From contig JAAUZC010000010.1 of the NCBI GenBank assembly GCA_014804795.1, positions 83,755 through 147,754 on the forward strand: a DNA stretch of 64,000 nt. Reading direction: 5' to 3'. The number at the start of each line of letters is the position of its first letter. Positions within the stretch are counted from its first letter, which is position 1. A program made the position numbers and the translations under genes. The DNA is from Lachnospiraceae bacterium (GTDB lineage Bacteria > Bacillota > Clostridia > Lachnospirales > Lachnospiraceae). Positions 1 to 64,000 of this stretch are shown piece by piece. The notes beneath the pieces are model-generated. The model was not told the DNA's origin, did no database searches, and worked only from the letters and a program-made list of their open reading frames with translations.

Positions 1-234
1 CTGGGGAGTGCGGTCCGTAAAGCCCGGTTCAAGAATTTCGTCGATTGTTACATTGCAGAGCTTGGAATAATAGAGAAGAACCCGAAGATTCAGTTTGGCG
101 CGATTGTTTTCCAGATTGCTGACAAAAGCAACTGTACAATCCAAATCTTCTGCTACCATTTCTTGTGTATATCCCTGCTCTACACGGAGCTGTTTCATTT
201 TTAAACCCACCTTTGAAAAGTCCAGTTCACTCAT
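1..234 (-). CDS. XRE-family helix-turn-helix regulator, C-terminal part cut by window edge
   Basis: Read on the minus strand, an ATG at 234 opens a frame that runs off position 1 (78 codons visible). The protein starts MSELDFSKVGLKMKQLR and continues with a Q-x8-DL-x5-VSNLE-N pattern typical of the Cro/C1 (XRE) fold. The recognition helix falls at about residues 30-45. An AGGAG sits about 8 nt upstream, which supports this start. It is probably a small DNA-binding transcriptional regulator. The target and any C-terminal domain are outside the window. The plus-strand ORF at 95-310 is its shadow. Confidence 0.75.
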   Translation of the reverse strand, partial: MSELDFSKVGLKMKQLRVEQGYTQEMVAEDLDCTVAFVSNLENNRAKLNLRVLLYYSKLCNVTIDEILEPGFTDRTPQ

Positions 235-385
235 ATGCAAAACTCCTTTTGTTTTTTTATTAAATATATTTTATTATATTTTTGAAAAACAGGCAAGATA
301 TAACTTCTGAAATGCAATAAAAAAATATAGCTTTTGGCACGGAAAAGTGTAATTATAAAAAGAATACAAAAAAGAGGGTCTTAAA

Positions 386-1492
386 ATGCATTATGATTAT
401 CTGATCGTAGGAGCAGGATTATTTGGCAGCGTATTTGCCCGTGAAATGAAAAAGCGGGGAAAGAGATGTTATGTGATTGATAAGCGGGAGCATATTGCGG
501 GAAATATATATACAGAAAAACGGCTTGATATTTCTGTGCATTGTTATGGCGCGCATATTTTCCACACTTCAAATAAGGCGGTCTGGGATTATATAGGACA
601 GTTTGCGGAATTCAACCAGTATATCAATTCTCCGGTGGCAGTATATAAGGATGAACTGTATAACCTGCCCTTTAATATGAATACATTCAGCAGGCTGTGG
701 AATATCAAAACTCCTGCAGAGGCAAAAGAAAAGATCAGGGAACAGATTGCGGAGCTTTCGATCAGTGAACCGCGGAATCTGGAAGAACAGGCATTATCTT
801 TGGCGGGCCGGGACGTCTATGAAAAACTTGTCAAAGGATATACGGAAAAGCAGTGGGGAAGGCAGTGCAGTGAACTTCCGGCGTTTGTAATAAAGAGACT
901 GCCGCTGCGTTTTACGTACGATAATAATTATTTTAACGATCGTTATCAGGGGATTCCGGTTGGAGGATATACCGGTATTGTGGAAAAACTGTTGGACGGA
1001 ATTGATGTGCAGACGGGTATTTCATGGCAGACATTCCGGGAAACAAGGAAGGATATCACCTATGATAAACTGCTTTATACAGGTATGATAGATGAGTATT
1101 TTGACTATAGGCTTGGTGCGCTGGAGTATCGTTCCCTGCGCTTTGAGACGGAAGAGTTGCCTGAGGAAGAAAATTACCAGGGCAATGCGGTGGTGAATTA
1201 TACGGAGCGGGAGATTCCTTATACGCGTATTATAGAGCATAAGCATTTTGAATTTGGCACACAGCCCGGAACGGTGATCACAAGGGAATATCCGACGGAG
1301 TGGAAAAAGGGGGATGAGCCCTACTATCCGATCAATGATGAGAAAAATGACCGATTGTATGAAGCATACCGGAAATTGGCAGAGAATGAAAAAAATGTGC
1401 TGTTTGGGGGCAGGCTGGGACAGTATCGATATTACGATATGGATAAGACAATTGCGGCGGCGCTTCAAATGGCGGAGGAAGAGACAAACTGA
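386..1492 (+). CDS. glf: UDP-galactopyranose mutase
   Basis: The 368-residue product interconverts UDP-galactopyranose and UDP-galactofuranose using reduced FAD. It would supply galactofuranose for surface glycans in the cytoplasm. The N-terminus has the FAD dinucleotide fold (YLIVGAGLFGSVFA, residues 5-18) followed by IDKREHIAGN. The family hallmarks CYGAHIFHTSNKAVWDY and GGYTGIVEKLLDG are present, and the C-terminus has the FGGRLGQYRYYDMD motif. Length matches the bacterial family (about 365-390). It stands alone between the XRE gene and a bidirectional terminator. No other glycan genes are visible beside it, so the glycan it serves cannot be named. Confidence 0.95.
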   Translation: MHYDYLIVGAGLFGSVFAREMKKRGKRCYVIDKREHIAGNIYTEKRLDISVHCYGAHIFHTSNKAVWDYIGQFAEFNQYINSPVAVYKDELYNLPFNMNTFSRLWNIKTPAEAKEKIREQIAELSISEPRNLEEQALSLAGRDVYEKLVKGYTEKQWGRQCSELPAFVIKRLPLRFTYDNNYFNDRYQGIPVGGYTGIVEKLLDGIDVQTGISWQTFRETRKDITYDKLLYTGMIDEYFDYRLGALEYRSLRFETEELPEEENYQGNAVVNYTEREIPYTRIIEHKHFEFGTQPGTVITREYPTEWKKGDEPYYPINDEKNDRLYEAYRKLAENEKNVLFGGRLGQYRYYDMDKTIAAALQMAEEETN

Positions 1493-1528
1493 TAGTGTAT
1501 CGTATATGACTCATATAAACAGAAATAA

Positions 1529-1564
1529 AAAACAGCCGGGAGCAGATTTGCTTTCGGCTGTTTT
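1529..1564. terminator. Bidirectional rho-independent terminator
   Basis: AAAACAGCCG (1529-1538) pairs perfectly with CGGCTGTTTT (1555-1564), giving a GC-containing stem with A and T runs on both sides. It lies between the converging glf and FliD-like genes and should terminate both. The last T is adjacent to the minus-strand stop codon. Confidence 0.85.
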
Positions 1565-2874
1565 CAGCAGTAGTAATTGAATAACATTCCGGTATAATTG
1601 CTGGAGACGTAAGGCGCCGGGAAATTGTGTCCGGGATTTTTGTAGGCAACCACCGTTTTATCGACATATTTCATAGGATTTAAGGAAATCTGGTTGGTCT
1701 TGCGGAAAATCTGCTGGGTGAAATTTTTCACGACCTGAAACCTGTTTTCCGCATCGCCCGAGTGGATAGCGCCTGAAAGCGCATCCCGATCCACATCGAT
1801 GCGTCCGTCGTCCTGAACATTGAGGCCGATGTCTAAGAGATTTTCTTTATACAGGGAAGCGATTCCCGCCATTTCTCCTTTCAGCTTTGCGGAACTGTTT
1901 TGGGCAGTTTTAAACTGATCCATGGCACTCAAAAAGCTGTTGTAGCTTCCGGCAAGCAGTGTTACATTATCTGCGAGGGCCTCATAGTCTACCCTTAATC
2001 CGATTTCAGCGCTGCCGCTTTCCTCGGAGCTGATGCCGTGAAGTTCCACCTCATAAGATTTATCCAGTGTGAATTTATTGGAGTGAGCCTCGGATGTTTT
2101 CCCGTTTATCGTGAATCTGGCGTTGGAGCCCTCTCTGGCAACATAGTCCAGACCCAGATAGGAAACAATGCCGGAAGCTTTGCTTGTATTATCATCGGAA
2201 ACAGAAAAGATACGGTTTCTGCCGGATTTTAATCCCGTTGCATCCGATTCTATGCGGAGTGAAGAGGTATTTTCTTCGCCCTCTATGACTTCCGCGCCCA
2301 GACCGATGCCCGCGCCGTCGATCAGCCGTGCAAGCCGGTTTAAAATATTGCGGTTGGTCTCTCCCTCGTGAATGCTGAACTGAAATTCATAGTTCATGTC
2401 GTTGATACCGATATCAAAAGAGTAGGTATCGGGAGGCAGTGCAACAAGGGAATCGTCTTCCAGAAAATTCCCGAGGTTTACCTGGTTGGAGGCCAAAGAC
2501 TGCACTTCAATATTGATCGGCTTGATAAAATCGCTATTGGAAGAATCGCCGATAAATTTAGCTGTCACAAGATCTTCATTACTGGAATAAGCAGCTTTGC
2601 GCTCGAGCAGTTCCTGGCTGTTCAGATTACCGCCGAGGGAGGCGATCTCCATGTTGAGTTCTCTTGCGTTTTCTTTTAATCCCATCGCAAACTGCCCTGC
2701 TTCACGTCTGTTGGAGAGCAGATACAGAGGGGATTCTTTATTCAGTTTTATAATGGAATTATATATGCCGCGGAGCTCACTGCGCTTATGAGCGTCATAT
2801 TTACCGGCATTCTTTGGAGTATAAGCGGTAAGATAATAATTATAGATATTATCCTGAATAGCATTATAAGCCAT
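1564..2874 (-). CDS. FliD-like (flagellar cap-related) protein, 436 aa
   Basis: I chose the internal ATG (MAYNAIQDNIYNYYL) because AAAGGAGGGG lies 5 nt upstream; the longer ORF start has no ribosome site. The C-terminal half resembles the FliD C-terminal domain. ARFTINGKTSEAHSNKFTLD is followed by a beta-rich stretch, then a helical LLAGSYNSFLSAMDQFKTAQ segment, matching the usual 'tinG...s.sN...d...gv.l' pattern. FliD caps the growing flagellar filament. The protein lacks the canonical FliD N-terminus, and no flagellar genes adjoin it, so it may be a stand-alone paralogue. Role uncertain. Confidence 0.5.
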   Translation of the reverse strand: MAYNAIQDNIYNYYLTAYTPKNAGKYDAHKRSELRGIYNSIIKLNKESPLYLLSNRREAGQFAMGLKENARELNMEIASLGGNLNSQELLERKAAYSSNEDLVTAKFIGDSSNSDFIKPINIEVQSLASNQVNLGNFLEDDSLVALPPDTYSFDIGINDMNYEFQFSIHEGETNRNILNRLARLIDGAGIGLGAEVIEGEENTSSLRIESDATGLKSGRNRIFSVSDDNTSKASGIVSYLGLDYVAREGSNARFTINGKTSEAHSNKFTLDKSYEVELHGISSEESGSAEIGLRVDYEALADNVTLLAGSYNSFLSAMDQFKTAQNSSAKLKGEMAGIASLYKENLLDIGLNVQDDGRIDVDRDALSGAIHSGDAENRFQVVKNFTQQIFRKTNQISLNPMKYVDKTVVAYKNPGHNFPAPYVSSNYTGMLFNYYC

Positions 2875-3089
2875 ATCATCCCCTCCTTTCTTCCTTGAAA
2901 TCATCCCGGGCGCATACGCCGCATATCCGTTGCGGCACCGAAAATACTTTACATTGCGTCGGGATCAGGGTATAATCAATAGGCAGAAAAACCCATTTAC
3001 AATTAAATAAAGCATAGCACTTTTTAAAGTCTATTACAAGAGATTTTACTTATTTTTGCGGGATTTTTTTGCTTTTTTTATAAAAAGGA

Positions 3090-3118
3090 TTGACGGAAAA
3101 GCTTTCTTATGTTATATT
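3090..3118 (+). promoter_or_regulatory. Sigma-A promoter for rpmG-secE-nusG
   Basis: TTGACG (3090-3095), a 17-bp spacer and TATATT (3113-3118), about 60 bp before rpmG. The preceding 2875-3089 stretch is AT-rich, holds the 5' region of the minus-strand FliD-like gene, and shows no further gene. Confidence 0.75.
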
Positions 3119-3181
3119 GACAAGACGAGATGAGATTCAGGTCTTTTTTTTATGCTCGAAATGACGCTTGGAGGTGGAAAA

Positions 3182-3331
3182 ATGCGTACGAGAATAACAC
3201 TGGCATGTACGGAATGTAAGCAGCGTAACTACAATACGACAAAGGATAAGAAAACGCATCCTGACAGAATGGAGCTGAAGAAATATTGTAGATTTTGCAG
3301 AAAGCATACGTTGCACAAAGAGACAAAGTAA
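3182..3331 (+). CDS. rpmG: 50S ribosomal protein L33 (zinc-ribbon form)
   Basis: This 49-codon gene is too short for the ORF track. It starts ATG at 3182 after GGAGGTGG and ends TAA at 3329-3331. The product begins [20 protein letters not shown] and contains a second pair in [13 protein letters not shown], giving the CxxC...CxxC zinc-binding form of L33, which sits near the ribosomal E site. Length is typical. It is first in a transcript with secE and nusG, a common order in Firmicutes. This is the C+ paralogue type, so a zinc-independent L33 may exist elsewhere; that cannot be judged here. Confidence 0.95.
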
Positions 3332-3419
3332 TAAGGCTTTGTAAAAGTGTAGAATGCATCCTGCCGGATGCATATGTGAACTGACCGCGGACGGATATTT
3401 GTCCGGGAAGGAGTAAAAG

Positions 3420-3620
3420 ATGGGAGATTCCTCTAAGAAAGGAAACAAAAAAGGATTCTTTGACGGTGTAAAAGCTGAATTTAAGAAAATTTCATGGCCC
3501 GATAAGACATCTATCATCAGGCAGACAGTTGCCGTTGTTGCCATTTCTCTTGTGTTGGGAGTCATTATTACCATATTAGATTTTATCGTACAGTATGGTG
3601 TTAGTTTCCTGACGATGTAA
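3420..3620 (+). CDS. secE: Preprotein translocase subunit SecE
   Basis: This 66-residue protein has an N-terminal cytoplasmic segment with the conserved FDGVKAEFKKISWPDKTSII motif and a single transmembrane helix (TVAVVAISLVLGVIITILDFIV). That is the short Firmicute SecE architecture. It clamps SecY in the membrane translocon. The ATG at 3420 follows GGGAAGGAG at good spacing. The position between rpmG and nusG is the canonical one and confirms the call. Confidence 0.96.
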   Translation: MGDSSKKGNKKGFFDGVKAEFKKISWPDKTSIIRQTVAVVAISLVLGVIITILDFIVQYGVSFLTM

Positions 3621-3623
3621 TAT

Positions 3624-3669
3624 AACTTACAAGAAGTTCACTTGCTTGCAAGGGTGAACTTCGTAAGTT
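3624..3669 (+). repeat. Long hairpin between secE and nusG
   Basis: AACTTAC plus GAAGTTCAC (left arm) is mirrored by GTGAACTTC plus GTAAGTT (right arm) around an 11-12 nt loop with a small bulge. A second short hairpin (GCAGC-tat-GCTGC) follows directly. There is no T-run, so this is not a classical terminator. It could be an mRNA processing or attenuation element ahead of nusG. Confidence 0.6.
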
Positions 3670-3724
3670 AACGAGCAGCTATGCTGCGAGCGATCATACA
3701 CAAAACAGTGGGAGTGGAGAGTAT

Positions 3725-4243
3725 ATGGCAGAAGCAAACTGGTATGTAGTGCATACCTATTCCGGGTATGAGAACAAGGTAAAAGCCAATATTGAGAAAA
3801 CCATTGAAAACAGAAATCTTCAGGAAGAGATTCTGGAAGTGCGTGTACCGATGCAGGACGTGATGGAAATGAAAAACGGCGCCCGCAAGACGGTGCAGAA
3901 AAAAATGTTTCCGGGATATGTTCTGATCAATATGGTGATGAATGATGATACATGGTATGTCGTGCGTAATACAAGAGGTGTCACCGGCTTTGTGGGACCG
4001 GGCAGCAAGCCCGTACCTCTTACGGAAGCAGAGATGAAGCCGCTTGGCATTAAGGTAGATAATATTACGATAGATTTCGGCGAAGGTGATACGATCGTAG
4101 TAGTGGCAGGCGCATGGAAAAATACAGTGGGTATCGTGCAGAAAATAGACTTCAACAAGCAGACGGCCACGATCAATGTGGATATGTTTGGCAGAGATAC
4201 ACCTGTTGAGATCAGCTTTGCAGAAGTTCGGAAGTTTAACTGA
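3725..4243 (+). CDS. nusG: Transcription termination/antitermination factor NusG
   Basis: The 172-residue product starts ANWYVVHTYSGYENKVKANI (NGN domain, residues 1-115). It has the conserved FPGYVLINMVMNDDTWYVVR and TRGVTGFVG motifs, then a C-terminal KOW domain (about 120-172, VVVAGAWKNTVGIVQKID). It binds RNA polymerase and modulates pausing and Rho or ribosome coupling. Length is normal. It follows secE and precedes rplK. An 80-bp gap containing AGTGGGAGT and ACCAC blocks precedes rplK. GTGGAG lies just ahead of the ATG. Confidence 0.97.
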   Translation: MAEANWYVVHTYSGYENKVKANIEKTIENRNLQEEILEVRVPMQDVMEMKNGARKTVQKKMFPGYVLINMVMNDDTWYVVRNTRGVTGFVGPGSKPVPLTEAEMKPLGIKVDNITIDFGEGDTIVVVAGAWKNTVGIVQKIDFNKQTATINVDMFGRDTPVEISFAEVRKFN

Positions 4244-4323
4244 GGCCGAAAGGCTTAACTAAGGATGGGACAGTGGGAGTCATAAAACGACGCTGACCAC
4301 AATTTATTATAGGAGGTGCCATT

Positions 4324-4749
4324 ATGGCAAAAAAAGTAGTAGGATATATTAAATTACAAATCCCTGCTGGTAAAGCTACACCAGCACCGCCGGTTGGTCC
4401 TGCACTGGGACAGCATGGCGTGAACATCGTTGAATTCACAAAACAGTTCAACGCAAGAACAGCGGATAAGGGCGACCTGATCATCCCTGTTGTCATTACA
4501 GTTTATGCAGACAGATCATTCAGTTTCATTACAAAGACTCCGCCTGCAGCTGTACTGTTAAAGAAAGCATGCAATATCAAGTCCGGTTCCGCAGTGCCGA
4601 ACAAGACGAAAGTTGCAACGATCTCCAAAGCAAAATTACAGGAAATAGCAGAAACCAAAATGCCTGACCTGAATGCAGCGAGCTTAGAAGCAGCTATGAG
4701 CATGATTGCCGGAACAGCCAGAAGCATGGGCATCACAGTAGAAGATTAA
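4324..4749 (+). CDS. rplK: 50S ribosomal protein L11
   Basis: This 141-residue protein carries the L11 signature, [20 protein letters not shown] in the N-terminal domain and [12 protein letters not shown] at the C-terminus. L11 binds the GTPase-associated centre of 23S rRNA and is needed for RelA-type stringent sensing. The start follows TAGGAGGTGCC. It is cotranscribed with rplA, 15 bp downstream. The spacer from nusG shows no clear terminator or promoter, so one transcript from the rpmG promoter is plausible. Confidence 0.98.
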
Positions 4750-4764
4750 CGGGGAGGAACGACA

Positions 4765-5457
4765 ATGAAACATGGTAAGAAATACAGAGAAGCAGCAAAA
4801 CTTGTTGACCGCACCGTTCAGTATGATCCCACTGATGCAGTGGCTCTGGTAAAGAAAGCGGCAACAGCAAAATTTGACGAGACAGTAGAAGTACACATCA
4901 GAACAGGCTGTGACGGACGTCACGCAGAGCAGCAGGTTCGTGGCGCAGTTGTATTACCGAATGGAACAGGTAAGACTGTGAGAGTGCTTGTATTTGCAAA
5001 AGGCGATAAAGTAAATGAAGCGGAAGCGGCAGGCGCTGATTATGTAGGCGGTGATGAGCTGATTCCGAGAATCCAGAATGACGGATGGCTGGACTTTGAC
5101 GTAGTAGTTGCAACTCCCGATATGATGGGTGTTGTAGGTCGTCTCGGTAAAGTACTTGGTCCGAAAGGCCTTATGCCGAACCCGAAAGCCGGTACGGTAA
5201 CGATGGATGTGACGAAGGCTATTAAGGATATTAAAGCCGGTAAGATCGAATACAGACTGGATAAATCAAACATTATCCACTGCCCTGTAGGTAAGGTTTC
5301 CTTTACGGAAGAGCAGCTTGCAGAAAACTTTGACGCACTGATGGGTGCGATCATAAAAGCGAGACCGAGCGCATTAAAAGGTCAGTATATCAGAAGCGTA
5401 ACACTGACATCTACAATGGGACCTGGTATTAAAGTTTCAACAGCAAAATTAGTATAA
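4765..5457 (+). CDS. rplA: 50S ribosomal protein L1
   Basis: This 230-residue product is of normal L1 length. It contains [20 protein letters not shown], the L1 signature, at about residues 128-147. L1 forms the mobile L1 stalk at the ribosomal E site and in many bacteria represses its own mRNA. The gene is preceded by GGGGAGG and followed immediately by a strong terminator (5464-5500), so the rpmG-to-rplA unit ends here rather than continuing to rplJ. Confidence 0.98.
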
Positions 5458-5463
5458 AAACAA

Positions 5464-5500
5464 AACGGGCAGGACGCTTTGCGTATTGCCCGTTGTTTTT
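5464..5500 (+). terminator. Rho-independent terminator after rplA
   Basis: AACGGGCA (5464-5471) pairs with TGCCCGTT (5487-5494), followed by a GTTTTT run. The terminator lies only about 20 bp before the capA-like ATG, so that gene either depends on readthrough or has a promoter inside rplA. Confidence 0.85.
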
Positions 5501-5519
5501 ATTTGTTTGTGAGCAGACT

Positions 5520-6824
5520 ATGGACAAAAAGAGAAAAAAGAAAGAAAAACAGAATGAGCGAAGAAGCCTGTGGCGGGCTTTCTGGATGACACTGATCATT
5601 ACTTTGCTTGCTGGGGCGTCTGCAATGCTTGTTTTTCTGCTTCTTAAAACAGAGGATGGTCTGGCCTATGGGGAAGAGATATCGAGAATATCCCGGATCG
5701 AAGAGGAGGATATTCCGGTAAAGGCCGAAAATAAGCAGCCGGAAGAAGAAATGGCGGAAAAAGAGGATCCGGATGAGCAGGAAGAATTAAGCGGACAGGA
5801 TGATGGCTTTGATGAAAGCGGCTGCATCCGGAATGAAAACGGCAGGATCCTTGAAAAAAAGCAGCAGACAAAAGGGGATGAAGTGACGCTTCTATTTGCG
5901 GGCGATATTCTGTTTGATGACAACTATACAGTGATGATCACAATGCGTAAACGGGGAGATATTAAAGCCTGTTTCTCTGAAGAAGCGCTGAGAGAGATGG
6001 AAGAAGCGGATATCTTTATGTTGAACAATGAGTTTACCTATACAGACCGCGGAGAACCGACACCGGAGAAGCAGTTTACCTTTCGGGCGAAGCCGGAAAA
6101 CGCGGCTTTGCTCCATGAACTTGGCGTGGATATCGTTTCACTCGCCAACAACCATGCCTACGATTACGGCGAAATTTCTCTGCTTGATTCTCTCGATACG
6201 CTTGAGAAAATCGATATGCCCTACGTGGGGGCGGGACGGAATCTGTCGGAAGCTTCCGAAACCGTATACTTTCAGGCGGGGGATCAGAGAATAGCCTATC
6301 TGTCAGCCACCCAGATCGAACGTCAGTCATCTCCTGACACAAAAGGAGCCACAGAGACTGCGCCCGGCGTGTTCCGCTGCCTGACGGAAACGAAAATATT
6401 GGACAAAACGGCGGAAGCAAAAGAAAACAGTGATTTTGTCGTAGTCTACATCCACTGGGGGACCGAAAAGACAGATGAGCTCGACTGGGCACAGCCGGAT
6501 ATGGCGAAGTCCCTGGCCGAGGCCGGCGCGGATCTGATCATCGGCGACCATCCCCATGTTTTGCAGCCGCTTGCAAATGTGAATGGCGCTCCGACTATCT
6601 ACTCTGTGGGCAATTACTGGTTTAATTCAAGCCCTCTGGACACCTGTCTTGTCAAAGTGAAGATAAAGGATGGTGAAATGCAGAGCTTTCAGTTTTTACC
6701 GGCTCTTCAGTCCAACTGCTACACTGAACTTTTGTCCGGTGCCGAGAAGGAGAGGGTGCTTGCCTATATGCGCAGCATCTCCGGGAGTGTGACCATTGAT
6801 GCGGAAGGGTATGTGACGTTTTGA
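5520..6824 (+). CDS. CapA-family membrane-anchored metallophosphatase-like protein
   Basis: The ORF-track start is a TTG inside the terminator; I prefer the ATG at 5520 (MDKKRKKKEKQNERRS). The product has a basic cytoplasmic tail, one membrane segment (about residues 18-42), a highly acidic linker to about residue 115, then a CapA/PGA_cap domain. Domain motifs are LLFAGDILFDD, NNEFTY, SLANNHAYDYG, YIHWGTE and IIGDHPHVLQP, the calcineurin-like metal-binding pattern. Relatives take part in poly-gamma-glutamate capsule anchoring, but no capBC genes are adjacent. It would sit outside the membrane. Its place between rplA and rplJ is unusual. Confidence 0.85.
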   Translation: MDKKRKKKEKQNERRSLWRAFWMTLIITLLAGASAMLVFLLLKTEDGLAYGEEISRISRIEEEDIPVKAENKQPEEEMAEKEDPDEQEELSGQDDGFDESGCIRNENGRILEKKQQTKGDEVTLLFAGDILFDDNYTVMITMRKRGDIKACFSEEALREMEEADIFMLNNEFTYTDRGEPTPEKQFTFRAKPENAALLHELGVDIVSLANNHAYDYGEISLLDSLDTLEKIDMPYVGAGRNLSEASETVYFQAGDQRIAYLSATQIERQSSPDTKGATETAPGVFRCLTETKILDKTAEAKENSDFVVVYIHWGTEKTDELDWAQPDMAKSLAEAGADLIIGDHPHVLQPLANVNGAPTIYSVGNYWFNSSPLDTCLVKVKIKDGEMQSFQFLPALQSNCYTELLSGAEKERVLAYMRSISGSVTIDAEGYVTF

Positions 6825-6827
6825 TCC

Positions 6828-7001
6828 GTAACAGTTCAGCCATGAAATGATCTGAGAGCTGTGCTTGGGTGCTTGCACACAGAGCACTGATGGCAGATTA
6901 TTTCATGAGCGGAGCGCCCTCATATGAAATAAAAGATGAGCCGCAAAGCGGCGCCGGATGCGAAGCAGACGCTTTTATGAATGTGAGGATTGAACTGTTA
7001 C
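6828..7001. repeat. Nested inverted-repeat element between the CapA gene and rplJ
   Basis: Outer arms GTAACAGTTCA (6828-6838) and TGAACTGTTAC (6991-7001) are perfect complements. Inside lies ATGAAATGATCTG (6842-6854), which pairs with CAGATTATTTCAT (6894-6906) with one G-U pair. No protein is supported here; the ORF at 6869-7228 has no ribosome site and overlaps the L10 leader. It may be a small REP/MITE-like repeat or a processed RNA structure. Confidence 0.55.
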
Positions 7002-7030
7002 CGATTTATAAGAAAAATATAGTTTGCGTA

Positions 7031-7059
7031 TTGACATCCCTCTCCGCATATGCTATCGT
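7031..7059 (+). promoter_or_regulatory. Promoter for the rplJL leader
   Basis: TTGACA (7031-7036), a 17-bp spacer and TATCGT (7054-7059), placed immediately ahead of the L10 leader. The -35 is perfect and the -10 is weaker. Confidence 0.6.
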
Positions 7060-7063
7060 AAAA

Positions 7064-7200
7064 AAGGTCGCAAGACCATGCCGAAGACAGCAGGTGCCGG
7101 AAAACCGGCATAAGTACAACCGCCTGCCGAGGAAAAGTGATGATGAAGAAACTTTTGCCTTCCTGTCTTTGGAAGGTTTTTTTATCCCTGCATCAGGGAT
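7064..7200 (+). ncRNA. L10 leader (ribosomal protein autoregulatory RNA) with attenuator
   Basis: The stretch upstream of rplJ has the form expected of the Firmicute L10 leader. GAAGACAGCAGGTG and an AACCGCCTGCCGAGG segment form the L10-(L12)4 binding core. A terminator hairpin CCTTCC (7159-7164)/GGAAGG (7171-7176) with a T-run (7177-7183) follows, then a small ATCCTG-type stem (7184-7200). In the family, excess L10-L12 bound to the leader favours termination and lowers rplJL expression. Boundaries are approximate and no covariance model was run. Confidence 0.75.
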
Positions 7201-7232
7201 CTTCGGTATAAAATCTAAAAGGAGGTAAAGAA

Positions 7233-7763
7233 ATGGCAAAGGTTGAACAGAAAAAGCCTATTGTAGACGAAATTGCTGCTACAATTAAAAATGCGCAGAC
7301 TGTTGTGTTGGTTGATTACCGCGGACTTACGGTAGAACAGGATACAGCACTGAGAAAACAGCTTCGTGAAGCAGGAATTACTTACAAGGTTTATAAGAAC
7401 ACATTCATGAACTTTGCATTTAAAGGAACGGATTGCGAAGGCCTGACAGATTTACTGGAAGGTCCTAACGCTATGGCAGCCTGTGATACAGATGCTACAG
7501 CGGCAGCAAGGATTCTTTGTAAATTTGCAAAGACAGCGCCCGCACTGGAAGTAAAGGGCGGTGTGGTAGAAGGCACTGTATACGATGCAAAGGGCATTGA
7601 ACAGATCTCCAACATTCCTTCCAGAGAGGAACTGTTGTCGAGATTGCTTGGCAGCATGCAGTCACCTGTTACGAATCTTGCACGTGTTCTGAAACAGATC
7701 GCGGAGAAAGACGGCGAAGGAACACCTGCTCCTGCGGCAGAAGAAGCACCTGCAGAAGCATAA
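7233..7763 (+). CDS. rplJ: 50S ribosomal protein L10
   Basis: The 176-residue product has the L10 N-terminal fold (KPIVDEIAATIKNAQTVVLV, DYRGLTVEQ, LRKQLREAGITYKVYKNT). Its C-terminal part would bind L7/L12 dimers, and the tail is Ala/Glu-rich (TPAPAAEEAPAEA). L10 anchors the L12 stalk that recruits translational GTPases. The ATG follows AAAGGAGGTAAAG. It sits behind the L10 leader and 55 bp before rplL, the usual order. Confidence 0.97.
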   Translation: MAKVEQKKPIVDEIAATIKNAQTVVLVDYRGLTVEQDTALRKQLREAGITYKVYKNTFMNFAFKGTDCEGLTDLLEGPNAMAACDTDATAAARILCKFAKTAPALEVKGGVVEGTVYDAKGIEQISNIPSREELLSRLLGSMQSPVTNLARVLKQIAEKDGEGTPAPAAEEAPAEA

Positions 7764-7818
7764 TAAGAAACTGAAACAAAGTACAAACAACTATAAATAA
7801 AAATGGAGGAAATAAATC

Positions 7819-8193
7819 ATGGCAAAATTATCCACACAGGAATTTATTGATGCTATCAAAGAGTTATCCGTAATGGAATTAAATGATCTTGTAAAAGCAT
7901 GTGAAGAGGAGTTCGGCGTATCCGCGGCAGCTGGCGTAGTTGTTGCAGCAGCAGCCGGCCCTGCAGAAGCAGCAGAAGAGAAGACTGAGTTTGATGTTGA
8001 GCTGACAGAGATCGGCGCAGAGAAGATCAAAGTTATCAAGGTTGTTCGTGAAGCAACAGGTCTTGGTCTGAAAGAAGCAAAAGAAGCAGTTGAATCCGCT
8101 CCGAAGGTACTGAAAGAAGCAGTTTCCAAGGAAGAAGCTGAAGAGCTGAAGAAGAAACTGGAAGAAGTAGGAGCAAAGGTTACTCTGAAATAA
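7819..8193 (+). CDS. rplL: 50S ribosomal protein L7/L12
   Basis: The 124-residue product has an N-terminal dimerisation domain ([20 protein letters not shown]), an Ala-rich hinge (about residues 36-52) and the globular C-terminal domain [20 protein letters not shown] that contacts elongation factors. It has normal length, a good GGAGG site, and is followed by a terminator-like hairpin. It is one of the most highly expressed proteins in the block, consistent with its strong codon bias. Confidence 0.98.
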
Positions 8194-8210
8194 TTTCTGC
8201 AAAAGATGAC

Positions 8211-8244
8211 GCCATCCGCCTGAAATCCGGGCGGGTGGCTTTCC
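8211..8244 (+). terminator. Terminator after rplL
   Basis: GCCATCCGCC (8211-8220) pairs with GGCGGGTGGC (8230-8239), with one G-U pair, followed by TTTCCTT. The T-tract is interrupted, so this may be partial termination that sets the L12 to RNA polymerase ratio. Confidence 0.65.
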
Positions 8245-8303
8245 TTATCTGCAAAAGCGACGCTTTTTCGAATTCACTTTATGAAAATTTCTCAAATTTT
8301 TTC

Positions 8304-8333
8304 TTGACGGGCAAAATTGATTTGTAGTATACT
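8304..8333 (+). promoter_or_regulatory. Promoter for rpoBC
   Basis: TTGACG (8304-8309), an 18-bp spacer and TATACT (8328-8333), about 85 bp before the rpoB start. It gives rpoBC its own promoter separate from rplJL. Confidence 0.75.
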
Positions 8334-8420
8334 GGATAATGCACTATTGTGGTGAGGTATGCTTTTTCGTGCCCAAAATACCGAAAATAGGCAATAAAAT
8401 AGAGAACGGGGTGAATGTTG

Positions 8421-11400
8421 ATGGAAAAAAACAGAATACGTCCTATGGCTTCCGGGAAGCAGATACGTATGAGCTATCAAAGGCACAAAGAGGTTCTGGA
8501 AATGCCGGATCTGATCGAAGTCCAGAAAGATTCCTACGGATGGTTCCTGAAAGAGGGGCTCAAAGAGGTCTTTGATGATATTTCTCCGATTACGGATTAC
8601 AGCGGACAGCTCAGCCTGGAGTTTGTCGACTTTGAGTTATGCAAAGACGACGTAAAGTATTCTATCGAGAAATGTAAAGAGAGAGATGCGACTTATGCGG
8701 CACCCTTGAAAGTAAGAGTGCGTCTTTACAATAAGGAAAAAGAAGAGATCAGCGAACATGAAATTTTCATGGGCGATCTTCCGCTGATGACAGAAACCGG
8801 TACTTTTGTGATCAATGGTGCTGAACGTGTTATTGTCAGCCAGCTTGTTCGTTCCCCCGGTATTTATTATGATATCACGAAAGCGAAATTCGGTAAGGAA
8901 TTGTATGCCTGCACGGTAATCCCGAACCGCGGTGCATGGCTGGAATATGAGACAGACGCGAACGATGTGTTTTATGTGCGTGTGGACAGGACAAGGAAAG
9001 TGCCGATCACAGCACTGATCAGGGCACTCGGTGTGGGCACAAATGAGGAGATCGTTGAACTTTTCGGTGATGAGCCGAAGATTCAGGCGAGTATCGCGAA
9101 AGACCCTTCTACGAATTATCAGGAAGGCTTATTAGAGTTATATAAGAAAATACGTCCCGGTGAGCCGCTCAGTGTGGACAGTGCATCCAGTTTGATAGGC
9201 GGCATGTTCTTTGACCCGAGGCGTTATGATCTGGCGAAAGTGGGCAGATATAAATTTAACAAGAAACTGATGCTGAAAAACAGGATCCGCGGCAGAGTTC
9301 TGGCGGAGGATGCTGTTGATCTGCAGACCGGTGAGATCATAGCGTCGGCCGGTGATACATTGACGGCGGATATTGCCGATGCGATCCAGAATGCGGCGAT
9401 TCCGGCAGTGTGGGTGGAGACACCGGAAAAGAAAGTAAAGATTTTATCCAATTTGATGGTGGATTTGAAGAATTATGTAAACTGCGACCCAAGGGAACTG
9501 GGCATCAAGGAACTGGTATACTATCCTGTTCTGGCACAGATTCTGGAAGAGTATGCGGGGGATGAGGACGCCATTAAGGAAGCGATCCGAAAAAATGTGC
9601 ATGAACTTGTGCCCAAGCATATTACAAAAGAGGATATTCTGGCATCCATCAACTATAATATTCATCTGGAATACGGCATCGGTAATTCCGATGATATCGA
9701 TCATCTGGGCAACAGACGTATCAGAGCCGTAGGCGAACTGCTGCAGAACCAGTATCGTATCGGTCTTTCAAGGCTGGAGAGAGTTGTCAGGGAGAGAATG
9801 ACGACCCATGATGCGGAAAATCTTTCTCCGCAGGCGCTGATCAACATCAAACCGGTACAGGCGGCAGTGAAGGAGTTCTTTGGTTCTTCCCAGCTGTCCC
9901 AGTTTATGGATCAGACAAACCCGCTTGGTGAGCTGACACATAAGAGACGTTTATCCGCACTGGGACCCGGCGGTCTTTCCAGAGATCGTGCCGGATTCGA
10001 GGTTCGAGATGTGCACTATACGCATTACGGCCGTATGTGTCCGATTGAGACGCCGGAAGGTCCTAACATTGGTCTGATCAATTCGCTTGCGTGCTACGCA
10101 AGGATCAATGAATACGGTTTTGTGGAGGCGCCTTACCGCAAGATTGATAAGAGCAATCCGGAAAATCCGAGAGTTACAGACGAAATTGTTTATATGACGG
10201 CTGACGAGGAGGATAACTACTATGTAGCACAGGCTTCCGCAGCCCTGGACGATGACGGTTACTTTATCGGAAAGAGCGTATCCGGCCGTTATAAAGAGGA
10301 GACAAAGGACTATCCGATCAAACGGATGGACTATATGGATGTATCGCCGAAGATGGTATTCTCTGTGGCGACTGCGCTCATTCCGTTTTTGCAGAATGAT
10401 GATGCGCACCGTGCACTGATGGGTTCCAACATGCAGCGTCAGGCTGTACCGCTCCTGTTTCCGGAAGCACCGGCTGTCGGCACAGGTATGGAACAGAAGG
10501 CGGCGGTGGACTCCGGCGTCTGTGTAGTGGCGAGAAAGGACGGTACGATCACATACGTATCATCCCGCATTATTAAAATGGCGTGCGATGACGGTGAGCA
10601 GGATGAATATCATCTGACAAAGTTTGTCAGAAGCAACCAGTCCAACTGTTATAACCAGAAGCCGATCGTGAAGAGAGGCGACCATGTGAAAGCGGGCGAA
10701 GTGATCGCGGACGGTCCGTCCACAGCACAGGGCGAACTGGCGCTTGGCGAGAATCCGTTGATCGGCTTTATGACATGGGAGGGCTACAACTATGAGGATG
10801 CCGTTCTGATCAGCGAGAGACTTGTGAAAGAAGATGTTTATACTTCCATTCATATTGAAGAGTATGAGGCGGAAGCGCGTGATACAAAACTGGGTGCGGA
10901 ATGCATTACAAAGGATGTTCCGGGCGTAGGCGACGACGCTCTGAAAGATCTGGACAGCAACGGTATCATCAGAATCGGTGCGGAAGTGCGCGCCGGTGAT
11001 ATTCTTGTCGGCAAGGTGACGCCGAAAGGGGAAACGGAGCTGACAGCAGAAGAAAGACTGCTTCGGGCAATCTTTGGTGAAAAGGCGCGTGAAGTGCGTG
11101 ATACTTCTCTGAAGGTACCTCACGGCGAATATGGTATTGTCATTGACGCAAAGGTATTTACGAGAGAAAACGGCGATGAGCTGTCTCCCGGCGTCAATAT
11201 GGCTGTCCGCATTTATATTGCACAGAAGAGAAAGATCTCCGTCGGTGACAAGATGGCCGGACGTCACGGCAACAAGGGTGTAGTTTCCCGCGTGCTGCCG
11301 GTGGAGGATATGCCTTATCTGCCCAACGGACGCCCGCTTGATATTGTATTGAATCCGCTCGGTGTTCCGTCCCGTATGAATGTGGGACAGGTACTGGAAA

Positions 11401-12287
11401 TCCATTTGTCACTGGCGGCAAAAGTGCTGGGCTTTAATGTGGCGACGCCGGTGTTTGACGGAGCGAAAGAGATTGATATAGAAGATACGCTGGAGATGGC
11501 AAATGATTATGCCAACACAGAGTGGGAAGACTTTGAAGCAAAGTATAAAGATATCGTGCTGCCGGAAGTGATGCAGTATCTCTATGACCACAGGGATCAC
11601 CGCGAGGTATGGAAAGGGGTTCCGATCAGCAAGGATGGTAAGGTGAGACTGCGTGACGGCAGAAGTGGGGAATATTTTGACGCGCCTGTTACGATCGGCC
11701 ATATGCACTATCTGAAACTGCACCATCTGGTAGACGATAAGATTCATGCCCGTTCCACCGGCCCGTACTCCCTTGTGACACAGCAGCCGTTAGGCGGTAA
11801 GGCACAATTCGGCGGACAGCGTTTCGGTGAGATGGAAGTCTGGGCGTTAGAGGCTTACGGTGCATCCTATACACTGCAGGAGATCCTGACAGTGAAATCC
11901 GATGATGTAGTAGGACGTGTGAAGACCTACGAAGCGATCATCAAAGGTGAAAATATACCGGAGCCGGGTATTCCCGAATCATTCAAGGTGTTGCTTAAGG
12001 AGTTGCAGTCTCTCGGACTGGATATCCGTGTGCTGCGTGAGGATAACACGGAAGTGGAAGTGATGGAATCCGTTGATTACAGCGATACGGACTATCGCTA
12101 TGAAATGGATGACAACAAAAACTACAACAGGGAAGAGGAATCCTTTGACGGCTATCAGACGCAGGAATTTTCACAGGACGGTGAACTTGAGAGTATAGAA
12201 GAGGAATCTGTTATGGATGAAGAAGATGACTACTATGGCGGCGAAGAATATGTTGACGAACCGGAGTATGAAGATTCTACAAACTGA
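8421..12287 (+). CDS. rpoB: RNA polymerase beta subunit
   Basis: This is the full-length beta subunit (1288 aa from the second [29 protein letters not shown] is better spaced for it than for the ATG at 8415). The rifampicin pocket reads [20 protein letters not shown] followed by [10 protein letters not shown], the usual rifampicin-sensitive form by inspection. The active-site regions [12 protein letters not shown] and [20 protein letters not shown] are intact. The last roughly 70 residues are a very acidic tail, a lineage-specific extension beyond the E. coli-type core. It is cotranscribed with rpoC after a 185-bp spacer. Confidence 0.98.
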
Positions 12288-12424
12288 TGGATCCGGTCAG
12301 TGAAAGCAGCGAAGAACTGCTGCAAAAAGAAGACAGTAACTACCCGGACAGTGCCCCGGAGGAAATATTGGCAGCGAAGCAGACAAGATTTCCTCTGCCG
12401 GTAAAGGGTACTGGCATAGGGCAA

Positions 12425-12447
12425 ATGCATCGCATAATGCGATGCAT
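12425..12447. repeat. Perfect palindrome in the rpoB-rpoC spacer
   Basis: ATGCATCGCAT, one centre base, then ATGCGATGCAT is an exact 11-bp dyad. An upstream GAGGAAAT/ATTTCCTC pair also spans the 185-bp spacer (12288-12472), which has no gene. No T-run follows, so it is more likely an mRNA structure or a protein site than a terminator. Confidence 0.6.
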
Positions 12448-12472
12448 AACGGAACTGGAATAGGAGGGAATC

Positions 12473-15400
12473 ATGGCAGAAGTAAAGAATGAGAGTTATC
12501 AGCCTATGACATTTGACGCAATCAGAATTGGCCTTGCGTCACCTGAAAAGATCAGGGAATGGTCCCGCGGCGAAGTGTTAAAACCGGAGACGATCAACTA
12601 CAGAACTTTAAAGCCGGAACCCAATGGACTGTTCTGTGAAAGAATTTTCGGACCCAGCAAAGACTGGGAGTGCCATTGCGGAAAGTATAAGAAGATCCGA
12701 TATAAAGGCGTAGTCTGTGACAGATGCGGCGTAGAAGTGACGAAGTCCGCAGTTCGAAGAGAACGTATGGGTCATATTGAACTGGCGGCGCCGGTCTCCC
12801 ATATCTGGTATTTTAAGGGGATTCCCAGCAGAATGGGATTGATTCTGGATCTGTCCCCCAGAGTACTGGAAAAGGTACTGTATTTTGCATCTTATATTGT
12901 TCTGGATGCGGCGGAGACGGATTTAGAGTATAAACAGATTTTAACAGAAAAAGAATATCAGGATGCCAGAGAAAAATGGGGCAGCAGATTCCGTGCCGGT
13001 ATGGGTGCAGAGTCTGTCAAGGAACTGCTGCAGGCTATCGATCTGGATGCGGAGGCGGAAGAGCTGAAAGCAGGCCTCAAAGAGTCTACCGGACAGAAGC
13101 GCGCAAGAATCATCAAACGTCTCGAAGTGGTGGAATCTTTCAGAGAATCCGGAAATATGCCGGAGTGGATGATCATGGATGCCATTCCTGTCATTCCGCC
13201 CGATCTGCGTCCTATGGTACAGCTTGACGGCGGCCGTTTCGCAACGTCCGATCTGAATGATTTGTATAGAAGGATCATCAACAGAAACAACAGACTGAAA
13301 AGGCTGCTTGAACTGGGAGCACCTGACATTATTGTCAGAAACGAAAAGAGAATGCTGCAGGAAGCGGTGGATGCGCTGATCGATAACGGCAGACGCGGCC
13401 GTCCCGTAACGGGACCGGGCAACAGAGCGTTAAAGTCTCTTTCCGATATGTTAAAAGGTAAATCCGGACGTTTCCGTCAAAACCTTCTCGGAAAACGTGT
13501 GGACTATTCGGGACGTTCCGTTATCGTGATCGGACCGGAACTGAAGATCTATCAGTGCGGTCTGCCTAAAGAAATGGCGATCGAGCTGTTTAAGCCTTTC
13601 GTAATGAAAGAGCTTGTATCCAAGGCGATCGCGCAGAATATCAAGAGCGCAAAGAAGATGGTGGAGCGTCTTGATGTGCAGGTTTGGGATGTGCTGGAGG
13701 AAGTAATCAAAGATCATCCTGTTATGTTAAACCGTGCACCGACATTGCACAGGCTGGGTATCCAGGCATTCGAGCCGGTATTGGTCGAGGGTAAGGCGAT
13801 CAAGCTGCATCCCCTTGTTTGTACCGCGTTTAATGCGGACTTTGACGGCGACCAGATGGCAGTGCATCTGCCTCTGTCCCAGGAAGCACAGTCCGAATGC
13901 CGTTTCCTGTTGTTGTCACCCAACAATCTGCTTAAGCCTTCTGACGGCGGTCTTGTTGCCGTACCTTCTCAGGATATGGTACTCGGCATCTATTATCTGA
14001 CACAGGAGAGACCGGGTTCCGTGGGCGAGGGAAACGCATACAGGAATATTAACGAAGCGATTCTTGCTTATGAAAACGGCGAATGTACATTGCATTCCCG
14101 CATCAAAGTACGCGTGACAAAGGAAAATGCGGAAGGGGAAGAAGTGTCCGGTATCGTGGAATCCACACTGGGACGTTTCCTGTTCAACGAGATCATTCCG
14201 CAGGATTTGGGATTTGTGGACAGAAGCAAGCCGGAAAACCTGTTAAAGCTGGAAGTAGATAAACTGGTAGGCAAGAAGCAGTTAAAGCCGATCCTTGAAA
14301 AGGTTATCAATATACACGGCGCGTCAAAGACGGCCGAAGTGCTGGATGATGTAAAGAATCTGGGATACCATTATTCTACAAAAGCAGCGATCACCGTTTC
14401 TATTTCCGATATCATCGTGCCGAAAGAAAAACAGCAGCTGTTGGATGATGCACAGGCGAAAGTAGATAAGATCGCTATAGAGTATAACCGCGGTAAATAT
14501 ACGGAGGAAGAGCGTTACAGAAGAGTACTGGAGACATGGGATAAGACCGACGATATCCTGAAAGAGTTGTCTATGGACTGCATGGATGACTACAACAATA
14601 TTAAGATGATGGCGGATTCTGGCGCCCGTGGTTCCAAAGAACAGATCAAACAGCTCGCGGGTATGCGTGGACTGATGGCGGATACAACAAGTAGAACGAT
14701 CGAGCTGCCGGTCAAGTCAAACTTCCGGGAAGGCATGGACGTATTGGAGTACTTTATTTCCGCACACGGCGGCAGAAAAGGTCTGGCGGATACAGCGCTT
14801 CGTACTGCCGATTCCGGTTATCTGACCCGTCGAATGGTAGATGTATGCCAGGAGCTGATCATCCGTGAAGTGGACTGTGCAGAGGGAGCGGAAGTGCTGC
14901 CGGGCATGGTGGTGAAAGCATTCCAGGAGGAAGGCAAGAAAGACGGAGAAAAGAAAGAAGATGTGCTGGAAAGCCTGAGAGAGAGAATTACGGGTCGTGT
15001 ATCCTGTGATGAGATTCTCGACAGAGACGGCAATATCATTGTAAAGAGAAATCATATGATCACACCCAGCCGCGCAGAAAAGATCATGAGCGTCGGCGTG
15101 GATAAGGACGGCAAGCCGATCGAAGAGGTGCGGATCCGTACGATCCTGACCTGTAAATCCCATGTGGGTATCTGTGCAAAGTGCTACGGTGCGAACATGG
15201 CCACGGGTGAGACGGTTCAGGTCGGTGAGGCAGTCGGCATTATTGCAGCACAGTCCATCGGTGAGCCGGGTACACAGCTTACGATGAGAACATTCCATAC
15301 CGGCGGCGTGGCGGGTGAAGATATCACATCCGGTCTTCCCCGTGTAGAGGAGCTGTTCGAGGCGAGAAAGCCGAAGAGAACCGCAATCCTGACGGAGATC

Positions 15401-16234
15401 GCAGGCGTGGTAAGCATCAATGATAATAAGAAGAAACGGGAAGTTACCGTGACCAGCCAGGAGACCGGCGAAGCAAAGACTTACCCGATTCCTTATAAAT
15501 ATCAGATCAGAGTCGAGGACGGCGATGTTCTGGAAGCCGGCGATGAGCTGACAAAGGGCGGTTCCATTAACCCCCACGATCTGTTGAAGATCAAAGGTGT
15601 CCGTGCGGTACAGGATTATATGATCAGAGAAGTACAGAAAGTGTACCGCCAGCAGGGTGTTGATATCAGCGATAAGCATATCGAGATCATTGTGCACCAG
15701 ATGCTTAAGAAGATTCGGATCGAGAACAACGGTGATGCGCCGTTCTTGCCGGGGACGCTGGTAGACGTTCTGGACTACGAGGAGATGAATACAAAACTCA
15801 TCGAAGAAGGAAAAGAGCCGGCCGATGGAAAACAGGTGATGCTCGGTATCACAAAAGCAGCGCTGGCGACAGACTCCTTCCTGTCTGCAGCTTCTTTCCA
15901 GGAGACGACGAAAGTATTGACAGAAGCGGCTATCCGCGGAAAAGTAGATACGCTGATCGGTCTGAAGGAAAACGTGATCATCGGTAAACTGATTCCGGCA
16001 GGTACAGGTATGAAGAGATACCGCAATACAAACCTTGACACGGACAGAAATCTGATGATGAATCCGGTAGATGCAGAGGCGGAGATCAACTTTGGCGATG
16101 AACCGGAAGAGCAGTTCGAGGATGGGGAAGAAGTCCTGATGAACGTGGAAGAGCTCAAAGAGACGGCGGAGATGATGGAAGCGGAAGAAAATGCGCTGGA
16201 AGAGCTCGAAACAGTGGGAACTGCGGAAGAATAA
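12473..16234 (+). CDS. rpoC: RNA polymerase beta' subunit
   Basis: The 1253-residue catalytic subunit has the N-terminal zinc site ([20 protein letters not shown], residues 62-81). It carries the absolutely conserved metal-binding loop NADFDGDQM at about residue 460, the bridge and trigger-loop region ([20 protein letters not shown]), and the second zinc site ([13 protein letters not shown]). The C-terminus is acidic, like that of RpoB. It begins after AGGAGGGAATC and ends 8 bp before the rpsL promoter. No insertions or breaks were seen. Confidence 0.98.
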
Positions 16235-16242
16235 AATTTTTC

Positions 16243-16271
16243 TTGACAGAAAATTATGAAGTTATTATACT
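16243..16271 (+). promoter_or_regulatory. Near-consensus promoter for the str operon (rpsL-rpsG-fusA)
   Basis: TTGACA (16243-16248), a 17-bp spacer and TATACT (16266-16271). The ACTGTAAG...CTTACAGT dyad at 16269-16302 starts inside the -10, with an inner GCTGT/ACAGC stem. Because the left arm overlaps the -10, the outer dyad acts at the DNA level at most, for example as an operator. Only the inner stem would be fully transcribed. Confidence 0.85.
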
Positions 16272-16339
16272 GTAAGTTGCTGTGTAAACAGCGGCTTACA
16301 GTTTAACTTATATTTTATTATTTAAGGAGGTGAAACAGA

Positions 16340-16759
16340 ATGCCAACATTTAACCAGTTAGTAAGAAAGGGTCGTCAGACAGTTTCCAAAAAGTCTACAG
16401 CACCTGCACTGCAGAAAGGGTATAACTCTCTGCACAAAAAAGTGACGGATGTATCCGCACCTCAGAAAAGAGGCGTGTGCACGGCTGTGAAAACTGCCAC
16501 CCCGAAGAAGCCTAACTCAGCTCTTAGAAAAATTGCCAGAGTGCGTCTTTCCAACGGTATGGAAGTTACATCCTACATTCCCGGTGAAGGCCATAATCTG
16601 CAGGAGCATAGTGTTGTACTGATCCGTGGCGGCAGGGTAAAAGATTTACCCGGTACAAGATACCACATCATCAGAGGAACACTGGATACGGCAGGCGTTG
16701 CCAACAGAAGGCAGGCACGTTCCAAGTATGGCGCTAAGAGACCGAAAGCTGCGAAGTAA
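16340..16759 (+). CDS. rpsL: 30S ribosomal protein S12
   Basis: The 139-residue product has the S12 signature regions [20 protein letters not shown] and [20 protein letters not shown], and the C-terminal [10 protein letters not shown]. Both streptomycin-related lysines (in KKPNS and in [10 protein letters not shown]) appear as the usual sensitive residues. S12 lies at the decoding centre. The start follows AAGGAGGTGAAAC. It is first in the str operon. Confidence 0.98.
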
Positions 16760-17551
<792 letters not shown>

Positions 17552-17582
17552 GACTGTCATTTGGATTTAGGAGGAAGAAACT

Positions 17583-19700
17583 TTGGCTGGAAGAGAATAT
17601 CCGTTAGAGAGAACCAGGAATATAGGTATTATGGCTCATATCGACGCAGGTAAGACTACTTTGACAGAGCGTATCTTATATTATACTGGTGTAAACTATA
17701 AGATCGGTGATACTCATGAAGGTACTGCGACGATGGACTGGATGGAGCAGGAACAGGAGAGAGGTATCACAATCACATCAGCCGCTACAACATGTCACTG
17801 GACCTTGGAAGAGTTTACGAAAACCAAACCAGGTGCGTTAGAGCATCGTATCAATATCATTGATACGCCGGGCCACGTTGATTTTACGGTTGAAGTTGAA
17901 CGTTCTCTGCGTGTGCTGGATGGCGCTGTTGGCGTATTCTGTGCAAAGGGTGGCGTGGAACCTCAGTCTGAAAACGTTTGGCGCCAGGCTGATACCTACA
18001 ATGTACCCAGAATGGCATTTATCAACAAGATGGACATTTTGGGAGCTGACTTCTATGGCGCCGTGGAGCAGATCAGAACAAGACTTGGAAAAAATGCAAT
18101 CTGTCTGCAACTGCCGATCGGAAAAGAAGATGAATTTAAGGGCATTATCGATCTGTTTGAGATGAAAGCATATATCTACAATGATGATAAGGGCGATGAT
18201 ATCACTGTGACAGACGATCTCGGTGATATGGCAGACGATGCTGAACTGTATCGTTCCGAACTCATTGAAAAGATATCTGAGCTGGACGACGATCTGATGG
18301 AGATGTACCTGGAAGGGGAAGAGCCTTCCGTAGAACAGATGAAAGCGGCACTCAGAAAAGCTACCTGCGACTGCAGGGCGGTACCGGTGTGCTGCGGTTC
18401 CGCTTACAGAAACAAGGGCGTGCAGAAGTTAATTGATGCAGTGATCGAGTATATGCCTGCTCCCACAGATATCGCGGCTATCAAGGGCGTTGATATGGAC
18501 GGCAATGAGATCGAGAGACATGCATCCGATGAGGAACCTTTCGCAGCGCTTGCATTTAAGATCATGGCGGATCCTTATGTAGGAAAACTGGCATTCTTCA
18601 GAGTATACTCCGGTACACTGAACTCCGGTTCTTATGTACTGAATGCCACAAAAGATAAAAAAGAGCGTGTAGGACGTATCTTACAGATGCATGCAAACAA
18701 GAGGGCGGAACTGGATAAGGTATATTCCGGTGATATTGCTGCTGCAGTCGGGTTTAAACTGACGACAACCGGTGATACTATTTGTGATGAGCAGCATCCG
18801 GTTATTCTGGAATCCATGGAATTCCCCGAGCCCGTTATCGAGCTGGCTATCGAGCCTAAGACAAAGGCCGGTCAGGGCAAGATGGGCGAAGCGCTTGCAA
18901 AACTGGCGGAGGAAGATCCTACTTTCCGTGCACACACAGATGCTGAAACCGGACAGACGATCATTGCCGGTATGGGTGAGCTCCATCTGGAGATTATTGT
19001 TGACCGTCTGCTTCGTGAGTTCAAGGTGGAGGCTAACGTAGGCGCACCTCAGGTTGCTTATAAGGAAACATTCACAAAACCTGTGGATCAGGAATACAAG
19101 TATGCAAAACAGTCCGGCGGCCGTGGCCAGTATGGTCATTGTAAAGTTAAATTTGAGCCCATGGATCCGAACGGTGAAGAGACATTCAAGTTTGAATCCA
19201 GCGTTGTCGGCGGTGCGATCCCGAAAGAGTATATCCCTGCTGTCGGCGAAGGTATTGAAGAAGCTGCAAAAGCGGGTATTCTGGGAGGATTCCCTGTACT
19301 TGGCGTAAGCGCTAACGTATACGACGGTTCCTATCATGAGGTCGACTCTTCTGAAATGGCATTCCATATTGCCGGTTCCATGGCATTCAAGGAAGCTATG
19401 AAGAAAGGGAATCCTGTACTTCTCGAGCCTATCATGAAAGTGGAAGTAACGATGCCGGAAGAGTATATGGGCGATGTGATCGGCGATATCAACTCCCGCC
19501 GCGGACGTATCGAAGGTATGGACGATCTGGGAGGCGGCAAGATCGTACACGGTTATGTACCACTTGCAGAGATGTTCGGTTATTCTACCGATCTGCGAAG
19601 TAAGACACAGGGCCGGGGCAACTATTCCATGTTCTTTGAAAAATACGAACAGGTGCCTAAGAGCGTACAGGAAAAAGTGCTTACGGCAAAATCAAAATAA
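17583..19700 (+). CDS. fusA: Elongation factor G
   Basis: The 705-residue translocase GTPase starts at TTG (17583), 8 nt after AGGAGG, the only plausible start before [11 protein letters not shown]-domain motifs are AHIDAGKTT (G1), the [11 protein letters not shown] region (G2), DTPGHVDFT (G3) and NKMD (G4). Domain IV has the GGRGQYGH loop and the conserved C-terminal motif [20 protein letters not shown]. It drives ribosomal translocation and recycling. It is followed by a separate tuf promoter. Confidence 0.98.
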
Positions 19701-19713
19701 ATATGAAAAAGTC

Positions 19714-19741
19714 TTGAAAATATCAATAGTTTTGATATAAT
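19714..19741 (+). promoter_or_regulatory. tuf promoter
   Basis: TTGAAA (19714-19719), a 16-bp spacer and a perfect TATAAT (19736-19741), giving tuf independent expression about 60 bp upstream of its start. Confidence 0.8.
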
Positions 19742-19801
19742 CAAGAATAGCGGATTGTAAATTTTGGAATTAGGTAACAAAAATAAGGAGGACTTTAGAA
19801 A

Positions 19802-20989
19802 ATGGCTAAAGCTAAATTTGACAGAACCAAACCACATTGTAACATCGGTACCATCGGCCACGTTGACCATGGTAAAACAACTCTGACAGCTGCAATCACA
19901 AAAGTACTGGCTGAGAGAGTATCCGGTAATGAAAAGGTAGATTTCGAGAACATCGATAAGGCACCTGAAGAGAGAGAACGTGGTATCACTATCTCTACTG
20001 CACACGTAGAGTATCAGACTGAGAACAGACACTATGCACACGTTGACTGCCCGGGCCATGCTGACTATGTAAAGAACATGATCACCGGTGCTGCTCAGAT
20101 GGATGGCGCTGTCCTTGTAGTTGCAGCTACAGACGGTGTTATGGCTCAGACAAAAGAGCACATCCTTCTGTCCCGTCAGGTAGGCGTACCTTATATCGTA
20201 GTATTCCTGAACAAGTGCGATATGGTAGACGACGAAGAGCTGATCGAGCTGGTTGAAATGGAAGTAACCGAGCAGCTTGAAGAGTACGGCTTCAATGACT
20301 GCCCGATCATCAAGGGTTCCGCTCTGAAAGCTCTGGAAGATCCCAGCAGTGAATGGGGCGACAAGATCATGGAACTGATGGAAACAGTTGACTCCTATAT
20401 TCCTGATCCTCAGCGTGATACAGATAAGCCTTTCCTGATGCCTGTAGAGGACGTATTCACAATCACAGGCCGTGGTACAGTTGCAACAGGTAGAGTAGAA
20501 AGAGGTACTCTGCACCTGAACGAGGAAGTTGAAATTGTTGGTATCAAGGAAGAGACAAGAAAGACTGTTGTAACCGGTATCGAAATGTTCCGTAAGATGC
20601 TGGATGAGGCACAGGCTGGTGATAACATCGGCGCTCTGCTCCGTGGTGTTAACAGGACTGAAATCGAAAGAGGACAGGTTCTTGCTAAACCCGGTTCCGT
20701 AACATGCCACACAAAATTTACGGCACAGGTTTACGTTTTGACAAAAGATGAGGGTGGTCGTCACACTCCTTTCTTCAACAACTACAGACCTCAGTTCTAT
20801 TTCAGAACAACTGACGTAACAGGCGTTATCAATCTGCCTGCAGGCGTTGAGATGTGTATGCCCGGCGATAACATCGAGATGACAATCGAGCTGATTCATC
20901 CGATCGCTATGGAGCAGGGTCTTACATTCGCTATCCGTGAGGGTGGTAGAACTGTTGGTTCTGGTAGGGTTGCTACGATTATTGAATAA
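19802..20989 (+). CDS. tuf: Elongation factor Tu
   Basis: The 395-residue GTPase delivers aminoacyl-tRNA to the ribosome. G1 reads GHVDHGKTT, and [17 protein letters not shown] and NKCDMVDD follow. The C-terminus ends [17 protein letters not shown]. It starts after AAGGAGGACTTT, with 395 residues as expected. Its last 57 bp are the sequence that recurs, degenerate, at 41780 and 46517, so the gene end appears to be an integration target. The gene itself is intact and keeps the host's highly biased codon use up to the stop. Confidence 0.98.
20933..20989 (+). repeat. tuf 3'-end, putative attachment site copy A
   Basis: The stretch from ATCCGTGAGGGTGG to the tuf stop is the intact copy. Related copies at 41780-41838 (about 49 of 59 bases) and 46517-46560 (about 39 of 44) lie downstream in the same orientation. 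This fits integration at the 3' end of tuf with preservation of the coding sequence. Confidence 0.55.
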
Positions 20990-21024
20990 TCTCTGATTTA
21001 GTATCATAGAAACTTAAATATAAG

Positions 21025-21063
21025 CCGCAATTTCTCATATTATGAGGAGTTGCGGTTTTCTTT
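21025..21063 (+). terminator. tuf terminator
   Basis: CCGCAA (21025-21030) pairs with TTGCGG (21050-21055), with an inner CTCAT/ATGAG extension, followed by TTTTC. It is the last clearly core-genome signal before the AT-rich island. Confidence 0.8.
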
Positions 21064-21080
21064 GTATGACGGGTATGCCC

Positions 21081-21540
21081 CGCCCCTTGGGAAAAAGACC
21101 CAAGGGGCGTAGTTGCTAGCGACCCCGATAGTGACTTGCAAGACTTGTATCGTGAGGTACAGGTGAGAAGAAGCAATAGCGAAACTGTAGCTTGACGGAC
21201 AGAAATTTGGTAATATGGCGTATTAAGCGGATAAGCTAGCAAAGAACAGTGAAGTCCAAAAGGCAACCGTAACCTTAAAGCGTAAATCAGGCAAGTAAAT
21301 AGGGAAAGGTTCGGGGTTTATCCCATGAGGTCGCAAAAACGGTTTCACTAACCGTAGTAACAACGAACCGTGTGAAGTCAGCAAAAGCTATAGTAGGAGA
21401 AATTCGAAAGGCTGAACAATGTAACGGTACAGACGAATGTATGTACCTGTGAATATCTGACAGCGGATGTAGGCGAAACGTATAGGAACTGTAAACGTAC
21501 AACATAGCGACTGCATCTAAACTTTGTATATGGGAAGGGG
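21081..21540 (+). ncRNA. Structured gene-free tract, possible group II intron 5' (domain I) remnant
   Basis: A perfect 11-bp hairpin, CGCCCCTTGGG/CCCAAGGGGCG with a 7-nt loop and no T-run, opens the tract. It is followed by about 430 bp rich in short GNRA-like and purine segments (AACAGTGAAGTC, CGTAGTAACAACGAACCGTG, TGTAGGCGAAACG). These remind me of group II intron domain I. No reverse transcriptase, domain V or 3' end is visible, so it would be truncated. Minus-strand ORFs here are not gene-like. The call rests on pattern memory only. Confidence 0.3.
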
Positions 21541-21792
21541 TACGAAAGTGTTCCTTCTTCTATTGTGGTTTTGTGGGGTGATTGTGAAAAGGTTGAAATA
21601 AACTGTTTGGATAAGTGTGTCGGAAATGAGAGGGTGTGTTGGAAAGTAAGAAATGTATTTATAATGTGATGGAGAGGATAATAAGTACATAAATAATATA
21701 AGCGTGGAAAAACAACATAAAACATTATAAATCATACTAAAACAAAATGAATCAATACAAAACTGTTAATTTATAAGGAAAACAGTATAAAT

Positions 21793-21821
21793 TTGTATAA
21801 ATCTAATAAATGTGATATTAT
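21793..21821 (+). promoter_or_regulatory. Candidate promoter for the BREX operon
   Basis: TTGTAT (21793-21798), a 17-bp spacer and TATTAT (21816-21821), about 85 bp upstream of the small HTH gene. The preceding 21541-21790 is AT-rich with no gene. Repeated ATAAAT words surround the promoter and could be operator half-sites. Confidence 0.4.
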
Positions 21822-21905
21822 AAATGTGTATGGTTAGTAACAAGAAATTAAACGTATGTAGAGTTACATATGAGTTCTTAGATGAATCAAAAGAGAGGTT
21901 TAAGA

Positions 21906-22091
21906 ATGAAAGAAAACAAGTGGTTATCAATGAAAGAGATCTGTGTTTATTTGGGAATAAGTAGAGACACTGTAATGAATTGGATGAAAAAAGAAGGTAT
22001 GCCAGCGCATCAAAAAGGGCGTTTGTGGCGTTTTGATATTAATGAGATAGATGAGTGGATGAAAAACAATGAATCACAGCATCAAGAGTAG
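21906..22091 (+). CDS. Small excisionase/MerR-type helix-turn-helix protein
   Basis: From the ATG at 21906 (GAGAGG upstream; the ORF-track start lacks a site) this is 61 residues. It is almost entirely a winged HTH of the excisionase/MerR 'helix_turn_helix_17' kind: WLSMKEICVYLGISRDTVMN, then WMKKEGMPAHQKGRLWRF. It lies 14 bp before brxP and reads in the same direction. It is most likely the operon's regulator, although excisionase-like proteins can also act in element excision. Too short for an enzymatic domain. Confidence 0.75.
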   Translation: MKENKWLSMKEICVYLGISRDTVMNWMKKEGMPAHQKGRLWRFDINEIDEWMKNNESQHQE

Positions 22092-22105
22092 GAGCTGGAA
22101 TAAAT

Positions 22106-24508
22106 ATGTTTAAAATCAAGTGGGACCCTGACAATAATGGAGTCATTTTGTCAGAGTATATAGAAGAGAATGAAGCATTGAATGCGCCGAGACCAGTGTA
22201 TGTTGAAGAATTGAAAATGCTGGAATTAGATAAGGTATTTGTTCTGCCGGATGAAAATGTAGCAGTGTGCTGGGAGATAGACAGAAAGTATTATTATTGC
22301 GGAGAAGTTATTGCAGAGACACGAAGAGGTAATATTTACGAAGAACCCACTGTAATTGTTTATGAGGAATATAGAGGGGCGTGTCTAAATGCAATTGATA
22401 TAGAAACGCTTGTTGAAGCGAATAAAAAGATGTTAGAAGTCGCTGAAAATGAAGCTATGGATTTCATAAAGGCAAGATATGAAGAGTATCAGAAAAAAGG
22501 GAAAGTCGCTGGTTTTGTAGTAGCTTTTAGTGGTGGTAAAGATTCACAGGTTATTTTGGATTTAGTTAGTAGGGTTATACCGCATGAAAAATTCACTCCT
22601 GTTTTTACAAATACAGGGATGGAGTTGCCGTGTACATTACAGCTAATGGAAATTGCAGAAGCACATTATCAAAAAAAATATCCAGGTTTTAAATTAGAGC
22701 AAGCTAAAAGTGATAAACCAGCATTAGATATGTGGAGGAACTATGGTCCGCCAAGTAGAATGAATCGCTGGTGTTGTTCTGTTTTAAAAACAGCTTTGTT
22801 TGGTAGAAAAATGAAAGAATTACTGAAAACTACGAAGCAACCAAAGCTTGTTGTTTTTGAAGGAGTTCGTAATGATGAAAGTGCAAAACGAAGTGCTTAT
22901 AATAGAGTTGGTGAGGGTGTTAAACATGTCAATTTAATTAATTGCAGACCAATTATTAAATGGAATGCAACAGAAACTTATCTCTATCTGTATAAAAGCG
23001 GAGTTGAAATTAATCCAGCATATACATTGGGATTAACAAGAGTTGGATGTGGAGTGTGTCCATTTGCATCGGATTGGTCAGAATATGTTATTCGTAAAAG
23101 GTACCCACAGATTGCAACGGATTATATCAGTGTTGTAGAAGACATGGCCCGAAATATTGGGATAACGTCTAAAAGTAAGATCAATGAATATGTTTCATCT
23201 GGAAATTGGAAAAAGAATGCAGGCGGAAAGGGACTTTTGCGAGATGCTTCTAGAATGGATATTATTTCGAAAGAACCCAATTTTGAATGTATAGTGCAGA
23301 GTCCAAAGGTGGATTGGGAAAAATGGTTTTCAATAATTGGGGAATATTTCTTAGAAAAAATTGACTCTGATTATTATCGTGGAGAGTTGAAATTTGAAGG
23401 AGATGTTGTCAAGTTTGAGGTGAGATACGGAGAAAATTCTGTGCGTTTTAAGGCAATAGGTACTACAAATCGTGTTATGCTGATTAGCTATTTGACAAGA
23501 GCATTTACTAAAACCGCGTATTGTGAGTTGTGTGGAGTTTGTGAGATAGAGTGTCCAACAGGAGCGTTAACAGTTCGTGATTCAGTAGAAATAGATAAAG
23601 CGAAATGTATACATTGTCATAATTGTTTTGAAATCAATACTAAAGGTTGCATAATAGCAACTAGAAAAATGGTTTATGAAGGAGGAAAAGCAGTGGGAGG
23701 AACAGCAACAAAAACGTCAGGAATAGATAAATATTCTACATTTGGTATGAGAGATGAATGGGTGGCAGCATTTTTTGAACAGATGGATGAGTGGTTTGAT
23801 GGTTATGCAAATCTTGGCCCAAAACAAATTCCAGCAATGTTGAATTGGCTTAGAGAAGCTGAGTTGGTAGATGCTAAGGAAAAGAAAGTCACAGAACTGG
23901 CTAAAATGTTGAAACCGTTATATGAATCTAATCCTCTGGTGGTTTGGCAGATTATTTGGATAAATTTAGCATTCAATTCAGCTATTGTTAATTGGTATGT
24001 AAATAGAGTAAATAGTAAAGGGACGTTCACCAAGCAAGAATTGTTGGAATTGTTAAAGGAAGAATATCCAACTTTGAAAGGAGCTACTTTGAAAAACCCA
24101 ATTGATGCACTTGTCAATATGTTTTGTAATTCGCCTTTAGGCGCAGAAGAGGTATATGATGACAATAGTTTATGCGTTGGATTGCTTGAAAAGAAAGGTG
24201 TACAAGTGAAAAATGTGCGCAAATATGGAACTTCAAAAGTGTCATCTGTTGCAGTTGCATATCTTTTATACAAGAATGCGGAAGTAAATGATATGCATGA
24301 AATGACAGTGTCAGATATTTACGAGAGAGAGTGCATGGGTGTTAAAACGATTTTTAATATGAGTAGTGAAACATTTCTTAATGCATTGAGAGGTCTAACA
24401 AATAGTGAAATATTGTCAGCAGATTTACTTGGTGGCTTAGAAAATATTCATCTTGCAAGTGAATTTACGTCACATGAAGTTTTGAAAAAAATGCTTAAGA
24501 GGATTTAA
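22106..24508 (+). CDS. brxP: BREX type 4 PAPS-reductase-like protein BrxP (PP-loop, ferredoxin, DUF4007)
   Basis: This 800-residue multidomain protein starts after TAGGAGCTGG. Residues about 130-400 are a PAPS reductase/ATP-pyrophosphatase domain. It has the PP-loop FSGGKDS (141-147), WCCSVLK, the DndC-like GVRNDESAKRS and the cysteine pair CGVCPF. Residues about 470-520 hold two ferredoxin-like clusters (CELCGVCEIECP and CIHCHNCFEINTKGC). The remainder resembles DUF4007. DndC-type PP-loop enzymes with Fe-S clusters take part in DNA phosphorothioation, and BrxP is the type 4 BREX marker. A sulfur-transfer role to DNA is inferred; the cysteine desulfurase downstream supports it. Confidence 0.9.
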   Translation: MFKIKWDPDNNGVILSEYIEENEALNAPRPVYVEELKMLELDKVFVLPDENVAVCWEIDRKYYYCGEVIAETRRGNIYEEPTVIVYEEYRGACLNAIDIETLVEANKKMLEVAENEAMDFIKARYEEYQKKGKVAGFVVAFSGGKDSQVILDLVSRVIPHEKFTPVFTNTGMELPCTLQLMEIAEAHYQKKYPGFKLEQAKSDKPALDMWRNYGPPSRMNRWCCSVLKTALFGRKMKELLKTTKQPKLVVFEGVRNDESAKRSAYNRVGEGVKHVNLINCRPIIKWNATETYLYLYKSGVEINPAYTLGLTRVGCGVCPFASDWSEYVIRKRYPQIATDYISVVEDMARNIGITSKSKINEYVSSGNWKKNAGGKGLLRDASRMDIISKEPNFECIVQSPKVDWEKWFSIIGEYFLEKIDSDYYRGELKFEGDVVKFEVRYGENSVRFKAIGTTNRVMLISYLTRAFTKTAYCELCGVCEIECPTGALTVRDSVEIDKAKCIHCHNCFEINTKGCIIATRKMVYEGGKAVGGTATKTSGIDKYSTFGMRDEWVAAFFEQMDEWFDGYANLGPKQIPAMLNWLREAELVDAKEKKVTELAKMLKPLYESNPLVVWQIIWINLAFNSAIVNWYVNRVNSKGTFTKQELLELLKEEYPTLKGATLKNPIDALVNMFCNSPLGAEEVYDDNSLCVGLLEKKGVQVKNVRKYGTSKVSSVAVAYLLYKNAEVNDMHEMTVSDIYERECMGVKTIFNMSSETFLNALRGLTNSEILSADLLGGLENIHLASEFTSHEVLKKMLKRI

Positions 24509-24514
24509 AGAATT

Positions 24515-24706
24515 ATGAAGATATGTACTAATTGTAACAAGAATTTGGCGAAAGATGAAATTGCGTTGAGTAAAAAAATGTTGGGAAAAAATACGAAACA
24601 ATATCTTTGTTTGGACTGTTTAAGCGATTATTTGAATGCAGATAAAGATATTCTTATAGAAAAGATAGAACAGTTTAAAGAAGAAGGATGTACATTGTTT
24701 GTTTAG
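24515..24706 (+). CDS. Small zinc-ribbon-like protein inside the BREX operon
   Basis: This 63-residue protein lies 6 bp after brxP and 9 bp before brxC. It has two CxxC pairs (ICTNCNKNLAKDE and YLCLDCLSDYL), spaced as in a zinc ribbon or knuckle, then an acidic helical tail. I do not recognise a named family. The close packing argues that it is a real member of the operon, perhaps a structural partner or a Zn/Fe-S chaperone of BrxP. That role is a guess. Confidence 0.7.
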   Translation: MKICTNCNKNLAKDEIALSKKMLGKNTKQYLCLDCLSDYLNADKDILIEKIEQFKEEGCTLFV

Positions 24707-24715
24707 GAGGCCGAA

Positions 24716-27700
24716 ATGAAATATTCAGAGATTATTGGTGTTGAGAGACATTTTAAATCAGCCTTTGATATTACATCGGATAAAGGCGAGGCATGGAAAA
24801 CGTTTATATCAAATGAGAAGTTTGAGGGGAATTTGTCTCAGATAATTAATTGTTTTACATCTCCAGTGTATAACAATAGAAAATCAATATGGATTCAGGG
24901 AACTTATGGTACAGGTAAGAGTCATTCACTATCTGTTATTAAGCATTTGTTATGTGATGATTATTCAGAAATAGAGGATTATTTACCCCGTATTAATAGG
25001 AGCCAACTTAGAAATAGTATATCGACATTTAGAAAGGAAAAGAAAGCTTTTCCAGTTGTTATGAAAGGAATATATGCAATTACTGATGTTGCCGATTTAA
25101 CTTATACAATTCAGCAACAGGTTGCTGCGGCTCTTGGAGATATTGAAATATCTACGAAAACGGATTTTCAATCAGTACTTCAAATATTAGAGAATGGATC
25201 ATTAGATTCATTTTTTGAAAACTTGTTAGAGAATAATATAGAATTGCACAGTTATGCTGCGAATAAAAAACAGCTTATAAATGTATTGGAAAATAATGAA
25301 ACGAAAGTTATTAGAATTATTGCAGATGAGTTAAAAAAAGCGGGATTGGGCGGTTTTAGAACTCATAATATAATAGAGTGGTTGGAAGAAATAAAAAAAG
25401 AATTAAAGCAAAGAGGTATAGCTGATTATTTGTTGCTAATTTGGGATGAATTTACCTCTTTGTTGGATATTCCTGCCCGTAGAAGTATATTAAATGTTAT
25501 GCAGGATATTGCAGAAATGAGCGCATCTGAAGTAGAAAATGGTACCGATATGCTGGGTGTGTATTTGTTGTTGGTTACGCATAAAAAACTCGAAGCAACT
25601 CGGACATATAAGGATTTAAAAGATGATGAACGTAATATGGCAAAAGCTAGATTTGTTGAGCTGGATTACGGAATGCAGCCAACGACTACATTTCATATTT
25701 TATCAGGGGCATTGGAAAGAAAACAACCAGATGTTTTAAATGAGCTGGTTCAAAAGAATTTTCTTGAAGTTCCAAGCGTGAAAACACTTGTAGATAGAGT
25801 TGTAGATAATGAGGCGCCTAATGCTTCTGAAATTAAAGATAAAATTATAAGTTTGTATCCGTTTCATCCATATACATCATATTTGGCTACATTTGTTTCA
25901 AGAGTTGTGGGTGAAGCAGAGCGAAGCATATTTGGATTCTTGAATGATGAGGAGAATGGATTTAAAAAGTTTATCATAAATGAAATTGAGGATGAAAAGT
26001 TTTTAACCGCAGATTATGTGTGGGATTTTTTTTATAATACTTTTGAGCAAAATGCAATAGGGCATTTTGATGTTATTACAAATAAATACAAACTTGCAGG
26101 TGAGACTGTACGTGAAAAAGGTAAGGATTATTATGCAATATTTAAGACCATTTTGTTGCTGAATATCTTATATCGTGTTACAACAACTGATGCCGATACA
26201 TCTGAAAAGAGTATGGTTAATCCTAGTACGAGTAACATATTGGCTGCATTTAGTGGTGTGCTAGAAGAAAGTGAAGTATTGGCTATCTTAGATTATATTG
26301 ATGAGAAACAGATTTTGCATCGAAATCCAGATGGTGTTTTTGAAGTGGCATCGTCAGCACTACCACAGAAAAAGATTTTGGAAGAAAAGAAAAAATTGTA
26401 TTCCAGCAGAGAAGATGTAAGTAAGATAGTGGAGGAATATTCCATAAAATGTCTTGGGAAACTTCGTACGAATGTTTCTAGAGATGTCTTACGTGAATTG
26501 GATGCACAAGTATTCTGGGGAGGTGAGAAGGAATATCTTCTTAGAGGAAAAATATCTGCGAAATTTAAAAATGAATACTCCCTAAAAGTTGCATTAGTTT
26601 TATATCGTGGGGAAACCAAAGAGTTGGATGATGTTCTGAATAGAACAGAAGTTGATCAAACGATTTCAAGAGATATAATGATAAAAATATCAAAAGAAGA
26701 CGAGTATAAGAATATAGTGTTCGTATTAGCTAATACAGAATTGGGAAATAGAAGGTTTGAGGCATATTTAGATAGCTTGGCCCAAGAGGCAGTAGCTCGA
26801 TCTCTTCAAATGGATGAAGAGAGAATTGAAGGTCAAAAGAATGCTGAAAAATGGATTTCCCAGTGGATAGATGAAATTATCGCATCAGGTATGGCAGATA
26901 TTGTTTTCCGTGGAGATGTCATACACGTGCCATTTAATCAGTGCAGTAAATATCTGAAGAATAACTATATAGGCACCATTTTTGAATATGGATTAGATAC
27001 ATTGCCTGCACCAAATACAGCATGGAAGCATCAGACAAGTAAAAGCGCTGTTGAACTTGTTTTATATACTCCAACAAAAAGTGAATTGGAGACAAAATCA
27101 GGTTCAGATAGTGTTGTACGCTATTTACTTGCAAGTGGGAATACTATGTTATTTGATGAAAAATTACAATTGGTTTCAGATGATTGCAGCATTCCAGTGG
27201 TTAAAGTATGTAAAGAGGTTGAAGCCGTATTTGAAAAGAATAAGAATGAACCATCAATTAACCTAGCGGATGAATTAAAGTTTTTGGTAAAGCCGGAATA
27301 TGGATATTACCAAAATAGATTGTTTATGGGAGCATTAGCACTTGCTTTACGTCCATATATAGATAGACTGTATACATCTGGAAATGGACAGCGAATTGAC
27401 AAAACCGTGATGAAGGATATTGTTGTTGCTATCTTTAATTATTGGGAAAATGATAAGTATAGCGACAAGTTTGTTGTTCGTATGAGTACAGAGGAAGAAA
27501 GAGCTCTTACAGATAAATTAAATATAATTTTTGGCATTACAGATCAGGATGGTCTTTTGGGTACGAAATGGGCGATTAGAACAAAATTCCGCAATCAAAG
27601 TAAGGCACCTTTGTGGGCATTGAAATATGTTGGTAATTGTACTCACAAATATAAAGAGTTTATCGATAAGATGTTTAGATTTTCAAAGAGTACAGATGAT

Positions 27701-28216
27701 AGTATTCAACAAAAATTTATTATTGAACTCTTAGAAGGAATTAAAACATTTGATTTAGAATTGTCTACAGCGATTGCTAGTGTTGATAATGCACAATGTC
27801 TTGATAACTATTTATTGAAAGAACTTTCTAATATTGGTGAAAGTGAAGAATCGCTACAAAGTGCCAAGAAATACTTAGCTGACAAAATGCCGGGAGAGAT
27901 TGTTTTCTGGGAAGAACAGGATGTTCGTGAGCAGATTCTATTATGGAAGATAAATGCCAATGTTCCAGCAGAAAATGTATCATCAGCAAATCCGGGCACT
28001 AATGTGAACAATGATTTGAGCGCAGGTAATAAACAAAGTAGTGGACAAGATAGCTCAAATAATGCTGTTTTAGCGGATAAAGTAGATGAATTGAAGGTAA
28101 GTGTAAAGTTAAAGGTTGAAAATAACAAAACGAATAGCGAAAAATTATATAAAGTTCTTGTTACACTTATTGAGAAGTATCCTAGTATTTTGAAAGATAT
28201 AGATGAACTTTTGTAA
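24716..28216 (+). CDS. brxC: BREX P-loop ATPase BrxC
   Basis: The 1166-residue protein has Walker A GTYGTGKSH at residues 62-70 and Walker B-like LLLIWDEFTSLL at about 235-250. A long helical and regulatory body follows, with an SNIL-type sensor region and a low-complexity linker near residues 1080-1110 (NVSSANPGTNVNND). BrxC is the large ATPase shared by all BREX types and is needed for both modification and defence. It starts after AGGAGGCCGAA and overlaps the ORF-track start of pglZ, although the real pglZ start lies 16 bp after its stop. It is AT-rich compared with the upstream core genes. Confidence 0.92.
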   Translation: MKYSEIIGVERHFKSAFDITSDKGEAWKTFISNEKFEGNLSQIINCFTSPVYNNRKSIWIQGTYGTGKSHSLSVIKHLLCDDYSEIEDYLPRINRSQLRNSISTFRKEKKAFPVVMKGIYAITDVADLTYTIQQQVAAALGDIEISTKTDFQSVLQILENGSLDSFFENLLENNIELHSYAANKKQLINVLENNETKVIRIIADELKKAGLGGFRTHNIIEWLEEIKKELKQRGIADYLLLIWDEFTSLLDIPARRSILNVMQDIAEMSASEVENGTDMLGVYLLLVTHKKLEATRTYKDLKDDERNMAKARFVELDYGMQPTTTFHILSGALERKQPDVLNELVQKNFLEVPSVKTLVDRVVDNEAPNASEIKDKIISLYPFHPYTSYLATFVSRVVGEAERSIFGFLNDEENGFKKFIINEIEDEKFLTADYVWDFFYNTFEQNAIGHFDVITNKYKLAGETVREKGKDYYAIFKTILLLNILYRVTTTDADTSEKSMVNPSTSNILAAFSGVLEESEVLAILDYIDEKQILHRNPDGVFEVASSALPQKKILEEKKKLYSSREDVSKIVEEYSIKCLGKLRTNVSRDVLRELDAQVFWGGEKEYLLRGKISAKFKNEYSLKVALVLYRGETKELDDVLNRTEVDQTISRDIMIKISKEDEYKNIVFVLANTELGNRRFEAYLDSLAQEAVARSLQMDEERIEGQKNAEKWISQWIDEIIASGMADIVFRGDVIHVPFNQCSKYLKNNYIGTIFEYGLDTLPAPNTAWKHQTSKSAVELVLYTPTKSELETKSGSDSVVRYLLASGNTMLFDEKLQLVSDDCSIPVVKVCKEVEAVFEKNKNEPSINLADELKFLVKPEYGYYQNRLFMGALALALRPYIDRLYTSGNGQRIDKTVMKDIVVAIFNYWENDKYSDKFVVRMSTEEERALTDKLNIIFGITDQDGLLGTKWAIRTKFRNQSKAPLWALKYVGNCTHKYKEFIDKMFRFSKSTDDSIQQKFIIELLEGIKTFDLELSTAIASVDNAQCLDNYLLKELSNIGESEESLQSAKKYLADKMPGEIVFWEEQDVREQILLWKINANVPAENVSSANPGTNVNNDLSAGNKQSSGQDSSNNAVLADKVDELKVSVKLKVENNKTNSEKLYKVLVTLIEKYPSILKDIDELL

Positions 28217-28232
28217 GATAGGAGGCTGTCTT

Positions 28233-30677
28233 ATGGATATCAGTAGCTTAGTTGAATTGTTAAAAAATGATAGTATACGGGATGGAGCATATGGCAGATA
28301 TCCGGTACGTTTTCTCAGTATGAAATATGAAGAAGGAGCATCGGATGATATTATTCAGTTGCAAATTCAAATGGGGGGACTGGAGGTTTTTGATGTTAAA
28401 GACATTCTAGTTCACGATGATGCATGGGTTACAGTAGAAAATTTTATTAATTCTATAAAGCAATTGAATCAATACAAGAACTATATTGTTATAGGTTTTT
28501 CTGAGTATGCACGATTTTTGGGACAAGAAGAGTTTGTATCATTATTGATTAGTTTACTAGAAGTTGAGAATGCTGCTGATAATCCAAAACGTAGAATATA
28601 TATACCTTGTTTTGCGCTTTATAGCCAGATTAAGAAAATTATCAGACAATACCATCGTAGAATGGATGCATATAATCCCTTGCTAAATGAGACGGATGTT
28701 GAAGATTTGCCACGTATTTTTTTCATGGAAGATAGTTTGAGTTTAGAAGAACAGAAAAATGAAATTGCAAATTCTTCGGAATGGTTTGGTATGTGGAGAA
28801 ATCAGAATATTGATACTAAGCAACCAATTATTTGTTCTTCAAAAACATTGGCTCACTTCTATGATAAGGCGAGTCCTGATAATGTTTATAACATTCAGAG
28901 AATAAAGTCTTATCAAGATGTACTTAGATATATGTATTCTGTAAATGACCTTCGAGAATATAAAAAAGAACCTGAAGAATTTTATAGAAAGCTAGTATTA
29001 TTAATCAAAAAAACGCCTGGAAAGGATATCGAAGATATTATTTTGGCAGAGATAAATGCACAAAATATAGATGCAAATAACATATATTCTTTATGGAAGT
29101 CATGTGATATATTTAAGCGTTGGTTAATGCAAGTGTATATTCTTCATCAATCCAATGAGGAAGCATACTTATATAAAGTTATGGATGCGTTAGATGAGCT
29201 GACTGATAGGGAGTTTTTAGAGAAAATTTATAAATGCATTTTTAAATATCAGGACACGTTGCTGTGTAAGGAAAGAAAACTTGTTTTACAAAGCATATGT
29301 AGAATTGATAAAGATATTATATTTACGAATGCAATGATAATATTTTACAAGAAAATGTTATCAGATATTATTCGGAGAAAAACAACGATTGTGTTAAATG
29401 AAATTGACTTGACGGAAGACAATGAATTTCTGATAGAAAAAAGAGATGTATTAGTTGAAGCAATTAATGAGGAATTTATGCCATATTTGACTTGCTTTAG
29501 CGCATTTGAGAGACAAATAATAATTTGGTTATATAGAATGAAGTTCATTGATGAAAAATGCATTGAGAAGGTTTATACAAATCTGTGGAATTACATTAAG
29601 TGCTCGGAAAATAATTTATATCCAGTTAGCTATGTAGAGCGATTTGAAGCATATTTTGATAAGTATAGAAAAAATAGGCTTGCACAAGTTGATGCAGATA
29701 CATACGATGCTTCTATTAGTGAATGGAATAAAGATGAAAATAGTTTCTTTGCATGGTATTTAGATGGAGAAATAGAGTATCCTGAGACTTATTTGAAAAA
29801 AAGTGGATTTAAAGGAAATGTTTATGTTATTGATGCTATGGGAGCAGAATATATGGGGTATATACAAGCATTATTAAGCAGAAACGGATATTCTGTAAAA
29901 GATGCACGCTATGCAAAATGCCATATTCCGTCTATTACATCAATGGCGAAAGCCTTTTATCCTGAGGACTATAAATGGATACTAGACTATGATAAGAAAG
30001 TTGTTCACGGTGATACATATTATCATGTTGACAATATGGAAAAAGCGCTTTCTACGATAGAAAGTATAATTAATAATATTATTTTTGATGAGAGTGGAAA
30101 CTCATTCGCAATAATAGCGGATCATGGTGCAACAGTTGGTCATAAAATAAAAAAGAAAGATAAAAAGTATAGTTTTGAGAAGGCGGAACATGGTGGAAGG
30201 TGCTATAAAAATAAAGAACGAGCTTATGTTACGCCGACATTGGATTATGTTGTGTATGATGACGAAAGTGGATGTCAATGGGTTATAGCATTAAATCAGC
30301 AGTCGTTATGGGATAATTCAAAGTATGCTGCTCATGGAGGCGCTACTTTGGAAGAGGTTTTAGTTCCTGTAATTATTGCCGAAAAAGGAACGCATACAAC
30401 AGTCTCATATAGAGTTAAAGCTGAAAATCTTAATGTGTCAGGTATGCAAAAAACAATAGAAGTAAAAATTACTCCTATGCCAAAAGATATAAGCGTTAAG
30501 CTCAAAGCAAAGGATGGTACAGATGTTGTGATGTTTTATAACGATCAGAAAAAAACGTGGATAGGTGAATTAAAACGTGGTATGGAGCAGGATATACAGA
30601 TTATCATAGCCCAGCAGACGTTTGGATTTAGAACTATTCCGCTAACAAAGATGGGAGATGATTTATTCGATGAATAA
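28233..30677 (+). CDS. pglZ: BREX alkaline-phosphatase-superfamily protein PglZ
   Basis: The start is moved to ATG 28233 (MDISSLVELLKNDSIRDG) because TAGGAGGCTG lies just ahead; this gives 814 residues. The C-terminal third has the PglZ fold, with VYVIDAMGAEYMGYIQ (metal-site Asp), the SITSMAKAFYP motif and FAIIADHGATVGHK. A beta-rich tail completes it. PglZ is the defining protein of all BREX systems and has nuclease/phosphodiesterase-type metal sites. It overlaps brxL by 8 nt (translational coupling). Overall length agrees with type 4 PglZ as far as I recall. Confidence 0.92.
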   Translation: MDISSLVELLKNDSIRDGAYGRYPVRFLSMKYEEGASDDIIQLQIQMGGLEVFDVKDILVHDDAWVTVENFINSIKQLNQYKNYIVIGFSEYARFLGQEEFVSLLISLLEVENAADNPKRRIYIPCFALYSQIKKIIRQYHRRMDAYNPLLNETDVEDLPRIFFMEDSLSLEEQKNEIANSSEWFGMWRNQNIDTKQPIICSSKTLAHFYDKASPDNVYNIQRIKSYQDVLRYMYSVNDLREYKKEPEEFYRKLVLLIKKTPGKDIEDIILAEINAQNIDANNIYSLWKSCDIFKRWLMQVYILHQSNEEAYLYKVMDALDELTDREFLEKIYKCIFKYQDTLLCKERKLVLQSICRIDKDIIFTNAMIIFYKKMLSDIIRRKTTIVLNEIDLTEDNEFLIEKRDVLVEAINEEFMPYLTCFSAFERQIIIWLYRMKFIDEKCIEKVYTNLWNYIKCSENNLYPVSYVERFEAYFDKYRKNRLAQVDADTYDASISEWNKDENSFFAWYLDGEIEYPETYLKKSGFKGNVYVIDAMGAEYMGYIQALLSRNGYSVKDARYAKCHIPSITSMAKAFYPEDYKWILDYDKKVVHGDTYYHVDNMEKALSTIESIINNIIFDESGNSFAIIADHGATVGHKIKKKDKKYSFEKAEHGGRCYKNKERAYVTPTLDYVVYDDESGCQWVIALNQQSLWDNSKYAAHGGATLEEVLVPVIIAEKGTHTTVSYRVKAENLNVSGMQKTIEVKITPMPKDISVKLKAKDGTDVVMFYNDQKKTWIGELKRGMEQDIQIIIAQQTFGFRTIPLTKMGDDLFDE

Positions 30678-32103
30678 TTTAGATCAAAAAATTAGTGATA
30701 TATTTCCCGAAGAATCTATTTATAAGACACCTACTAGATATAATATGTTCGCAGGCGTTAATATACCTTCGTTTATAAAAGATTGGCTTATCAAAAGATA
30801 TTCGGATGAACAGGATAATGTAGATAAAGAGGCTCTGTTTGCCTTTTTGGAAAAACATATTCCGGGGAAAGATAGCGATATAAAGAGTAGGCTTATTAAA
30901 GGGGAGACAATTCAAATACTTGTGCGTGTAATTGTCGAATCTGATTTAAAGACCGGAATTTTTAAATTCTCGATTCCGGATATTGGAATAAAAAGCAATG
31001 AAGGGCGCGTGAGCGAATATGTTATGCGTTCTCAGAAAGAGGGGATGAAAGAAGGAGAAAACTGGGGAATTGTAACATTGGATTATGTTCACCCAGAAGA
31101 TGGAGATAAAGGATATGCTGAGTTAGTTAAATTTAAGCCTTTTAAGCCATATACTCCGGATTTCGATTATTATTGTGAAGCTAGGAAACAGTTTTCAACA
31201 ACGGAATGGATTGACTTCATCATTAGATGTATGGAGTATAATCCAGAATCTACGCAGTTTGATTCATATACGCAGAAACTATTGTTCCTTTCCCGTTTGT
31301 TGATTTTCTGTGAACCAAATTTAAATATAATTGAGCTCGCACCTAAGGGAACTGGAAAGTCGTATATTTTTAATAATCTTTCAAAGTATGGTTGGATGAT
31401 TAGCGGCGGAAAGGTGACAAGGGCTAAATTGTTTTATGATATGGCATCAAATAAGTCAGGTATAATTCCAAACTATGAATTTGTTTCGATGGACGAGATA
31501 AAAACGATAGTATTTGGTAATCAAGAGGAATTGCAAGGAGCACTTAAAGGTTATTTAGAGAATGGTTCATTTACAATGGGACAAGCGAAACAAACATCAA
31601 CAGCAGGATTAATTCTGCTTGGAAATATTGATTTAGATAATAATAGGATGCCAATTAATAAGAAATATTTCCAAGAGCTTCCGGATGTGTTTCATGATAC
31701 AGCGTTACTGGATCGATTCCATGGAATGATTGAGGGATGGTATTTGCCAAGAATAACAGAGGATCTGAAATTAGAGGGTTATTCTTTGAATGTGGAATAT
31801 TTTTCTGAAATTCTGTCTATGCAGAGAAAAATGTCTAAGTATGCGGCAGTAGTTACAGAAATGCTTGAGATTCCAAAGAATGCAGATACGCGAGATACAA
31901 CAGCGATAATTCGATTGGCGACAGCATATATGAAAATACTGTTTCCGCATGTAAGAACGATTAATGATATTACGCGAGAAGAGTTTGAGACATTCTGTTT
32001 TAAGCCGGCTTATGAGAAACGAAAAATTGTTCGTACACAGTTATCTATTGCAGATATGGAGTATAGTCCTAAAATGCCAGATATAAGGGTGAGGGAATTC
32101 TAA
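30670..32103 (+). CDS. brxL: BrxL, AAA+ Lon-like protein lacking a visible protease domain
   Basis: From ATG 30670 (MNNLDQKISDIFPEESIYK) the product is 477 residues. An N-terminal BrxL domain precedes an AAA+ ATPase with ELAPKGTGKSYIFNNL (Walker A), FVSMDEIKTI (Walker B), LLGNIDLDN (sensor 1) and an arginine-rich ALLDRFHGMIEGW segment. BrxL proteins of type 1 systems are longer, with a C-terminal Lon-protease-like domain; here the chain ends soon after the AAA+ module with no Ser-Lys protease motif. BrxL acts as a DNA-binding ring in phage defence. It ends in TAATG overlap with the next gene. Confidence 0.9.
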   Translation: MNNLDQKISDIFPEESIYKTPTRYNMFAGVNIPSFIKDWLIKRYSDEQDNVDKEALFAFLEKHIPGKDSDIKSRLIKGETIQILVRVIVESDLKTGIFKFSIPDIGIKSNEGRVSEYVMRSQKEGMKEGENWGIVTLDYVHPEDGDKGYAELVKFKPFKPYTPDFDYYCEARKQFSTTEWIDFIIRCMEYNPESTQFDSYTQKLLFLSRLLIFCEPNLNIIELAPKGTGKSYIFNNLSKYGWMISGGKVTRAKLFYDMASNKSGIIPNYEFVSMDEIKTIVFGNQEELQGALKGYLENGSFTMGQAKQTSTAGLILLGNIDLDNNRMPINKKYFQELPDVFHDTALLDRFHGMIEGWYLPRITEDLKLEGYSLNVEYFSEILSMQRKMSKYAAVVTEMLEIPKNADTRDTTAIIRLATAYMKILFPHVRTINDITREEFETFCFKPAYEKRKIVRTQLSIADMEYSPKMPDIRVREF

Positions 32104-32696
32104 TGATTGACTTTGATAAAGAACTGAATGAAATGATTGCAAACAAGAATTTGATGAATAGTTATAAGCTATATTTTCTTAAAGCATTGATAGTAAATAC
32201 TTCAAACAATGAAAAAGAGTTTGATTTTTATGAAATGGCTTGTTGGATGTGTGCTTATTCGTTTTCTGATGTATGTGCATTAGGAAAACGAATTCGACCT
32301 TTAGACAAATTATACGATGCAGCAGTTCTTATCATAGAGAAGGAAGATTTATTGGAAGCATCTAAAATTTCTGAAGTGTATGATGCAGTAGCTAATACAA
32401 AAGATAAAGAACTTAAACAGTTAATTAACTCTCTTTGTGATTATGTACCATACCGCTTGTTGGCATATTTGTGGCAGCAGGAATTGAAGGGGAAAACGGA
32501 TAGACAGAAGAACCAAATAATTGAGGAATTGTCTAGAAGTGAAGGGAAAAGCGTATATTCTATTTTCTCAATATCATTGCGTAAAAAGAGAATAGAGGTA
32601 AATCCAGAGTGGGCGACATTCATTACTAATAGTAGAAAACGATTGATTCCTTGGATTGATGAAAAGATAGATTTATTTGTTCGGAAAGGGTGCTAA
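32103..32696 (+). CDS. Uncharacterised BREX-operon protein, 197 aa
   Basis: The start codon overlaps the brxL stop (TAATG), so translation is probably coupled. The sequence is largely helical, with a notable WMCAYSFSDVCALGKRIRPL stretch, LLAYLWQQELKGK, and a C-terminal tail with NPEWATFITNSRKRLIPWID. I see no catalytic motif, signal peptide or membrane segment and do not recognise the family. Its place between brxL and the cysteine desulfurase suggests a structural or adaptor role linking the BREX core to the sulfur or effector genes. This is inference from position only. Confidence 0.7.
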   Translation: MIDFDKELNEMIANKNLMNSYKLYFLKALIVNTSNNEKEFDFYEMACWMCAYSFSDVCALGKRIRPLDKLYDAAVLIIEKEDLLEASKISEVYDAVANTKDKELKQLINSLCDYVPYRLLAYLWQQELKGKTDRQKNQIIEELSRSEGKSVYSIFSISLRKKRIEVNPEWATFITNSRKRLIPWIDEKIDLFVRKGC

Positions 32697-32698
32697 AT

Positions 32699-33817
32699 AT
32701 GATATATGCGGATAACGCTGCAACAACAAAACTCGATATAGATGCATTTGAAGCAATGAAAATGTTTTTATTAGAAGAGTACGGGAATGCTTCTCAACCA
32801 TACTCATTTGCGAGTTCAGCAAAGCGCGCATTAAAAAAGGCTAGAGAAACAATTGCAAATTGTATTGGTGCTTTTCCAGATGAGATTTATTTTACGTCGG
32901 GGGGAACAGAGAGCGATAATTGGGCGATAAAAATAGCATCAGGTGATGGCGATATAATAACATCGTCTATAGAACATCATGCTATTTTAAATGCATGTAG
33001 CGTAATGGAAAAGAAAGGGAAATTTGTTGATTATATTCCAGTTTCAAAAGAAGGTATCGTTGAACTTGAAAATTTGGAAAATAGTATAACACAAAAAACG
33101 AAATTAATTTCTATTATGTATGCAAATAATGAAATAGGAACAATCCAACCAATAAAGAAGATTGCGGAGATTGCACATAAGAATAATTGTTTCTTTCATA
33201 CAGATGCAGTGCAAGCAGTGGGACATGTACAAATAAATGTTCATGATTTAGATATAGATTTATTATCTGCATCAGCGCATAAATTTAATGGCCCCAAAGG
33301 AGTTGGATTTTTATATGTAAAGAGGGGCGCACAGATAAGTGCTTATCTTAATGGAGGTGGTCAAGAGAATGGTTTAAGAGCAGGAACCGAAAATGTTGCA
33401 GGTATTGTGGCAATGGCTGTTGCATTAGAAAAAAATTGTAATTGTATAAATGAAAATAGGAAAAAAATAAAAAAATTAGAGGAACTTTTTATCAATGAAT
33501 TAAACAATTCCGGAGTAAGATACATTAGGAATGGAAGTGAAGATCATATTCCTGGAAATATAAGTCTTTCGTTTTCAGGGATAGAAGGAGAGATGATACT
33601 TCATAGGATGGATATTAGAAAAATATGTATTGCTACAGGAGCAGCATGTGATAGTGTAAATACGAATATCTCGCATGTGTTGAAAGCTATTTGTGTTCCG
33701 GAAGAATATATAAAAGGTACGATTAGAATATCTCTTGGAAAGGACAATACGGAGCAGGAGATTGGGGTGTTAACAGATGAATTGATTAAAATTGTATCGA
33801 ATAGAGATTTTGTGTGA
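32699..33817 (+). CDS. Cysteine desulfurase (IscS/NifS/DndA type)
   Basis: The ATG at 32699 (MIYADNAATTKLD) follows GGAAAGGG; the upstream GTG of the ORF track is less likely. Its 372 residues carry the PLP fold of class V aminotransferases: YFTSGGTESDNWAIK, SIEHHAILNAC, MYANNEIGTIQPI, FHTDAVQAVGH and the PLP-lysine motif ASAHKFNGPKG. The catalytic cysteine is in ATGAACDSV. The family converts cysteine to alanine plus an enzyme persulfide. DndA enzymes supply sulfur for DNA phosphorothioation, which fits BrxP upstream; a generic Fe-S assembly role for the BrxP clusters is the alternative. Confidence 0.93.
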   Translation: MIYADNAATTKLDIDAFEAMKMFLLEEYGNASQPYSFASSAKRALKKARETIANCIGAFPDEIYFTSGGTESDNWAIKIASGDGDIITSSIEHHAILNACSVMEKKGKFVDYIPVSKEGIVELENLENSITQKTKLISIMYANNEIGTIQPIKKIAEIAHKNNCFFHTDAVQAVGHVQINVHDLDIDLLSASAHKFNGPKGVGFLYVKRGAQISAYLNGGGQENGLRAGTENVAGIVAMAVALEKNCNCINENRKKIKKLEELFINELNNSGVRYIRNGSEDHIPGNISLSFSGIEGEMILHRMDIRKICIATGAACDSVNTNISHVLKAICVPEEYIKGTIRISLGKDNTEQEIGVLTDELIKIVSNRDFV

Positions 33818-33892
33818 TAAGATATGTGACAATAGTGCTGAATGGGGCATTATATTTACGGTAAGTTTTATTGTATTATGAAAGGCGCAAAA

Positions 33893-35182
33893 ATGAATAA
33901 TATACTAAATGAATTACAGAATAAGATGGAAAATGGATATTTTGGAGATGATATTGATGATGTGGCAAAGGCTGAGGCTGCAGAGTATGGTGAATTAATT
34001 GAAAACGATGTAGATATAAATGATTTACTTCAATCTAACATTGTTTGTTCAAATAGTGGCTCAAATATCAAAACGATAATTAATAGTTTAGAAGACGGTT
34101 ATTATGTTATTCCGCCATTTCAAAGAAGATTTGTATGGAAGAAAAGTAAGATAGCATATTTGGCACTATCTATCATTCAGAGTGTCCCTATACCGCCGAT
34201 ATATGTATATACGAATGAAGAACGTAAGCAAGTTGTGTTAGATGGACAACAGCGGATGATTGCAATCTTTTTGTATTTTAATGATTTAGAATATACAAAA
34301 TCTGATAATCATATTGACTTTAAAAAAGTATCTGAATTAAACGTAGAGCTAAGAGGTTTAGAAGCCCAAGAACGAAAAATGGTGGAAGAACAAAGCCCTA
34401 AGAAAGAACTCAATAATGTACGAAGAAATATAGCAACAATGAAGAAAAAACTTCTTGTTGAATGTGGAATGAAACGGTGCTCGTATTGTGTAGATGAGGA
34501 TAAAGATATCTCGTTTAGTCTATTTGCAGAAAAAAATCGGGACTACTTATTACAAAAGAGATTAGATATAACTCTTGTGGAATCAAGAGACATGAAATGT
34601 ATTCCGCATAAAACATTTTCTAATATTTTCAAACTGTTAAATAGTGGCGGAAAGCCTTTAGGACCTCAAGAGGTAAGAAATGGAGTGTTTTGGGATACAA
34701 CATTATACGAAAATATCTATGAGATAAATGAAAGTCATAAAACCTGGAGAGAAATTTATGGTAATATTAGTGATTTCTCAAAGGATATGGAAATTCTGCT
34801 AAAAATGGTAGCGTTATGTTTTTATTCTTGTAAAAATGAAGACGGATATTTTGAAATTGATATTCAAAGGTTTTCATGGGCTAATATTATGGATAGTTAT
34901 TCGGAGATGGCATCAGAAAAGAAGGGGGAGAGGACTAAGGAAGTTTTGCTGTTAAAAAAGTATTTGGATGCTATAGAAATTGACACAAATATAAAATGTC
35001 AAAGAGCTGTGTTTGAAGCTATGTTTGTGGCATATAGTAAAGCGTGTTTGCCGGATGATGTTAAAATATCTTATAAGTGGTTATCCAGTAAAAAATTTGA
35101 AAAAGTATCTTCAAATAAGTCTAGTGTAGAAGATAGGATTAATAAGGCAGTGGTTTGGTTAAAGGAGATATGCTGTGTATAA
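33893..35182 (+). CDS. DUF262 (GmrSD/SspE N-domain-like) protein
   Basis: The start was set at ATG 33893 (MNNILNELQNKMENGYFG), 8 nt after AAAGG, giving 429 residues. The DUF262 motifs are clear: IPPFQRRFVWKKSKI, PIPPIYVY, VVLDGQQRMIAIFLYF (the DGQQR nucleotide motif) and FKLLNSGGKPLGPQEVRNGVF. DUF262 domains bind and hydrolyse NTPs in GmrSD and in SspE, which senses phosphorothioate DNA. A CSYC pair lies near residue 185. No DUF1524 HNH half is fused; a separate HNH gene lies two genes down. It overlaps the next gene by 8 nt. Confidence 0.88.
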   Translation: MNNILNELQNKMENGYFGDDIDDVAKAEAAEYGELIENDVDINDLLQSNIVCSNSGSNIKTIINSLEDGYYVIPPFQRRFVWKKSKIAYLALSIIQSVPIPPIYVYTNEERKQVVLDGQQRMIAIFLYFNDLEYTKSDNHIDFKKVSELNVELRGLEAQERKMVEEQSPKKELNNVRRNIATMKKKLLVECGMKRCSYCVDEDKDISFSLFAEKNRDYLLQKRLDITLVESRDMKCIPHKTFSNIFKLLNSGGKPLGPQEVRNGVFWDTTLYENIYEINESHKTWREIYGNISDFSKDMEILLKMVALCFYSCKNEDGYFEIDIQRFSWANIMDSYSEMASEKKGERTKEVLLLKKYLDAIEIDTNIKCQRAVFEAMFVAYSKACLPDDVKISYKWLSSKKFEKVSSNKSSVEDRINKAVVWLKEICCV

Positions 35183-36191
35183 TATAGAAAAGTTGTCTCG
35201 CGATATATATGAAGCGATATCTGGAGATATACAGAAGAAGTTTAGAGAGCATTACAATATGGTAATTGTGGGCAATAATTCTACAGGAAAAACAAGCCTT
35301 ATCGGATGTTTGTTAAATACTGTAAGAAAACAAAAGAGAAAAGATTTTTATTATATAGACCCTAAGAATCGAACTGTATTTGAACCCGAAGAAGAGGGGG
35401 GATATAGTCTTGATTTAGATTCAATATCAGCTTACGATATTATATCGAGTAGAATACGTAAGGAAGTAATGGCTAAAAAAGATGTATTTGTTGATAACTT
35501 ATCGGGTGGAGGTTTCTTTTTCACGGAGCTTGTTACAAAATTTGCTATATACAAAAATGTCCTTGAGCAGTTTATGGGATGGGAGATTAGTATAGAAAGT
35601 CCAGAAGAAACGTCGACAAGTATATTTGAAAGAGCATTAGAAAGGAATCAGAGAAAAAAAGTCATTATTAATAATAGTTATGAAATTGCATCCATATCGA
35701 GTAGTGAGCAAGCGAAAATGCGAATAGTCATGGAAGTAATGATTGCAAGAAATAAGAATTGCAAAGTAGTAATTATTGATGAGTTCGATTCGCATTTCGA
35801 TTCCGAGGGAATGGTTAGTTTTTTAAATCAACTTGTCGAAAAGTTTAATGAGATGCGATTTATAGTTATCATTCATAATTTTGAGGTTCTTGTAAATATT
35901 AATGATTTTGATGCTTTGATTTTTAATATATTAGATACGTCTGAGACGCCATATAATTATGTTGATACAAATAATATTAGTCAAATAGGTGATGCATATA
36001 AAGCATTTAATAGATTTGCAGATAAAAAGGGTAAACAAGAGCGGCTGTTGGGAGAATGTATAACTTATGTAGTAAAAGGCGAAAAAATTCCAACAGAGAT
36101 ACATAATAAAATAGCAAAGATAGACAGGAAATTGTTGACTAATAAAGAAAAAATTTTGTTTGATTATATAAAGGAGAGGAATGGAGAATAG
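35175..36191 (+). CDS. ABC/SMC-type ATPase, PtuA-like
   Basis: GTG start at 35175, 7 nt after AAAGGAG, overlapping the DUF262 gene. The 338-residue protein has Walker A NMVIVGNNSTGKTSLIG, a shortened signature-like SISSSEQAKMRI and Walker B CKVVIIDEFDSHFDSEG with the downstream VIIHNFEVLVN (H-loop-like). This compact ATPase next to an HNH gene resembles the PtuA/PtuB pair of Septu defence, though sequence relation is not proven. It probably gates the neighbouring HNH protein with ATP. The overlap with both neighbours supports a three-gene complex. Confidence 0.8.
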   Translation: MYNIEKLSRDIYEAISGDIQKKFREHYNMVIVGNNSTGKTSLIGCLLNTVRKQKRKDFYYIDPKNRTVFEPEEEGGYSLDLDSISAYDIISSRIRKEVMAKKDVFVDNLSGGGFFFTELVTKFAIYKNVLEQFMGWEISIESPEETSTSIFERALERNQRKKVIINNSYEIASISSSEQAKMRIVMEVMIARNKNCKVVIIDEFDSHFDSEGMVSFLNQLVEKFNEMRFIVIIHNFEVLVNINDFDALIFNILDTSETPYNYVDTNNISQIGDAYKAFNRFADKKGKQERLLGECITYVVKGEKIPTEIHNKIAKIDRKLLTNKEKILFDYIKERNGE

Positions 36192-37002
36192 GCTATTTAT
36201 ACCAACGAATTATGCTGTCGAGCTGCCACAAGGGAATAAACCATATTATAATTCGGCTAACAAGAAAGAGATTATAGCACCATTGTTGAATGCTTCACGT
36301 GGCTATTGTATGTATTGTGGCAAATCATTATATAACGAGACGGATTTTATTATTAATATGGAACATTCAGTTGATAAAGAAGGATATGAAGATCAGAAGG
36401 AAGGAGATTATAAATACTTAAAGCATTGCAAATATAATTTTTCTATCTCATGTCCTATATGTAATATGGTGTGTAAAAAGAGTATTGAAAAGGTAAGCAT
36501 GCAAAATGTGCCAAAAACAATAGAGTGTTCAAAGCAGAAATGTGATGAGAAGAGTTGTGAGACATATTCCAATATTCGTGAGAATTATATGAAAAGGAAT
36601 GCTATTATTTTGCAACCGGAAGGTGTGAGAAATTCTGATGTTTATTATCGAATAGGATATGATTTGTTAAAGAATATTTACATACCAGAAATTCAAGGGA
36701 CGGACGAAGAAATAAATAATCAATATCATCTCTTTTTTATTCAAAATCATATTAATAGATTTCAACTAAATGGTAGCAGATTTTCGGATTGTGTTATAGA
36801 GCTTTGTGCTGATATAGTTTTTCTTTACGAAAACGGTGTTGAAACTGTTGATGATATTTTTTCTTTTTTTATTGGCAGACATTTTTCTAATATTCTTGGT
36901 GAATTATTTATTGAATACCTGAAAATGAATTTTGCGGAAAAGTCAGCAAAGCAAATGTGCGAATATTGTAGATTATTAGTTTTATTGGATTCAGTAAATT
37001 AG
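36181..37002 (+). CDS. HNH-type nuclease, PtuB-like
   Basis: The 273-residue protein begins at ATG 36181, overlapping the ATPase gene by 11 nt after AAAGGAGAGG. The N-terminal half has a zinc-supported HNH-like core: YCMYCGKSLYN, the catalytic-type FIINMEHSVDKEGYED (EH in place of DH), and a second pair in SCPICNMVCKK. Another CSKQKCDEKSC cysteine cluster follows. The C-terminal half is helical. It would be the effector nuclease of the DUF262-ATPase-HNH triad. It ends the tightly packed operon; 150 bp without a gene follows. Confidence 0.8.
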   Translation: MENRLFIPTNYAVELPQGNKPYYNSANKKEIIAPLLNASRGYCMYCGKSLYNETDFIINMEHSVDKEGYEDQKEGDYKYLKHCKYNFSISCPICNMVCKKSIEKVSMQNVPKTIECSKQKCDEKSCETYSNIRENYMKRNAIILQPEGVRNSDVYYRIGYDLLKNIYIPEIQGTDEEINNQYHLFFIQNHINRFQLNGSRFSDCVIELCADIVFLYENGVETVDDIFSFFIGRHFSNILGELFIEYLKMNFAEKSAKQMCEYCRLLVLLDSVN

Positions 37003-37153
37003 CTTTCATGCAATACAGTATTTTTGATGACGTATATAGTAGAAAATGAGAAGTGTTAGAGTCTATTTTTCAGCGAGAAATGAATGCAAGTAGAAAATAA
37101 TTTAGCTTTTTGGAAAAGGAGCAAGGATTCCGTAGATTAATAAGGAGTACCTG

Positions 37154-40123
37154 ATGAAAAGTATAGCGGATCTAGAAAAAAGAATACACTGTCTGGAAAA
37201 GGAAAATCAATACTTGAAATATCTGTTGGCAGATGCAGGGATTTCTTATTCTGAAAAAGAGATAGATGACGGAGATGATGATGAATATGATCCAGATCAA
37301 GGATCAAGAATTATATCAAAAGATATTACTGAAACAGATGCAAAAGTGTTCTTCAGTATGTTTTGGGGACGTACAGATGTATACAGTAAGCGCACCATAA
37401 AGAAATCTACCGGGGAAGTAAATTATTATACACAGTGTCATAATTTTTGGAAAAACGGCTGCCCGAGAATTACTGGAAGTAAGATAAAATGTCAGGATTG
37501 CCAGAAACAGGCATATAAAGAGTTAAAAAAGGAACAAATTATTGAGCATTTAAGGGGAAATTCAAAAGATGCTACTGATGTTATAGGTATTTACCCGCTT
37601 TTAGCCGATGATACCTGCCGATTCATCGTCTTTGATTTTGATAATCATGAAAAAGATGCAGAAAAAAATGATTTTGCAAATGTTGATGATATGTGGAGAG
37701 AGGAAGTAGACTCTCTGAGAAAAATATGTGATATGAACGGAATTGATGCATTGGTAGAGCGTTCACGTTCGGGGAAAGGCGCACATCTTTGGATATTTTT
37801 TCAAAAACCAATAGAAGCCAGTCTTGCAAGAAAATTTGGAAATGCGCTGTTAAATAAAGGAGCGGAGTCTGTAAATTTAAGGTCATTTCGTTTTTATGAC
37901 CGTATGTTGCCGATGCAGGATCATCTTCCGGAAGGCGGAGTGGGTAATCTGATTGCACTGCCATTACAGGGGCAGGCATTAAAAGAGGGAAACAGTGCAT
38001 TTATAGATGAACACTGGAATGCATATCCCGACCAGTGGAGAGTGCTGCTAAATAAGAAAAAACTTTCAAAGGAGTTTGTCGAGGATAAGATAAGTGAATG
38101 GACAGAGGGAGATTCCTATACTGCCTCTGATGGCAAAGATATTTTTGAGAGTGATCATGAAAAGCCATGGGACAAAACAAAGCATTTTCAGAAGGGGGAT
38201 GTTGAAGGAATATTACATATTACGCTGTCGAACGGTGTATATGTGAATACGGTGAATTTACAGCCAAGAATACAAAATCAGTTCAGAAGAATGGCTGCAT
38301 TTTCCAATCCTGTTTTTTATAAAAATCAGGCTATGGGATTGTCTAATTTTGAAAATTACAGATATGTTTATCTTGGAAGCGACGAAGGTGAGTACATAAA
38401 AGTTCCAAGGGGTATTTTGGAAAATATAACCGAGGAGTGTGAAAAAGCCGGTATTGAATATGAAATAGAAGATAAGCGGAGCAAAGGGCTTCCGATTCAT
38501 GTGGAATTTATTGGGGAACTGAGAGAATCACAGATACCTGCTGTAGAAAAGCTTCTTCAAAATGACAATGGAATTCTTAATGCAGCCACAGCATTTGGAA
38601 AGACGGTTGTGTGTTGCAATGTTATTGCAAAAAAACAGGTAAGTACGCTTATTCTTCTTCAGTCGTCAGCCCTGATGGAACAATGGCGGGAAGCACTGGA
38701 AAAGTTTTTATATATTGATGAGGAACTTCCTGAGTATGAAACGCCGACAGGCCGCAAGAAAAGACGAAAAAGTGTCATTGGGAAATTGCAAGGAGCTCAT
38801 GATTCCACCACAGGTATTATTGATATTGCGATGGTTGGTTCAATTTGTAAGAATGGTGAATACCACAAGCGGTTAAAAGAGTATGGACTCATATTGGTGG
38901 ACGAGTGTCACCATGCCGCTTCAGATACAATCGTGGATATATTACAGGAAGTAAATGCAAAATATGTATATGGAGTAACAGCTACCCCATTCAGGGGCGA
39001 TAGTTTGGAGAAAATAAATTATATGCTCCTTGGTCCAATTCGTTATAAGTACACTTCAAAGGATAGGGCGAAAGAGCAGGGGATAGAGCATCTTGTTTAT
39101 CCACGATTTACAAGAGCGGTTGCTCCAAGATTTTCACAGGATAAAATGCATCCAAATGAGGCATATGAAATTATCCGCAATAATGAAGACAGAGACGAAT
39201 TAATCATAAGGGATGTGAAACAATGTGTAGATGAGGGAAGAACGCCGGTGGTTCTTTCCAAATACGTGGAACATTCACAGCGGTTATATCAGCGCTTGAT
39301 AAATTATGCAGACAAAGTCTTTTTACTGTCCGGCAGGAATTCAATGAAAGATCATAAAGAAATTTTAAAACAGATGAATCAGGTTACGCCCAAAGAAAGT
39401 ATGATCCTTGTTGCGACTGGTAAACTGATAGGAGAAGGATTTGATTATCCGAGGCTGGATACACTGATTATGGCAACTCCGGTGGCATGGAAGGGAGTAG
39501 TAGAGCAGTATGCCGGACGTTTAAACAGGGATTATGCTGGAAAGAAAAGCGTGATTATTTATGATTATGTGGATAGTCATATATCCATGTTTGACCGGAT
39601 GTATCATAAAAGGCTTAAAGCATATAAACAGATTGGATATGATATTTTTTCCGGGACTGGTACACATATGCAAACGACCAATGCAATTTTTGACATAGAT
39701 AATTACGCAGATATCTACCAGAATGATTTGCTTGCCGCAGAGAAAGAAATCATAATTTCAAGTCCGGCTATTAGTGGCAAAAAAGTATATGATATGATTC
39801 ATTTACTTAGAGAAAAGCAGGAGGCAGGAATTAAAATAGTCATTGTCACATGGAAACCGGACTGCTATGGCTATGGGGACAGTGCGTACTGGCAGGAACT
39901 TCAGGAGCAGATGAGAAAGGCAGGATTCGAAATGAATCTTGTGGAGGATTACTGCGAACATTATTGTATTATAGACCACGAAGTGGTCTGGTACGGAAGT
40001 ATGAATTTTCTGGGAAAAGAAGATGCAGAAGATAACCTGATGCGTATTGGAGATGCAAAGATTGCGAACGAATTACTTGAAATGACATTTGGAAATGAAA
40101 AATATCAGGGCGAGACGATGTAA
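37154..40123 (+). CDS. Primase-helicase-PLD protein (TOTE-type AEP plus SF2 helicase)
   Basis: This 989-residue multidomain protein starts after AAGGAGTACCTG. A short coiled coil (1-30) precedes an archaeo-eukaryotic primase-like domain with CRFIVFDFDNHEKD and the VERSRSGKGAHLWIFF motif (about 155-230). An SF2 helicase follows (about 460-830), with ATAFGKTVVCC (motif I), LVDECHHAA (II), VTATPFRGD (III) and QYAGRLNRD (VI). A C-terminal PLD-like domain ends in HYCIIDHEVVWYGSMN, where the usual HxK lysine is cysteine. Such proteins occur in conflict systems. Base composition is less AT-rich than the BREX genes, hinting at separate origin. Confidence 0.85.
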   Translation: MKSIADLEKRIHCLEKENQYLKYLLADAGISYSEKEIDDGDDDEYDPDQGSRIISKDITETDAKVFFSMFWGRTDVYSKRTIKKSTGEVNYYTQCHNFWKNGCPRITGSKIKCQDCQKQAYKELKKEQIIEHLRGNSKDATDVIGIYPLLADDTCRFIVFDFDNHEKDAEKNDFANVDDMWREEVDSLRKICDMNGIDALVERSRSGKGAHLWIFFQKPIEASLARKFGNALLNKGAESVNLRSFRFYDRMLPMQDHLPEGGVGNLIALPLQGQALKEGNSAFIDEHWNAYPDQWRVLLNKKKLSKEFVEDKISEWTEGDSYTASDGKDIFESDHEKPWDKTKHFQKGDVEGILHITLSNGVYVNTVNLQPRIQNQFRRMAAFSNPVFYKNQAMGLSNFENYRYVYLGSDEGEYIKVPRGILENITEECEKAGIEYEIEDKRSKGLPIHVEFIGELRESQIPAVEKLLQNDNGILNAATAFGKTVVCCNVIAKKQVSTLILLQSSALMEQWREALEKFLYIDEELPEYETPTGRKKRRKSVIGKLQGAHDSTTGIIDIAMVGSICKNGEYHKRLKEYGLILVDECHHAASDTIVDILQEVNAKYVYGVTATPFRGDSLEKINYMLLGPIRYKYTSKDRAKEQGIEHLVYPRFTRAVAPRFSQDKMHPNEAYEIIRNNEDRDELIIRDVKQCVDEGRTPVVLSKYVEHSQRLYQRLINYADKVFLLSGRNSMKDHKEILKQMNQVTPKESMILVATGKLIGEGFDYPRLDTLIMATPVAWKGVVEQYAGRLNRDYAGKKSVIIYDYVDSHISMFDRMYHKRLKAYKQIGYDIFSGTGTHMQTTNAIFDIDNYADIYQNDLLAAEKEIIISSPAISGKKVYDMIHLLREKQEAGIKIVIVTWKPDCYGYGDSAYWQELQEQMRKAGFEMNLVEDYCEHYCIIDHEVVWYGSMNFLGKEDAEDNLMRIGDAKIANELLEMTFGNEKYQGETM

Positions 40124-40167
40124 AGGAATAGCGATAAATACGATAAAGCAAGCTTCGGAGGTATCAG

Positions 40168-41637
40168 ATGTTCGATTTATCTCAATTTAACGAATACAAA
40201 GAAGACAATAGAAGGGAAGTCAAGAAAGCTAAAAGCGGCTTGCCGGATTCTTTATGGAGCACTTATTCTGCATTTGCCAATTGTTATGGTGGGGTGATTA
40301 TTCTCGGCGTTGTAGAAAATGAAGACGGTAGCTGGTATACAACGGGATTACAGAATGAGGATAAGCTGCGCAGAGATTTTTGGAATACTATCAATAACAG
40401 ACAAAAAGTGAATATTAATATTTTGGCAGATAAGGATGTACAGACATACCAAATTAATCAGGATACGATCATGGTTATTTATGTTCCGGCAGCAAAGCGT
40501 GAGCAAAAACCTGTATATATCAATGATGACCTGTTTGGGGGAACTTTCCGAAGAAACTGGGAGGGAGATTATCATTGTACGCCAAGTGAAGTGAAAGCCA
40601 TGCTCCGTGATCAGACGGAAGATACCATGGACATGAAAATTCTCGAAAATATGCAGATGGATGTTCTTAATATGGAAACGGTACATGCATATCGAAACCG
40701 TCATATGGCGTACCGGAGAGAGCATGTATGGGAACAGCTGAAAGATGGGGACTATTTAGAGCGAATCGGAGCAGCGAGAATGCTTAATACAGACAATAAG
40801 CTGCATCCAACAGCAGCAGGACTTTTGATGTTTGGAGATGAGTATAAAATTTTATATGAATATCCGGAGTATTTTCTTGATTTCAGGGAATTATTGGATC
40901 CGGCAATCCGATGGACAGACAGACTGCAATCCAGTTCCGGAGATTGGACAGGCAATCTGTTTGATTTCTTTTTCAGGGTATATGGAAAGTTGGTAAAGGA
41001 TGTCAAAATACCTTTTAAACTGGAGGGAGCAGTAAGGATTGATGATACGCCCGTACATAAGGCGATCAGGGAAGCACTTGCAAATTGTCTTGTGAACACG
41101 GATTTTTATCTGCCGCGCGGTATTGTCATTAAGAAGGATGCTGACAGCATCGTTATGGAAAATCCCGGAAGCATACGAACGGGAAAGAAACAAATGTTGA
41201 AAGGCGGTATATCTGATCCAAGAAATAAAGCACTTATGAAGATGCTGAATATGATTGGCATTGGGGAACGCGCAGGAAGCGGTGTACCGGATATTTATTC
41301 TGTTTGGGAGAATCAAGGATGGGAAGAACCAACGATAGAAGAAAGGTTTGGTCCAGATAGGACTTTACTGACGTTAAAATTCATACAAAAACAATTGGTA
41401 AAAACAAGCGGTTCAAAACAAGCGATTCAAAGCAAGCGAATAAAACAAGCGAATAAAACAAGCGTAAATATGAAAAAAATCCGGTTATATTTGCAAGAAC
41501 ATGAAACTGCAAAAACAGGTGATATTGCCGAATTGCTTGCTTTAAGCGCAGCAAGGACAAGAGCACTGCTCTCGGAGATGGAGGATGTTGAGGCATTTGG
41601 AACAAATCGAACAAGAACATACCGACTTCGGAGATAA
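40168..41637 (+). CDS. AlbA_2 (Schlafen-like) ATP-binding regulator
   Basis: The 489-residue product starts after TTCGGAGG. Residues about 10-130 are the AlbA_2/Schlafen-type domain (REVKKAKSGLPDSLWSTYSA, FANCYGGVIILGV). The C-terminal region has an HATPase-like HxxxREALANCLVNTDF motif and RNKALMKMLNMIGIGERAGS. A lysine/glutamine-rich linker (KQAIQSKRIKQANKTS) leads to a winged helix. It is usually annotated as a putative DNA-binding transcriptional regulator; in defence islands such proteins can be effectors. It closes the island before the tuf-end copy B. Confidence 0.82.
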   Translation: MFDLSQFNEYKEDNRREVKKAKSGLPDSLWSTYSAFANCYGGVIILGVVENEDGSWYTTGLQNEDKLRRDFWNTINNRQKVNINILADKDVQTYQINQDTIMVIYVPAAKREQKPVYINDDLFGGTFRRNWEGDYHCTPSEVKAMLRDQTEDTMDMKILENMQMDVLNMETVHAYRNRHMAYRREHVWEQLKDGDYLERIGAARMLNTDNKLHPTAAGLLMFGDEYKILYEYPEYFLDFRELLDPAIRWTDRLQSSSGDWTGNLFDFFFRVYGKLVKDVKIPFKLEGAVRIDDTPVHKAIREALANCLVNTDFYLPRGIVIKKDADSIVMENPGSIRTGKKQMLKGGISDPRNKALMKMLNMIGIGERAGSGVPDIYSVWENQGWEEPTIEERFGPDRTLLTLKFIQKQLVKTSGSKQAIQSKRIKQANKTSVNMKKIRLYLQEHETAKTGDIAELLALSAARTRALLSEMEDVEAFGTNRTRTYRLRR

Positions 41638-41666
41638 TAGGAAGGTTTCGGAGATAATAGGAAGGT
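41627..41666 (+). repeat. Exact 20-bp tandem duplication at the end of the AlbA_2 gene
   Basis: TTCGGAGATAATAGGAAGGT occurs twice head to tail (41627-41646 and 41647-41666). The first copy contains the AlbA_2 stop codon. It looks like a recent slippage duplication. Confidence 0.9.
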
Positions 41667-41671
41667 GTGTG

Positions 41672-41838
41672 CGTGGCTACAAAAATTTTAAAACCATAAA
41701 GAAAATCCATATTTTCAAAAAATATGCCAACGAAAACCCCCAAAACACGCCATTTATCACACGAGATTTTCCTGCCCTAATCCGTGAAGGTGGCAGAAAA
41801 GTTGGATCCAGTAGGGGTGCTACGGTTGTTGAATAATC
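41672..41838 (+). repeat. Island end with tuf 3'-end copy B (putative att site)
   Basis: From GTGGCTACAAAAATTT onward, this is repeated near-identically at 46397-46560 and includes the hairpin CATATTTT/AAAATATG. From 41780 it continues into a degenerate tuf end that still translates as IREGGRKVGSSRGATVVE-stop. It marks the right boundary of the BREX island. Confidence 0.6.
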
Positions 41839-42000
41839 AAAAGAATTACAGTAAATTCAAGGGTTTATAGTGATAAGGAAATATTCACAATAACTTATTA
41901 TTAACGCTAACAGACAGGGTGCATGCAGGTAGGTATGACGAATTGAGTTGTACCTGCTTACCTGTTGTTGCAAGATTGTTAATGAAATAGGTATGAAACA

Positions 42001-43191
42001 ATGCAAGAAAAGATGAATAATAAAAATAATGCACAAATGACAATAAATGATTATTTGTCATTACTTCAAATAAAATATGATTGTGAAACCGTATATAGTT
42101 TAGGAAAGTCTTTACAACAAGATGGAGTAACTGGTTTTGGAATTATCCCTTATTTTACGTTAACAGCAGCTACCATATTAGAAATGCTTTCATTAAATGA
42201 AATAAAAATTGAAATACCGTACTCCACGCGAATAAAAGATATTCGTATGAAACTGAAAATTTTTGAAGATGGGTATAGCAAATCTAAAAGAATGTTATTG
42301 GCGATTGATTATCTCCAAAATGAGATTTTTAAGAACCAACTTACCTTCTCGTTTATGAAAAACTGGGATATACATTATAATTTGGGAATATATACAAACA
42401 AGGATAAGATAGTAATTGGAAATACACAGTATAATTACTATTTGTTACAAGACAATCGTTTCTTAAAAAAGAACCTTAATGAAATTGCTACTGCTTATGA
42501 GAGTTCTCCTAATAACTTTAACTTAAATGAACATGTGAGAAGAGAATGTTACCAATATGCGTATACATGTGCGCAATTTATAAATTCTATTCGCTTAGGA
42601 CTGGAAAAATTTGATACACCCGTAACTATAAATTCAAACAAAAATATTGTCAATTTTTACTATGCAGATTATAATACAAACCGAAAGTCTGTTCTTTTAC
42701 CGCAAGGAGAAAATGGAAAAGCCACTTTTCTTTACTTACTTCATACTTTATCCACAATGAATTTTCTTCTATATGTTTTGAATGATTATGAGAAAGATGA
42801 TTTTGGTTGGTGGCTCAAAATAAATTATATTGTATATTATTACAGTATACATAAATTAACTGATTTACATGAGCATTTTGTGCAAAACAAATTGATGACA
42901 CAAAACATTTCTGACTATTTAGATGAAATCGACATTAAGAACGCTAAATTTATGAATAGTACTTTTAGAAATTGTATGATGCACTCAAGTTTGGCAGATA
43001 AAAATGGAAATAGTATTATTTCTTCATCTAATTTAGATAGAGAGAAGCCTCTTTTTGGATTAGTAGAAACTTGTTTTGATGGAATGAGTTATAAAGAACT
43101 TAAAGATTCTGTAATATCAGAAATGAAACGAATATCAAACATATTATCGCAATGGCTTGAAACACAATCTCTGTGTATAAAGCCACTTTAA
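42001..43191 (+). CDS. Uncharacterised 396-aa protein with a HEPN-like RNxxxH motif
   Basis: The ORF is AT-rich, largely helical and without a signal peptide. Near residue 325 it has STFRNCMMHSSLADKNG, which fits the R-N-x3-H pattern of HEPN ribonucleases. An upstream YYYSIHKLTDLHEHF helix could be the partner. HEPN proteins are common toxins and abortive-infection effectors, and the gene's place in an accessory tract fits that. A convincing family match cannot be claimed by eye. About 160 bp without a gene precede it. The ribosome site is weak (AATAGG). Confidence 0.55.
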   Translation: MQEKMNNKNNAQMTINDYLSLLQIKYDCETVYSLGKSLQQDGVTGFGIIPYFTLTAATILEMLSLNEIKIEIPYSTRIKDIRMKLKIFEDGYSKSKRMLLAIDYLQNEIFKNQLTFSFMKNWDIHYNLGIYTNKDKIVIGNTQYNYYLLQDNRFLKKNLNEIATAYESSPNNFNLNEHVRRECYQYAYTCAQFINSIRLGLEKFDTPVTINSNKNIVNFYYADYNTNRKSVLLPQGENGKATFLYLLHTLSTMNFLLYVLNDYEKDDFGWWLKINYIVYYYSIHKLTDLHEHFVQNKLMTQNISDYLDEIDIKNAKFMNSTFRNCMMHSSLADKNGNSIISSSNLDREKPLFGLVETCFDGMSYKELKDSVISEMKRISNILSQWLETQSLCIKPL

Positions 43192-43268
43192 TGCTAGTTA
43201 CGCAATAGAATACCATTTTTGAGAGTAGACGCACAAAACCTTTACTCTGTCCCTAATGATATATTTCA

Positions 43269-43297
43269 TTGCTATAATCCCACAAATATATTATACT
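43269..43297 (+). promoter_or_regulatory. Promoter inside repeat D1
   Basis: TTGCTA (43269-43274), a 17-bp spacer and TATACT (43292-43297). The same bases are present in repeat D2. Transcription would start just before the leader hairpins. Confidence 0.5.
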
Positions 43298-43304
43298 TAA
43301 AAGA

Positions 43305-43440
43305 AGCAAATCTTAGTCCTTTTTGCAAACGCAAAAAGATGATTGGCAAATCCTTTGTCAAGCTGTTATAAGGATTACCCCTTGAGGTTTCAGCAGTAGG
43401 TTGCCCTATATGCCAATCAGAGTATTTGCCAGATTCTATG
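43305..43440 (+). ncRNA. Candidate structured leader/ncRNA upstream of the HNH gene
   Basis: A hairpin CTTTTTGC-AAAC-GCAAAAAG (43319-43338) is followed by helix P1, GATTGGCA (43341-43348) with TGCCAATC (43411-43418). P1 encloses P2, AATCCTT (43349-43355) with AAGGATT (43370-43376). In the D2 copy one stem base changes G-C to G-U, and pairing is kept. I know no named RNA family that fits. Confidence 0.45.
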
Positions 43441-43495
43441 AGGAGGTCAAATACAAATTATACTTCTCGTCTTATGAGAAAGGGAAGTATGACGC

Positions 43496-44440
43496 ATGAA
43501 AAAACTTATGGATTTAAACAAAGAAACAGCCAATAGGTTGTGGGTACAACAGTTTGGCAAAAAGCAGAAGGCGATGGACTTTTCCGGACGTGAGATTGCG
43601 AAAGCCGCCTACAATGATAGGAACAGCAATTATGGTTGGAATGTTGATCACATTTTACCGTTGTCAAGAGGAGGCAAAACAGCAGATCATAACTTGATTT
43701 GTTGTCATATTTTGACTAACGATGAGAAAGCGGACAAATTTCCATGTTTCAAAGCTAATGCAAAAGAATTTGAGATTCAAAAGCGGCAGAATCACTATGA
43801 GATTGTTGCAAGAACTGCTGACAAAAAGGAGGAAGAGGATAAAGTCGTAAATTTTTTGGATGTAGCACAGGGACTTGAATGTTGGAAACAATGCAAGTCT
43901 TATAGTGGGCAGGTTTTCGTTGGATATATCAAAATCAGGGTTGAGGTTTCCAATGAATTCAATCAACTTCTTGTAAGATATGAGAAATTTTTGTTTGAGC
44001 TATTTGGGACAGAAAGCATTTTTGTTGAAGACACGGGATATTCCAATAGTTATATGCATAGTCTACAGCATAATCGGGCCTATATTTTTACTGTTATAGC
44101 AGGTAATGTTTCAACGAAAGATAATACAGAAAATCTTCTTAGTGATTGTGTTGCATTAAATACTTATAGTGATTATTTTATAAGCAACACCGAGTTTGAA
44201 GGCATTCAGATTGTCTGTGGAATGAAGTGTTATGATAACTGTTTTGAAATGTCTTTGAACTGTAAAAAAGATATTTTGGAAAAACAGATACAGTTTAGTG
44301 CTCCATTGGCGATTGATGAACTTGTTAAAATTAATACGAGTGCTGAAAAGGAGTTGAAGGATATTTTTCCCCAAAGTGGATTTTATCCTTATAATTTTAA
44401 ATTTACAAAATTGAAAAAAAATCTTGACAAATTAATTTGA
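43496..44440 (+). CDS. HNH endonuclease-domain protein, 314 aa
   Basis: The ATG at 43496 lies 8 nt after AAGGGAAG. Near the N-terminus (about residues 35-80) is an HNH motif: GWNVDHILPLSRGGKTADHN followed by LICCHILTNDEKADKFPCF. The remaining 220 residues show no motif I know and could be a sensing domain. The gene carries the structured leader of repeat D1 and is followed by a good terminator. It is probably a metal-dependent DNA nuclease, either defensive or part of a mobile element. The alternative reading frame MTHEKTYGFKQRN stops after 15 codons. Confidence 0.8.
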   Translation: MKKLMDLNKETANRLWVQQFGKKQKAMDFSGREIAKAAYNDRNSNYGWNVDHILPLSRGGKTADHNLICCHILTNDEKADKFPCFKANAKEFEIQKRQNHYEIVARTADKKEEEDKVVNFLDVAQGLECWKQCKSYSGQVFVGYIKIRVEVSNEFNQLLVRYEKFLFELFGTESIFVEDTGYSNSYMHSLQHNRAYIFTVIAGNVSTKDNTENLLSDCVALNTYSDYFISNTEFEGIQIVCGMKCYDNCFEMSLNCKKDILEKQIQFSAPLAIDELVKINTSAEKELKDIFPQSGFYPYNFKFTKLKKNLDKLI

Positions 44441-44475
44441 GACATAACCAGAAGTATTATTTGTAAGCCTCTTGA

Positions 44476-44505
44476 AGAGATGCCGGGCAACAGGTATCTC
44501 TTTTG
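44476..44505 (+). terminator. Terminator after the HNH gene
   Basis: AGAGATGCC pairs with GGTATCTCT (one G-U pair), followed by TTTT. Confidence 0.8.
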
Positions 44506-44596
44506 TGGTATAGCGTGCTTGGGGGGATAAGTTCTATCACTATTGACTGATTTTAGAGAGAATATATACTGGAAAATGTAAGGATTGGAGAACAGA

Positions 44597-45274
44597 ATGA
44601 GTGAAAACTATCAACCTCCTTTTATAATGAATGAGGAGATAACAAACTTAATAGTTGAGATTGGAGAATATGTTGGCACAATTACGACTTACGATGCTAT
44701 GCGTCCCAATCCAATTCTCCGCAGAGAAAATCGGATCAAGACGATACACTCATCTTTGGCGATAGAGCAGAATACGCTTACTCTGGAACAGGTTACGGAT
44801 GTGGTTATATGGGAAGCGGATATTAGGATCGCCACAGGATATTCGTGATGACAATGGTCGGACAGGGAGATTGTGGCAGTCATTGATTTTGCAGAAATTG
44901 AAAGAAGTTTTTGCCTGAATTCCGGTAGAAACACTTGTGTATGAAAATCAGGAGGAATATTATAAGGTACTGCAGAGGGCTGATAATGTCAGAGATTGTA
45001 CTAAATTTGTAGAATTTATGCTTATGATGATCCGCAATGCCTTAAGGGAGATCAGTGAAACACATAACAGAACAAATGTCGTAGCAAATGAGGAAAAAAT
45101 ATAGCCCTTTTACGGCATGATGGCAATATGTCAGCTAATATGTTGTCTGCATCTGTGAGAGTTACCGGAAGGCAGGCACAGCGTATTTTGGCTAAATTAA
45201 AGGTGGAGGGAAAAATAATACGGCATGGGGCAAATAAAAACGGTTACTGGGAAGTTATAGATAAAAAAATCTGA
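44597..45274 (+). pseudogene. Degenerate Fic-family protein gene
   Basis: An intact N-terminal piece (MSENYQPPFIMNEEITNLIV, LRRENRIKTIHSSLAIEQN, TLEQVT) matches Fic N-terminal regions. Translation then meets stops. Further down, in shifted frames, come DNGRTGRLWQSLILQKL (end of the Fic motif), LVYENQEEYYKVLQRADN and a C-terminal winged helix (RVTGRQAQRILAKLKVEGKI). The segment with the catalytic HPFxxGNGR start is deleted. Intact Fic proteins AMPylate targets; this copy should be inactive. Confidence 0.8.
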
Positions 45275-45485
45275 AGTAATAGTCCAAAAATAAAAAAGTG
45301 AAACAGCGTCTAGCTTTTTGATGGGGAGATAGCTAATATACTTGTGAGATATTCAATACTTTTGTGATAACACTATGATAACTTGAAATTGTATTGATGA
45401 CTCGTTTGAGCAATGTTATGATTTGAGTAAAAATACACACCGGAATAAATTAAGTGTGTAAATACTTAATTGGAATTGGTGTATT

Positions 45486-46028
45486 ATGGTAATAACATAT
45501 AAGCAGTGTATAGAAAAATATGGAAGCGATCATATGTTAAAAAAGGAAATAGCAGAAGGCAAAATCTTTCAAAAGGAAAAAGGGATTTATTCACTAAGCA
45601 ATGCCTGTTCTGAGCTTGAGATTATAAGTGTAAAATATCCGAAAGCTGTTTTTGCCGGTGAAAGTGCTTTTTATTATCATGCATTGACAGATGTTATTCC
45701 GGATTTTTATCATCTGGCTACGGTTAGAACTGATGGAAGAATAAAGGATGTACGGGTAAAACAGACATATTTGAAAGCGGATATTTTTGATATGGGAAAA
45801 ATGAAGATGATGTATCATAATACAGAGATATGCATCTATAGCTTGGAAAGAATGCTGATAGAGCTTGTAAGATTCAGAGGCAGAATGCCTTTTGACTATT
45901 ATAAGGAGATTATTTTGAATTATAGGAATCGTGCGGCGATGATGGATATAGCCAAAGTAGAAGAGTACGCAGACAAGTTTAAAAATGTCAGTAAGCTTAT
46001 GGAGATCATATCTTTGGAGGTACTTTGA
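45486..46028 (+). CDS. AbiEi-type antitoxin/regulator without its toxin
   Basis: The 180-residue product has an N-terminal winged-helix region (YGSDHMLKKEIAEGKIFQKE, GIYSLSNACSELE) and the AbiEi_4-like body (YPKAVFAGESAFYYHALTD, ICIYSLERMLIELVRFRGRM). AbiEi proteins repress the abiE operon and counter the nucleotidyltransferase toxin AbiEii. Only a 19-codon stub (MNLLNEVDKIREGV...) follows before stops, so the toxin appears lost. The repeats just downstream contain TGAGAC words that could be its operators or element-related sites. The 205 bp upstream (45275-45485) are AT-rich with no gene. Confidence 0.78.
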   Translation: MVITYKQCIEKYGSDHMLKKEIAEGKIFQKEKGIYSLSNACSELEIISVKYPKAVFAGESAFYYHALTDVIPDFYHLATVRTDGRIKDVRVKQTYLKADIFDMGKMKMMYHNTEICIYSLERMLIELVRFRGRMPFDYYKEIILNYRNRAAMMDIAKVEEYADKFKNVSKLMEIISLEVL

Positions 46029-46066
46029 TGAACTTATTGAATGAGGTGGACAAAATCAGAGAAGGA

Positions 46067-46276
46067 GTCTCAATCAGTCTCATATAATTGCATAAAAATT
46101 GAGACTGATTGAGACTGGATGAGATTAAAGAATACCAGGAAATCAGCACTGCCTGAAATGTTAGGAGAAATAGTGTCAAGATAGTCTCATGTGGTGTCAT
46201 TTTGAAATGAGACTATGTGAGACTTAAAATTAGAGATAAGGTAATCAAAACAAGTTAGAGAAGATGGAAGTGAGAC
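46067..46276. repeat. Cluster of eight GTCTCA/TGAGAC words with two inverted repeats
   Basis: A perfect 16-bp dyad, GTCTCAATCAGTCTCA (46067-46082) with TGAGACTGATTGAGAC (46100-46115), is followed by an AGTCTCAT (46183)/ATGAGACT (46207) dyad. Single TGAGAC words lie at 46218 and 46271. Fewer than one such word would be expected by chance in about 210 bp. The cluster lies about 130-330 bp from tuf-end copy C. Possible arm-type recombinase sites, iterons or AbiEi operators. Confidence 0.75.
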
Positions 46277-46396
46277 AGATGCAGATAGAACCTATATGAT
46301 CACAGCCGTAAAGATTCATAAAGGTTTCAGAATGGATAATGAGAACTTCACTCAAAAAAATGAGAGAAGTTTGGCCAAAGTTTTGACTAAAGTTGT

Positions 46397-46560
46397 CGTG
46401 GCTACAAATTGGCTACAAAAATTTAAAAATCACAAAGAAAATCCATATTTTCAAAAAATATGCCAACCAAAAACCCCGAAAATACGCCATTCATCATACA
46501 AGATTTTCCTGCCCTAATCCGTGAGGGTAGTAGAACAGTTGGTTCAGGCAGGGTAGCTAC
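46397..46560 (+). repeat. Second island end with tuf 3'-end copy C (putative att site)
   Basis: This is the direct repeat of 41672-41820, including the CATATTTT/AAAATATG hairpin and GATTTTCCTGCCCTAATCCG. It ends in a tuf-like stretch translating as [15 protein letters not shown] before a stop. The downstream macrodomain gene is cut at this point. ORF 46296-46517 across it is not gene-like. Confidence 0.6.
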
Positions 46561-46604
46561 AGAGTAGCTACGAAAGCAGGGGCTCCGCTTGTGAACACCA
46601 TCCC

Positions 46605-47712
46605 ATGAAAGCCTTTCAGGACAGCTCTTGCTTCCTTTCTGATCCAGAAGCAGTATGGTTATATCGATATGGAAGGGGCAGAGATTGCAGCAATCACGCA
46701 TGGCCATTCGCTTGGATACATGCCGGCAGCAGTTTTAACCCATATTATCAACCGCATTGTATTCTCCGAAGAGAGAATTTCTTTAAAGAGCATAATCTTA
46801 GAAGCAAAGGATACGGTTGCAAAAGTTTCCCGTGGCGATAAGCACCTGAAGGAACTTACGGATATCATCGGTCTGGGAATTGCACATTACTGTTCGCTAA
46901 GACACCAGAACGATTTTTCGGATGGTGTGATTGCTGTGGTAAATCATAAAGGTGACAGTGATTCCACGGGAACAGTTACCGGAAATATTCTTGGTGCATT
47001 GCTTGAATTTGATGCGATCGAGGAAAGGTGGAAGACGAATCTGGAATTGATTGATGTGATGATAGAGATGGCCGATGATTTTTGCCACGGGTGTCAGATA
47101 CATGAATTTGGTCACTATGAAGATCCGGATTGGAGGCGGAAATATATTTATATGAGATGGAAAGATGAGAAACTCGATATAGCAGAGAAGACACAGTTTA
47201 TTGCAGTACGTGGGGATATTACAAAAGACCACGGCGTTCAGGCTATCGTTAATGCTGCCAATACCAGTCTGCTTGGTGGGGGCGGCGTGGACGGTGCAAT
47301 TCACCGTGCTGCCGGTTCGGAGCTTCTGGCGGAGTGCCGTCTCTTAAATGGATGCAAGACGGGACAGGCGAAGATCACAAAGGCGTACAAACTTCCATGT
47401 GAATATGTAATTCATACTCCGGGACCACACTGGAACGGTGGAAAGTCCAAAGAGGCTGAATTGCTCGCGTCCTGCTACAGATCCTGCCTGGAACTTGCTG
47501 TAGAGAATGGAATCAAAAAAATAGCATTTCCTTCTATCGCCACAGGCATATATAGCTATCCGCTGGATCAGGCGGCGGAGATCGCAGTCAAAACTGTTAA
47601 GGAGTTCGTAGTCAATCACCCCGGAGAACTGAATGTGATTAAATGGGTACTGTTTGATGATACGACGCTGCGGGCATATGAAGCTCAGATAGAGCGCTGG
47701 ACGGTTTCGTAG
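46605..47712 (+). pseudogene. 5'-truncated ADP-ribosylglycohydrolase-macrodomain fusion
   Basis: The frame has an upstream stop and no ribosome site, but reads [20 protein letters not shown] from about 46617. The first ORF-track methionine is at 46669. Residues 1-150 are the C-terminal half of a DraG-like hydrolase ([15 protein letters not shown], metal-site [20 protein letters not shown]). From about residue 170 follows a complete macrodomain ([50 protein letters not shown]). The intact fusion would remove ADP-ribose from targets. About the first 100 residues are missing, apparently lost at junction C. The macrodomain could still fold if expressed. Confidence 0.75.
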
Positions 47713-47884
47713 AGGGTTCATATCATATATGTTTTCTATCAGATGTATAAGATAGTTAGTCAATGCATAATGGGTGGAAATGCATAATGAGGAGCTTGTG
47801 TGAAGAGTGTATAAAGTAATTTTTTAATATATCAAATGCTTCATAAAGGTAAAGTAAAATGACAGAAGACGATACATTTCACGA

Positions 47885-48040
47885 TAGCCGAGTTTGAACA
47901 GGTAATTTCACATGGTGAGAACTTAACTGTTGAATTTAAAACATGGATATATGCGAGAGCGTATTTCTTTGGCAGTAGATGCACTTGCTGCTTTTGCCAA
48001 TACGAAAGGCGGCCATATCATTCTTGGTGTGAAAGAAGGC
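47885..48040 (+). pseudogene. AlbA_2 (Schlafen-like) domain remnant
   Basis: IAEFEQVISHGENLTVEFKT in one frame continues after a frameshift as ERISLAVDALAAFANTKGGH and IILGVKEGKK. This is the AlbA_2 start and core without the rest of the protein. ORF 47930-48166 covers part of it. The 170 bp before it (47713-47884) show no gene. Confidence 0.65.
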
Positions 48041-48072
48041 AAAAAGAAAACACTTCCCAGAAAAGACAGTAT

Positions 48073-48360
48073 AATACCAGAGAAAAACCGATCGTTAAAC
48101 AGCGTGCTGAAGATGTGCTTTCACGTCTGGGAATACCGATGTCAATCGCTATTGATATGTATTTAAATCAAATTTCTCTGACTGGTGGAATACCTTTTGC
48201 TGTGACATTGCCGAAAGCTCCGCAGTCTGTCAATGCGGATTTGATGACAACGGAAGAAATACATGCACGGCTGCAGGAAGGTTATGATGATATGAAAGCC
48301 GGTAAGGTGCAGGATGCGGCAACAGCATTTGCAAAGTTCAGGGAGAATCACGGATCATGA
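48073..48360 (+). pseudogene. RelB/DinJ-type antitoxin, 5'-truncated and without toxin
   Basis: The frame reads NTREKPIVKQRAEDVLSRLG, then IPMSIAIDMYLNQISLTGGI and PFAVTLPKAPQSVNADLM, matching the RelB/DinJ ribbon-helix-helix antitoxin. The first few residues and start codon are missing (the AlbA_2 remnant runs into it one frame off); GTG 48115 is the only internal start. No RelE-like toxin follows; a terminator does. An inactive leftover, or a truncated antitoxin started at the GTG. Confidence 0.65.
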
Positions 48361-48461
48361 AATCTGAACCGGAACATACAATGGGATTGAGACAGTTTCC
48401 CATTGACAATTTCTCGGTATTCTATGTTATGGAATGATTATAATTTATTCAGTAAATAAAA

Positions 48462-48493
48462 GGCTTTCAGAGTTTTCTTTGAAAGTCTTTTTC
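48462..48493 (+). terminator. Terminator after the RelB remnant
   Basis: GGCTTTCA pairs with TGAAAGTC (one G-U pair), followed by TTTTT. Confidence 0.8.
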
Positions 48494-48526
48494 TATCTTA
48501 AAATATTCAAAATCATCAAAATCTTG

Positions 48527-48799
48527 CTAATGATATATTTCATTGCTATAATCCCACAAATATATTATACTTAAAAAAGCAAATCTTAGTCCTTTTTGCA
48601 AATGTAAAAAGATGATTGGCAAATCCTTAGTCAAGCTGTTATAAGGATTACCCTTTGAGGTTTCAGCAGTAGGTTGCCCTATATGCCAATCAGAGTATTT
48701 GCCGGATTCTATGAGGAGGTCAAATACAATTTATACTTCTCGTTTTATGAGTAAGGGAAGTATGACGCATGAAAAATATTATGGATTTAAACAAAGAAA
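48527..48799 (+). repeat. Direct repeat D2 of the HNH leader
   Basis: This is the second copy of 43253-43526, with the same promoter (TTGCTA/TATACT) and the same hairpins, including the pairing-neutral C-to-T change. Here the HNH coding sequence is absent; after the first codons the sequence joins an unrelated small ORF. Confidence 0.9.
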
Positions 48800-48893
48800 T
48801 TTGTGTGGTAATGTTATTGAATCAGCATATAGACATGATTTTGTAAGTTGTAAATGTGGCTGCTGTTCGGGCAAAGATAGGAGAGACGCATGA
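48759..48893 (+). CDS. Small cysteine-containing ORF joined to repeat D2, probable fragment
   Basis: From ATG 48759 the frame reads MTHEKYYGFKQRNLCGNVIE, then SAYRHDFVSCKCGCCSGKDR and a stop (44 aa). The HDFVSCKCG part resembles the start of a small zinc-binding domain family with HDFVxCxCG (DUF7695-like, from memory), and appears truncated. Spacing from AAGGGAAG to this ATG is poor. Expression is uncertain. It overlaps the next gene's start by a few bases. Confidence 0.35.
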   Translation, partial: SMTHEKYYGFKQRNLCGNVIESAYRHDFVSCKCGCCSGKDRRDA

Positions 48894-49906
48894 GAAAAGA
48901 AGCATCATTAGAGCAGTGGAGAGTGCTGTATGAGGCGGCAACGCGAATGAAAGAGTTAAAGCCATGGGAAAAGTTTTGGGATATGGATTTAATAGGCATA
49001 AGATATGGTGAAAAAGAAGATACCGTATTTTTCAGTATACTGGGACGAGGGGGAGACTGCTATGGAATCGCGGTTTATGAAGGATACGAGGGTCTTAACA
49101 GTTTTTTGATGCTTGCTATGCAGAAACATATGAATCTGTCTGCAGAATATGCCATGTTCAATCAGAGAAACATAACGTGTTATTGGGGAAATCGTGATGA
49201 GTTGACAGATAAACAAAGAAAAATTATTAAGGATTTAGGGTATTCTTACAGGGGCAAAAATCAATGGCTTTACTTTTTGTCCTTTGTGCCGGGATATTAT
49301 CCATATAATTTGGATTCGGAAGAGGTAGTTCGGCTGAGTGAATATTTTCAGGATTTGGAACTGGCGTTGAAATATTATGATGATGTAAATGTGAAAGTAG
49401 ACTTTGAAAGTGGCAATATGTTCTTATTTTCATTTGGCAAGGATAAAAAGACATGAAATTTTGGAGAGTCCCCGTTACCGTTTACGGCTTTTCAATTTGG
49501 AAATCTGCTTATCACCGATGAAGAGTTGCTTGCCGATTTATCTAAAGAACCAAAGAATAATGCGGTTCTGGAAGCTGATATTTCAGTTATGGGAGCAAGA
49601 ATAGATGATAAAAAATACAGTCGTCCGGCAAATCCTGCCTTGGCGCTTCTGGGAGATGCGGAATCGGAAGTGATCATAAGTTTTGAAATGACAGAACCGG
49701 ATGATGATCCGGTGGTGATGCTTGCGGAATTAGTGATACGTTTTATTTTTCAGTATGGTGCGCCGAAAGAAATTCGTGTGACTAATGTGATTGTAGAGGC
49801 GGGGCTGGAGCAGATTTGTGATGTGTGTGGAATTAAATTGCGCAGAGTAAAAAGATTGTATGGCCTGGATTCGTTTATGCAGGGCATGGGGCGGTTCACT
49901 CTATAA
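48890..49906 (+). pseudogene. DUF7309/DUF6930-like gene interrupted by an in-frame TGA
   Basis: Two ORFs in the same frame (48890-49456 and 49526-49906) join through a single TGA at 49454-49456. On the far side the frame reads NFGESPLPFTAFQFGNLLIT before the annotated methionine, so only one stop separates them. The N-terminal part (EQWRVLYEAATRMKELKPWE, GRGGDCYGIAVYEGYEGLNS) and the C-terminal part (PEPDDDP-type acidic segment, QICDVCGIKLRRVKRL) look like one 338-residue uncharacterised protein. A bacterial SECIS element after the TGA was not convincing, so I call it a nonsense mutation. Function unknown. Confidence 0.65.
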
Positions 49907-49966
49907 AGAATGGCAACCGTTCAGGCGTTTGACATGACATAGGCATGCAGAGAAGGGAAAGAAAAA

Positions 49967-50392
49967 ATGGCAAAATACACTTTTAAGGTTTATCCTGTTG
50001 GTCAGGGCAGAACTACATATCGTACTATAGAAATATCTGGAAAAGAAACGCTCGACAGATTGTGTGAGTTTATTCTGGAATCGTTTGATTTTATCCATGA
50101 GCATTTATATGAATTCTGCATGGATAATAGAATGTATAGCGAAGACAATTATCAGTATAATCCCGAGGATGGTGGACCGTCAACAGATATAGTGATAGAC
50201 AAGATTGGCCTTGTAAAGGGGCAAAACTTTTCGCTTCATTATGATTATGGTGATGACTGGATGTTTATGATTCATGTGCAAAAGATAGAAGATGAAACGA
50301 AAAAGATATCGCCTAAACTGATTAAGTCAGTAGGACATGTAGAACAGTATTCGAATTGGGATGAGTGGGATGATGAAGAGGACGAATACTGA
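49967..50392 (+). CDS. Plasmid pRiA4b ORF-3-like protein (IS1096 TnpR-like family)
   Basis: This 141-residue protein starts after GAAGGGAAAG. The motifs are YTFKVYPVGQGRTTYRTIEI, ETLDRLCEFILESFDF and FSLHYDYGDDWMFMIHVQKI, matching the pRiA4b ORF-3 family (PF07929). The tail is strongly acidic (EQYSNWDEWDDEEDEY). The family is often seen in mobile elements and beside uncharacterised DUF6930-type genes; its biochemical role is unknown. It follows the broken gene by 60 bp and overlaps a small ORF. Confidence 0.85.
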   Translation: MAKYTFKVYPVGQGRTTYRTIEISGKETLDRLCEFILESFDFIHEHLYEFCMDNRMYSEDNYQYNPEDGGPSTDIVIDKIGLVKGQNFSLHYDYGDDWMFMIHVQKIEDETKKISPKLIKSVGHVEQYSNWDEWDDEEDEY

Positions 50393-50576
50393 CATTCGTA
50401 ATGCGTTTGCACTTGAAGAGAAGGATGGGATCATTTTAACGGATGTATTTTCGACTTACCGCGACGGGCGGCAAATCGGTGAATCTGCGATGATCGTAAT
50501 TGATTCGGATACAGGGAAATACGAAAAGATAGAAGTACCGGGAGAGTTGAAATATAAAGTTTTTTCTGAAAAATAA
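50361..50576 (+). CDS. Small hypothetical protein, about 70 aa
   Basis: It overlaps the end of the pRiA4b-like gene by about 32 nt. The sequence TNTDIRNAFALEEKDGIILT and DVFSTYRDGRQIGESAMIVI looks protein-like, with codon use matching its neighbours. Any of the closely spaced ATGs (50361, 50373, 50376) may be the start. No family recognised. Between it and the next gene lie about 130 bp; an open frame there has no start codon and is not called. Confidence 0.5.
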   Translation: MSGMMKRTNTDIRNAFALEEKDGIILTDVFSTYRDGRQIGESAMIVIDSDTGKYEKIEVPGELKYKVFSEK

Positions 50577-50718
50577 AAGTGTTATAATCAAAGAAACAAA
50601 CCACCATTTATTCAGTATAGAAAAAATATTCAAAATAGAATTCTGCGAAGCAGTAGAAAAAGGAAAAATCGTCCGGTGTCCTGTAAGCAGCTTTACGAAA
50701 GAAGGGTAGGTGCCGACC

Positions 50719-52038
50719 GTGAATTTACTGATGATACATGTATGGAATGAAAAAGAAATTTCTTATCGGGGAAGATTTTCCAATCTCCTTTCTTATCCGT
50801 CCCTGACCCTGGCAACCCTCTATTCCCTGATTCCGAAGGGAGTATTTTCCCGAATTGATATAGTGGATGAAAATTCGCAAAAGGTAAATTATGATAAAGA
50901 GCAGTACGATATGGTGATGCTTTCCTTTGAAACCTCGTCTGCTTATACAGCGTATAAGCATTGTGCAGAGTTTAAGAAAAGGGGAGCTTATATCGTTTGC
51001 GGCGGCTATCATGCTACTGCACTTCCGGAGGAGGTCGGCGGCCACTGTGATACTGTGATCGTGGGGCCTGCGGAAATTTCCATTCCGCAGTTTATAGAAG
51101 ATTTTATACATGGGACGCCTCAGAAAGTTTATAAGAATTTTGACGTATGTGCGGCACAATTTGTGATACCGGCGAGAGATAAGGTTACCGGACACAAAAA
51201 GCTCAGAATTCCTTCCGTAATTGCTGACCGGGGCTGCCGGAACAGTTGCAAATACTGTTCCATGCGGACAATGTGGAAAAGCGATCCCCGTCCGATAGAA
51301 AGTGTCATAGAAGAAATCCGATCATTAAAGACAAAAATGGTTATTTTTTATGATCCCAATTTTTTTGGTAAGCGGGAATATGCCATGGAGCTGATGCAGG
51401 CTCTAAAACCGTTAAAGATTCTTTGGGCGTCTAATGCAACGGCTGATTTCGGTTATGACCATGAACTGATGCAGACGGCTTATGAGAGCGGCTGCCGGGG
51501 TGTTTTGATCGGTCTTGAATCGCTCAATTCCCAGTCTTTGACCAACGCCGCAAAACGCTTTCATGAACCGGATAAATACAAAGAGATCATTGAAAACATA
51601 CATAGCCATGGCATAGCAGTGAACGGCTGTTTTGTTCTGGGGTTTGACAATGATACGGAGGAAGAACTGCTGGCGCTGCCGGAACGGGTAGACAGGCTTG
51701 GGCTGGATCTGTGCCGTTTTGCCGTACTCACACCATATCCGGGGACAAGGCAGTATGAGGAGTATGAACGCGGAGGTAGAATTCTGACAAAGGATTGGAG
51801 CCGGTACACTCAGCATAATGCGGTATTTTGTCCGGCCAATATGACTCCAAAGCGGTTGGATGAAATATACAGACAGGTCTGGAAGGAAGCCTATACATGG
51901 AAAAAGGTGTTAAAGCGTATGGCAGCCTCGCCATGGAGGAAACCCTCCTATCTTTTTATTCTGCTGGGCGCCAATATAGGATTCAAATTTCTAGGTATTG
52001 ACAAATACCATGGATTTGACAAAGGGATGAGGAAGTGA
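50719..52038 (+). CDS. B12-binding radical SAM protein 1
   Basis: GTG at 50719 is chosen (MNLLMIHVWNEKEISYRG) because it aligns with the start of its four paralogues; GTG 50710 crowds the ribosome site. It has an N-terminal Rossmann cobalamin-binding-like domain (residues 1-150, VCGGYHATALPEE). A radical SAM core follows with CRNSCKYCSM (CX3CX2C), GLESLNSQSL and NGCFVLGFDNDTEEE. C-terminal motifs are TPYPGTRQYEEYE and a hydrophobic tail. The family performs radical methylation or ring chemistry. It belongs to subgroup {1,4} by sequence. The substrate is unknown. Confidence 0.9.
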   Translation: MNLLMIHVWNEKEISYRGRFSNLLSYPSLTLATLYSLIPKGVFSRIDIVDENSQKVNYDKEQYDMVMLSFETSSAYTAYKHCAEFKKRGAYIVCGGYHATALPEEVGGHCDTVIVGPAEISIPQFIEDFIHGTPQKVYKNFDVCAAQFVIPARDKVTGHKKLRIPSVIADRGCRNSCKYCSMRTMWKSDPRPIESVIEEIRSLKTKMVIFYDPNFFGKREYAMELMQALKPLKILWASNATADFGYDHELMQTAYESGCRGVLIGLESLNSQSLTNAAKRFHEPDKYKEIIENIHSHGIAVNGCFVLGFDNDTEEELLALPERVDRLGLDLCRFAVLTPYPGTRQYEEYERGGRILTKDWSRYTQHNAVFCPANMTPKRLDEIYRQVWKEAYTWKKVLKRMAASPWRKPSYLFILLGANIGFKFLGIDKYHGFDKGMRK

Positions 52039-53351
52039 AAATCACATTTATTCGTTTAAATATGTTTGAGCATATCAGTTCGGATGCCATGAAACCTGTG
52101 TTGTTTGCTGTCATTAAGGGCCTTACTCCGGCGGAACATGAAATATATTTTTTGGATGAGCGGGTGGAAAGGCTGCCGGAACAGATTGACTCGGATATCA
52201 TTGCCTTTTCGGTGGAAACCTACACTGCCAAGCGGGCTTATATACTTGCAAAAAAATATAAAACGAAAAATAATGTAATTGTGATGGGAGGTTTTCATGC
52301 CGGCGTGATGTCGGATGAAATGCTGCGTTATGCGGATACAGTGCTTGTGGGTGATGCGGAGGATACCTGGGGAGATTTCTTAGCGGATTGTGTTAAGGGG
52401 GCACCGGCGCATAAGTATATCTCCGAAGAAAAGCATCCCCTTACAGCCGTCCCTGATGTCCCGGGCATCTACAGGCATAACTACTACGGAATCGGTGTTT
52501 ACCAGCTCTCACGGGGATGTAAATTTAACTGTGAATTCTGCTCCATTAAGACGATGTACAGATGTGTACGGCGCAAACCCAGGGATGTGATCTATGAGGA
52601 GCTGAAAGCGGCAAGAGAAAAAATTATTTTTTTTGCGGATGACAATCTGTTTTATGATAAAAATTCTGCCCTGGAACTGTTTCAAAAAATTGCGCCATTG
52701 AAAAAGAAATGGGCTTGTCAGATCAGTCTGGACGCGGCCGGAGACGACGAGATTTTGAAAGCGATGAAGAAGGCGGGGTGCTTTCTCGTCCTGATCGGTT
52801 TTGAAAGCCTGAATGCCGGGAGCCTTGCAGAGATGAATAAGAGGGCTAATATTTGCGCGGATTATACGGAAATCATCAGGCGGATATACCGGCATCGGTT
52901 ACTGGTTTACGGCACGTTTGTGCTGGGATGTGACGGCGACAATGTGGATGTTTTTGATGCGACCTTTCAATTTGCGGTAAAAAATAAAATAGCGGTCACG
53001 AATTTTAATCCCCTGATCCCGATGCCGGGTACAGGGGTGTATAAGCGGATGGAAAAGGAGGGCAGGCTGCTTTATAAGAAATGGTGGCTTTCGGACAGGT
53101 ACCGTTACGGGGAGACGGCATTTATACCGAAAAATATGTCACCGGAGCAGCTCCGTGACGGATGTCTGAAAATGCGTACGGATTTTTATTCGGCGAGATG
53201 CATTTTAAAGCGTTTATTTTCCAATCCCATCAATTTTATACCACTTAATTTCTTTGTGTTTATTATGGCAAACATCATCTCACACAGGGAGATATTAAAG
53301 AAACAGGGACAGCTTTTGGGAGGAATATTAAATGAAGCTGACGTTGATTAA
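52035..53351 (+). CDS. B12-binding radical SAM protein 2
   Basis: GTG start overlapping the previous stop (GTGA), so translation is coupled. The B12-binding-like domain has VMGGFHAGVMSDEM, and the radical SAM cluster reads CKFNCEFCSI. Further motifs are FFADDNLFYDKNSALELFQK, LIGFESLNAGSLAEMNKRA, YGTFVLGCDGDN and IPMPGTGVYKRMEKEGRLLY. At 438 residues it is the same size as its neighbours. The ETYTAKRAY and LFQKIAPLKKKWACQ features place it with proteins 3 and 5. The C-terminus has a hydrophobic helix (NFIPLNFFVFIMANIIS) that may touch the membrane. Confidence 0.9.
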   Translation: MKITFIRLNMFEHISSDAMKPVLFAVIKGLTPAEHEIYFLDERVERLPEQIDSDIIAFSVETYTAKRAYILAKKYKTKNNVIVMGGFHAGVMSDEMLRYADTVLVGDAEDTWGDFLADCVKGAPAHKYISEEKHPLTAVPDVPGIYRHNYYGIGVYQLSRGCKFNCEFCSIKTMYRCVRRKPRDVIYEELKAAREKIIFFADDNLFYDKNSALELFQKIAPLKKKWACQISLDAAGDDEILKAMKKAGCFLVLIGFESLNAGSLAEMNKRANICADYTEIIRRIYRHRLLVYGTFVLGCDGDNVDVFDATFQFAVKNKIAVTNFNPLIPMPGTGVYKRMEKEGRLLYKKWWLSDRYRYGETAFIPKNMSPEQLRDGCLKMRTDFYSARCILKRLFSNPINFIPLNFFVFIMANIISHREILKKQGQLLGGILNEADVD

Positions 53352-54696
53352 ACCCAACATAGGGCGGCGGGAACACAGCCTTTATGTGGATGAGGGAAGA
53401 ATGGAGCCGTTACAGCTGGGTATCCTTGCGGCGCTTACCCCATCGGATATAGAGGTGGTTATGTATGACGACCGTATGGAGTCGATTCCCTATGAGGAAC
53501 CCACGGATCTGGTTGCCATTACCGTAGAAACCTTTACCGCAAGGCGCGCCTATGAGATCAGTGCGGAATTTCGCAAAAGAGGAGTAAAGACTGTCATGGG
53601 TGGGATGCATGCCATGCTGATTCCTGAAGAGGTTTCCGAGTATTGTGACTGCGTCATTGTGGGGGATGCCGAGCCTGTGTGGAAAACAATGTTGGAGGAT
53701 TTTCAGAAAGACAGGCTGCAAAGCCGCTATGATGTGATTCAGCCCGAATGTCCGCAGGCGGACGTGATACCCAGGCGCGATATTTTTGAGGGGAAGGGCT
53801 ATCTTCCGATAACGCTTTTGCAGTATTCCAGGGGATGCAGTCACAGATGCAGTTTCTGTGCATCTTCCGTATATTTTAAAGCCCATCATTACTGCCGTCC
53901 GGTGGAGGATGTGATTCAGGAAATAAAAATGCAAAAGAGAAAGCTGCTGTTTTTTGTGGATGACAATATTGTCTGTAACCATGAAAAGGCAAAGGAGCTT
54001 TTTCGTGCGCTGATCCCGCTGAAGATCCGTTGGGTGAGTCAGGGAAGTATGGACATGCTGCGTGACAGAGAGCTTATGGAGCTGATGGTAAAAAGCGGCT
54101 GTCTGGGGCTTGTTATCGGATTTGAATCTATTTCCCCGGACTGCATAGCGCAGATGAATAAGTATACGAACAGGCATGGTTCCAATGATATGTACCGGGA
54201 AGAGATTCGGCAGCTTAGAGAGTGGGGGCTGCAGACATGGGCGGCATTTACGGTGGGGCATGACGGTGATACCGTGGAATCGATACGGGCGACCTGTGAT
54301 TTTGCGATCAAAAATAAGTTTACATTTGCCGCGTTTAATATTCTGATGCCTTATCCGGGTACTCCGCTTTATGAAAAAATGGAACGGGAGGGACGGCTGC
54401 TGTATGACGGCAAATGGTGGCTTCATGAAGACTACCGCTTTAATTATGCCAGCATTGTGCCTAAAAATATGACGGCTGATGAATTAACAGAGGTTTCCTT
54501 TGAATGCAGAAGACGTTTTAACAGTGTGTCCTCTATCGTGAAAAGAGCATTGGAGCCGAGAACGAATATGCGGACACCTTACCGCTTTCTCACATACCTT
54601 ATCTATAACCCGTTGTTCCGCAAAGAGGTACATAAAAAGCAGGGGATGCGCTTCGGTTTAAAAACACAAGAGAATCAGGAGAAGATAATATGCTGA
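53332..54696 (+). CDS. B12-binding radical SAM protein 3
   Basis: ATG at 53332 overlaps protein 2 by 20 nt, with GGGAGG upstream. Its 454 residues carry an N-terminal domain with TVMGGMHAMLIPEEVSEYCD, cluster CSHRCSFCAS, FFVDDNIVCNHEKAKELF, VIGFESISPDCIAQMNKYTN and MPYPGTPLYEKMEREGRLLY. The start MEPLQLGILAALTPSDIEVV closely parallels protein 5 (MEPLTIAVLKALTPPDIETE), so the two probably arose by duplication. Specificity is unknown; family members include HpnJ-like and BchE-like enzymes. Confidence 0.9.
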   Translation: MKLTLIKPNIGRREHSLYVDEGRMEPLQLGILAALTPSDIEVVMYDDRMESIPYEEPTDLVAITVETFTARRAYEISAEFRKRGVKTVMGGMHAMLIPEEVSEYCDCVIVGDAEPVWKTMLEDFQKDRLQSRYDVIQPECPQADVIPRRDIFEGKGYLPITLLQYSRGCSHRCSFCASSVYFKAHHYCRPVEDVIQEIKMQKRKLLFFVDDNIVCNHEKAKELFRALIPLKIRWVSQGSMDMLRDRELMELMVKSGCLGLVIGFESISPDCIAQMNKYTNRHGSNDMYREEIRQLREWGLQTWAAFTVGHDGDTVESIRATCDFAIKNKFTFAAFNILMPYPGTPLYEKMEREGRLLYDGKWWLHEDYRFNYASIVPKNMTADELTEVSFECRRRFNSVSSIVKRALEPRTNMRTPYRFLTYLIYNPLFRKEVHKKQGMRFGLKTQENQEKIIC

Positions 54697-56036
54697 AAAT
54701 TGCTTTGCTTGCTCCGGCGGGAGCGATGCATCGTTATTCGGGGAGTTTTGGGAAATCCCTTCACTATGCTCCGCTCACGCTCACTACTTTGGCGGCGCTG
54801 GTTCCGGAGGATGTGGAAGCTGATATTTCTATTTATGACGAGACCGCGGGGAAAATTCCTCTTAATCTGGATGCGGATCTGATAGGAATCACCTGCATCA
54901 CCGGGACGGCCCCCCGCTGTTATGCCTATGCGGATTATTTCCGCAAAAAGGGAAAAACGGTTTTTATGGGAGGCGTGCATCCCTCCATGCTTCCGGATGA
55001 GGCTGCTCAGCATGCGGATGTTGTTTTTACGGGTTTTTCCGAGCAGACATTTCCGCAGTTTATTTACGATTATATCAGAGGCAATCATAAAGCGCGTTAT
55101 TGTCAGAACGAAGACTTTACCATTGTCGGTAAACCCATACCGCGCAGGGAGCTGTTGAATAAAAAGCGCTACATTACAACCAAGACGGTAGAGGCAATTA
55201 GAGGATGCTGTCATACATGCAGCTTTTGCGCCTATCCCGCGGCATTTGGCAAGCCTGTTTATAAGCGGCCGGTAAAAGAGGTGGTAGCGGAGATTGAGGC
55301 GCTTCATACAAAACATGTTTTGTTTCCGGATGTGAATCTGATCACGGATTTACAATATGCCATGGAACTTTTTAACGCATTGATCCCATTAAAAATTATG
55401 TGGCTGGGGCTTGTGACGTCGGCCATTGGCATGAGTGACGAGTTAATTACATTATTCCGGAAGAGCGGGTGCAGGGGACTTTTAATCGGGTTTGAATCCA
55501 TAACGCAGGAATCCCAGCAGTATATACATAAAGGGGTAAATCAGGTAGACGGCTATGTTACATTGATGAAGAAACTGCATGACAACGGCATTCTGGTACA
55601 GGGCTGCTTTGCCTTTGGCGGCGATGAGGAGGATGAGAGTGTGTTTGACCGCACGGTGGAAATGGCCATTAAGGCGAAAATCGATCTGCCGAGATATTCT
55701 ATCCTCACACCCTTTCCAAAAACTCCGTATTATGCCCAGCTGGAAAAAGAGGGGCGCATCACGGAGCGGAATTGGGCGATGTATGATGTCCAGCACTGTG
55801 TGTTTCAACCGAAAAAGATGACCAAAGAGCAGTTGGAAGAAGGAACGGACAGGGCATGGCGGATGACGTATACCAATGGGAATATAGCCAAAAGACTTGC
55901 ACCGTTTCGGCACAGTCCATGGCTTTCCCTGTCTTTGAACTTAGGCTATAAAGGATATGCCGATAAATGGCATAAATTTACCCGTGAAGTGATGTGTGAC
56001 AACTCGGATATTCCGGTAATTGATAGTGTCAAGTAA
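54690..56036 (+). CDS. B12-binding radical SAM protein 4
   Basis: ATG at 54690 overlaps protein 3 by 7 nt after CAGGAGAAG. The 448-residue chain has TVFMGGVHPSMLPDEAAQHA in the cobalamin-binding-like domain, cluster CCHTCSFCAY, FPDVNLITDLQYAMELFNAL (like protein 1, not 2/3/5), LLIGFESITQESQQYIHKG and TPFPKTPYYAQLEKEGRI. Its N-terminus (YAPLTLTTLAALVPEDVEAD) also pairs with protein 1. It is the last of the four directly overlapping genes; a 94-bp gap follows. Confidence 0.9.
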   Translation: MLKIALLAPAGAMHRYSGSFGKSLHYAPLTLTTLAALVPEDVEADISIYDETAGKIPLNLDADLIGITCITGTAPRCYAYADYFRKKGKTVFMGGVHPSMLPDEAAQHADVVFTGFSEQTFPQFIYDYIRGNHKARYCQNEDFTIVGKPIPRRELLNKKRYITTKTVEAIRGCCHTCSFCAYPAAFGKPVYKRPVKEVVAEIEALHTKHVLFPDVNLITDLQYAMELFNALIPLKIMWLGLVTSAIGMSDELITLFRKSGCRGLLIGFESITQESQQYIHKGVNQVDGYVTLMKKLHDNGILVQGCFAFGGDEEDESVFDRTVEMAIKAKIDLPRYSILTPFPKTPYYAQLEKEGRITERNWAMYDVQHCVFQPKKMTKEQLEEGTDRAWRMTYTNGNIAKRLAPFRHSPWLSLSLNLGYKGYADKWHKFTREVMCDNSDIPVIDSVK

Positions 56037-56163
56037 TATATGAAAAATGAAAAACAGCAACGAATCGGACAAGCCCCGGGAGGATTTACAGACACTTTAG
56101 TGGCTGGAAATTCTCCCAGTTCAAAGGGGCTTGGGAGAGGAGTTGCGGAACTGGAATGAAAGC

Positions 56164-57495
56164 ATGAAGATTACTTTTATTCTCCCGGCGATCGGGAAAA
56201 AGCAGGGACAAAAATATATCGGCACATGGAAGATGGAACCGCTTACCATTGCAGTACTGAAGGCACTGACGCCTCCAGATATTGAAACAGAGCTTTTTGA
56301 TGACCGTATAGAGCTGATTGATTACAATACCGCAACAGATCTTGTGTGTATTACGGTGGAGACATATACGGCGCGCCGAAGTTATCAGATTGCCGCAAAA
56401 TTCCGTGAGCGGGGCATTCCCGTGGTAATGGGCGGATATCATGTCACCCTTTGTCCGGAGGAGGCCGCCCTGTATTGCGACAGTGTCATCGCAGGAAATG
56501 CAGAAACAGTCTGGAGCCGTATGCTTTCGGACTTTCGGAATGATCATCTTGAAAAGATTTATCGCGGCGGGATCGGAGAATATGATATTCGTCCGGATAA
56601 AACCATTTTCAAAGGAAAAAAGTATCTTCCGATCTCTCTTGTGGAAACCGGACGGGGATGCTGTCACAGCTGTGATTTTTGTGCCATATCAAAATATTAT
56701 TGCGGAAGGTATTATAGCCGTAAGCACAGTCTGATACTGGATGATTTAGAATGTTCCGGGCATAAATACACTTTTCTGGTGGACGATAATCTTATGGCGG
56801 ACAAAAACAATGCAATGACTCTTTTTGATGAGATCGCACCACTGAAGAAGAAATGGGCAGGACAGGGAACTCTTTCCATGGCGAAAGATGAAAAGTTGCT
56901 TAAGGCGATGAAAAAAAGCGGGTGCGAAATCATTTTGATCGGTTTTGAGAGTCTGAGTAAAGAGAATCTGAACCAGATGAACAAGTCCTTTAACTATGCG
57001 TTGGGCGAGCGGGATGAGCTTGTGAAACGCATTCATGATGCAGGGATCGGCATCTACGCCACTTTTGTATTCGGCTATGACAACGATGATGAGAGGACCA
57101 TAGACCAAGCCATGGAGTTTGCAAAGAAGCACAATTTTTATACCGCAGCGTTCAACCATCTGCTGCCTTTTCCGAATACGCCGCTTTATGACCGCCTAAA
57201 GGCGGACGGACGGCTGATTTATGACAAATGGTGGATTGAAAAGGGATACAATTACGGAGAACTTGCTTTTTACCCGAAGAATATTTCTCCGGAGAAACTC
57301 AGCATGCTTTGCAGGGATGCGCGAAAGGAATTTTCCGCGCCGAAAACGGTGATAAACAGGGGGATGGCATCTTTAGGGCGGACCAGTCCGCTGCTTTGGT
57401 GGCTGTTCTGGGCCATGAATCTGCGTCTGGGGGAAGAAGTGGATCAAAAAATGAATGTCCCGATAGGAGAGAATCTTGATGAACTTCCAAAATGA
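56164..57495 (+). CDS. B12-binding radical SAM protein 5
   Basis: ATG 56164 (MKITFILPAIGKKQGQKYIG) matches the paralogue starts. The ORF-track TTG at 56131 and an in-frame TTG at 56143 are alternatives; the ribosome site AGGAG is far from 56164, so the start is unsure. The radical SAM cluster is CCHSCDFCAI, with VDDNLMADKNNAMTLFDEIA, LIGFESLSKENLNQMNKSF and FPFPNTPLYDRLKADGRLIY-type motifs. About 443 residues. It overlaps the acetyltransferase-like gene by 17 nt. It groups with proteins 2 and 3. Confidence 0.9.
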   Translation: MKITFILPAIGKKQGQKYIGTWKMEPLTIAVLKALTPPDIETELFDDRIELIDYNTATDLVCITVETYTARRSYQIAAKFRERGIPVVMGGYHVTLCPEEAALYCDSVIAGNAETVWSRMLSDFRNDHLEKIYRGGIGEYDIRPDKTIFKGKKYLPISLVETGRGCCHSCDFCAISKYYCGRYYSRKHSLILDDLECSGHKYTFLVDDNLMADKNNAMTLFDEIAPLKKKWAGQGTLSMAKDEKLLKAMKKSGCEIILIGFESLSKENLNQMNKSFNYALGERDELVKRIHDAGIGIYATFVFGYDNDDERTIDQAMEFAKKHNFYTAAFNHLLPFPNTPLYDRLKADGRLIYDKWWIEKGYNYGELAFYPKNISPEKLSMLCRDARKEFSAPKTVINRGMASLGRTSPLLWWLFWAMNLRLGEEVDQKMNVPIGENLDELPK

Positions 57496-58510
57496 CCGAT
57501 ACACATTGAAACTTGCCGACAGTTCTGATAATGCCGGCATTCGTGAAATTTTTGAAAGCAGTGCCTTCAGCGGCGGAATCAGCGTACAGTATCTGAGGAA
57601 TCCCGAACCCTATGAATCTTTTCGTGCGGATGGAGATGATGCCAAGATTCTTGTTATCGTGGACAATGAAACGAAAAGAGCGGCGGCGGTGGGCGGAGCA
57701 GTGGTACGATGTGAATATATAAACGGAAAAGAGGAAAAATGTGCCTATCTTACCGGACTCAAGATCCATCCGGATTACCGGAAAACGCTTGCTTTTATGA
57801 CGAAGGCGTATGATTTTCTGCATAAGGAAATTTCTGACTGCAGATGCTGTTATACGACTATTCTTGATGATAACCTGCCGGCAATTTCCATGTTTGAAAA
57901 GAAACGCAAGAACATGCCGGAATACAGGTATCTGGGACATTATACCACCTACTGCTTTCACGGGGGCAAAAAGTTGCTCGACATAGAAAAAGATCATTTG
58001 GAAGGCTTTGATCAATTGATGAAAACACATTTTGCGGCTCAGAACCTTGTACCGGTTGATCATCATTACGAGGGTTTTGGGGAACAAACCTTTTACTGCG
58101 CAAGGGAAAGGGGAGAGATCATCGCCTGCTGTTTTGTGGGGAACCAACAGGGATATAAACAGTATAAAATGAATTCTTACGGCGGAATTTACAAGGCGTT
58201 GTCAAAGCTTCCCACAGAGCTTTTCGGCTATCCGCAATTTCCGAAGGCGGATACCATTGTAAACCATGGGGTGATTTCTTATCTCTATATCAGGGATTGT
58301 GATGAAAAACTCTGTAATCGGTTTCTGCGCACCGTTGCGGCACAGGCGGGGTTTTCGCTGTTGATATGGGGAGGGTTTGAAAATAACCCGCTTTGCGCCG
58401 CACTTGACAAAATGCGGACGGTTCATTATGGGAGCAGACTTTACTCTGTTCTTTGGGATGAGAGGCCTGCGCTTTCAGGAGTGATCGGTATGGAGGTAGC
58501 CCTGCTTTAG
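57479..58510 (+). CDS. GNAT-like acyltransferase at the end of the radical SAM operon
   Basis: ATG 57479 lies 7 nt after AGGAG and gives 343 residues. The first half has a GNAT-like pattern (YTLKLADSSDNAGIREIFES, AYLTGLKIHPDYRKTLAFMT, a DDNLPAISMFEKKRKNMPEY motif B-like stretch). The second half appears to be a further, degenerate GNAT-type fold. GNAT enzymes transfer acyl groups from acyl-CoA to amines. Overlap with protein 5 suggests a tailoring step on the same unknown product. No precursor peptide, terpene or polyketide gene is near. Confidence 0.75.
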   Translation: MNFQNDRYTLKLADSSDNAGIREIFESSAFSGGISVQYLRNPEPYESFRADGDDAKILVIVDNETKRAAAVGGAVVRCEYINGKEEKCAYLTGLKIHPDYRKTLAFMTKAYDFLHKEISDCRCCYTTILDDNLPAISMFEKKRKNMPEYRYLGHYTTYCFHGGKKLLDIEKDHLEGFDQLMKTHFAAQNLVPVDHHYEGFGEQTFYCARERGEIIACCFVGNQQGYKQYKMNSYGGIYKALSKLPTELFGYPQFPKADTIVNHGVISYLYIRDCDEKLCNRFLRTVAAQAGFSLLIWGGFENNPLCAALDKMRTVHYGSRLYSVLWDERPALSGVIGMEVALL

Positions 58511-58576
58511 AGTCAGGCGGGGTAGCAAATTTTTAAAACACGCAGGTGCTCTATTTCAGAAATGAAACGGCAGCCG

Positions 58577-60394
58577 TCAGTTGCCCGGTATCCGCAGTAC
58601 CTGACCGATACTCAACATATCGCTGCTCAGGCCGTTCAAGCGTTTGATCGCGTCAACGGTCGTGCCGTATCTCTTCGCCAGGAGCCAGAGCGTATCGCCC
58701 GAACGGACAGTATATTCAAAATAGGATCCGCCTGAAGATTCCGCTGCCGGAATTTTCAGCACCTGACCGATATTCAGGATGTCGCTGTTTAAGCCGTTCA
58801 GCTTTTTGATCGCGTCAACGGTCGTGCCGTATCTTCCGGCTAAGAGCCAAAGCGTATCACCCGAGCGGACAACATATTCTATGCTCCCCGGAGCGTTGTC
58901 GGGAGGAATGATATTATCCGCGCCGAGATAAGTCTGATACAGCGCCTGCCATGTGAGCGGTCCCACCACGCCGTCCGGCGTAAGTCCCGCTGCGCGCTGG
59001 AAAGCCTCAACCGACTGTCTGGTTCCCGTTCCGAAATTTCCGTCCTGTGTGGGAGCCGGGATCGCAGCATTAAATTCGGCTGCCACATTCAAAAGATACT
59101 GCAGGGTAATGACGTCCTGCCCTGACGACCCGGGACGAAGGATTGAAGCCGGCGGAACGGTTCCGATGCCGAGGGACGTTCCCTCGCTGTCCAGTTCGGC
59201 AAGTCTGGTCACGGAGGTATACAGATAGGAAAGTTTATTCCAGGTGGATTTCCCGACTATGCCGTCGGAGGCAAGATTGAAAATACTCTGGAACTTGGCG
59301 ACCGCCGCTCTTGTGCTCTCTCCGAACACGCCCTCTTCATCCGTGATCGCGGGAATCGCGGGGTAATTGCGTCTGATCCTTTTCAAATAAGTCTGGATTG
59401 TCTGTACATCGAGCCCCGTGCTTCCGGTTCTGAGCGCAGTACCGGGATAGGAGGACAGAATTCCGGTGATAATATTTGTCTCCGCAATCTCCACATCCTT
59501 CGGGTAATAGGAACGCAGGATCTGCAGGGGAGTAAGCCCCTGATTTGCCAGCGTGACCGTCCCCCACTGGGATAAACCCGAGCAGGCCGCGGTGGTTCCG
59601 TTGCAGAAAGAGGTGAAATAAGGAGAAGTCTGTCCCTGTCTGCGTACAAATTCATTGAAAATTTCATCTACGATCAGACTGACGGATTCATAGATATTCC
59701 GACCGTATATAAAATACTGGTCATAGGCGGTATTATTTGTTATATCAAAGCTGTAGCCGCGGCTTCTGTACCACTCGGTATAAACCCGGTTCAGCGCAAA
59801 GGTGATGATCGCGTAAATATTTGCCCGCAGAGACGCATTCGGCCACGTGGGATAAATCTCACTGCTGGCAACATTTTTGACATAATCCGTAAAAGGCACC
59901 TGAACATTGGATGCGGATGCGCCGGGAGCGCCCAGATGCACCGTGATCGGATTGGGAATAACCGGCTGGCGGAGTACTCTGGAATCCGTATCGGAAGATA
60001 TCTGATAACGTTCGCCTGTCATGGAAACGGCGGGCGGGCCTATCTCAATCTCCGTCACAGTCGGGATACGCTGCGATCCCTGCATCGGAACAAATTCAAT
60101 CGGTTGAATGGATGTCTCTCCTTCCAGGATCGGAATGCCGGAAATATGAACCGTATTGAAACCGTCTGCAAACGCAAGCACATGGTAACTGATATAAGGT
60201 AATCCCTGATAATCCGGATCTAAAGACAGGGACCGGTCCAGAGTTTCCAAAGAAACCTTCTCCGTTTCTCCGCTGTCATCCGTTGTCAAATGATAAATAT
60301 GCTTCTCCTGACCGTCCATGATCCAGATTTGTGCCCCACTGAGCGGCAGTGCGTCGTGAGCCGTTCGTGCCTGTATGATCAAATAACCGATAGC
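58577..60394 (-). CDS. SpoIID-like / peptidoglycan-binding / LysM wall protein
   Basis: The start moves to ATG 60394 (MAIGYLIIQARTAHDALPLS) after GGAGGAGG; the ORF-track start is a GTG ahead of the ribosome site. The 605-residue chain begins with a beta-rich domain and a SpoIID-like core (VPFTDYVKNVASSEIYPTWP, CNGTTAACSGLSQWGTVTLA). Two PG_binding_1 repeats follow (FGESTRAAVAKFQSIFNLAS, FGTGTRQSVEAFQRAAGLTP), then two LysM repeats (YVVRSGDTLWLLAGRYGTTV, YTVRSGDTLWLLAKRYGTTV). It should bind cell wall or spore cortex. No clear signal peptide, so export is uncertain. Confidence 0.85.
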   Translation of the reverse strand, partial: AIGYLIIQARTAHDALPLSGAQIWIMDGQEKHIYHLTTDDSGETEKVSLETLDRSLSLDPDYQGLPYISYHVLAFADGFNTVHISGIPILEGETSIQPIEFVPMQGSQRIPTVTEIEIGPPAVSMTGERYQISSDTDSRVLRQPVIPNPITVHLGAPGASASNVQVPFTDYVKNVASSEIYPTWPNASLRANIYAIITFALNRVYTEWYRSRGYSFDITNNTAYDQYFIYGRNIYESVSLIVDEIFNEFVRRQGQTSPYFTSFCNGTTAACSGLSQWGTVTLANQGLTPLQILRSYYPKDVEIAETNIITGILSSYPGTALRTGSTGLDVQTIQTYLKRIRRNYPAIPAITDEEGVFGESTRAAVAKFQSIFNLASDGIVGKSTWNKLSYLYTSVTRLAELDSEGTSLGIGTVPPASILRPGSSGQDVITLQYLLNVAAEFNAAIPAPTQDGNFGTGTRQSVEAFQRAAGLTPDGVVGPLTWQALYQTYLGADNIIPPDNAPGSIEYVVRSGDTLWLLAGRYGTTVDAIKKLNGLNSDILNIGQVLKIPAAESSGGSYFEYTVRSGDTLWLLAKRYGTTVDAIKRLNGLSSDMLSIGQVLRIPGN

Positions 60395-60513
60395 CATAAA
60401 TAATAAATTCCTCCTCCAAGTCACATTGGGAAATCTCTATAAAATATAAATATGAGGAACAGGTGATGTTTAGAATTTTATAATTCCGGTTGATTTGGAA
60501 TTAGGAGTCTGTA

Positions 60514-60542
60514 TTGACTTTACATAACTCATGTGGTATGAT
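60514..60542 (+). promoter_or_regulatory. Promoter for the AbrB-glycosyltransferase pair
   Basis: TTGACT (60514-60519), a 17-bp spacer and TATGAT (60537-60542). The rest of the 60395-60720 gap holds short GCATGC-type inverted repeats (around 60620-60650) and no gene. Confidence 0.6.
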
Positions 60543-60720
60543 TGGTTATACAAATCATACTTACACCTGCATGTCTTTTCCGACACAAATTTACATAAAA
60601 ATACGGTGCAAGTATATGATGCACGCATGCAGGCAAGCTGCATGACGCGTGTACGCTCAGCGCAGCAGGTGCGCAGAGCTGTTGCGTAGACTTTTTTCAT
60701 ACTTATAAAGGAGGAAGAAA

Positions 60721-60939
60721 ATGACTGTACCAAAGGGTAAATATGCATGGACAGCTACTGTTGGAGAAAAAGGACAGATCGTTATTCCGAAACAGGCGCG
60801 CGATATATTTGAGATCAAACCGGGAGATACGTTGCTTATTCTGGGCGATGAGGAGCGTGGCATTGCCATCCCTCCGAAAGGAGCGTTTGCTGAATTGTTC
60901 GGCATGGCATTTCAGGAAAAGGATGGTGAGAGTAATTGA
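60721..60939 (+). CDS. AbrB/SpoVT-family DNA-binding regulator
   Basis: The 72-residue protein follows AAAGGAGGAAGAA. The SpoVT-AbrB swapped-hairpin fold is clear (WTATVGEKGQIVIPKQARDI, FEIKPGDTLLILGDEERGIA). Such proteins regulate transition-state or toxin-antitoxin genes. Its stop overlaps the start of the glycosyltransferase (ATTGA), so the two are coupled and it probably regulates that gene. No toxin partner is visible. Confidence 0.88.
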   Translation: MTVPKGKYAWTATVGEKGQIVIPKQARDIFEIKPGDTLLILGDEERGIAIPPKGAFAELFGMAFQEKDGESN

Positions 60940-62114
60940 AGAAAATTGCCTTCTTTTGTATTCCCGCGCATGGCCACACAAATCCTATGCTTCCGGTTGC
61001 CGCCGAACTTGTCAGGCGCGGAAATGTAGTCCGGTTCTATTCGTTTGACGAATTTGAGAAGAAGATCAGGGCGACCGGAGCAGAGTTTATATCCTGTGAT
61101 TCCTTTCTGCCGAATCTGACGAAGCAGGAGGAAGCCGGTTTGAGAAACGTCTCTGCTACAGAAATGACGGTGCAGGATATTCGCATTACGCTCAGTATGA
61201 ATGAATTTCTGGATCAGGAGTTCAAATCTTTTCAGCCGGATGTGGTATATACGGATTCTGTCTGCTTTTGGGGAAAGCTCAACGCATGGAAGCACCATGT
61301 GCCGATGGTGGTATCTACGAGCACTTTTGCATTCAATCAAATGTCTTCCAGATACATGAAGAACAGTCCGAAAGAAATAGCAGATATGATTTTTGGACTT
61401 CCGAAAATTTCAAGGGAACTGAGAAAACTAAAGCTATACGGATTCCGTGTGAAAAGTGTTTTTTCTTTGATTCAGAGTGACAATAACACAGATTCCGTCG
61501 TGTATACTTCACAAATGTTTCAGCCCTGTGCGGAGAGTTTTTCAGATCATTATGCCTTTGTTGGACCATCCGTATTTTCAAATGTCCTGCCGGTCAAAGA
61601 GAAGGATCGTCCGCTCATCTATATCTCTATGGGAACGGTCATCAACGATCGGCCCGATTTCTACGGTAAATGTATTGACGCTCTGAAAAACCTGAATGTT
61701 GATGTCATTATATCCTGCGGAAATGCCATAAACCTCGAAAAGTTGGGAGTATTGCCGGACAATATCCGGGTGTATCCCTATGTTGACCAGCTTGATATTC
61801 TTGCCAAAGCAGATGCTTTTATTACACATTGCGGAATGAACAGTGTTTCCGAAAGCCTGTATATGGCGGCGCCGATGGTTCTTTATCCGCAGACGAACGA
61901 GCAGCATGCCGTGGCAAGAAGAGTTACCGAAATCGGTGCGGGAATTATGCTGAAGGAGGACTCTTCCGAAGGTATCCGGACAGCCGTACAGGAACTTCTG
62001 AATCATAGTGCATATGGAAGTGCCGCCGCCGAATGCAGTGTGGATTTTCGTGTCTGCCCCGGTGCTGCAGGCGCGGCGGAATTCATCGAAAATGCACCAC
62101 ATTCATATGCCTGA
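60936..62114 (+). CDS. MGT-family UDP-dependent glycosyltransferase
   Basis: TTG start at 60936 overlaps the AbrB stop, with AAAGGATGG upstream. The 392 residues are a GT-B glycosyltransferase of the macrolide/UGT type. The N-terminus is KIAFFCIPAHGHTNPMLPVA. The C-terminal donor site has YISMGTV, a DQLDILAKADAFITHCGMNS motif and the LYPQTNEQHAVARRV loop. The family glycosylates small hydrophobic molecules such as macrolides, sterols or flavonoids. The acceptor here is unknown. The downstream hairpin GCAGAT/ATCTGC at the porB stop may terminate it. Confidence 0.88.
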   Translation: MKKIAFFCIPAHGHTNPMLPVAAELVRRGNVVRFYSFDEFEKKIRATGAEFISCDSFLPNLTKQEEAGLRNVSATEMTVQDIRITLSMNEFLDQEFKSFQPDVVYTDSVCFWGKLNAWKHHVPMVVSTSTFAFNQMSSRYMKNSPKEIADMIFGLPKISRELRKLKLYGFRVKSVFSLIQSDNNTDSVVYTSQMFQPCAESFSDHYAFVGPSVFSNVLPVKEKDRPLIYISMGTVINDRPDFYGKCIDALKNLNVDVIISCGNAINLEKLGVLPDNIRVYPYVDQLDILAKADAFITHCGMNSVSESLYMAAPMVLYPQTNEQHAVARRVTEIGAGIMLKEDSSEGIRTAVQELLNHSAYGSAAAECSVDFRVCPGAAGAAEFIENAPHSYA

Positions 62115-62193
62115 TATTTGACCGAAGTTTCATTGATCTCTATTTTTTATTATGCCGGTGATAATTTCCGGAGCGTTGTGGAAAGCAGATCTT

Positions 62194-63129
62194 TTATCTG
62201 CCGCACTTCACCTGCAGCTCTTCCCAACGTCTGTCCACTTCCTGTTGGAACGCTGCAATCAGCTCTTCATTTCCGGGCTTGAACAGGTGGCGGAAGCGGC
62301 GCTGGGAGCGCAGGAAGTCTTCAATGGGCAGCTTATTCTTGGGCTCATAGCTCAAAATCCACTTTCCGTCCACCACTTCATACAGCGGCCAGTAACAGGT
62401 ATCAATTGCCGCCTGGCAAATATCCATAAGGTCTGAAGGCTCATATCCCCAGCCTCTCGGGCAGGGAGAAAGAACATTCAGGAAAGCGGCGCCCGGTGTA
62501 TAAATTGCTTTTTCTGCCTTTGTGTGTAAATCTTTAAAATTATTTGTAAAAGTGGTTTGTCCGACATAAGGGATATGGTGTTCCGCCATAATTGCCGCCA
62601 GATCCTTTCTGATCTGCACTTTACCGTTGGACACTTTACCGGCCGGCGTGGTGGTGGTATCCGCAAACTGAGGGGTTGCGGAAGAGCGCTGGGTTCCGGT
62701 GTTCATATAAGCACCATTGTCATAACATACATATACCATATCATGTCCGCGCTCCATAGCGCCGGACAGGGACTGAAAGCCGATGTCATAAGTGCCGCCG
62801 TCGCCGCCGAAGGTGATAAATCTGTAGTTTTCGTTAATCTTTCCACGTTTTTTCAACACCCTGTACGCGGTCTCGACACCGGAAAGCGTTGCGCCTGCAT
62901 TCTCAAAGGCGTTATGAATATAGCTGTCCTCATATGCAGTGTACGGATACATGAAAGAAGAAACTTCCAGACATCCCGTTGCGTTGCCTACAACTGCCTT
63001 GTCCCCTTCATGCAGCGCACGCAATACTCCGCGAACTGCGACGGTGCCGCCGCAGCCGGCACACATTCTGTGTCCGGGAGCAAGCCGCTCCGGTTTATTC
63101 ATTATTTCTTTAAAATTATATGTTTCCAT
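62194..63129 (-). CDS. porB: Pyruvate:ferredoxin oxidoreductase beta subunit (PorB-type)
   Basis: Start at ATG 63129 (METYNFKEIMNKPERLAPGH), just after GAGGAG, giving 311 residues. The TPP-binding core reads FITFGGDGGTYDIGFQSLSG with CYDNGAYMNTGTQRSS. CAGCGGTV and SPCPRGWG provide the iron-sulfur cysteines. The beta subunit decarboxylates pyruvate (or a related 2-oxoacid) to acetyl-CoA with ferredoxin. The substrate cannot be fixed from sequence: the family also includes 2-oxoisovalerate enzymes. It lies downstream of porA on the minus strand, the usual order (A then B). Confidence 0.9.
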   Translation of the reverse strand: METYNFKEIMNKPERLAPGHRMCAGCGGTVAVRGVLRALHEGDKAVVGNATGCLEVSSFMYPYTAYEDSYIHNAFENAGATLSGVETAYRVLKKRGKINENYRFITFGGDGGTYDIGFQSLSGAMERGHDMVYVCYDNGAYMNTGTQRSSATPQFADTTTTPAGKVSNGKVQIRKDLAAIMAEHHIPYVGQTTFTNNFKDLHTKAEKAIYTPGAAFLNVLSPCPRGWGYEPSDLMDICQAAIDTCYWPLYEVVDGKWILSYEPKNKLPIEDFLRSQRRFRHLFKPGNEELIAAFQQEVDRRWEELQVKCGR

Positions 63130-63161
63130 ATTCAGCTCCTCATAGAATCCATTTTTCAATG

Positions 63162-63187
63162 AGTAAATCTCGAAGGGATTTACTCTT
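63162..63187 (-). repeat. Hairpin in the porA-porB spacer
   Basis: GAGTAAATC pairs with GATTTACTC around a 7-nt loop (TCGAAGG), with a partial repeat AAGGGATTTATTACTC next to porA's stop. Possibly an RNA structure that tunes porB relative to porA. Confidence 0.5.
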
Positions 63188-63208
63188 GTTAATTTCCGAA
63201 GGGATTTA

Positions 63209-64000
63209 TTACTCTCTACTACGCAGTCCTATATATTCGTACATATCTGTTATTTTATGTTCTGTCGCAATTTTTTCCAGATTTTCATAAATCTGACAGA
63301 AATCTTCCACAGTGATATCCCTGCCGCCAAGTCCGTAGAAATAATTCACTGTTTCCGCTGTTCCCTTTGCTTGATAGAGCGCGGCCCTTACCTCTGCGCC
63401 CAGAGGACCGCTCGTGGCGGAGAACATCTCTGACCGGTCCAGGATTGCGACTGATTTTACATGTGCCAGAGCCGCCGCGATTTCCTCCTCCGGGAAAGGG
63501 CGGAACACTCTGATCTTCAACAGACCTACCTTCTTACCCGTGGTATTTCGGATCTGATCAATGGCAGCCTTACATGTGCCTGCCGCAGAACCGATAATGA
63601 CAACGGCATATTCCGCATCCTCTAAACAGTATGATTCGAAGAAACCGTATTGCCGTCCTGTCATAGCATGAAACTGCCTGGCAACATCCAGAATTACTTT
63701 GCGGGCATTGATCATGGCTTCCCGCTGACCGCGTTTGGTTTCCATATAATAGCTGGATACGGCATAGGGGCCCACAGCCAGAGTTTCGTTCGGATTTAAA
63801 AGATAATGTTCCGGTTCCCGTTCACCGACGAATTCCTTGACCAGATCATCTTCCACCAGCATAATGTTTTCTACCCCATGACTGGTGATAAAGCCATCCT
63901 GACAGATCATGACCGGAAGCATCACGTCTTTATGCTCTGCGATCAGGAATGCCTGCAGAAAATTGTCATAGACTTCCTGATTGGACTCCGCATAGATCTG
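63209..64000 (-). CDS. porA: Pyruvate:ferredoxin oxidoreductase alpha subunit, 5' end outside the window
   Basis: On the minus strand the frame is open to position 64000 (QIYAESNQEVYDNFLQAFLI before the ORF-track start), so the gene is cut by the window. About 263 C-terminal residues are visible, including LPVMICQDGFITSHG, YFETKRGQ-like segments, GSAAGTCKAAIDQIRNTTGK, VGLLKIRVFRPFPEEEIAAA and VAILDRSEMFSATSGPLGAE. This is the alpha-subunit C-terminal region that contacts TPP and CoA. It is followed by porB. Confidence 0.92.
   Translation of the reverse strand, partial: QIYAESNQEVYDNFLQAFLIAEHKDVMLPVMICQDGFITSHGVENIMLVEDDLVKEFVGEREPEHYLLNPNETLAVGPYAVSSYYMETKRGQREAMINARKVILDVARQFHAMTGRQYGFFESYCLEDAEYAVVIIGSAAGTCKAAIDQIRNTTGKKVGLLKIRVFRPFPEEEIAAALAHVKSVAILDRSEMFSATSGPLGAEVRAALYQAKGTAETVNYFYGLGGRDITVEDFCQIYENLEKIATEHKITDMYEYIGLRSRE

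Follow-up and report, generated by a model that had tools for sequence, protein, structure and literature searches.

A compact gene set of five B12-binding-type radical SAM paralogues and a predicted N-myristoyltransferase-type acyltransferase in a Lachnospiraceae genome and in other anaerobic bacteria

The gene cluster and its five radical SAM paralogues

The window, that is the whole stretch of 64,000 nucleotides analysed from the genome of a Lachnospiraceae bacterium, contains six open reading frames on the plus strand between positions 50710 and 58510, which are arranged head to tail and either overlap or almost abut (Table 1). Five consecutive homologous enzymes with CX3CX2C clusters and a GNAT gene had already been described here in the initial annotation, and the reading frames, the Pfam matches and the motif all agree with that description. 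The start of P5 was assigned according to its homologues, which begin at the position matching an internal ATG. The gene set is not due to chance, as dozens of genomes share both the genes and their order.

Table 1. Features of the cluster. Positions refer to the window; L010 is the locus of the nearest relative.
Feature	Position	Strand	Remarks
P1, B12-binding-type radical SAM protein, 442 aa	50710..52038	+	PF04055 61 bits, PF02310 28 bits; Cys176/180/183; 82% ortholog in L010
P2, radical SAM paralogue, 438 aa	52035..53351	+	4 bp overlap with P1; 78% ortholog in L010; own clade, SH-aLRT 99
P3, radical SAM paralogue, 454 aa	53332..54696	+	20 bp overlap with P2; 88% ortholog in L010; own clade, SH-aLRT 99
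P3/P4 junction	54690..54696	+	P3 stop overlaps P4 start (ATGCTGA); site of C and GH3 in relatives
P4, radical SAM paralogue, 448 aa	54690..56036	+	90% ortholog in L010; own clade, SH-aLRT 99
P5, radical SAM paralogue	56131..57495	+	likely start at internal ATG, about 56164, giving 443 aa; 87% ortholog in L010; own clade, SH-aLRT 99
Terminal NMT-type double-GNAT acyltransferase, 343 aa	57476..58510 (ORF); likely ATG 57479	+	Acetyltransf_1; AlphaFold2, Foldseek; invariant final Leu

All five paralogues match Radical_SAM (PF04055) with 47-64 bits (Pfam cut-off 29.5). The match to the B12-binding domain (PF02310) is partial in each of them (27-33 bits), and P4 alone exceeds the cut-off of 32.1. 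All five proteins carry the CX3CX2C motif, as do 192 of 193 orthologues, the single exception (L012) being a record with masked residues. P2 to P5 share 28-35% identity with P1, and in the window genome the five are the only enzymes of the B12-binding-type radical SAM kind found at E <= 1e-20.

A fast maximum-likelihood analysis of 99 rows with SH-aLRT supports recovers the two subgroups that had been proposed by eye, {2,3,5} with a support of 100 and {1,4} with 96; two distant homologues fall inside each. P1, P2, P3, P4 and P5 each correspond to one orthologous clade (SH-aLRT 99-100), and these clades are conserved across several phyla.

The paralogues share an N-terminal B12-binding-type domain and a radical SAM core with HpnJ, BchE, PhpK and AprD4. 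In contrast to these proteins five paralogues are encoded in one operon, and none of the corresponding NCBIfam equivalog models comes near its cut-off (best score 99 bits versus 600). An assignment of P1 to P5 to the characterised equivalogs was rejected, since they score 35-99 bits against cut-offs of 480-600. Neither orthology to a characterised enzyme nor a scattering of single paralogues among the relatives, the two outcomes that the initial annotation had set against its own proposal, was found: all scores are far below cut-off and the orthologous groups are kept together. Among solved structures AprD4 is the best match. As AprD4 is curated as a diol dehydratase and the B12-binding domain is weak, methylation by P1 to P5 is not established. 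Lower-face residues are described as variable in the context of B12 binding (PMC13331322).

The N-myristoyltransferase type of acyltransferase has long been reported as eukaryotic. The terminal protein of the cluster matches Acetyltransf_1, and no Pfam NMT family was matched by it. It is modelled by AlphaFold2 as a double GNAT (pLDDT 92.8), for which the top Foldseek matches are N-myristoyltransferases (TMq about 0.61), closely followed by the tandem GNAT MAB_4324. The protein extends 18 residues past its last strand and ends with a leucine. Of 50 full-length members 48 share this final residue, and the other two are a truncated and a partly masked sequence; in the alignment, all 35 of 35 rows have Leu in the last column. 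The modelled double-GNAT fold, the C-terminal extension and the invariant C-terminal residue resemble N-myristoyltransferase, whereas the identity is only about 10% and the protein is encoded in a bacterial biosynthetic operon. In N-myristoyltransferase the C-terminal carboxylate serves as catalytic base (PMC4964394, PMC7048800), and bacterial structures of the NMT type have been reported from a structure search (PMC12219266).

Orthologous loci and the partner genes C and GH3

When 84,980 species genomes were scanned with orthologues of P5, at least 79 loci were recovered. Among the matches listed, L010 to L067 share 49-87% identity with P5, and the hosts are mostly MAGs of Oscillospiraceae and Lachnospiraceae, but Alkaliphilus, Mucispirillum, Gastranaerophilales and actinobacterial records are also found. 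Since most of the locus records are MAGs, individual taxon assignments may be binning errors.

The gene layouts were mapped by tblastn (L118 and L037 lie on the same contig). Among the matches listed, the usual order is P1-P2-P3-C-GH3-P4-P5-GNAT (21 loci), in which C and GH3 denote two genes that are not present in the window copy. Eleven further loci show this order without P1 and seven contain C-GH3-P4-P5-GNAT; smaller variants and variants cut by contig ends occur as well. Loci with two, four or five radical SAM genes exist, and P4, P5 and GNAT are found in nearly every layout listed that is neither cut by a contig end nor split. One genome (G402) carries the set on two contigs, with P5-GNAT on one and P2-P3-C-GH3-P4 on the other. 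Of the 38 loci that contain P3 as well as P4 (among the matches listed, window excluded), 35 have C and GH3 between these two genes. The three exceptions, L063, L064 and L115, show a second layout, P4-[P1]-P2-P3-P5-GNAT, without C and GH3. The order P1-P2-P3-P4-P5-GNAT is seen in the window alone among the loci listed. That no substrate or partner gene is adjacent, as claimed initially, is hence correct for the window copy but not for the cluster as such. Apart from these loci, a P4-like radical SAM gene lies near a GH3 gene in an Omnitrophota MAG (L081, positions 123-3599).

In the relatives, C encodes a protein of about 230-240 aa and GH3 a ligase of about 500 aa. C is modelled as a single GNAT fold (pLDDT 93.9) with GNATs as best matches (TMq about 0.43). 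It occurs in 3 of 391 genomes of the class, all three of which bear the operon, while some GH3 gene is present in 26 of the 391; the other GH3 loci inspected contain neither C nor these radical SAM genes. The GH3 proteins of the relatives comprise the N-terminal, middle and C-terminal domains PF03321, PF23571 and PF23572, which identifies them as members of the GH3 acyl-acid amido synthetases; in L007 the C-terminal domain scores slightly below the cut-off. The closest curated model is OlsH, which they match with 47-54 bits, far below its cut-off of 620.

Across the loci, no transporter, protease, regulator or other flanking gene is found repeatedly in the vicinity of the operon. A riboswitch was found neither at the window operon nor at the seven loci scanned, whereas cobalamin riboswitches are present elsewhere in the window genome. 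The three loci without GH3 (L063, L064, L115) have a Trp_Tyr_perm gene directly upstream. A gene of the same family adjoins a distant relative of the NMT-type GNAT (hhalign probability 95%) in L117 (6005-8311), where radical SAM genes are missing, and none was found in the window genome. The permease gene beside three operon loci and one distant GNAT relative weakly suggests an amino acid as acceptor.

History of the window copy

Neither GH3 (PF03321) nor C is encoded anywhere in the window genome (95% complete), while both were detected in the positive controls G171, G198 and G402; for C, two of the three control genomes are themselves part of the alignment. A distal partner gene, for which a search had been suggested initially, was thus not found elsewhere in this genome as far as GH3 and C are concerned. 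The nearest relative, L010, which in the tree is the sister sequence for P2 to P5 and the nearest row for P1, has kept both genes. Because C and GH3 are missing in the window genome and retained by its sister, the window copy would most simply be an internally deleted operon, from whose middle the two genes were lost.

At the junction in the window the P3 stop and the P4 start overlap cleanly. A fusion of the P3 tail to the tail of GH3 was considered and dropped, as the same overlap of the P3 stop with the next start is found in L011, L013 to L015 and L066. Both C and P4 usually start with Met-Leu-Lys (ATGCTnAAA), so that C and GH3 might have been excised by way of a short direct repeat. The remaining genes of the window are constrained (pN 0.07-0.14 versus near-saturated synonymous change), and the loss is not dated by dN/dS.

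A search of 40 relatives, including eight of the same genus, did not reveal the terminal GNAT, and this absence fits a horizontal gain. The same absence, together with the genome-wide lack of C and GH3 despite detection in the positive controls and their retention in L010, can also be taken to indicate that the window genome carries a decaying remnant, which no longer makes the product. We regard this as unlikely, as none of the six remaining frames is disrupted and all of them are constrained, and as a layout without GH3 exists elsewhere (L063, L064, L115).

Putative product and alternative pathways

The gene set is compact and well conserved in anaerobic, mostly gut, bacteria and appears to be devoted to the production of a small molecule. 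A multistep radical pathway, as proposed in the initial annotation, is in line with the conserved paralogues that are kept together; that proposal overlooked GH3, C, the NMT-type GNAT and the permease layout. The existence of the partner genes suggests amide or N-acyl chemistry with an amino-acid-like substrate.

With moderate confidence we propose that the cluster is a dedicated operon for an amide-type small molecule, present in the window in an internally deleted form, which combines N-acylation, radical remodelling and an optional GH3/C step. The following order of steps is suggested by gene conservation and by the chemistry of the families. The NMT-type GNAT would use acyl-CoA to acylate the amine of an amino acid or a derivative, its own C-terminal carboxylate acting as base. 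The acylated compound would then undergo its first radical C-H or C-C transformations, carried out by P4 and P5 by means of 5'-deoxyadenosyl and probably assisted by cobalamin. Since loci with different numbers of radical SAM genes exist, P3, P2 and P1 may add further transformations in later steps. C and GH3 might attach another acyl group, join an activated carboxylate to an amine, or do both. Without this C/GH3 step, the window lineage would either make a simpler product or carry a pathway that is a relic not yet decayed.

More tentatively, and somewhat short of an even chance, the operon may stand for a new natural-product class of anaerobes, an N-acylated amino-acid-derived molecule made in at least four phyla by an NMT-type double GNAT and as many as five B12-radical SAM reactions in succession, with GH3 and C as optional additions. 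No publication on this gene set was found in the open-access literature, to which the search was limited. If the proposal is true, a hidden metabolite is produced by dozens of anaerobes, mostly from the gut, which would employ a bacterial relative of N-myristoyltransferase and as many as five radical steps; new enzyme chemistry might be found in any of these steps. As the operon is short and self-contained and exists in natural variants (two, four or five radical SAM genes, GH3 present or missing), the steps should be separable by comparison of these variants.

Alternatively, the operon could serve the tailoring of a membrane lipid, in which the radical SAM enzymes modify a fatty acyl chain, an OlsH-like GH3 links an amino acid and the GNATs finish the lipid. 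The closest curated model for the GH3 proteins is indeed that of a lyso-ornithine lipid synthetase, the terminal protein resembles a long-chain acyltransferase, HpnJ and a ladderane-lipid model are among the NCBIfam matches of the radical SAM proteins, and a distant P4-like gene in a Jettenia record (L071) lies near ketosynthases. However, the operon encodes no acyl carrier, O-acyltransferase or ketosynthase, every equivalog score is far under its cut-off, and GH3 is dispensable in two layouts. The planctomycete OlsH/OlsI pathway for N-acyl-ornithine lipids (PMC12493201) likewise employs a GH3-family ligase that forms an amide and is encoded in a bacterial operon, but at the present operon neither OlsI nor OlsG is seen; five radical SAM enzymes and two GNAT-fold proteins are found instead, and GH3 is missing in the window copy. 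For other bacterial GH3 proteins the synthesis of other N-acyl amino acids was suggested in the same study. Altogether, the tailoring of a lipid seems rather improbable.

Several B12-radical SAM enzymes are known to modify ribosomal peptides, and RiPP members are among the NCBIfam matches of the radical SAM proteins, yet a RiPP pathway with a distal precursor peptide is very improbable, because no small ORF recurs in the 29 upstream and 45 downstream regions searched for a precursor, the abutting genes leave little room within the operon, neither a transporter nor a protease recurs nearby, and partners such as GH3 and a double GNAT are not characteristic of RiPP clusters.

Apart from the putative amide-type operon, the window contains several other features. 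Positions 22106-36191 comprise a defence island, in which PADLOC identifies BrxP, BrxC-like, PglZ-like, BrxL and a DndA/SspA cysteine desulfurase; GmrSD-like and ATPase genes come next. The island resembles a variant of BREX that includes genes of the phosphorothioation type. A TOTE-type archaeo-eukaryotic primase/helicase/PLD-domain protein is encoded at 37154-40123, and at 46669-47712 a macro domain is fused to an ADP-ribosylglycohydrolase-like domain. The Rfam Staphylococcus-1 RNA is present in two near-identical copies (43303-43432 and 48576-48705), the first of which is immediately followed by an HNH_4 reading frame (43496-44440); the two are possibly parts of an HNH/RNA mobile element.
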